Both the position numbers and the translations under genes were made by a program. Shown here in pieces: positions 1-31,377 of a DNA stretch of 31,377 nt (the stretch's first letter is position 1; each line of letters starts with the position of its first letter). The DNA comes from a virus: IMG/VR virus record IMGVR_UViG_3300021091_000265, positions 1 through 31,377 of that record; one strand, written 5' to 3'. A model generated the notes under the pieces. The model was not told where the DNA came from and ran no database searches. It saw nothing but the letters and a program-made list of their open reading frames with translations.

Positions 1-349
1 GTAATGTAAGTGGTGATGTTTTTGTTTCATCACAACAAGGTGTAAAAATAATTTTTGTACTTCCAGTTAATTCTGTGTTAGTAATTTGATATCTACCACA
101 AAATGGATTAGTTGTTGTTGTGGTTGTTGAACATCCACCACATTCATCAACCAAATCAATAATCAAATCACCAGTTGATTGAATACCAGTAGTTGAACAA
201 ACTACAGTTCCAGTGTTTCCTGGTAATGTAAGTGGTGATGTTTTTGTTTCATCACAACAAGGTGTAAAAATAATTTTTGTACTTCCAGTTAATTCTGTGT
301 TAGTAATTTGATATCTACCACAAAATGGATTAGTTGTTGTTGTGGTTGT
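1..349 (-). repeat. 222-bp in-frame tandem repeat inside the partial fibre gene
   Basis: Bases 1-127 are identical to bases 223-349, giving a 222-bp period (74 codons, in frame). The copies diverge just after the poly-Thr codons. The first visible copy starts at the window edge, so the array may continue to the left. Perfect identity over 127 bp implies recent duplication or active homogenisation of a fibre domain. Confidence 0.92.
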
Positions 350-2236
350 AATTGGTTGTACGGTATATGGTTGTACTAAACAGTTAAAATCACCACCAAA
401 TCTAACGGCAACATTTTTAGATACGTCAGGACTACATTCGTTATTATTACCTTTAATAGATGAATAATAATTACAATGTAATGAATTTGTAAAACAATAT
501 GTGTTATTAATTCTATATGTAACAAACAAAGTTTGTGAATCACCAGTTAATATTCCTTGTGATGTTGTTGTTGTATCACAAGTATTTGGTGTTATCAAAG
601 AAAGTTGTGGTGCTGGTAATGTCCAATTTCTATTTGATTTGTAAGACATTGCAGCAATAATTTCTTCATCATCAATGATAATTAATTTACTATCTGGAAA
701 CACCTTACCAATTCTACTTGGTAATCCATCTGAATTAGGATTTGTGTCCCACAAATGATAATACCTAATACCAGGTTGGTTCATTCCTTCATTTTTGGTA
801 GATTGGATATAATGTGGTTTGAACAATTCCTTATCTTCAAATCCTGGTGGATCAACCCAGAACGTTTGACCGTTACAACAATTTGGGTTCTTGTGCCACA
901 TCAACCAAGGAATATGTAATTTAAAGTTTCTTGCTTGTCCAGTTGTATTGTCTGGATTTGTTGGGTCATAAGGTTCTAATGCAAATTTTTCACCATAAAA
1001 GAAATCAATCGTTTGATTTGTGTAATGAATTATTGCAATTGCTTTTTGTTCTTCTGGTTTTACTTGTACAATTTCATCAAAAGAATTATAATAATAGGTA
1101 TAACTTGTATCACTTTGACCTTTACTTGAATTATAACCAAAATATTCTTTACTTCCGATATAATCTATTGAACCAAATTGTGTGTAGTCTTTAAATTGAC
1201 TTGGTATTAGTCCAGCAGGATTTTCAGTCCAAGGAATGTTCATATTCCAAACTTTAACATCAAATTGGTCTGTATTACAAATAGATTCAAAATCAATAAC
1301 TTGTTCACCCCAATGTGGCATAGGTGTTATACTATCGTATAATTGTGTCATCGTCGATGGATATATAATTGTTCTTGAATAACAATCAACTGGGTAACAA
1401 GTATAGTTTGGTACATTTCTATCAACAGTAATAGTATTAAGACAAACATCAACAATCTTATATGTTAACATAATAGTACAACTTTGTACTGGCATAAAAC
1501 ATTCTGGAACTGGGGGGAGAGGACATTGTGGACTTGGTGTTGGTGTCAAACACGGAGTTTTTGACGGTGTTGGTGTAGGTGTTGGTGATAAACAAGGTAT
1601 AAGTGTTGTTGTTGTAGTTGTAGAAGTTGTAGTTGTTGTTCCGGTAGGTGTTGGTGTGGGTTTTGGTAAATTTATACATTCACAATTACAATCAGCTTTA
1701 CCATCAAAAAATATAGTTATAATATCACCAATTTGTGGTTTTACTGTATTTGGTGTATTACATCCAGAATAAATAAGTGTAATTTGATTTGTACCATTAA
1801 GTGTTGTCATATCAACAACATAGTTACCAGTTAAAGCGTATTGATTACCGGTTAGAACTTCCCAATTCACTGTGGTTGCTGTTGTAATTCCACCAAAAAA
1901 ACCTCTAAGTGGTGCTCTATTAAACACGGAATCTATTTGTGAATCCATAAATGGAATACCATATGTATTCTGTTGGTTTGAATCAACATAATATGGGTAT
2001 TTAACGTATTGTCTATTTGATTGTGGTACTCCAGTCGTGTTTTGACTATTAAAACCTGGTTCTAAAACAAAACTATTTGATTGGTTATATGTTTGTGGTA
2101 ATTTATCGTATGAAACTTCACTATCTCCAATTTGGAAATAAGATATTTTAAAATTACCTTGTGATAATTTTTGTCTTCCAACGTCAGTTATTCTTGTGTT
2201 AACTAAACCTGATGTATTTTTAATTATGTATGCCAT
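1..2236 (-). CDS. tail fibre-like protein, partial (C-terminus beyond left edge)
   Basis: An open reading frame starts with ATG at 2236 and runs without a stop to the left edge, giving 745 visible codons. The N-terminus (MAYIIKNTSGLVNTRITDVG) looks like a compact virion-attachment domain. Around residues 191-246 is a mucin-like linker of poly-Thr followed by Cys-framed Pro/Thr repeats (SPTPTPTPS type). A globular middle (about 250-600) is rich in Trp, Tyr and Asp. The visible end consists of 74-residue Cys-containing units separated by poly-Thr, one complete and one partial. Each unit has the pattern C-x-Y-x-I-x-N, then a CC pair, then a late Cys, and resembles the N-terminus of the neighbouring 687-aa protein. 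This architecture fits a host-contacting fibre or adhesin; the receptor is unknown. The start is supported by a 38-base gap from the upstream gene and a TATTTAT motif 7 bases before ATG. Confidence 0.8.
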   Translation of the reverse strand, partial: MAYIIKNTSGLVNTRITDVGRQKLSQGNFKISYFQIGDSEVSYDKLPQTYNQSNSFVLEPGFNSQNTTGVPQSNRQYVKYPYYVDSNQQNTYGIPFMDSQIDSVFNRAPLRGFFGGITTATTVNWEVLTGNQYALTGNYVVDMTTLNGTNQITLIYSGCNTPNTVKPQIGDIITIFFDGKADCNCECINLPKPTPTPTGTTTTTSTTTTTTLIPCLSPTPTPTPSKTPCLTPTPSPQCPLPPVPECFMPVQSCTIMLTYKIVDVCLNTITVDRNVPNYTCYPVDCYSRTIIYPSTMTQLYDSITPMPHWGEQVIDFESICNTDQFDVKVWNMNIPWTENPAGLIPSQFKDYTQFGSIDYIGSKEYFGYNSSKGQSDTSYTYYYNSFDEIVQVKPEEQKAIAIIHYTNQTIDFFYGEKFALEPYDPTNPDNTTGQARNFKLHIPWLMWHKNPNCCNGQTFWVDPPGFEDKELFKPHYIQSTKNEGMNQPGIRYYHLWDTNPNSDGLPSRIGKVFPDSKLIIIDDEEIIAAMSYKSNRNWTLPAPQLSLITPNTCDTTTTSQGILTGDSQTLFVTYRINNTYCFTNSLHCNYYSSIKGNNNECSPDVSKNVAVRFGGDFNCLVQPYTVQPITTTTTTNPFCGRYQITNTELTGSTKIIFTPCCDETKTSPLTLPGNTGTVVCSTTGIQSTGDLIIDLVDECGGCSTTTTTTNPFCGRYQITNTELTGSTKIIFTPCCDETKTSPLTL

Positions 2237-2243
2237 CTATTTT

Positions 2244-2250
2244 ATAAATA
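2244..2250 (-). promoter_or_regulatory. candidate phage promoter motif TATTTAT
   Basis: Read in the coding direction, TATTTAT lies 7 bases upstream of the ATG at 2236, inside a 38-base AT-rich gap. The same heptamer occurs in most gaps of this window. Its role as a -10-like element is inferred from position and recurrence only. Confidence 0.4.
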
Positions 2251-2274
2251 TTTCTAAAAACTAAATTTATATTT

Positions 2275-4338
2275 TTAATTTGGTTTAATTGGGTTTACTA
2301 CCTGAACATCACAACATTTACAATTGTTGACAGTTGGCCTTCCTACGATATATAGATTAAAATCTCTATTAGCACCGCGACATAATCCGACTGGTAAATT
2401 GTTTATAATGTCAGTATATGAACCAGTTATTGTTTGTCCACCACTTATTGTTAATTGTTTTGTGTAAAGTTTTATTTGTTGATTTTGTAATGGTACAGGT
2501 ACTATACAATTAATGTTCAATGCTGGTTGACTATTTGTTATTATTGGTATTCCCATATTACCTAATCCACCATCAAATGTGACTATATTATCTAATGTTG
2601 GGGTCGGTGTTATATTTGGTGGATAATAATTAAATTGAGAATATTGTTCAATCGAAAAAGTAATTGTTTGTGTTGGTGCAAGGTTTATTGATGGTTGTAT
2701 TTGGAATGTATTTGAAATATCATCAATTGTTAATGTCAAAACAAAAGTTTGTGGATTTGTTTGTGTTAATGTGACCGATGATGGTGTTGATAAATTACCC
2801 AAACTATCTTTTACAACAACAATATAGCTTACAGCATTTAGATTAGAAAAAGTGGATAGAGTACTAAACGTTGTTCCATTATTTATTGAATATTGATAAG
2901 GTGGTAGACCACCATATGCTTGTATTGTTATACTTCCTTTTGTATCACAAATCAAATTGTTTTGTGTTATATTTACACTTACTTCTTTGTAAGAAGTACA
3001 AGTACCAGTAGTCACTGTAATATTTATTATACTAGGATTACCAAGTCCTTGCCAACCAATTATAGGCGGTGTTGGTGTATTGTTATTAATAATACTACCA
3101 AAAACAGAACTTCCAGAAACAACCCACTGACTTGTGTAACCAGTATTAAAAAACATAAAATATTTTTCGTCGTCTGATAACCAACTTTGGTTACCATTTG
3201 TAATATTATAAGGCTCAAATTGTATTTGTTCAAAAATAACAGCCCCTAATTTTGAAGAACTTCTTTTTTTAATAGTCATACACAAATCACCATAAACTGG
3301 TAATGGTCTTATTGTGGTTGTTGTGGTAGTTGTTGGCGTTTCAGCAGTTAAGACACAAGTTGTATTTGCCGTAAAGTCACCATAATAATCAATAACAGTC
3401 GCACTATAACTTCCTACATTCAAATTATAAATTAATGGGGAAATACTACCAATATCCCATAAAATTGTATATGGTGATGTGCCACCAGTTATTATCAATG
3501 TTGCAGCACCATCAAATGATTTTATTGATGAAGGGTGTGTTACCAAACATTCAACTTCCATAGGAAATATTGTAAGTACGTCACATTCATTTCTAGGTTG
3601 TATTGTTATTGGTGTAGAACAAGAACAACTTTCTTCTAAGTTAATTTCATAACCATAAGTTTCAACACAACTTTGTACTCCAATGTATTTTACTTCATAA
3701 CATTGTTGTGGAATTGGTAGTGGATCAGTTATTGTTAGTAGTATTGAATTGTTTGTGTGCCCAGAAAGGATTGGGTTTGCACTCGTAAATGTTGGTACAC
3801 TACCATCACATGCCGAAATTTCATAACAATCCGTAGCACAAGGATTTTCTTCAACACAAGTCCTACAACCCAAATCACCGAAAACATTTGGATTTTTAAA
3901 TATTGGATAATAATTCGGTTGTATTCCCAACTTTATTAATTTTTTGTCGTAAACATAAAAACAACCAGAATAAGTTTGTCCACTTAGTGAAGAAGGAATG
4001 TAGTTATCACAATAAATAGAATCATCTAGATTTAGATAATCGTCATTAGCAAGAATTGTTATGTATTGGTTATCAATACAACAAGCACTTAAAAAATAAC
4101 TTGAATTTGGTATTACAATTTTGTCTTTTTTGAAATTTGATGTATTGCCACTTATTGGAAATAATCCACAAAAATTTACTATTGCACTTTCTTGTGGTTC
4201 AAAAATTTCTGAAACAGTATTACCAGAGCAATCAATAAAAGTTAGTGTTTCGGTTGTGGTACCAGTATTTACAATACCAGTAACTTTACAAGTTGTAAAA
4301 CAATTGAAAACAAGTGGGGGAAAATTAATTCTAGGCAT
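2275..4338 (-). CDS. tail fibre/adhesin with SprB-like repeats and poly-Thr linker
   Basis: A 687-aa beta-rich, Cys-containing protein. The N-terminal ~60 residues have regularly placed Cys and Thr and resemble the 74-aa repeat units of the downstream fibre gene. Two segments look like SprB-type Ig-like repeats: about residues 265-330 (a GGTSPYTILW core) and about 458-517 (a GGLPPYQYSINN core). A poly-Thr stretch (about 335-342) separates the halves and could be an O-glycosylation target. The protein ends with a Cys-rich tail (NCKCCDV). SprB repeats are typical of Bacteroidota surface adhesins such as the gliding adhesin SprB, which points to the host group. Together with its neighbours it is best read as a virion surface fibre; no enzymatic motif is visible. 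It is separated by 12 bases from the glycosyltransferase gene upstream. Confidence 0.78.
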   Translation of the reverse strand: MPRINFPPLVFNCFTTCKVTGIVNTGTTTETLTFIDCSGNTVSEIFEPQESAIVNFCGLFPISGNTSNFKKDKIVIPNSSYFLSACCIDNQYITILANDDYLNLDDSIYCDNYIPSSLSGQTYSGCFYVYDKKLIKLGIQPNYYPIFKNPNVFGDLGCRTCVEENPCATDCYEISACDGSVPTFTSANPILSGHTNNSILLTITDPLPIPQQCYEVKYIGVQSCVETYGYEINLEESCSCSTPITIQPRNECDVLTIFPMEVECLVTHPSSIKSFDGAATLIITGGTSPYTILWDIGSISPLIYNLNVGSYSATVIDYYGDFTANTTCVLTAETPTTTTTTTIRPLPVYGDLCMTIKKRSSSKLGAVIFEQIQFEPYNITNGNQSWLSDDEKYFMFFNTGYTSQWVVSGSSVFGSIINNNTPTPPIIGWQGLGNPSIINITVTTGTCTSYKEVSVNITQNNLICDTKGSITIQAYGGLPPYQYSINNGTTFSTLSTFSNLNAVSYIVVVKDSLGNLSTPSSVTLTQTNPQTFVLTLTIDDISNTFQIQPSINLAPTQTITFSIEQYSQFNYYPPNITPTPTLDNIVTFDGGLGNMGIPIITNSQPALNINCIVPVPLQNQQIKLYTKQLTISGGQTITGSYTDIINNLPVGLCRGANRDFNLYIVGRPTVNNCKCCDVQVVNPIKPN

Positions 4339-4342
4339 ACTA

Positions 4343-4349
4343 ATAAATA
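4343..4349 (-). promoter_or_regulatory. candidate phage promoter motif TATTTAT
   Basis: TATTTAT occupies most of the 12-base gap between the glycosyltransferase stop (4351) and the fibre start (4338), only 4 bases before ATG. If it is a -10 element, the transcript would be nearly leaderless. Confidence 0.35.
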
Positions 4350-4350
4350 A

Positions 4351-5331
4351 TTAGTTTTTTGTTTTTTCAATGTAAGATTTCATAACATCAATATATTTTA
4401 TTGTCGTACTATTCACATCTATATAATCAAAGTGATTTTTATTTTCTTTTAATTTTTCTATTGGGTCAATATTAATGTAATCGCCTTTATAAAACTTTGT
4501 TGATTTTAAAGTATCAGTAACACCTGCCATATGTAATATTGGCATTCTTTCATATTTATCAACATTATCTGTGGCCCAAGAAAAATCTAATTCTTTTGTT
4601 ATTTCTGTTTTATAATTATTTAGCCATAGATTCCATAGAAGCGACCACATTTCAGCTGTCCAAAATTGTATTTGACCTGGGTTAATTGGAAACCTTCTTT
4701 GATAGTCTAACATTTGGTTATATAGTGGTGTACAATCATTATAGACTTTTTCCCAAAATTTATAATCAGTATTTTTAATCAGATATTGACCACCACCGGA
4801 ATTTTTTTGATTTTCCTTTATTATATCAACATTGATTCCTACAACTTCAGCCATTTCTTTTATTAGTTGTCCTTTTTCTGATGATGGGTGTCTTGATTCA
4901 TAATTATTACAACAATACATAATATAATCATAACCTATATATCCGATTGTATCAGATAGATAAGAAATATTATTCTTTATAAGTTTTTCAAAATCTGGTA
5001 ATATTCTAAAAATAATATCAGCGTCGTGTAAAAATATATTTTTTCCTAGTTTTGGGAATTCTTTTAACCATTGTGCAATAAGATATGGTTTTATACTTGG
5101 AATGTATGTTTTTACATCTCTATTGTCTTCGTAAAAATGTAAATTAATTCCTAAATTTTTTAACTTAATTGCACCTTCACTCGGTTCTTTTGCTCCGTGA
5201 ACAAGTGCTAGAATTACGTGAATTCGATTCGGGTTAATTCCTTTTTCAATAAAATTATGAACATACAATTTTATTTGCCAATGAAAATAGGGAACATCAG
5301 GTTGTGCACTTAGAAATACAATGTCTTTCAT
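4351..5331 (-). CDS. putative DxD glycosyltransferase
   Basis: A 326-aa protein predicted to be a soluble nucleotide-sugar glycosyltransferase. A DxD metal/nucleotide-sugar motif lies in a hydrophobic strand context (IFLHDADIIF, D103 and D105). A Gly-rich segment SGGGQYLIKN (178-187), a WTAEMW block (224-229) and a late LHMAG (266-270) follow. This order (DxD, substrate loop, W-x-x-E-M, C-terminal HxxG) recalls the peptidyl-Ser/Hyp glycosyltransferases of plants and related bacterial and viral proteins, but the resemblance is from memory and weak. It sits between fibre genes and beside two more sugar-transfer genes, suggesting it modifies virion proteins or a host glycan. There is no signal peptide and no transmembrane helix. 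The C-terminus is Lys-rich. Class assignment is fair; substrate is unknown. Confidence 0.68.
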   Translation of the reverse strand: MKDIVFLSAQPDVPYFHWQIKLYVHNFIEKGINPNRIHVILALVHGAKEPSEGAIKLKNLGINLHFYEDNRDVKTYIPSIKPYLIAQWLKEFPKLGKNIFLHDADIIFRILPDFEKLIKNNISYLSDTIGYIGYDYIMYCCNNYESRHPSSEKGQLIKEMAEVVGINVDIIKENQKNSGGGQYLIKNTDYKFWEKVYNDCTPLYNQMLDYQRRFPINPGQIQFWTAEMWSLLWNLWLNNYKTEITKELDFSWATDNVDKYERMPILHMAGVTDTLKSTKFYKGDYINIDPIEKLKENKNHFDYIDVNSTTIKYIDVMKSYIEKTKN

Positions 5332-5390
5332 ATGAAAAATATATCTTAAAAATAGATAAAGTGAATTAATTTATGATACTTGTGTTACAG

Positions 5391-5894
5391 TTATAATAAC
5401 AGAAGGAATTTGAGGTCCATAAAGGGGTGCTGGGTCATATCGTAAAAAGGTATATTTATTTGAGGTCCATTGAATTTCAAAATATTCTCCACCCCTAAAA
5501 CTTTCAACAAAGATTCCCCATTAGCCGAATCGAAAGTTGGCCCATTGACTAATGTTGTGGATAAAGAATTATATGATAAATCGTAACATGTATTCCCTGA
5601 TGTAGAATATGATGGTGTAAATGACGCGTCTTGGAAAAGGAAGATATGAAAGTCTTCAAATTCCTTACCATAAATTTCCTGACAGTTCAATAGATAAATA
5701 TTTTCACAATTATTGAAGTCAATAACTTTTAAAATAATTGGTGTTGTTGAGTCTAATGGGGACGGAACGTTAAAGATGTAAGGCGCTCCAACAATAGTTT
5801 GTACAAAATAACAATATGTTATGGTCGCATCACATACGTATATATTAAACGGTGGTGTACCAGAAAGACTAACTATGTTTACTTGATTTGGCAT
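5391..5894 (-). CDS. small tail-associated protein with LamG-like start; probably frameshifted near its end
   Basis: As read, 167 aa. Residues 1-75 align by eye with the 98-aa protein at 12591-12887 (shared PPF..Y.CD, LK.ID...CE, L.C.E spacing), so the two are paralogues. Residues ~98-125 (CYDLSYNSLS, then LVNGPTFDSANG) look like the opening of a LamG/concanavalin-type domain found in many phage tail proteins. After SANGE the frame becomes atypical and ends in FLLLL. One extra base in the GGGG run at 5516-5519 would instead give SANGGIFVESFRGGEYFEI, continuing the LamG-like pattern to a stop at 5371-5373 (174 aa). The annotated end is therefore suspect. Role: likely a minor fibre or adaptor; function unknown. 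Confidence 0.6.
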   Translation of the reverse strand: MPNQVNIVSLSGTPPFNIYVCDATITYCYFVQTIVGAPYIFNVPSPLDSTTPIILKVIDFNNCENIYLLNCQEIYGKEFEDFHIFLFQDASFTPSYSTSGNTCYDLSYNSLSTTLVNGPTFDSANGESLLKVLGVENILKFNGPQINIPFYDMTQHPFMDLKFLLLL

Positions 5895-5918
5895 CTACAA
5901 TCGGAACTATTCATATAG

Positions 5919-5925
5919 ATAAATA
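5919..5925 (-). promoter_or_regulatory. candidate phage promoter motif TATTTAT
   Basis: TATTTAT directly follows the stop codon of the GT9 gene (5926-5928) and lies 24 bases before the ATG at 5894. It is one of eight copies found in gaps of this window. Confidence 0.4.
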
Positions 5926-6864
5926 TTACTCACCGACTATTTCAATAACCTTTTCATATACTTGTAGTACGGAGGGGTGACACTCAAACTTTTCTTTTTT
6001 TTCTAAACAACCTACTAAAGATGGTATTCCATGAATAGATCCCCACTCTCTAACGCCATATTTCATATCAGATGCACAATGTAATCCGCATTCACCTCTA
6101 ACATAATGAAACTTATAATCTTGACTTCCTTTTCTATACGGAGCTCTAAACTCAGGGTTAATTGAACTACCCAATTGAAGGATTTCACAATCTGTTGTTC
6201 CTGCCAAATGCAAAAGACCAGAGTCCATTGTAATAAAACAAGAACATTTATTCAACAAGTGCCAAGTTTGATCTAAACTTGTTTGATTCATTAGGTTGTA
6301 CCCAAGTTGGATTGGAAAATTAAATACGGGTTTTTGAACCATAGAATTTCCAATCTCAGATGAGTCTTTACCAACAGAAATTACAGATATCCCCTTTTCG
6401 TTCAATAGTTGAGTCAATATCTTCCAACTTTTGGCTGGCCATGTTCTTGAGTCCCAATTTTGAACAGGGTGAATTAAAACAAATTTTTTAGGTAAATCTG
6501 ATAATATAACATCATCAGCAATATAATCCATTTTCATTTCATTGTTAGTTAACATAAACCCAAGATTGATTGCATGAAATTGTTTAATGTCTATCACGTT
6601 ATGTTTATTACAAACACCATTAGGTTTGTATAAAATATCAAAGGTAGAAAATACTTCATAATCATTTTTTACACGATCAAGTAAGTCAGGAGTATATTGA
6701 AAATTGTTTTCTACATAAGGTAAATTAGTAAAAATTTCAGGGTGATGTGATATAACAGATATTTTTTTATTGTAGGCCTCACTCAATTTCCTAATTACAG
6801 GTGTTGCACACAAAGTATCGCCAAGAGCACGACAACCACTAATGTCTACACACATTTCTTTCAT
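5926..6864 (-). CDS. GT9-family (heptosyltransferase-like) glycosyltransferase
   Basis: A 312-aa GT-B protein of the ADP-heptose:LPS heptosyltransferase type. Visible landmarks are GDTLCATP (15-22, N-terminal Rossmann loop), HPVQNWDSRTWP (132-143, start of the second domain) and ITMDSGLLHLAG (211-222, donor-binding D-S-G-xx-H). Four Cys follow late (259, 263, 286, 295), spaced C-x3-C...C...C, reminiscent of the metal-binding cysteines of the O-heptosyltransferases that modify autotransporters. It would transfer a heptose-like sugar, either to a virion protein or to host surface glycan. It is divergent from the 972-aa fusion gene, with 51 bases between the starts, and is followed by the 167-aa gene. 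The length is slightly below that of typical GT9 enzymes (about 320-350 aa). Confidence 0.85.
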   Translation of the reverse strand: MKEMCVDISGCRALGDTLCATPVIRKLSEAYNKKISVISHHPEIFTNLPYVENNFQYTPDLLDRVKNDYEVFSTFDILYKPNGVCNKHNVIDIKQFHAINLGFMLTNNEMKMDYIADDVILSDLPKKFVLIHPVQNWDSRTWPAKSWKILTQLLNEKGISVISVGKDSSEIGNSMVQKPVFNFPIQLGYNLMNQTSLDQTWHLLNKCSCFITMDSGLLHLAGTTDCEILQLGSSINPEFRAPYRKGSQDYKFHYVRGECGLHCASDMKYGVREWGSIHGIPSLVGCLEKKEKFECHPSVLQVYEKVIEIVGE

Positions 6865-6915
6865 CTAATAATATTAAGCCCTTCACAAATAAATTCAATA
6901 AATTATTTTTCTATT
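6865..6915. promoter_or_regulatory. divergent promoter region, 51 bp
   Basis: This AT-rich spacer separates the minus-strand GT9 gene (start 6864) from the plus-strand fusion gene (start 6916), so both leftward and rightward promoters must lie here or within the gene ends. No exact TATTTAT is present in either direction; AATTTATT occurs twice on the minus strand. No Shine-Dalgarno sequence is visible for either gene. Confidence 0.45.
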
Positions 6916-9834
6916 ATGAAAAAAATTAGGTTGTGTTATGTGACACCCCACCTCTCAACAGGAGGAATGCCACAATTTGTTTTGAAAAGAATAGAATCAC
7001 TTCAAAAATACCAAGATCAAATTGAAATTTTTTTAATTGAGTACTCTCAATTTAGCACAATTTATTTGGTACAAAGAAATAAAATTATTGATCTATTAGG
7101 TAATGATCATTTTTTTTCGTTGGGTGGATTCACAGAAGTTGATAAAAAATATGAATTGATTAAAATTTTAATAGATTTACAAATCGATATTGTTCACGTC
7201 GAAGAAATACCTGAAGGGTTCGAAAGTTTTAACAAAATTCCATTAGATTTATTGAACTCTTTTTATGACAATAACAGAACATGGAAAATAGTTGAAACGT
7301 GTCATAATGTTTGGTATAACTCTGAAAACAAAAAGTTATATCCCGATGCTTACTCATTTGTAACCCCATATCATTTCGAGACCTTCAAAGACAACACCCC
7401 TTTTAAAGAATTACACGTATATCCATATGAGGATAAAGTGACGACAATTCTTGAAGAGTTGGGAATCCCTTTTAATCATCATAGAATCCCGTTGTTACAA
7501 AAAATTAAGACAAGGGAAAAGTTGGGTATAGATCTCACAAAGACACACATTTTAAATGTTGGTCTGTGGACCTCAGGAAAAAACCAAAGTGAGGGTGTCG
7601 AGGTTGCAAGATTGATTGAAAAAACACACTCTGATTTACACTTCCATTTTATTGGTAATCAGGCGGAAAATTTCGAATCTTATTGGAAACCTGTCATGGA
7701 AAATTTACCAAGTAACGTAACGGTGTGGGGAGAAAGAAATGATGTAGATTCTTTTATGATGGCATGTGATGTCATGATGTTCAACTCCAAATGGGAATGT
7801 AATCCACTTGTAGTTAGAGAAGCAATAAACTACGGATTGAAAATTCTTGCCAGAAATTTATCACACTATCTTGGTATGTTCGATAAATATATCACACCTA
7901 TCAGTTCCGATGATCCACTCGAAATATCAAAACAACTTATAGATCTTGTGAATAATGATGCATTTTACGAATTAGAAAATCAGAAAGATTTTGGTGAAGA
8001 ACTTTTAAAATTTTACAGTAAGGTAATTAATATGGAAAAAAATACAAATAAAAAAATAGAAACCAATTATACATTCAATCAACATTTTGTTGTTAATCCT
8101 TTTTTAGAAATATTAGGAGAAGGTGAAAACAAATTAGACGTTAAGTTATTCGATGATGATACACTAATTTATCAAAACAATATAAAATTAAATAGTTGGA
8201 TAAAATTAAATCGTGAGTATTATACCAAATGGAGAACCGAGGTTAGTGAGAATGGAAAAATTATTTACGAAAACGTTTTGGATTTAGAAAACAGGAGAGT
8301 TTACATTTCTTTTGGTTCAAAATCATTGGGCGACACTTTGGCTTGGATGCCGTATTGTGAAGAGTTTCGATTAAAACACAACTGTAAACTAATTGTTTCA
8401 ACTTTTATGAACTACCTGTTTAAAGATCAATACCCCGAGATAGAGTTTGTAGAACCTGGACAAATTGTTTTAAATATTTATGCCCAATATAGGTTGGGTT
8501 GGTATTACAATGAAGATGGTAAGTTTAATACTAATATCCATAAAAATGATTTCAAAAGACAAACACTACAAAAAACCGCAACCGATATTCTTGGTTTGGA
8601 TTACCAAGAAATTAGACCCCAATTGAAATTACCTGTCGTTGAAAAGAAGAGAAAAGTAGGTATTGGATTTCACTCAACCGCACAGGCGAAATATTGGAAC
8701 AATGAAGGTGCATGGCAAGAAGTTGTTGATTATCTCAATTCCCATGGGTATGAATGTATGATCTATTCTAAGGAGGGTGATGGTTACATGAATAACAGAT
8801 ACCCACATAATGTGAAAATATTTAAAGGAGGAAATTTACAAGAAGTAATAAATGATCTTAGTACTTGTGAATTTTTTATTGGTCTCGGGTCTGGATTAAG
8901 TTGGCTAGCTTGGGCATGTGAGTTACCTTTAATTTTAATTTCAGGTTTCAGTGAAAAGTGGGCGGAAACAAAATTAGACACCTACCGAGTAATAAATCAA
9001 AATGTATGTCATGGTTGTTTTAACCATTATAGATTAGATGCCGGTGATTGGAATTGGTGTCCTCTTCATAAAGGTACGGAAAAACAGTTTGAATGTACAA
9101 AAACAATAACACCAGAAATGGTTATTTTTGAAATAAACAAAATAATAAATAAAAAATTAATGAACGAAAATTTTAACGACCGTTCATTTGATTGGGGAAA
9201 GAAAAGTGATTGGTATGTAAATGCTGCAATCAAAGAAATATTTGAGGATAATATCTATGAAAGAATTTTTCAGGTTGAGGAGGGGGATGTTGTTGTAGAT
9301 TTGGGGGCTTCTTTAGGGCCGTTTACATATTCAATATTACCAAAGAATCCTAAACAATGTTTTGTTGTAGAACCTTTATCCTATCATGTTGAGGTATTGA
9401 AAAAAAATGTTGGTCGAGAAAATGTAAAAATTATACAGGGAGCAATTACAGATAAAAAGAAAATAGAAATCAGTTGGGACAACATTTCTGAAAGTGTACC
9501 AACATTTAGTTTTAAAGAATTCTTAGATGACAATAACATTGAAAAAATCGATTTTTTGAAATGTGATTGTGAGGGAGGTGAGTATGATGTTTTTCAACCA
9601 TCAAACATTGAGTTTTTAAAAACTGTACCAAAAATAGTTACTGAGTTTCATTTAAGAGATGATGAGAATTTTCACAAATGTAAATTCAGATGGTTCAGAG
9701 ATAACATTTTACCACTATTTGATAACTATGAAGTTTACTCAGTAGATGGTGTAGATATAAAATGGGATTTATGGAACGAGCACTTTATTGAATATTATAA
9801 CGAAGTAATAATTTACATAGATAATATAAAATAA
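6916..9834 (+). CDS. three-domain fusion: GT4-like glycosyltransferase, BAHT-type O-heptosyltransferase, FkbM methyltransferase
   Basis: A 972-aa protein, the only convincing plus-strand gene. Residues 1-370 look like a GT4 glycosyltransferase: STGGMPQ loop (14-20), GLWTSGKN (216-223) and the EX7E pair E294/E302. Residues ~385-745 match the autotransporter O-heptosyltransferase family (TibC/Aah type): an N-terminal beta domain, SKSLGDTLAWMPYCEEF (468-484), HSTAQAKYWN (586-595), GLGSGLSWLAWACELP (656-671) and a four-Cys metal finger at C698, C701, C715 and C727. TibC-like enzymes transfer heptose from ADP-heptose to Ser of adhesin repeats. Residues ~755-972 are an FkbM methyltransferase: SAM loop VVDLGASLGPFT (793-804) and FLKCDCEGGEYDVF (880-893), which typically O-methylates sugars. 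One polypeptide could thus add a first sugar to protein, extend it and cap it. The substrate is inferred to be the neighbouring fibres. Confidence 0.9.
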   Translation: MKKIRLCYVTPHLSTGGMPQFVLKRIESLQKYQDQIEIFLIEYSQFSTIYLVQRNKIIDLLGNDHFFSLGGFTEVDKKYELIKILIDLQIDIVHVEEIPEGFESFNKIPLDLLNSFYDNNRTWKIVETCHNVWYNSENKKLYPDAYSFVTPYHFETFKDNTPFKELHVYPYEDKVTTILEELGIPFNHHRIPLLQKIKTREKLGIDLTKTHILNVGLWTSGKNQSEGVEVARLIEKTHSDLHFHFIGNQAENFESYWKPVMENLPSNVTVWGERNDVDSFMMACDVMMFNSKWECNPLVVREAINYGLKILARNLSHYLGMFDKYITPISSDDPLEISKQLIDLVNNDAFYELENQKDFGEELLKFYSKVINMEKNTNKKIETNYTFNQHFVVNPFLEILGEGENKLDVKLFDDDTLIYQNNIKLNSWIKLNREYYTKWRTEVSENGKIIYENVLDLENRRVYISFGSKSLGDTLAWMPYCEEFRLKHNCKLIVSTFMNYLFKDQYPEIEFVEPGQIVLNIYAQYRLGWYYNEDGKFNTNIHKNDFKRQTLQKTATDILGLDYQEIRPQLKLPVVEKKRKVGIGFHSTAQAKYWNNEGAWQEVVDYLNSHGYECMIYSKEGDGYMNNRYPHNVKIFKGGNLQEVINDLSTCEFFIGLGSGLSWLAWACELPLILISGFSEKWAETKLDTYRVINQNVCHGCFNHYRLDAGDWNWCPLHKGTEKQFECTKTITPEMVIFEINKIINKKLMNENFNDRSFDWGKKSDWYVNAAIKEIFEDNIYERIFQVEEGDVVVDLGASLGPFTYSILPKNPKQCFVVEPLSYHVEVLKKNVGRENVKIIQGAITDKKKIEISWDNISESVPTFSFKEFLDDNNIEKIDFLKCDCEGGEYDVFQPSNIEFLKTVPKIVTEFHLRDDENFHKCKFRWFRDNILPLFDNYEVYSVDGVDIKWDLWNEHFIEYYNEVIIYIDNIK

Positions 9835-10046
9835 ATTTGACACCAACTTTCAAAGGTGAGGTTTTTTATTTCTATCCTGTACATGCGTTAAAAGAAATAC
9901 ATACATCACAATTAAGATATGGAGTAATCGTACCTAAAGTTAAAGTTGCTGGGCCTCTCCAGAAAGATTTGATTTTATTGTTTCGAAATCAGAAAGAAGT
10001 CCGTCAAAATGATCAAAAGGAATATCTCCTTGTAGTTAAGTATATA
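9835..10046. other. convergent gap, 212 bp, no confident gene
   Basis: This spacer lies between the plus-strand fusion gene and the minus-strand 73-aa gene. It holds a 74-codon TTG-initiated plus frame (9837-10061) that overlaps the 73-aa gene tail, and broken minus-strand frames (for example a peptide with GDIPFDHFDGLLSDFETI). Neither is convincing; decayed coding sequence from an insertion or fibre rearrangement is possible. A short CACC/GGTG inverted repeat followed by a T-run (9841-9867) is too weak to call a terminator. Confidence 0.4.
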
Positions 10047-10268
10047 TTATTGGTAAATTAAAAAATTTATAAAATCTTGGGGATCCGAAAATGATTGTCC
10101 TTCTATAGTACAGCTAAGATCTAAAAAAATAATTCCCTCGTCTGTCCATATGTGAACTGAAGTCGGGGATAATATTTCGTATTGTCCTTGGTAATAGAAT
10201 ATTTTTTCTTTTTCTATTCCTGGATCAAAAAATTTAAATCCATTTTCTATTTTTGTAATGTTTATCAT
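10047..10268 (-). CDS. hypothetical 73-aa protein downstream of the collagen-like fibre
   Basis: A small acidic, aromatic-rich protein beginning MINITKIENGFKFFDPGIE, with alternating hydrophobic residues suggesting a small beta sheet and a C-terminal helix (PQDFINFLIYQ). There is no Cys, signal peptide or membrane segment. ATG at 10268 lies 3 bases after the stop of the 761-aa fibre gene, so it is probably co-transcribed and perhaps translationally coupled. Small genes directly after fibres sometimes encode fibre chaperones or adaptors, but no motif supports that here. Not recognised. Confidence 0.55.
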   Translation of the reverse strand: MINITKIENGFKFFDPGIEKEKIFYYQGQYEILSPTSVHIWTDEGIIFLDLSCTIEGQSFSDPQDFINFLIYQ

Positions 10269-10271
10269 AAT

Positions 10272-12557
10272 TTATGAATATTGTGTTATTCTAATACCTC
10301 TAATATTAGAAACGTCCGCCGCACCGGTGGAAGATGTACAAAACTGAAAATAAAGAGTAGAGGAATTGTTTATTGTGAATGAAGTTATAGAAGTCTGTAC
10401 ACCATAATCACTACCAAATTGGGTTCCTGCATTAGAAATGGTTCCTGATGTCCCCACCTTATTTAAATCTCTGGCACATTTTACGATAGCATTCGTGGAT
10501 GAAACGTTAGCTCCTGTCGCGATTAGAGTAGACCCAGCTGTAGGATTGGAACCTAAAGTTCCGGAAGAAGTACTTAGATATACTGCAGACTGAATTGTTC
10601 CCCCTGAACCTGAAATTCTAACACTAATCCATAAAACTTCGATAATTGCATTTGTCGCAAAAGTATTTGCTGGTATAGTTATTTGGGTGGATATCTTAGG
10701 TGTAGTTGTTCCTGGACCAGTGATACTGGTTCCATTTGCAACACTGACGGAAACTGAAAGAGGATTGGGGGTTCCACTTGTTCCTGAACTACCTGATGTA
10801 CCACTAGTTCCATCAATTCCATCATTTCCATTTGATCCGTCCGTATTCCAAGTTATAGTAAACAAAGTTTTATCGAGTAAGCTCGTGTTACCTGCTAAAT
10901 ACGTAACAGTTAAGTCAAAATAAGTTCCCTGATCAGTAATGCCATCAATTTGAAAATATCCAAATTTACTATTATCATTAACTTCTATAATTTGTAAAAA
11001 TGCCGGTCTATTCTTGTTATTAATTTGGTCATCTAAAACTAACCACCACGCATATAAGTCGACACCAAACATATCGTCTTTACTAATTGAGAACGTTGTC
11101 ACACCACTAATAGTGTTAGTGTCGGCAACAAAATTACCTGATCCTGGATTTGCAGGTGCCGATCCAGTATTTCTATATGAGTATCTTGATGAATTTGCCC
11201 CATCCTTACCTGATATGCCGCTAGTACCACTTGTACCATTTGTACCATTCGTACCAGAAGTTCCATTAGTCCCACTTGTCCCATTAGTTCCCGAAGTACC
11301 GTTAGTTCCATTCGTACCTGATGTTCCATTAGTACCAGAAGTTCCATTGGTGCCACTTGTTCCATCGGTGCCACTTGTTCCATCGGTGCCACTTGTTCCA
11401 TCGGTACCAGAAGTTCCATTGGTGCCACTTGTTCCATCGGTGCCAGAAGTTCCATTGGTACCACTTGTTCCATCGGTTCCAGAAGTTCCATTGGTTCCAT
11501 TAGTTCCGTTAGTACCCGAAGTCCCGTTTGTTCCTGAGGTACCATTAGTTCCATTAGTTCCTGAAGTCCCGTTGGTTCCACTTGTGCCATTTGTCCCCGA
11601 CGTTCCATTAGTTCCATTAGTTCCATTAGTACCTGAAGTTCCATTGGTACCACTTGTACCACTTGTACCATTAGTTCCATTGGTTCCGCTAGTTCCGTTG
11701 GTTCCATTTGTCCCTGAAGTACCATTGGTACCATTTGTTCCACTTGTTCCATTAGTTCCCGACGTTCCATTTGTACCGTTCGTTCCCGATGTTCCATTAG
11801 TACCTGAAGAACCATTGGTTCCATTTGTACCCGAAGTGCCGTTTGTACCACTTGTTCCATTCGTACCGTTAGTCCCTGATGTTCCATTCGTACCGTTAGT
11901 CCCTGATGTTCCATCAGTGCCTGAAGTCCCATTTATACCTGAAGTTCCTGAAGTTCCGCTTGTACCCGATGTTCCACTCGATCCATTTGTGCCGTTAGTT
12001 CCGCTTGTGCCTGAAGTTCCGTTAGTTCCTGAAGTTCCGTTTGATCCTGAGGTTCCTGAAGAGCCAGATATTCCTGAAGAACCCGAAACACCACTTGATC
12101 CACTTGATCCACTTGATCCACTAGAACCGTTTGTACCATTAGTACCTGATGTACCATTTGTTCCGGAAGTTCCATTGACACCAGAGGTTCCATTTGTACC
12201 TGAAGATCCGTTAGTTCCTGAAGTTCCGTTTGACCCTGAGGTTCCTGAAGAGCCAGATATTCCTGAAGAACCCGAAGAACCGTTTGTCCCATTAGTACCC
12301 GATGAACCACTCGTTCCTGAAGCACCACTTGATCCCGATGCCCCACTTGTACCACTAGTTCCATTAGTACCGTTTGTTCCATTTGTTCCTGATGTTCCTG
12401 AGGTACCAACCGTTGCAATTAACGTGGCAACTTGAGACAAGGTTGCTTTGTAAGAAGACCCTGCAGGGTTTTGTGATGTATCCGTAGGATCCACAATATG
12501 TATTAAATCTTGTAATGTAACCCCGGTTGCTAATGTTCTATCGGTTAGAAATCCCAT
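10272..12557 (-). CDS. collagen-like repeat tail fibre
   Basis: A 761-aa fibre. Residues 1-50 form an attachment-like head containing DLIHIVDPTDTSQNPAGSSY. Residues 51-453 are an almost uninterrupted Gly-X-Y array of about 134 triplets, mostly GTS, GTN, GSS and GTD. A globular domain (about 455-570) with many aromatics follows, then a short second Gly-X-Y stretch (GNDGIDGTSGTSGSSGTSG) and a C-terminal beta-rich domain ending at 761. Such arrays are common in phage fibres and are expected to form trimeric collagen-like shafts with the C-terminal domain as trimeriser or receptor binder. Pro is nearly absent, so stability would come from Thr/Asn contacts or from Thr/Ser glycosylation; the latter is attractive given the sugar-transfer genes nearby. 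The start has a TATTTAT motif 14 bases upstream. Confidence 0.88.
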   Translation of the reverse strand: MGFLTDRTLATGVTLQDLIHIVDPTDTSQNPAGSSYKATLSQVATLIATVGTSGTSGTNGTNGTNGTSGTSGASGSSGASGTSGSSGTNGTNGSSGSSGISGSSGTSGSNGTSGTNGSSGTNGTSGVNGTSGTNGTSGTNGTNGSSGSSGSSGSSGVSGSSGISGSSGTSGSNGTSGTNGTSGTSGTNGTNGSSGTSGTSGTSGTSGINGTSGTDGTSGTNGTNGTSGTNGTNGTSGTNGTSGTNGTNGSSGTNGTSGTNGTNGTSGTNGTSGTNGTNGTSGTNGTNGTSGTNGTNGTSGTSGTNGTSGTNGTNGTNGTSGTNGTSGTNGTSGTNGTNGTSGTNGTSGTNGTNGTNGTSGTDGTSGTNGTSGTDGTSGTNGTSGTDGTSGTDGTSGTDGTSGTNGTSGTNGTSGTNGTNGTSGTNGTSGTNGTSGTNGTNGTSGTSGISGKDGANSSRYSYRNTGSAPANPGSGNFVADTNTISGVTTFSISKDDMFGVDLYAWWLVLDDQINNKNRPAFLQIIEVNDNSKFGYFQIDGITDQGTYFDLTVTYLAGNTSLLDKTLFTITWNTDGSNGNDGIDGTSGTSGSSGTSGTPNPLSVSVSVANGTSITGPGTTTPKISTQITIPANTFATNAIIEVLWISVRISGSGGTIQSAVYLSTSSGTLGSNPTAGSTLIATGANVSSTNAIVKCARDLNKVGTSGTISNAGTQFGSDYGVQTSITSFTINNSSTLYFQFCTSSTGAADVSNIRGIRITQYS
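11353..11406 (-). repeat. 18-bp tandem repeat, three copies
   Basis: Three consecutive copies of an 18-bp unit (CCACTTGTTCCATCGGTG on the plus strand), at 11353-11370, 11371-11388 and 11389-11406, the last with one mismatch at its final base. The unit encodes six residues of the Gly-Thr-Asp-Gly-Thr-Ser series. It is a likely slippage site for shaft length change. Confidence 0.85.
12021..12276 (-). repeat. 67-bp direct repeat in the fibre shaft
   Basis: Bases 12021-12087 recur at 12210-12276 with one mismatch (T to C within a GAT/GAC step). The offset is 189 bp (63 codons), in frame. This indicates a past segmental duplication of a shaft block. Confidence 0.85.
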
Positions 12558-12571
12558 TTATAGTTTTATTT

Positions 12572-12578
12572 ATAAATA
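12572..12578 (-). promoter_or_regulatory. candidate phage promoter motif TATTTAT
   Basis: The motif lies 14 bases before the ATG at 12557, in a 33-base gap. Here the context in coding direction is TATTTATAAATA, so a T4-late-like TATAAATA octamer also overlaps it. Confidence 0.45.
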
Positions 12579-12590
12579 CATCAAGTTTTA

Positions 12591-12887
12591 TTATTGGAAT
12601 TGATAAATTTCATAATCCATAAAAAAGAAGTCGTCACCATCTTGAAATCGTTTGAGTGTTGTTTCTTCATCAATACAGATGAGTGTTATTAATTTTTCAC
12701 AACCAGTAGTATCGATTAGTTTTAACCCAATTGCTGGTGCTGTGTCAAATTGTGGTGGTAATGTTATTGTAATAGGAGTTACAGTAATTTGTCCAATGTA
12801 AATACATTGATTTCCATAAACATCGCAAGCATAGCCACTAAATGGTGGTAATAGACCTACTATTGAATTTATTATTAGATTTGTCAT
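12591..12887 (-). CDS. small tail-associated protein, paralogue of the 167-aa protein
   Basis: A 98-aa protein beginning MTNLIINSIVGLLPPFSGYA. It has three regularly placed Cys and a beta-rich pattern, and ends in an acidic/aromatic tail (DGDDFFFMDYEIYQFQ). It aligns by eye over nearly its full length with residues 1-90 of the protein at 5391-5894 (shared PPF, Y.CD, LK.ID, CE and L.C.E positions). ATG at 12887 follows the stop of the 732-aa gene by 2 bases, so it belongs to the same transcript. It is likely a small Ig-like adaptor or fibre accessory; function unknown. Confidence 0.7.
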   Translation of the reverse strand: MTNLIINSIVGLLPPFSGYACDVYGNQCIYIGQITVTPITITLPPQFDTAPAIGLKLIDTTGCEKLITLICIDEETTLKRFQDGDDFFFMDYEIYQFQ

Positions 12888-12889
12888 AA

Positions 12890-15088
12890 TTAACTACAAG
12901 AAACACAAGAAATGTTATATTCTATTACTAAGTTTGAGATTATTTTTGTATCATTTAATAAATTATATGTTTCAAATCCACAATTTTTTTCAATTTCACT
13001 ACAATCATTTGTTATTGTAATTTTGTTATTTGTATAATCAATTAAAACTTCACCAATCCCAACAAAAGTTTCTAAAATATTTTTAAGGGCTAACCCCCAA
13101 TCTTGATCATTTGGAAAATCATTTAATCCGTTTGATATGTAAAATATATCTTGTTTTGTTTCGGTACCTACCGTGACTTGAACACTAAATTTTGCTTCAT
13201 TCACAATACAGTTTGTATCTCCAGATGTTAAATCATAAAATCCTTCATTAAACATTTGTTTAATTCCTCTTTTTCCGAGTATTTCTGAATTTGAAAAATT
13301 ACCTTCACAAACTTCATAAGTTGTATATGCGCCTAATATTTCAGTTCCTTTAAGTTTTGTGGACCTTGAAAAGGTACACCCATTTGAATCTATTACAGTA
13401 CAAGAATAGTTTCCTGATGTTAAACCTGTAATAACGAGTCCTGTCTGTAGTCCAACATTTCCAAACCAATTGAATGTGAACGGTGGTGTTCCACTTGTAA
13501 TTAATACATCTATTTCACCATCGTTTCCAAAAATAGGATTAAATATTACAAAATCAAAATATACACTACTTGATGGTGATATAAATATCGGTTTTTGTTG
13601 CACACAACCAGTTGCATCTGTGACGGATAAAATATAATTTCCTGATGGAAGATTGTTAAAATTTCCATTGAACTGAAAAGGTATATTTTGTGGTCCAGAT
13701 AATGAATAAACTACTGGATATGTTGCACCAGTCGATACAAAAATACTAAATCCACCATTTGATAAACCACAAGTTGTTCCCGTTGTTGTTGCCGAAATTA
13801 CAAATTTATCAACTGATGAAATACTTGTTGTTCCGGTATAAACACACCCTAAATTGTTATCAATAAATAAAGTGTATGAACCATTGCCTAATGATGCAAA
13901 TTGTTTGTATACACCACCAACTACGTTTGAGATGTATGTTCCATTTGCTCCAGATAGGGTAAACGTATAACTACCAGTACCAATTCCATTATTTATGTAA
14001 ACATCTAAAATACCATTATTTACATTACAATTTGAGTTTGTCGTTATTAGATCAATTGAAGCAAATGAATTTGGTGTCGATAGTGTGTATTGACCAACTA
14101 CCGTACATAATGCCGAATCTGTTACGGAAAATGAAAATAACCCAGCAGAAAGACCACTAAATGTATAATTAGTATCAAAAGTAACCAAAACATCATTATT
14201 TGACCCACTAAAATAATATGGTGCAGTACCATTATTTATTACAACACTTAACTCACCATCTGGTTGTAAACAAGTTGGTGGACGTGTTATAACACTTATT
14301 ATTTCTATTGGTAGTACTTCATCTATTTGTATGTAATCAACATTTGTACAACCTTCTTGATTTGTAATTTCAACGGGATAAAGTCCTTGTGTTAAACCAG
14401 TAACTGTTATACCAGTTTGTCCATTTACATCGGCTAACCAGTTTATTGTATATGCACTTGTTTGGTCTGTTAATCCTGTTATATAAATTTTACCGTTATT
14501 GATACCAGGTACACAACCAGCTGAATTTACTTTATAATAACCAAATGTAAAATTTGTGGAATCTTTAATAATACAAGATTCTGATGTACCAGAACAACCA
14601 CCAACATCATAAGCATCAACATAATATGAATCTGGTTGTAAATTATTAAAAATTATATAGTTTTGTAATGTTGATGTTGTACCACTATCAATATAGTTGT
14701 TTGCAATGTCATACAAATATATTTCAGTTCCATTAGCAAAAGTTTGTGTTGTTGCAGTTATTGATCCGTTATTTAGATTACAAGTTGTACCTTCACAATC
14801 GACTGAAACTGTAACCCCAGAAGATATTATAAAAGAAAAATATTTTATTGTTGGTGGTAAATCAGAATCTTCTATTGTTAAGTTATAATTACCGACTGGT
14901 AAATTATCAACATAATAATATGGATATGATGTTGTAACCGCTGTTGTTGGTAATAACCCACTAATTGTAGGACCTTCATACACAATCCAGTTCGGACTTC
15001 CCCCGACAATTTCTAATTGTAAAGCACCAGAAGATGTATTACTACAATCACCAGTTAATAATATAGATGGAAATGCTATAAAACTCAT
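12890..15088 (-). CDS. tail protein with about seven SprB-like repeats
   Basis: A 732-aa protein. From about residue 12 to 610 it is a chain of about seven Ig-like repeats of roughly 80-90 residues. Each has a Cys or Asn-Gly-containing start (for example CNLNNGSI, CNVNNGILDVYINNG), a central G-(T/S)-x-P-(Y/F) strand, and an end like LPSGNYILSVTDATGC. This is the SprB-repeat pattern of Bacteroidota adhesins. The last ~110 residues form a different domain that resembles the C-terminus of the 1001-aa protein encoded just upstream (see findings). ATG at 15088 overlaps the upstream stop by 4 bases (ATGA), implying translational coupling. Likely a long rod-like fibre attached to the baseplate through its C-terminal domain. 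Confidence 0.8.
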   Translation of the reverse strand: MSFIAFPSILLTGDCSNTSSGALQLEIVGGSPNWIVYEGPTISGLLPTTAVTTSYPYYYVDNLPVGNYNLTIEDSDLPPTIKYFSFIISSGVTVSVDCEGTTCNLNNGSITATTQTFANGTEIYLYDIANNYIDSGTTSTLQNYIIFNNLQPDSYYVDAYDVGGCSGTSESCIIKDSTNFTFGYYKVNSAGCVPGINNGKIYITGLTDQTSAYTINWLADVNGQTGITVTGLTQGLYPVEITNQEGCTNVDYIQIDEVLPIEIISVITRPPTCLQPDGELSVVINNGTAPYYFSGSNNDVLVTFDTNYTFSGLSAGLFSFSVTDSALCTVVGQYTLSTPNSFASIDLITTNSNCNVNNGILDVYINNGIGTGSYTFTLSGANGTYISNVVGGVYKQFASLGNGSYTLFIDNNLGCVYTGTTSISSVDKFVISATTTGTTCGLSNGGFSIFVSTGATYPVVYSLSGPQNIPFQFNGNFNNLPSGNYILSVTDATGCVQQKPIFISPSSSVYFDFVIFNPIFGNDGEIDVLITSGTPPFTFNWFGNVGLQTGLVITGLTSGNYSCTVIDSNGCTFSRSTKLKGTEILGAYTTYEVCEGNFSNSEILGKRGIKQMFNEGFYDLTSGDTNCIVNEAKFSVQVTVGTETKQDIFYISNGLNDFPNDQDWGLALKNILETFVGIGEVLIDYTNNKITITNDCSEIEKNCGFETYNLLNDTKIISNLVIEYNISCVSCS

Positions 15089-18000
15089 TGTTCAGTACAG
15101 AGTATTGTAAAGTTTATACCCAATTCAAGAGTAAAAGTATCGTTATCATCAAAAGGTGTACAATTAACATTATATATGTAGAGATTTTCGTCAACGTAAT
15201 CTATACTAAAATTATAACCATAATTTTCTATATCAGTTAAAACCGTTTCAAGACCATTTAGCCATTCTGAATTAGTTGGGTAATTTTGGTAACCATAAGT
15301 TTCACTAAATAAATTAGTTGAAAGTGTGGTACCATTTAGTTTTGTATTAACATACCACTGAACATAAAGTGTGTTAAGTTGACATTGATTAAGACTTGAA
15401 ATTCCTTGACTTGTTAAATAATTATTTAATGCTACTGTTAAAATTACACCAAATTTACCACCGATTGGACTATATGTCCAAGGATATAAACCACATCTTA
15501 AAAATTGTGTAGGACAATCATATGCGAATAACTGTGTAACTAATGAACAAGGTTTACAAGGTATTGGAACAATCTTACATCCAAATTGTCTTCTCCATAC
15601 AAATTTTTGTCTATGGTATATTGAATTTTCTAATCTAACCCCGGTATTCCATATTGTTGTTGCCGGAATCATTTGCTCAACCAATCTTATCCAATAATCA
15701 CCAATACCATTGATATAATCCAACATTGTTTGGTAATTAAAATTATCATTTTTGATTCCGGCTAATTTTTGTGATTCCAAATATTTCCAATATATTGATG
15801 ATAGTGTTGGATAGCCACCAGTCTTACCATCTGTAATAAATTGTCTATTTCTAACATTAATCATATTTCGCCAAAAAGTTTGTGCAAATTCAAAAAATGT
15901 TTTTTCTTTTGGTTTTGGTATTATTTCTGTCCAATCTATACCACCCCTTTTTGGGTAAGGTGTGTTTGGATTCGGATTACAATGAGTTGGTTGGACATAA
16001 TTTAATCCTTGATTTGGTATTGGGAAATTATATTGTCTTGACATACTCCATACATCATAAGCCAATCCAAAACTTGGGTTAAGCATTACGTCAACATTTT
16101 TTACATTCAAAACAAGACATTCATCTGATGTGTAGTAATATGCGTTAAAATTTCCATCAGAACTTTTTCTTAAATCACTTTCATTATCATACCAACTTTT
16201 TTTATTATCAATAACCCTTCTTAATCTAAAACCTAAATCCATAAATGGAAATTTTCTATATCTTTCCAAATATTCTTCACCATAACTGAATGGTAAAAGT
16301 TTTGTTTGGTAATTTGGGTTCGAACCAGTAAATACTGATGTTGTTGAATCTATTTGTTCTGGCATTCTGTGTTGAGGTGTTGATTCAAACCAACCCCCAC
16401 CAATTTGGAAATAGTAATTTTCACTATCAACTGGTGTACTTGGGCAACCAAAACTATCAATTGGGTAATCTTCCCTTGTTAAAGAAATGTCTATTGTTTT
16501 GTTAGACGTTGTCACGCCGGTATATTGAACACCCATTATGGAATAGACATCTGTTGGGTCTAAAACTGGTATTGATTCGGTATAAGTTCCAGTTGCAACA
16601 ATTCTGAATTTAGTGTCAAAATCATTTATATTAATTCTTTGGTCAGCAATGTAAATATATTCATTAAAATCAACTAAAAAATCTGGTGCACCAACAAGTC
16701 TTAAAAGTATTTCAATAGACTTTCTGGTCCCTTTTGATTTAAAAAGAAATGCCGAATTCAATATTAAATTTCTAAAATATTGATAATTAATTTCATCTGG
16801 TGTTTTACCTATTGGGACACCGCTAAAACTACTCTCGCTTGTACTAAACACTGAATTTAAAAAATCTTCTTCTGTGATTGGTGACATATTTGTTTTCCAA
16901 CCAAGGGTTTGGGCTAAATTTTTTAATAATTGTGAAGGAATATCATTTTTAACATTATATCTTACTGAATTTATAGTCGATAGAGCATCAATAAATGTTT
17001 TTGTTTCATCAAAGCTCCTTCCATATATTTGTAAAACTTTTTCAACTTTTTTATCCACAGTATCAAATTCTTTTAATGATGCGGTAGTAAAAAATCGAGA
17101 TATTAAATTTGTTTTATATGAATCTAAACTTGTTGCAAAACTATTTAATTCTGATAAATAATTTTCAAATGAACCTGTAACTAAATCTAAATTCCAAACT
17201 CCATTTTTTGGAAATCGTAAAGCTTTATAACTAAAAGTAAAAGACCCATCATCATTTTCTATTGGTACTGAAAAATAAGAAGTATAAATTGGTGTAACAT
17301 TTCGATTTAACAAAAAGTTTTCAACCGAATCAAAATTTTCATTAAAAACTTTATTAACATAAAAATCACTCGGTCTAACAATTATATTGTCATAGGATAC
17401 CGAATTTCCAGAAAATGGATCACCTTCAACATATATTGTTAAAACCTGATTGGTATTTGTTATAGGTACAATTTCGTTAATTGGATAGTGTTTTTTATTT
17501 ACAATAACAACATATTTCGAATAATTAGTTTTAAGATTTCTAAGGTTTGACACAGATAATTCACTTGCTTGAAAGTTTTTTTCAGCGTTATTTGTGAAAT
17601 CAATACCAAACGGATTATTTATGTTTTCTAATTCAAGCTCTAATTTTGTTTCGTTTTCAACAGAATTATATATGATATTTATAGCCGTTGCTCCAGTTAA
17701 GTAATTTATTCTTGGGTTTGTAACTTCAAGTGCTGCTGGAAAGAAATTAATAATCTTTTTTATTGACGCAGAAAATCTTAGAACCAATGAACCATAAAGT
17801 GTGAAATTTGTAACTTGTGATAAATCGTAGTTTGGGTAAACTTGAAAATTATTTGCGATAATCATTTTCGATTCTTCCACATTTGATAAATTCATAGTAT
17901 CGAGGGAAATTGGGTCCGAAAATGTACCTATTTCAAAATTTCTATCTTGTTTTTCGGTTATATTAGTAGTAAAAGCAAAATTTGCTTGAGTTAGACCACC

Positions 18001-18090
18001 CCCATCAACAAGTTGTAACCCAACTAAATTGTCAGAAAAGGACCCTTGAGCGGATGCTTGTGGTGGACAAGTAAATTTGTTAATTGGCAT
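15085..18090 (-). CDS. large baseplate/fibre-attachment protein (possible tail-protein-I-like segment)
   Basis: A 1001-aa protein. An N-terminal beta-rich part (1-300) is followed by a helical segment (about 310-475) with YGRSFDETKTFIDAL and FLFKSKGTRKSIEILLRLVG; the KGTR turn (Gly454) and following helix recall the phage P2 gpI-type tail protein family, which links the baseplate to fibres. A middle part (about 480-880) is rich in Tyr, Trp and Arg, including a conserved-looking RLVEQMIPATTIWNTG segment, and ends with a Cys cluster (GCKIVPIPCKPC). The C-terminal ~110 residues resemble those of the 732-aa protein. The start shares one base with the preceding stop (18090). Placement after the baseplate genes supports a baseplate-periphery role; the gpI comparison is tentative. 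Confidence 0.7.
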   Translation of the reverse strand: MPINKFTCPPQASAQGSFSDNLVGLQLVDGGGLTQANFAFTTNITEKQDRNFEIGTFSDPISLDTMNLSNVEESKMIIANNFQVYPNYDLSQVTNFTLYGSLVLRFSASIKKIINFFPAALEVTNPRINYLTGATAINIIYNSVENETKLELELENINNPFGIDFTNNAEKNFQASELSVSNLRNLKTNYSKYVVIVNKKHYPINEIVPITNTNQVLTIYVEGDPFSGNSVSYDNIIVRPSDFYVNKVFNENFDSVENFLLNRNVTPIYTSYFSVPIENDDGSFTFSYKALRFPKNGVWNLDLVTGSFENYLSELNSFATSLDSYKTNLISRFFTTASLKEFDTVDKKVEKVLQIYGRSFDETKTFIDALSTINSVRYNVKNDIPSQLLKNLAQTLGWKTNMSPITEEDFLNSVFSTSESSFSGVPIGKTPDEINYQYFRNLILNSAFLFKSKGTRKSIEILLRLVGAPDFLVDFNEYIYIADQRININDFDTKFRIVATGTYTESIPVLDPTDVYSIMGVQYTGVTTSNKTIDISLTREDYPIDSFGCPSTPVDSENYYFQIGGGWFESTPQHRMPEQIDSTTSVFTGSNPNYQTKLLPFSYGEEYLERYRKFPFMDLGFRLRRVIDNKKSWYDNESDLRKSSDGNFNAYYYTSDECLVLNVKNVDVMLNPSFGLAYDVWSMSRQYNFPIPNQGLNYVQPTHCNPNPNTPYPKRGGIDWTEIIPKPKEKTFFEFAQTFWRNMINVRNRQFITDGKTGGYPTLSSIYWKYLESQKLAGIKNDNFNYQTMLDYINGIGDYWIRLVEQMIPATTIWNTGVRLENSIYHRQKFVWRRQFGCKIVPIPCKPCSLVTQLFAYDCPTQFLRCGLYPWTYSPIGGKFGVILTVALNNYLTSQGISSLNQCQLNTLYVQWYVNTKLNGTTLSTNLFSETYGYQNYPTNSEWLNGLETVLTDIENYGYNFSIDYVDENLYIYNVNCTPFDDNDTFTLELGINFTILCTEQ

Positions 18091-18998
18091 TATCCTATTA
18101 TATTGTTAAATGCTTTACTAAAATCTATATTTGTTCCCCTATCTTGTCTAACTTCAAATAATAATTCATTAAATTGATCACGAATTTCATATAGATTGTA
18201 TTGTTTATAAATGTTGTTTTGAGTGTCATAAATTGTATAAACACCGTCATCAATAGATTTAGTTTGATTACCATATAAAGCAATTGCAAGTGTTGATATG
18301 TCATGTTCAACAATTTCAATTTCGGTTGTAATTGGATTAAAAAATGTATTTGTTATTATAATATTTTGATTTGGTTGTCCAATATATGGGATGGCATTTG
18401 GTTTGTTTGTTGGTGATGACGATGGTGAAAGTGTACAAAAAAGTAAATTTGTAACACCTTCAACATAGCGATATCTTATGGCTTTTTGTGATGTGTTTGT
18501 TAAGTTAACATAAACTGGTTCACAATAAAATGAAGATGTTATTAACCTAAAAAAGTTAGGTATTTTTGTTCCATTATCGTTTAAATATTCAACTCTAAAA
18601 CCAATCAAACCTTGATTTACAAATTTATTTCTAAAATCACTAGATACGTTATTTATATCGATAACAATTCCCTGTACATTTGGTAGTGATGATAGAACAC
18701 CACAATCTGTTATTTTTGTTCTAATTTCCGCTGGTCTGATGTACAAAGTGTATATACCGATTTTATTAAATTGGTCGGCAGGTAATTTAAGATTATAAAG
18801 CCCACCTAAAATTTCAACATTGGCATTACCACCAGTATTAATATTATGAAAATATGGTTTTAGTACAGCTCTTGCGTCTAATTTTGTTAGTAAAAAATTT
18901 TCAGTATCGTCCCTTGATGGTGTATAATTTAATATAATTTCAACATCTTCTGGGCTAACGTCTGATGGTCTTATTGTTCCGTAATTTCCTGTTGCCAC
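18090..18998 (-). CDS. phage structural protein of unknown function (GTG start)
   Basis: A 302-aa protein that starts with GTG (CAC at 18996-18998) and reads MATGNYGTIRPSDVSPEDVE. An in-frame stop lies two codons upstream, so no longer start is possible in that frame. It is beta-rich with few Cys; there is no signal peptide or membrane segment. The C-terminus has an amphipathic stretch (QYNLYEIRDQFNELLFEVRQ). It sits between the PKD-containing 390-aa protein and the 1001-aa baseplate protein, and its stop overlaps the next start by one base. Probably a baseplate or tail component; not recognised. Confidence 0.7.
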   Translation of the reverse strand: MATGNYGTIRPSDVSPEDVEIILNYTPSRDDTENFLLTKLDARAVLKPYFHNINTGGNANVEILGGLYNLKLPADQFNKIGIYTLYIRPAEIRTKITDCGVLSSLPNVQGIVIDINNVSSDFRNKFVNQGLIGFRVEYLNDNGTKIPNFFRLITSSFYCEPVYVNLTNTSQKAIRYRYVEGVTNLLFCTLSPSSSPTNKPNAIPYIGQPNQNIIITNTFFNPITTEIEIVEHDISTLAIALYGNQTKSIDDGVYTIYDTQNNIYKQYNLYEIRDQFNELLFEVRQDRGTNIDFSKAFNNIIG

Positions 18999-19027
18999 TT
19001 TTTATCGTTTATAATGTTTATCTTTTA

Positions 19028-19034
19028 ATAAATA
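19028..19034 (-). promoter_or_regulatory. candidate phage promoter motif TATTTAT
   Basis: Located in the 43-base gap between the 390-aa and 302-aa genes, 29 bases before the GTG start at 18998. It could start a second transcript within the baseplate cluster. Confidence 0.4.
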
Positions 19035-19041
19035 CGAGCTT

Positions 19042-20214
19042 TTAGAATTTTTTGATTCTAAAAAATCCATACCCATACTTGGCTATATCTCCCAAATTAT
19101 CGATTTCACCAAGTCTTTGCATTGTTTCCAAACCAGAAACTTTACCCCTTTCAATAAATAATTCAGATTCAATTGCTGGTTCGTCTATAACATTCATTAA
19201 TGCTTCATTTTTTGTTATTGCAGATAAAGTATATAAATCTACATCTATACCATAAGAAGAAATAAAATAAATTGTAGTACCATCTGACAAATCCCAATAT
19301 AATATATTGTCAATTGTATATGCTGTGTAACTATTCGTTGGGTCTGGACCATAATATATCCCTTGAGTTCCAGAATTTCCTGTAATTGGTAAGTTTAATT
19401 TGAATTTACCTCCAAATAAATTATATTTTGGGCCATAGACTGCTAAATCATTCACACTACTTCGTGTAAAACCAGTAATTAAAAAAGGAACTGTTGTATA
19501 ATTAGAACTATCATAATCGAGTATATTTGTGTTAGAATCTCCAGTGAATATGTAGTCATAACTTATAGGCGTTCCAGTCCAGGTACAACCAGCTGGGGTA
19601 AAATAAGCGGTACCTTGTGGGTTATTTATTGTTATACCAGTATAGGGTAATTTCAATGGTTTTTTTACCTTTGAAATGCCCCAGGGTGATTCACATTTTA
19701 GACTAATCACATAATCTTCTGGTAAATTAACATAAGTATGTGTTATTGGTAAACTATTTGTCAAGTCAATTAATGGTGAACCATCACCCCAATCCAAAGT
19801 GTATTTACACAATGAAAGAAACTTTTTTAATTCTTGGTCTGATGTATTAAAAAAAGTTACAGTATATGGTGTTGATGTACTTGCTGACCAGACAAAATTT
19901 ATTATAACATCTTTTTGTAAAACAGCACCATCAAAAGGTGTATAATAACCAATATCAATTGCAGTTTGTGTAAATAAAAGTGGTACTGTAAGACAAGATA
20001 AAAGTGATTGACCATTTGTTCCACCGGATAATAAAAAATTCATCGGTAGGTAATAACCAGTTGTACCAGTTAATGTGTTGACTGTTGTTGATGTTATCGG
20101 ACAACATGGGTCTATTGAAACTGTGATGTCGGTTTCACCAGTATAAGGTACTTGTATTATATCACCTATAATATTTTCTCTGGAAATTGTGAAATAATAT
20201 TTTTGTTCTTCCAT
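19042..20214 (-). CDS. structural protein with PKD-like domain
   Basis: A 390-aa protein. A PKD-type Ig-like domain is visible at about residues 105-185: the LDWGDGS signature (141-146) followed by the HTY strand (159-161). The N-terminal 100 residues contain a CC pair (37-38) and Thr/Gly-rich strands. The C-terminus is helical and charged (SELFIERGKVSGLETMQRLG) and ends in an aromatic tail (YGYGFFRIKKF), suggesting a conserved docking segment. PKD domains in phage tails usually mediate protein or glycan contacts. ATG at 20214 follows the upstream stop by one base. Its exact baseplate position is unknown. Confidence 0.72.
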   Translation of the reverse strand: MEEQKYYFTISRENIIGDIIQVPYTGETDITVSIDPCCPITSTTVNTLTGTTGYYLPMNFLLSGGTNGQSLLSCLTVPLLFTQTAIDIGYYTPFDGAVLQKDVIINFVWSASTSTPYTVTFFNTSDQELKKFLSLCKYTLDWGDGSPLIDLTNSLPITHTYVNLPEDYVISLKCESPWGISKVKKPLKLPYTGITINNPQGTAYFTPAGCTWTGTPISYDYIFTGDSNTNILDYDSSNYTTVPFLITGFTRSSVNDLAVYGPKYNLFGGKFKLNLPITGNSGTQGIYYGPDPTNSYTAYTIDNILYWDLSDGTTIYFISSYGIDVDLYTLSAITKNEALMNVIDEPAIESELFIERGKVSGLETMQRLGEIDNLGDIAKYGYGFFRIKKF

Positions 20215-20215
20215 T

Positions 20216-21031
20216 TTAAGGGTTTAAATATTCATACCAGTTTATTGAAGAAACGTCAGTCCCTACTCTACCACTACTTAGAACATCAAAAACTTCATAT
20301 GATTTTGATTGGTAATCCAAAATTACTTTATAGTAAAAATAATTAGCTTTATTAAAAGTATAATAGTTATTTGATGCTGAAAATATTGATTGTGGTCTAT
20401 TCATCATATTAACAAAAACACCAAACCTTGCATTAAAAAATTTTGCAGACATATAAAATTCATTTATGTTGATGTAAAAATTTTCTCTTAACCAATAGAT
20501 AAAAAATCCTTCTTTATCACCCACAAAATCTAGTCCCATTTTTGGTTTTCTTATCTCCACATTTTGTAAAAATGTTGATATTGTTACCGTTTCAAAGTCA
20601 CCTTGTTGTACTGGTAATATTATTGAAAAATAATTTTTTTGACTTGATTCATTTGTTGTGTCATAGAAATCTAGTTTGAAAAATGATTTGGTAAAAGGTT
20701 TTGAAAAATAATAAACGTCTTGCATTGTAAAATTTTCAAATAAATAACTATTTTTCCAAGAACTTGGGTTATTAATTGTTGAACCAGTATCAAAAAAATA
20801 AAATTCGTAATTTATTTTTGTTAATAAATCATCATTTTTACTCACATAATTGTTATGTGAAAATCTTGAAAGTTCAAAGTCATTTGGTAAACCAATTAAT
20901 TCATCTAAAACCTCACCTTGATAAGTATCAATAGCTTGGTCACGTTCAGAAAAATCCCATTTAACTTCTATTGGTAAATTTATTTGTCTACCAATTGCTG
21001 ATTTAACAATTTTGTATTTATTCACACTCAT
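20216..21031 (-). CDS. phage structural protein of unknown function
   Basis: A 271-aa protein beginning MSVNKYKIVKSAIGRQINLP. It is strikingly rich in Phe, Tyr and Asn (for example FFIYWLRENFYININEFYM), consistent with a beta-rich virion protein. There is no catalytic motif, signal peptide or clear transmembrane helix. Its start overlaps the end of the 583-aa gene by 14 bases and its stop is one base before the 390-aa start, so it is tightly embedded in the baseplate operon. Not recognised beyond that context. Confidence 0.7.
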   Translation of the reverse strand: MSVNKYKIVKSAIGRQINLPIEVKWDFSERDQAIDTYQGEVLDELIGLPNDFELSRFSHNNYVSKNDDLLTKINYEFYFFDTGSTINNPSSWKNSYLFENFTMQDVYYFSKPFTKSFFKLDFYDTTNESSQKNYFSIILPVQQGDFETVTISTFLQNVEIRKPKMGLDFVGDKEGFFIYWLRENFYININEFYMSAKFFNARFGVFVNMMNRPQSIFSASNNYYTFNKANYFYYKVILDYQSKSYEVFDVLSSGRVGTDVSSINWYEYLNP

Positions 21032-22769
21032 CTATTGTTGGTTGTTGTATTTGATTTATGTCTGGTTGTCCAATTCCTTCATAAAAAAGTCTAAATATAT
21101 TTGTACTAAATGGGTAATGTTTTCCATTTGTAAAAGGATATTCAACGCCTAATCCAGATGAATCAACATATCCATATGGATATATATCTCTCCATCTAAA
21201 TCCATTTGAACTATTAGAATAAAAAGCCCAGTCTGGAATACCTGTAACAACATTCGAATCTCCTTCTTCAACATATTCAGAAAAAACTCTTATTATTACT
21301 GGATTATGTGGATAATAATAATATCCCAACTGATTATTTTGTGAAAATTGATTGTACTGAGTAAACCAAGTTTGATTAAACGTGAACTTATGTACTTTTC
21401 TTGACACAACTCTTTCTTCTTGTGTAAAATCATTCCATTCACAAAAATCACCTTCAATTATATCACCACTTTTCAGTTCGCCATTATATAAAAAAGGTCC
21501 ACTACCTATAGTAGATGTATATGTTATTGATGATATGTTTGTATTTGATAAACCATTATTATTATCCCAAAAAACAGATGGTTGATTATTTTGTAATGGT
21601 GTGTTAAATTCAAATCCTTCCCTAAGTTTATTTGTCCAACCCCAATATCCTTTCCATATTGTTGTAAAAAATAATTCGGTTATTGGTCGATTTTGATTAT
21701 CTTTAAGTTGTCCAATATTTATATCTCTATTAAATGATAATGTGTAACATTGTGAACCTTCAATAATTGATGTTCTTGGACAAGTTGATGGTGTTAAAAT
21801 TTGTAAAGGTGTACCACCAGACAATACTTTTTCATATTGTCTTTTTAAATTAAAAATATTTTGTTCAAAACCTGATTTTGTTAAAACAACATCATCAACG
21901 TCAGTCAAAATTTTATTGACTTTTACATAGTATTTTGATGTCGTTTCTCCTGAATTAACTGGGTCCAAAACTCTTTTTATATTACCAGAATTTCCAACAT
22001 CAAAATTTGTTGTTAAATATCCAACATCAAAAATATTAAAAATATAATCTTCACTACCAGCACCACCATCACCTAAAGAATCAACTTCAAATAGATTTGT
22101 TCCATTATAAAAAAATGGTAGTTGGACATATTCATTTACATTTAATCCGTGTTTAACTGGACATTTAAAAGATATTATATTGTTAGCTCTAGATGTTATT
22201 AAATAAGGTATTCCTTCTTGTGCTTGAAAAGACCAAATTGTTAAAGTTTCTGGGTCATGTACATAAAGTTGTTTTGTAAAATTATTTGAATATGCGTATG
22301 ACATATAATGTGTCCAATTATATGTTGTTGCACTTTTACTTACAAATAATTGATGGTTGTTTGGTCCAGATGTGTAGCCAACATTATTATTATCGGTTCT
22401 GATAAAATCAAATTCATTATATTGTGGATAACCAAACCAAGTAACAGCACTAAAATTTGTACACGCAACTTGTTCTGCGTTTTCTGTAATATTAGAATAA
22501 GCTAAATAGTCAACATATGGTTTGTAGTTTGTTCCACCTAAATATTCATTTTTAATCACTAATGTGTATTTTGCTGATGGTCTAAATATGTTTGAATTTT
22601 CTCTTTCATTAACAAATGTTTCTTCAAGATTGACATCAATATACCTTTCATATTCAACAAATTCATGTGATGATTGTTCCAAAGAAATTTTTTGTTGTCC
22701 ATCTAAAGTTGGGGCACCTTGAAACCTCTTATTACTTAATATTATATTTGTTGTGCTATCGACTGGCAT
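21018..22769 (-). CDS. phage structural protein of unknown function
   Basis: A 583-aa protein beginning MPVDSTTNIILSNKRFQGAP, with many Tyr, Trp, Asn and Phe and no enzymatic signature. The composition (aromatic and Asn-rich, few Cys) matches neighbouring baseplate proteins. The C-terminal third includes GYYYYPHNPVIIRVFSEYVE and a Tyr/Gly-rich part typical of beta structures. It starts 2 bases after the stop of the 1863-aa gene and overlaps the next gene by 14 bases. Likely a wedge or peripheral baseplate subunit; the T4 counterpart, if any, cannot be told from sequence by eye. Confidence 0.7.
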   Translation of the reverse strand: MPVDSTTNIILSNKRFQGAPTLDGQQKISLEQSSHEFVEYERYIDVNLEETFVNERENSNIFRPSAKYTLVIKNEYLGGTNYKPYVDYLAYSNITENAEQVACTNFSAVTWFGYPQYNEFDFIRTDNNNVGYTSGPNNHQLFVSKSATTYNWTHYMSYAYSNNFTKQLYVHDPETLTIWSFQAQEGIPYLITSRANNIISFKCPVKHGLNVNEYVQLPFFYNGTNLFEVDSLGDGGAGSEDYIFNIFDVGYLTTNFDVGNSGNIKRVLDPVNSGETTSKYYVKVNKILTDVDDVVLTKSGFEQNIFNLKRQYEKVLSGGTPLQILTPSTCPRTSIIEGSQCYTLSFNRDINIGQLKDNQNRPITELFFTTIWKGYWGWTNKLREGFEFNTPLQNNQPSVFWDNNNGLSNTNISSITYTSTIGSGPFLYNGELKSGDIIEGDFCEWNDFTQEERVVSRKVHKFTFNQTWFTQYNQFSQNNQLGYYYYPHNPVIIRVFSEYVEEGDSNVVTGIPDWAFYSNSSNGFRWRDIYPYGYVDSSGLGVEYPFTNGKHYPFSTNIFRLFYEGIGQPDINQIQQPTIDECE

Positions 22770-22771
22770 TA

Positions 22772-25700
22772 TTATTCTGTGTTAACATAAAGTTTAATAA
22801 ATTTGTCAACAGCTGTATTACCATTTATTAGTCCAAAATAAAAATGATAAGGAGCACCAACAATTATACTTTGATTTGGTAATCCGTTTACAACGTCAGT
22901 TGGTAATATTTGTGGGTCATCGTTTAAGTCAAAATTTGTTATAAACCCAAAATTTTCAAAAGGGTTTGATTTTCTGAAATATGGGTCGGTATTGAAGTCT
23001 AAATCTTGATAGTGTTTACTAAAAAATCCTCCTGTTTGTAATACATCAGTGTCCCAATTATTGTTTTCAGTACCAAAAATACTATTTGTCGGACCAGTAA
23101 TTGTCCATCTATAGTGTGGTACAACTTGGTCTGATGAATACCCATAAAAATTGAACACACCACCACATTTATTACTCAAAATTTCAATTCCTGGTGAAAG
23201 TTTCTTTCTATATCTATAATCTTCAGTGGAAGATGAAAAGAAAATACCAAATACTGGTCTTTGGTCTTGTGTTGCGTCTTCACCAATATATAAGAAATTG
23301 TTTGGGTAATTTTCTTCAATGTAAGGTGTTACTTTCCATTCTGAATTAATTGATAGTACTTGCGCAAAATCACCATCAATTCTTTCACCCTGTCTATTAC
23401 TGTTAAAAAATTGAATAATCCCTTTACCTTCCGAGCTTGCACCACTTGGATTTCCAATTGGTAAAATTTGATCCCAAACAGAAGCATTAAGTAGTCTTGA
23501 AATAAAACCCATTTGTATTAAATCGGAATTATCTTGGTAAGACGTTGATTTAATCTGGTCTGCTAAATAAACATTTAAATTAGAATCATTACACACTTGA
23601 CTTATAAATTTATTTCTAGGTCCTAAATCCATAATTGTTGTTGGGAATTGAATTCTTTTTGTGTTATAACCTAAACCAGGATAGTTATATACAAGGTTTG
23701 AAGGCCAATAATCGTTTGTAGGTGGTGAGTTAACACCTATGAATTTATAACCATCCCAGGGTGATGATCTGTAATAAAAACCTTTAGTTAATTCATTATA
23801 AATTATTGTATCTTTACAATATTTGTAAATAGGTTCATCAGGTTTTGTTAAACTGTATTGTGTTGATTTATTGAATGAAAACATATATAAAACACCATTA
23901 ACCCAATTATTTTGGAATGTTTGTGAAAACACTCCACGACAAATCGCGAGTGTTAATGTGAATCTTGTTTTCCATTCTAATAGTAATCTTGCGTCAGCGG
24001 GGAATTCAGAAATATAAGGTGGATTTAATAAACAATAACAACCTCTGATCAATCTATCAGCTGGAATATCACAATTTGGGTCAATACCGACATTTGTTCC
24101 ACTTCCTGAGTAACACTCTAAAGGTTTCATATCTTCACAACCTAGTGTTGACGTTAGTCCTTGAACAAATTCAGTTTCATCGTAAACTGTTTGTCCGGCA
24201 GATGGGTCTGGTGCGATACCAAAATTAGGTGAACCACCACTATCTGATTTATAACATTGTAAATTAGTGTTTTGATGTAAACCATAACTTGTTTCACCAA
24301 AATTTTCTTGTACACTAGTTGATGTTGGTATTCTATCACTTCTCATTACAAGGTACTGTGGTTGTCCAGGTGTTTGGTCAACAACAAAATTTACTGGTGT
24401 TGGGTTGTATTTGTAATATGCTGGTGAATAAACTGCATACTTTGTAAGTCCATTTGAGTATTGGTCATCATCACCGATAAATGCTTGGGACATATCTGTA
24501 TAGACTGGGCCAGCGGATGAATTAGAGGCAATAAAAGAACCTCCGGCAAAATAATAATTAGTTGTAGACTTTAATGGTGTTGTAACAAATGGTGTGTATA
24601 TTGTATTATTCACTGTTGGCAATAATAAAGCTCTTTTACTATTATTATTAAACACAGTATGTTGTGATAGTGATAATGTTACAATATTATCAAAACCAAA
24701 TGAAGGTGGTGCTGGTGAGTAGTTTGCTGCAATACTTTCATCAGGACATAAATAATAATAAGGTAGTGTTGATGTAAATCCAGAAAATTCATTACAAGTT
24801 ACACCACTAACAACGTATGTTTCACTTATTTTAAAATTATATGGTTCAAAATATAAATTGTTAGATGGTAAATCATTTTGTGTTATTAAGTGTGATATTG
24901 GCTTAACACCAACATTTTGACCCTTTATTGGTATATTTAAAAAATATTCACCATCAACAATTGGTCCTAATCCAAAGTTTTTACCAAATATCCTTGATAA
25001 ATCGTAACGATTATATTGTTTTGGTGAATGTGGGTCAACACCTCTTGTTATAATTAAAATTTCAAAATTACCATATTGTGGTATTTCTTCAATAATTTTT
25101 AGATAATTTTCATATTGATAAGACCCAAGTGGTGGATTGTTCAATATATCACATTTATTTCTATAAACAAAAGTACTATCGTGTTGTAAATATTTATTTG
25201 GGAAATCTTGGGGGTTTGTAAAGTCAGCCAAAGATATAAATTGTGAATAGGTATAACCAGATATTATCTGAAAATATTCTAAATCAATATTATACTTTAA
25301 ATATGTTTCTGTTTGACCGGTATTACTTAGTGTATATTGAACCTCTGAATTTGAATTATGAGACTGAGCGTATCGTACTGTAACGATAGTTGATCCTGTC
25401 ACACTTGTACCTGTTACAGCATTATTACCAAATTGATTTTCTGAAAAATTAACCCCATTGTGAAAACTTGTACCAGTTAAATTTTGATTACATAATGATA
25501 ATTTTCCTTCTTGGAAGGTGAATAAATTTCCAACACCTATTTGTCCTAGTGTTCCTCGTTTTGCTAAAACAATTAAAACTTGATCTTGATGTTTTGTATT
25601 ATTTTGTGGTTTGTTAAATGTTACTTCAATTTTATTTACATTGTCAAAATATTTTTGTCTTAAATTAAATTCATTAAGTTTTTGAGATAATGTTTCGGTA

Positions 25701-28363
25701 AAAGGTTTTGCAAAAAATCTATGATTTATAAAATTTTTTTTCTGTGCTGAAAATAAAAAATGATTTGGTGCATGCAAAAAATAATTTCCTGGTATTCCAT
25801 AATAATCATCATTTGAATCCAAAGATTCGCTACCACTAAACAATCTTTGAAATCCTAGTGTAGCAGATGTTAATACATTATCTTCAATCCACCCTTCTTG
25901 TATTGCATAACTTAATGATTTATAACCACAAGCAACAGGTTCAAATATAGACAAAGGAGGCATACAAGAGGGGGTTGTTATACAATAATAAGGACCTAAA
26001 ATTGCTGAACTCAAGTCTGGTTGAGTTACATTAGGGTGAGTTAGTTTTGTATAATTTAAAGGTAAATTTATAGGTGCTAAAAAACTATTATCCGTGATAG
26101 CAGTTGTGGGAATTCCGAGTGGTAAGTCCTCAACAGAAATTTGAGATTGTGCATTTAATATTTCTTGATTAATTGATGATTCACTAATATTATTTGCTTC
26201 AGAAAAATCGGCTGGACCACATTCACAATCACATGTTGTACAATCTGGATACGATAACATTGGTAAACCGAGTCTTGGGAAATTATCAATATTGATTAAG
26301 TATTTTAATGTGAGACCAATCAATGCTAATCCTGCTGCAATCATAAATACCATTTTTAAAAATTGTTTTCCGATTTGTATAATTGTTGAAATTGAGATTA
26401 TTGGTCCGGCAAAATTTGCATCACCTAATGATCCGATATAGTAATATAAGTCAACTCCAGCGTCAACACCAAGATATGTTACATATATCCCTAAGAAAAT
26501 TAGAAGGATTTTTAATATTGGCCAAATAAAAGATATTAAATGTGCTATAAATAATAATGGAACAAAAACAAGTGGTGTTAAAATAGACATAAATAAATTA
26601 AATATAAAAAATAAAAAATCAAAATTTCTTATAGCATCATTTACTGGAAATGTGTTTGTTGTTGATTTACAAGTTCTGTTATCAATTTCTTTAATACCAA
26701 GATGTCTTGCTCGGCCAAGACCTTTTTTATATCGATCAAGGAACATAGCAGTTGTATACACTTTATTATAATGAAATTCATAAAAAGTGTCTTCACAATT
26801 TAAGGCCGCTTCTGGGTCTGCATAGTCATCCCAGTCTAAACTAAATGAATATGATTTGAATAAATTCAAATATTCTTTATTATAAAACTTATATATTATA
26901 GTTGCGGGTTGGTTTGGATCTTCTGGAACCAAAGTTATATTTACAAAATCATTTGGTGTTTCTGTTGATATTACTTGTGTATCACCATAATATGTCGTCC
27001 AAGGTCCACCTGAATTTGGCCCTATTTCAACAGAATAACTTGATAAATTAACCGAATCATCAAAAACTAATCCACTATCACCAAGAGGACCAAAAATAAG
27101 AGTATTCTGACCTCCTTGTGTTGTTCCAGATAAAGTTTGTACTATACCAGTTTTCAGTGGGTCACTATTATAAGTTGAAGCAGTCCACCCATGTTCTTTA
27201 ATGTTTGGAACAAAATAATTTGCTCTAAGAACTTCATTTTGTAAACCGCCTTCATTTTCCCACTTGAACTTGAATCTGTATCTTGCTTTTGTTGGAATCC
27301 CAACTTTTGGGTCGTTTGATAGTGATTGTTCGCCAAATTCATTTGTAAATACATAATCCAAATTCATTGGTAGATTTACAAGGTATGAACCATCACCATC
27401 GATAATTTTGCCACCATTTGGTAATTTGAATTCTTCTAAAATTGGAAGTCCATTAACATCAACATTTATTGTCTGTCTTATTGATAATATTTGTCCTGGA
27501 CCTGCAATTAACTCACAAAGATTTCCAGTATTGTTTTTTGGTTTACAACTTACTCTTAATGAATCATCATCAGTTGTTGATATAATTGAACCCATAAATA
27601 CGGCTTTGGGTTCAATATTAATGTTAGCTTCAGATTTTAAATCAAAGTCAACTCTTGTTATCCCTAATTGACAAACATCGGTATCACCCCAAAGTGGTGA
27701 AATATCAACAATTTTATTCAATGTTTTTATTTGTGGTAGTTCGTTCAAATTTGTTGAGGATTTGAATGTGTTTCCATTGACTTGATTTTCTGTTGCAATT
27801 CCACTCTCAATTAAGTCGTGTGGTGTTAGTGAAAAACAACCCATATCAGATAAATCAGCATCCAAGAAGACAGTTTGAGCTCCTAGTGGAACACCAAATA
27901 TCATATAATCCCCACTTTCGTTGGTTCTTGTTGTGTATTTATAGTACTTGTCGTAAACTTCAATATAAGATTGGTCTAATAGGGTTTCTTCTTTTGTTGG
28001 GAAGTTCCCTGTTGCCGCATGGCCTTCATATGAAGGTATCTTAGGTAATAAATTATACCTATAACCATCTTCATTGATATCTGATAGACTTCGATATGGA
28101 TATAATTCACTTATTATCGGATTATTTTCATCTTCTGGTTGTAATGGTATAAAGATAGAAATCATTGCATTTGGTAAACCAAATCCAGAATTTACAAAAA
28201 CACGACCAACTATAACACCATAGTCAGAACATTGTCTACTATAAACATCACTTTGTAAAATTTTTAATGAAAGTATATTAATCTGGTCAAAATCTTGGTC
28301 CAAATTAACTTTTATTGATTTGTCAACCCCAACCTGGGTTCTTACTCTATATGATTTAGGCAT
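22772..28363 (-). CDS. giant baseplate-region protein with Ig-like N-terminus and membrane-like helix bundle
   Basis: An 1863-aa protein directly downstream of the gp6-like wedge gene, in the slot that T4 fills with gp7 (which is shorter). Residues ~49-175 look like a carboxypeptidase-regulatory/transthyretin-like fold (GVIVGRVFVNSGFGLPNAMI, later TNESGDYMIFGVPLGAQTVF). Residues ~581-692 contain three or four strongly hydrophobic helices (for example FLFFIFNLFMSILTPLVFVP, then MVFMIAAGLALIGLTLKYLI). These are immediately followed by a Cys cluster C708-x2-C711-x-C713-x-C715. The remaining ~1100 residues are beta-rich and aromatic. Hydrophobic bundles are unusual for baseplate proteins and could insert into the host membrane during infection (inference). 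A 74-base gap with a TATTTAT motif precedes the ATG. Confidence 0.78.
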   Translation of the reverse strand: MPKSYRVRTQVGVDKSIKVNLDQDFDQINILSLKILQSDVYSRQCSDYGVIVGRVFVNSGFGLPNAMISIFIPLQPEDENNPIISELYPYRSLSDINEDGYRYNLLPKIPSYEGHAATGNFPTKEETLLDQSYIEVYDKYYKYTTRTNESGDYMIFGVPLGAQTVFLDADLSDMGCFSLTPHDLIESGIATENQVNGNTFKSSTNLNELPQIKTLNKIVDISPLWGDTDVCQLGITRVDFDLKSEANINIEPKAVFMGSIISTTDDDSLRVSCKPKNNTGNLCELIAGPGQILSIRQTINVDVNGLPILEEFKLPNGGKIIDGDGSYLVNLPMNLDYVFTNEFGEQSLSNDPKVGIPTKARYRFKFKWENEGGLQNEVLRANYFVPNIKEHGWTASTYNSDPLKTGIVQTLSGTTQGGQNTLIFGPLGDSGLVFDDSVNLSSYSVEIGPNSGGPWTTYYGDTQVISTETPNDFVNITLVPEDPNQPATIIYKFYNKEYLNLFKSYSFSLDWDDYADPEAALNCEDTFYEFHYNKVYTTAMFLDRYKKGLGRARHLGIKEIDNRTCKSTTNTFPVNDAIRNFDFLFFIFNLFMSILTPLVFVPLLFIAHLISFIWPILKILLIFLGIYVTYLGVDAGVDLYYYIGSLGDANFAGPIISISTIIQIGKQFLKMVFMIAAGLALIGLTLKYLINIDNFPRLGLPMLSYPDCTTCDCECGPADFSEANNISESSINQEILNAQSQISVEDLPLGIPTTAITDNSFLAPINLPLNYTKLTHPNVTQPDLSSAILGPYYCITTPSCMPPLSIFEPVACGYKSLSYAIQEGWIEDNVLTSATLGFQRLFSGSESLDSNDDYYGIPGNYFLHAPNHFLFSAQKKNFINHRFFAKPFTETLSQKLNEFNLRQKYFDNVNKIEVTFNKPQNNTKHQDQVLIVLAKRGTLGQIGVGNLFTFQEGKLSLCNQNLTGTSFHNGVNFSENQFGNNAVTGTSVTGSTIVTVRYAQSHNSNSEVQYTLSNTGQTETYLKYNIDLEYFQIISGYTYSQFISLADFTNPQDFPNKYLQHDSTFVYRNKCDILNNPPLGSYQYENYLKIIEEIPQYGNFEILIITRGVDPHSPKQYNRYDLSRIFGKNFGLGPIVDGEYFLNIPIKGQNVGVKPISHLITQNDLPSNNLYFEPYNFKISETYVVSGVTCNEFSGFTSTLPYYYLCPDESIAANYSPAPPSFGFDNIVTLSLSQHTVFNNNSKRALLLPTVNNTIYTPFVTTPLKSTTNYYFAGGSFIASNSSAGPVYTDMSQAFIGDDDQYSNGLTKYAVYSPAYYKYNPTPVNFVVDQTPGQPQYLVMRSDRIPTSTSVQENFGETSYGLHQNTNLQCYKSDSGGSPNFGIAPDPSAGQTVYDETEFVQGLTSTLGCEDMKPLECYSGSGTNVGIDPNCDIPADRLIRGCYCLLNPPYISEFPADARLLLEWKTRFTLTLAICRGVFSQTFQNNWVNGVLYMFSFNKSTQYSLTKPDEPIYKYCKDTIIYNELTKGFYYRSSPWDGYKFIGVNSPPTNDYWPSNLVYNYPGLGYNTKRIQFPTTIMDLGPRNKFISQVCNDSNLNVYLADQIKSTSYQDNSDLIQMGFISRLLNASVWDQILPIGNPSGASSEGKGIIQFFNSNRQGERIDGDFAQVLSINSEWKVTPYIEENYPNNFLYIGEDATQDQRPVFGIFFSSSTEDYRYRKKLSPGIEILSNKCGGVFNFYGYSSDQVVPHYRWTITGPTNSIFGTENNNWDTDVLQTGGFFSKHYQDLDFNTDPYFRKSNPFENFGFITNFDLNDDPQILPTDVVNGLPNQSIIVGAPYHFYFGLINGNTAVDKFIKLYVNTE
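26288..26623 (-). other. hydrophobic helix bundle within the 1863-aa protein
   Basis: This segment encodes residues 581-692. Long runs of Phe, Leu, Ile and Val are broken by Pro at 597, 602 and 615 and by a short polar turn (about 632-652). Three to four membrane-spanning helices are plausible. The T-run-rich codons stand out on the coding strand. Confidence 0.75.
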
Positions 28364-28380
28364 TGAAGTTTCTTTTTTTC

Positions 28381-28387
28381 ATAAATA
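28381..28387 (-). promoter_or_regulatory. candidate phage promoter motif TATTTAT
   Basis: Located 17 bases before the ATG at 28363, in the 74-base gap after the gp6-like gene (stop TGA at 28438-28440). A/T runs surround it. It would allow the 1863-aa operon to be transcribed separately from gp25-gp6. Confidence 0.45.
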
Positions 28388-28437
28388 GTTTATTTCCTAT
28401 TTTAGAAAAATAATCCTTTTATAAAAAAAATAAATTA

Positions 28438-30276
28438 TCAAGAAAAGTTAACCCCCTTAAAGTTAAGAACTCTTACGTTAATATCTTTGTTTGGGAATCT
28501 AATTTGATACATTTGTGTTGGTTCAGCAAATATAGTATCAGCAATTAATTCTATTTGTCTTGTCTCTGGGTCGATATATCTTTGTGATGTCTGTGATGAC
28601 GAATATTGTCCACCAACTTTGTTAAAAAACTGAATGTCTGAAATACTAATAACACCATCCAAATTTTGAATTCTTTTTCTTATTTCTGAAACATAAACAT
28701 TTTCACCCATCTGTCTATTTCCAGGTGAAAAATATTGTGTTATTATATCAATAACTTGTGTAACGATGGTACCCTGGTTTTGACTAGCATCTAATACAAC
28801 GTCAACATTACAACTTAAATCTATTACATTTGCACTCTCAACAGAAATATAATCATTTATCATTCTATAATTTGATAGGTAATTTGCAATATTTTGTTTA
28901 AGTGTGTTTGATGTTATTTCTGTCAATTTACCATCACTATCATAAGATAATAATTTAATTTTAATTTTATTATTTTCTTCTGTAATTGTAACTTTCGCTG
29001 GTGCCCCAAATTGTGAAGGCATTGTTCTTATTATTGATTCGTAGTCGTTAATTGTTACAGCTCTATTTTGTGCAGAAAAATTAAATGAAACCATTTGTCT
29101 TACTTCTTCAGTTGTTGGGTTGTTTGCACCACCAATTGCTGCTGTTACATTATTACATCTTAGTGAATTGATAACACTACGATTAACATTATCAGATGGA
29201 CCGTTAACTGCAAAATTTACACTACCAATTTGATTTATAACGTTTATACCTAAATTTGATGAACTACCACCCCCAATTCTATATTGAATAAACATTGTTG
29301 TGTTTGGTTTTAACGCACTACCCAATGTTAGGTTGTTTGTATATTTTGAAAGGTCAAAAGATAGTCCATCTCTTGCAAATTCTCTTACTTGGTCTTCAGC
29401 TGAAGTATTACCACCACCAAAAGTCATTTTAAAGAAACCTTCTGGGGTATATTCAGTTATAAACTTATCAGTCGTTGTTACGTATTTTCCTACTTTAATT
29501 CCTGGACTATCTGAAGTCTTTGTTGGGTCTTCGATGAATACTCTATCATCCATTAAAGCTTTGACTTCATACCATCTATTGTTTTGACCCAAAAACTCTT
29601 GTGTTGGTGGGATTGTAACGTATTGTGTTCCTTCTTTAATTAAAACACTTGTTATTCCTAATACATTTTTTTCTGGTAAAAAAAGTTCAAAGAAAGGTCT
29701 TACATCGTTTGGTGTTATCACTCTTTTGAATACTTTTGTAACACCATTTACAACAACTTCACGTTTTATGATTGTATAATTTATAATCTTACCATTAGAA
29801 TCAAAATTTGGGATTTTTAGCCTATTTGGTGAACCTTCTGCGTTTACTGCCGATGAAAAATCAATATCATAAACCGTTTCAAATGGTTGTCCACCTCCTA
29901 GTACTTGTGAACCTCGTCTTAATATACCACAATAACTAAGATTTTCTTTATCACCAAAAGCAGGTACCGTTATTGAGAAATCGACTAAGGCAACTGATGG
30001 TCTTTGTCCTGGTACTTTTAAACCATATGTTCTTGCGATATTGAAAACCGATGACCTTTGTTGTGCATATTGAAGTACCGTTTCTTGGATACTTCTATCA
30101 ATGTGGAATTGTAGGTTATCTGTTACAGCAGCATTTAAATCTAAAAATACAGAAAAAATTCCAGCGTCATTAAAATTTTGTACAAGGTCGGGATAATATT
30201 GTCTTGTAAAATTTATTAATTCAGTTCTAATTCCCTGAAAATCTCTTGTTGTGTATGATATTTTCTTTTCCGCCAT
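28438..30276 (-). CDS. baseplate wedge protein, gp6/baseplate-J-like
   Basis: A 612-aa protein, close in length to T4 gp6 (about 660 aa). The N-terminus (ISYTTRDFQGIRTELINFTR) and the helical block LDLNAAVTDNLQFHIDRSIQ (46-65) are typical of gp6-like wedge proteins of T4-type and cyanophage myoviruses. The baseplate-J-type core is visible at 382-424, with GGANNPTTEEVRQMV followed by NRAVTINDYESIIR. gp6 dimers form the ring of the baseplate wedge that holds the hub and triggers sheath contraction. ATG at 30276 overlaps the gp25 stop (TAATG), so the two are probably coupled in translation. The identification is strong from motif order and gene order. Confidence 0.9.
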   Translation of the reverse strand: MAEKKISYTTRDFQGIRTELINFTRQYYPDLVQNFNDAGIFSVFLDLNAAVTDNLQFHIDRSIQETVLQYAQQRSSVFNIARTYGLKVPGQRPSVALVDFSITVPAFGDKENLSYCGILRRGSQVLGGGQPFETVYDIDFSSAVNAEGSPNRLKIPNFDSNGKIINYTIIKREVVVNGVTKVFKRVITPNDVRPFFELFLPEKNVLGITSVLIKEGTQYVTIPPTQEFLGQNNRWYEVKALMDDRVFIEDPTKTSDSPGIKVGKYVTTTDKFITEYTPEGFFKMTFGGGNTSAEDQVREFARDGLSFDLSKYTNNLTLGSALKPNTTMFIQYRIGGGSSSNLGINVINQIGSVNFAVNGPSDNVNRSVINSLRCNNVTAAIGGANNPTTEEVRQMVSFNFSAQNRAVTINDYESIIRTMPSQFGAPAKVTITEENNKIKIKLLSYDSDGKLTEITSNTLKQNIANYLSNYRMINDYISVESANVIDLSCNVDVVLDASQNQGTIVTQVIDIITQYFSPGNRQMGENVYVSEIRKRIQNLDGVISISDIQFFNKVGGQYSSSQTSQRYIDPETRQIELIADTIFAEPTQMYQIRFPNKDINVRVLNFKGVNFS

Positions 30277-30737
30277 TATATATTAAGTATTACAAAATCA
30301 TTAGATTCAAATGCAGTGTTAGTCACTTTATAATCAATTCTAACTCTTGCTGTATATTCTTTTTGTGATAAACCAGGGACACGATATTCTCTTTGTCCTT
30401 CTGAATTTATGTATGTAGCACCAGGATCTTCTAAATCTGCAGTCGCTTCTTTAATTTCAATATTTGTCACTAAAACTCCTGGCATATATCTACCAACACT
30501 TTCTCTAATTTCAGATTCAATATCAGAAAATGTTGGCCCATCTAATGGTTCAAAAATAAATTCATATAGTCTTGTTCCAAAATCTGGTAAAAAATATCTG
30601 GTACCCTTTCTAGTTAATAAAAGATGAATTAAATTACTTCTTATTTCGTCGTCAGCAGTTTGTGTAACACCAAGATACTTACCAAGTGATGATTGTTCAA
30701 AAGGAAAAGCTAAACCATATGTTGTTCCGTATGCCAT
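30276..30737 (-). CDS. baseplate wedge protein, gp25-like
   Basis: A 153-aa protein of the gp25/lysozyme-like baseplate family (no lysozyme activity is implied). The signature is LLLTRKGTRYFLPDFGTRLYEF at about residues 39-60, with the basic R-x-G-x-R and the P-D-F-G turn, followed by FEPLDGPTFSDIESEIRESV. T4 gp25 is of similar size (about 130 aa) and sits in the wedge core with gp6 and gp53, nucleating the sheath. The gene immediately precedes gp6, as is usual. ATG at 30737 has TATTTAT 5 bases and again 31 bases upstream. Confidence 0.92.
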   Translation of the reverse strand: MAYGTTYGLAFPFEQSSLGKYLGVTQTADDEIRSNLIHLLLTRKGTRYFLPDFGTRLYEFIFEPLDGPTFSDIESEIRESVGRYMPGVLVTNIEIKEATADLEDPGATYINSEGQREYRVPGLSQKEYTARVRIDYKVTNTAFESNDFVILNI

Positions 30738-30742
30738 ATAAC

Positions 30743-30775
30743 ATAAATATACATTATAGTAATTTTGAATAAATA
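30743..30775 (-). promoter_or_regulatory. two candidate promoter motifs TATTTAT
   Basis: The 64-base gap before gp25 holds two copies of TATTTAT in the coding direction, at 30743-30749 and 30769-30775. The double occurrence before the first gene of the wedge operon fits a strong late promoter region. Confidence 0.45.
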
Positions 30776-30801
30776 ATTAAGTTTGTTACTTATAAATTAT
30801 A

Positions 30802-31377
30802 TTAATCCAATTTATCTTTGTGCTTTTTGAAAAATTCTAGCGGAATATCTCTATGGGCTTTGCTGGTTTTTGTTAATACACCATTTTTTTCCATAGAAGT
30901 GAGAACTGATTTTATTGATGGATATCCACCCCAATTACCACTGTTTGATAGTGAATAAACATTAGATGGTAGTTTACTATAAACCCTTGATGATGATGGG
31001 TCAATAAGTCCAATAAAATCATAGTCTTTTGGATTATTATCTATTTCTTTCCAGACTAACCTTCCGCCAGCTGAAAAACCCATAATCTTTGTCACATTTT
31101 TAGTGTCTTTTAGTTTTTCTAATTTTGAACCTTCATTATAATTTATAAATTCAATATTTTTTGTTGATAGTCCAGCATTTTCCCATTGTGATTTCATCCA
31201 ATTTGCCGTTGCATAACTTATACCACCAATAACTACTGTTGTTCCACCACTTTCTGTTTTTGGTTTTTTATCATCTTTTTTTTCTTCGGTATCTTTTTCT
31301 TTATCTACTTCTGTATCTTTTTTTATTGTTTCAATTTTCTTTTCAACTTCTTTTTTTGAAGGTATGTCCTTTTTTTT
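30802..31377 (-). CDS. partial protein with charged linker and alpha/beta-hydrolase-like C-terminal domain
   Basis: The frame is open to the right edge with 191 visible codons ending at TAA (30802-30804); an internal Met at 31197 is not needed as a start. The first ~45 visible residues are a Lys/Glu/Asp/Thr-rich linker. The rest resembles a compact alpha/beta hydrolase: strand TTVVIGGISYAT, nucleophile elbow GFSAGG, acidic-residue candidate IGLIDPSS and a late His in KAHRDIPLEF. The Ser-Asp-His order fits a catalytic triad of an esterase, lipase or peptidase. Immediately upstream of gp25-gp6, T4-type phages often carry hub/lysozyme genes (gp5), so this may be the enzymatic tail of a hub or spike protein that opens the envelope. 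The N-terminal part is outside the window. Confidence 0.65.
   Translation of the reverse strand, partial: KKKDIPSKKEVEKKIETIKKDTEVDKEKDTEEKKDDKKPKTESGGTTVVIGGISYATANWMKSQWENAGLSTKNIEFINYNEGSKLEKLKDTKNVTKIMGFSAGGRLVWKEIDNNPKDYDFIGLIDPSSSRVYSKLPSNVYSLSNSGNWGGYPSIKSVLTSMEKNGVLTKTSKAHRDIPLEFFKKHKDKLD

Follow-up and report, generated by a model that had tools for sequence, protein, structure and literature searches.

The window, an entire IMG/VR virus record of 31,377 bases, encodes a giant baseplate-region protein of 1863 amino acids (P0001; 22772..28363, on the minus strand, like all other features given coordinates here), in which a strongly hydrophobic segment (residues 581-692, 26288..26623) is bordered by invariant cysteines. 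The conservation of the segment, its position, its hydrophobic character and its modularity are established. As to its function, we tentatively favor a helical hairpin that inserts into a membrane, is bordered by a Cys collar and may serve to anchor the tail or to lengthen the conduit for DNA, a reading that in our judgment falls somewhat short of an even chance.

The P0001 gene, its operon and its viruses

The P0001 gene, an open frame with at least 145 relatives in viral contigs, is preceded by the genes for a gp25-type baseplate protein (30276..30737; Pfam GPW_gp25, 3.8e-12) and a gp6/J-type baseplate wedge protein (28438..30276; Pfam Baseplate_J, 1.6e-6; PHROG 219, 1.9e-25). It is followed by those for proteins of 583 (21018..22769), 271, 390, 302 and 1001 amino acids (the last at 15085..18090) and by fibre-like genes. 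Since the gp25- and gp6-type genes adjoin, P0001 can be assigned to the baseplate region, where the original prediction had already placed it, and we infer that it is a structural protein and present in the virion. Among the matches listed, a gp6-type gene was found upstream of the P0001-type gene in all 145 near loci, in 126 of them at a distance of at most 0.3 kb, and the 583-residue protein is conserved downstream of P0001. A hydrophobic segment of the P0001 kind was almost never encountered in the neighbouring baseplate proteins, nor was such a segment found in the large tail proteins (599, 1697-1699 and 2189-2233 amino acids) of two relatives.

Judged by their genes, the P0001-bearing viruses are T4-type myophages, mostly large. 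Long relatives of the window contig encode a T4-type portal (PF07230; 1.6e-75 and 7.6e-67), a terminase, the major capsid protein gp23 (PF07068; 2.5e-74) and, among tail components, a tube of the gp19 type and a baseplate hub protein; related contigs reach 296 kb within the near family and 412 kb within the wider superfamily. A clear Shine-Dalgarno site was present in 0 of the 15 minus-strand genes examined, and the plus-strand gene likewise lacked one. Considering this absence, and the fact that two of the four relatives recovered from bacterial assemblies were in Bacteroidota bins, the host is probably a member of the Bacteroidota.

P0001 alone gave no match in Pfam, PHROGs or INPHARED, and the same held for a 21-member alignment of the family in Pfam, PHROGs and the PDB sequences (none above threshold) and for the four distant relatives in INPHARED. 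The family had no match among 50,697 GenBank phage records, and no relative in a cultured phage was found by sequence; a first scan of genomes with P0001, like one of viral contigs with the distant relative L169, produced no matches either. The gp6-like neighbour did match Flavobacterium phage immuto, Microcystis phage Mel-JY01 and LR756508. The proteins of 1265-1400 residues next to gp6 in these three were rejected as relatives of P0001, as they lack the hydrophobic segment, the CxxCxC sequence and a match to the profile. A fold search of the BFVD with the model of residues 1-765 recovered one clear homologue, the uncharacterised A0A8S5LA66 of Myoviridae sp. ctPuP5, an uncultured phage with a public record (43% identity to P0001 over 392 alignment columns; Foldseek E 9.6e-37).

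AlphaFold2 models were obtained for residues 1-765 (70 sequences; mean pLDDT 69, pTM 0.53) and for residues 755-1863 (pLDDT 72, confident up to around residue 1370). Residues 47-250 (27614..28225; pLDDT mostly 60-87) are predicted to adopt the carboxypeptidase-regulatory-like (CarboxypepD_reg) or transthyretin-like beta-sandwich fold, with VIA-align matches to chains of carboxypeptidases N and D at Z scores of 10.2 (79 residues, rmsd 2.1) and 10.0; the corresponding Pfam model weakly matched 3 of the 21 members (best E 0.041). Apart from this domain, the first half of the protein yielded only generic beta-sandwich matches among PDB folds, and a match to a Vip3 helix (Z 7.6) was discarded, being at chance level for long helices. 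The second half includes a confidently predicted middle domain (residues 755-1370, 24254..26101; pLDDT mostly 80-97). This half gave no PDB match below a Foldseek E of 0.8 and none at a VIA Z of 2 or higher, which is no proof of a new fold. The models are rich in beta-strands and contain a confident globular middle domain instead of being mostly coiled-coil, and the possibility that P0001 is a tape measure protein was therefore rejected.

The hydrophobic segment and its cysteines

The Kyte-Doolittle hydropathy of P0001, taken over 19 residues, has maxima of 2.35 at residue 583 (within 581-640) and of 2.19 at residue 668 (within 664-692) and never exceeds 1.6 in the remainder of the protein. 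For this one sequence the maximum by itself is marginal (p 0.05 against shuffles). The segment holds 86 strongly hydrophobic residues out of 112, a clustering that was equalled by 0 of 2000 shuffles, and hydropathy and clustering together bear out the strongly hydrophobic bundle that had been proposed for residues 581-692. A hydropathy count on the octanol scale failed to discriminate, since many segments elsewhere than in the bundle were called as well, and was dropped. The proposed number of three to four helices agrees with the hydropathy count, in which three is the commonest value among 70 relatives (range 1-4), but AlphaFold2 shows two long helices, at residues 583-647 (26423..26617) and 658-689 (26297..26392). 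Their pLDDT of around 60-80, in a model of one copy of a monomer fragment, amounts to middling confidence.

Cysteines are found on both sides of the segment: C565 (26669..26671) on its N-terminal side, and C708, C711, C713 and C715 in a CxxCxCxC cluster (26219..26242) on the other. The cluster was thus correctly recognized at residues 708-715, and four cysteines within eight residues are reached by 0.2% of shuffles. The interval first reported, 26240-26623, covers residues 581-708 and leaves the other three cysteines outside, at 26219-26233.

The near family was assembled from two scans of viral contigs, giving at least 145 relatives, and the second scan alone yielded at least 564 confirmed stretches. 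This second scan used patterns from the N-terminal region only and was therefore not biased toward the hydrophobic part, and later scans were likewise keyed on parts of P0001 other than the segment. Among the matches listed, all 97 distinct full-length relatives kept both the segment and CxxCxC, invariably in the order N-D-x-x-R-N-F-D, hydrophobic segment, P-M-x-x-Y-P-D-C-x-x-C-x-C (or near variants). The proposed check for conservation of bundle and cysteines in homologues therefore came out positive, and supports the view that the two belong together.

Within 70 representatives C565, C708, C711 and C713 are invariant, as is H608, while W614, P615 and K618 are each present in 68; 15 more cysteines are fully or almost invariant, and 67 representatives have no hydrophobic segment outside the bundle. 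C715 is kept in 62. The eight that lack it, which belong to two separate clades, are the very same that lack C1444, a residue of a second conserved set of cysteines (residues 1409-1591, 23591..24139). This exact co-loss (8 of 8 rows) is suggestive of a pairing between C715 and C1444, although with only two independent changes it carries no statistical significance.

The wider superfamily and the modularity of the hairpin

Starting from the four distant relatives found in bacterial assemblies, two additional viral scans were productive and gave hundreds of further members, represented here by 73 sequences. Common to the whole superfamily is the N-terminal region (residues 1-403 of P0001, 27155..28363; hmmsearch against L167-L170, E 5e-55 to 5e-133). 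In 69 of the 73 representatives one hydrophobic stretch of 19-74 residues occupies the equivalent position, immediately C-terminal to the N-terminal domain common to all and to an N-x-x-P-x-N-type motif; the exceptions are L167, L169, L173 and the partial L170. The gp6 gene is directly upstream in 62 of the 73, and CxxCxC occurs in a minority of the representatives only.

The domain compositions of individual relatives indicate how the segment may be combined. L167 (747 amino acids) joins the N-terminal domain to the motif found at residues 1481-1520 of P0001, and has neither hairpin, nor Cys cluster, nor middle domain. L168 does have the hairpin, but lacks CxxCxC and shows no match to the middle domain. 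The motif FQNNWxNGVLYMFSF (residues 1481-1499, 23867..23923) is shared by P0001, L167 and L168, and the C-terminal motif YxFYFGLxNGxTAxDKF (residues 1839-1858, 22790..22849) by P0001 and L168. Within the near family the bundle was shortened at least three times (in L139 together with L102, in L121 and in L054), and on each occasion the first hydrophobic run, corresponding to the first ~33 residues of the long helix in L139, L121 and L054, was retained together with CxxCxC, while the remainder of the bundle was lost.

Among the short orthologues, L167 and L169 adjoin a homologue of the 583-residue neighbour (E 5.8e-39 and 6.3e-19, respectively) and are, on that basis, taken to represent the same kind of operon as that of P0001. 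Homologues lacking the segment but otherwise unchanged had been named as evidence that would speak against the original prediction; in L167, L169 and L173 the segment and the middle domain of ~600 residues are missing together. Given these short forms, which may be either ancestral or derived, the hairpin is best seen as an added module that is not required for building the wedge. By sequence it is thus almost universal in the superfamily and yet appears dispensable for the core protein. An ancestral protein may have consisted of the N-terminal domain and the C-terminal motifs, with a bilayer-entering helical hairpin between them; in the P0001 clade the hairpin would have up to four hydrophobic stretches and be followed by the large middle domain.

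Membrane insertion and its alternatives

The main basis for the membrane reading is hydropathy: P0001 contains a conserved hydrophobic stretch whose length would accommodate two membrane helices, as expected of a membrane-inserting tail protein of the T5 pb2 type. In sequence the second helix varies (mean entropy ~2.2 bits), yet 79% of its residues are A/I/L/M/F/V/W/C/G, and the variable columns are hydrophobic for 72% in the bundle, as compared to 34% elsewhere in P0001, where they are mostly polar. Such variability without loss of hydrophobicity is expected of residues that face lipid. The retention of the segment across the family, its absence from orthologues that keep the rest of the operon and its near-absence from other proteins of the module also count in favour of a membrane. 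In contrast, the first helix contains conserved N, H and K and, if continuous, is too long for a bilayer, which argues against insertion.

The most serious alternative, in our view somewhat less probable than insertion, is that the segment never enters lipid and forms an oligomer core, in which helices from several P0001 copies, or from P0001 and gp6, are packed inside the baseplate and the cysteines bind a structural metal. If the helix is continuous, the conserved residues D582, N589, N593 and H608 would all lie on the same side of it (weak, p 0.03), and the long helix shows a weak helical periodicity, with a p of 0.01-0.04 in some windows and not in others. A precedent is T4 gp7, the gene of which directly follows that of gp6, just as the P0001 gene directly follows the gp6/J-type gene. 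Protein gp7 contains a 25-residue hydrophobic segment ('FVHPVGFGFIAITLLTMFINVGLTL', KD 2.07) that is annotated 'predicted integral membrane domain' and conserved in eight T4-like phages, and still it is part of solved baseplate structures; moreover, a (gp6)2-gp7 three-helix bundle occurs in T4 and T6SS wedges (PMC6300606). The original prediction, which had called such a bundle unexpected in a wedge protein, thus needs a qualifier. The segment of P0001 is far larger than that of gp7, which has 29 strongly hydrophobic residues where P0001 has 86. Other differences weigh against a soluble core as well: the second helix of P0001 is variable where the gp7 helix is conserved (0.55 bits, from only 8 sequences), and some orthologues from the same kind of operon are wholly without the segment. 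Neither is there sequence kinship. Comparisons of P0001 by hhalign with gp7 alone and with an 8-member gp7 profile gave probabilities below 0.5%, and gp7 is 1032 amino acids long with its segment near the C-terminus. A wedge subunit of the T4 gp7, P2 gpI or TssG kind would have a trifurcation-type C-terminal domain and a helix in the (gp6)2-gp7 bundle; beyond residue ~1375 the model of P0001 is of low confidence, and for this part no fold match was listed. The likelier gp7-like candidate of this operon is the 1001-residue protein, in which a stretch resembles gp7 DFYSTKGIEASYKFLFKLLY; this motif also gave the best local hhalign match (gp7 687-764), which is far below significance.

Charges around the segment bear on the side from which a hairpin would insert. 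All 70 representatives of the near family have an N flank of +1 and a loop with a net charge of zero or less, and 66 have a positive C flank (the limits of the flanks being our own choice), a pattern that suggests a hairpin with both ends on the same side. Because proteins inserted from the cytoplasm characteristically combine positively charged flanks with a loop that is acidic or neutral, this pattern fits docking during assembly better than entry from outside. The hairpin could accordingly enter the infected cell's inner membrane, dock the baseplate there and later be released or cut, for which the anchoring of tail-like machines to membranes via baseplate or fibres (PMC8894136, PMC11566945) provides a parallel. 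We consider this unlikely, as the phage has to leave the membrane at lysis and an unsystematic look revealed no cleavage site or release step; in addition, the charge pattern fades in the wider superfamily, with a positive C flank in 48 and a positive N flank in 23 of 69.

The favored reading, insertion into a host membrane at infection, would involve the following steps, for which presence in the virion, copy number, shielding, insertion, timing and channel are all inferred. At the foot of the hairpin C565 would come together with C708, C711 and C713 in a Cys collar, probably a metal site or a set of disulphides, as the invariance of these residues by itself suggests. The hairpin would be shielded in the virion until attachment and contraction, upon which several copies around the tail axis would move into the host membrane, where they would hold the tail or make or widen a passage for DNA. 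A specific version, in which clamped hairpins are freed on contraction and form the inner-membrane DNA pore from the baseplate, a role usually given to the tape measure protein in T4, appears unlikely. A chaperone-binding or folding element of this very large protein, as considered for the tape measure protein of TP901-1, whose hydrophobic regions may recruit chaperones and not insert into membranes (PMC5099701), is improbable given the defined structure indicated by invariant cysteines at both ends and the invariant or near-invariant H608, W614-P615 and K618.

Membrane-active segments in tail proteins and contacts between baseplate and membrane are of already known kinds. The action of the hairpin would be comparable to that of T5 pb2, in which a 46-residue hydrophobic stretch, compatible with two helices, has been proposed to enter the host membrane and make a channel there (PMC10038345). 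The likeness to this tail protein is one of description: pb2 is a coiled-coil tape measure inside a siphophage tube, whereas P0001 is a beta-rich, gp6-adjacent myophage protein with a Cys collar. Likewise by description, P0001 resembles components of the tail fibre and baseplate that contact or span a membrane in the thylakoid-anchored contractile injection system, where a transmembrane helix of Cis13 is required for anchoring (PMC8894136); Cis13 is, however, a trimeric fibre with a C-terminal helix, and Cis12 has a putative amphipathic helix only. Searches of Pfam, PHROGs, the PDB sequences and INPHARED, and a limited search of the literature, yielded no giant gp6-adjacent family that combines a conserved hydrophobic hairpin with a Cys collar. 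The family is large (at least 564 stretches, in hundreds of uncultured phages) and, having no Pfam or PHROG entry, has so far been invisible to annotation.

The finding bears on the question of how the DNA of contractile phages passes the inner membrane. Once T4 has contracted, a bulge of the inner membrane extends toward the tail, and that the tape measure protein helps to form the conduit is only presumed (PMC9022992). As two relatives encode no other large tail protein with hydrophobic segments, P0001 would be the natural candidate for the conduit here, and its conserved, separable hydrophobic module provides a concrete candidate for inner-membrane passage within a baseplate-region protein.

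Conserved cysteines of the giant baseplate-region protein

Around 19 cysteines of the 1863-aa baseplate-region protein P0001 (22772-28363, minus strand) were nearly or fully invariant across the 70 aligned near relatives, which is unusual for a virion protein that is assembled in the cytoplasm. Within this protein C715 (26219-26221) and C1444 (24032-24034) were lost only jointly, namely in 8 of the 70 representatives, which fall into two clades. Given that the two residues always disappear together, they could possibly form a disulphide or share a metal site, and thereby join the collar, the cysteines that flank the hydrophobic segment (C565 and C708/C711/C713/C715), to the C-terminal part of P0001.

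Candidate gp7 and other tail-region genes

The true gp7 (the T4 baseplate wedge protein encoded directly after gp6) of the P0001 operon may be a 1001-aa protein (15085-18090), as it contains a KGTxxxIexLLRL stretch that resembles gp7 (KGIEASYKFLFKLLY); the profile score against gp7 was far below significance. T4 gp7 itself (NC_000866) carries a conserved membrane-like segment at residues 882-906 (RFVHPVGFGF...FINxGL), which is mentioned in its record and for which no explanation was found in the literature searched.

A 761-aa protein (10272-12557) consists mostly of collagen-like G-T/S-S/N-G repeats (GTSGTNG) and is likely a fibre; on the opposite strand, the repeat itself seems to create a spurious 473-aa frame (11014-12435). 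Amid the tail genes (4351-9834), three proteins of 326, 312 and 972 aa read like glycosyltransferases, the largest being encoded on the opposite strand.

Relatives and possible host signals

Two very large tail-region proteins, of ~1700 and ~2200 aa, were also found in relatives (L156:381-12491 and L158:6045-18029); part of the former weakly resembles OmpA (E 0.0097), and the latter has a weak tail-fibre match. The wider superfamily takes in very large contigs of 360-412 kb (among L251-L330, for example those of 361 to 412 kb), near the reported size of the Jug gut phages (PMC12363816).

No clear Shine-Dalgarno site was present upstream of the 16 window genes checked and the GC content of the whole window is 31%, a combination as in phages of Bacteroidota.
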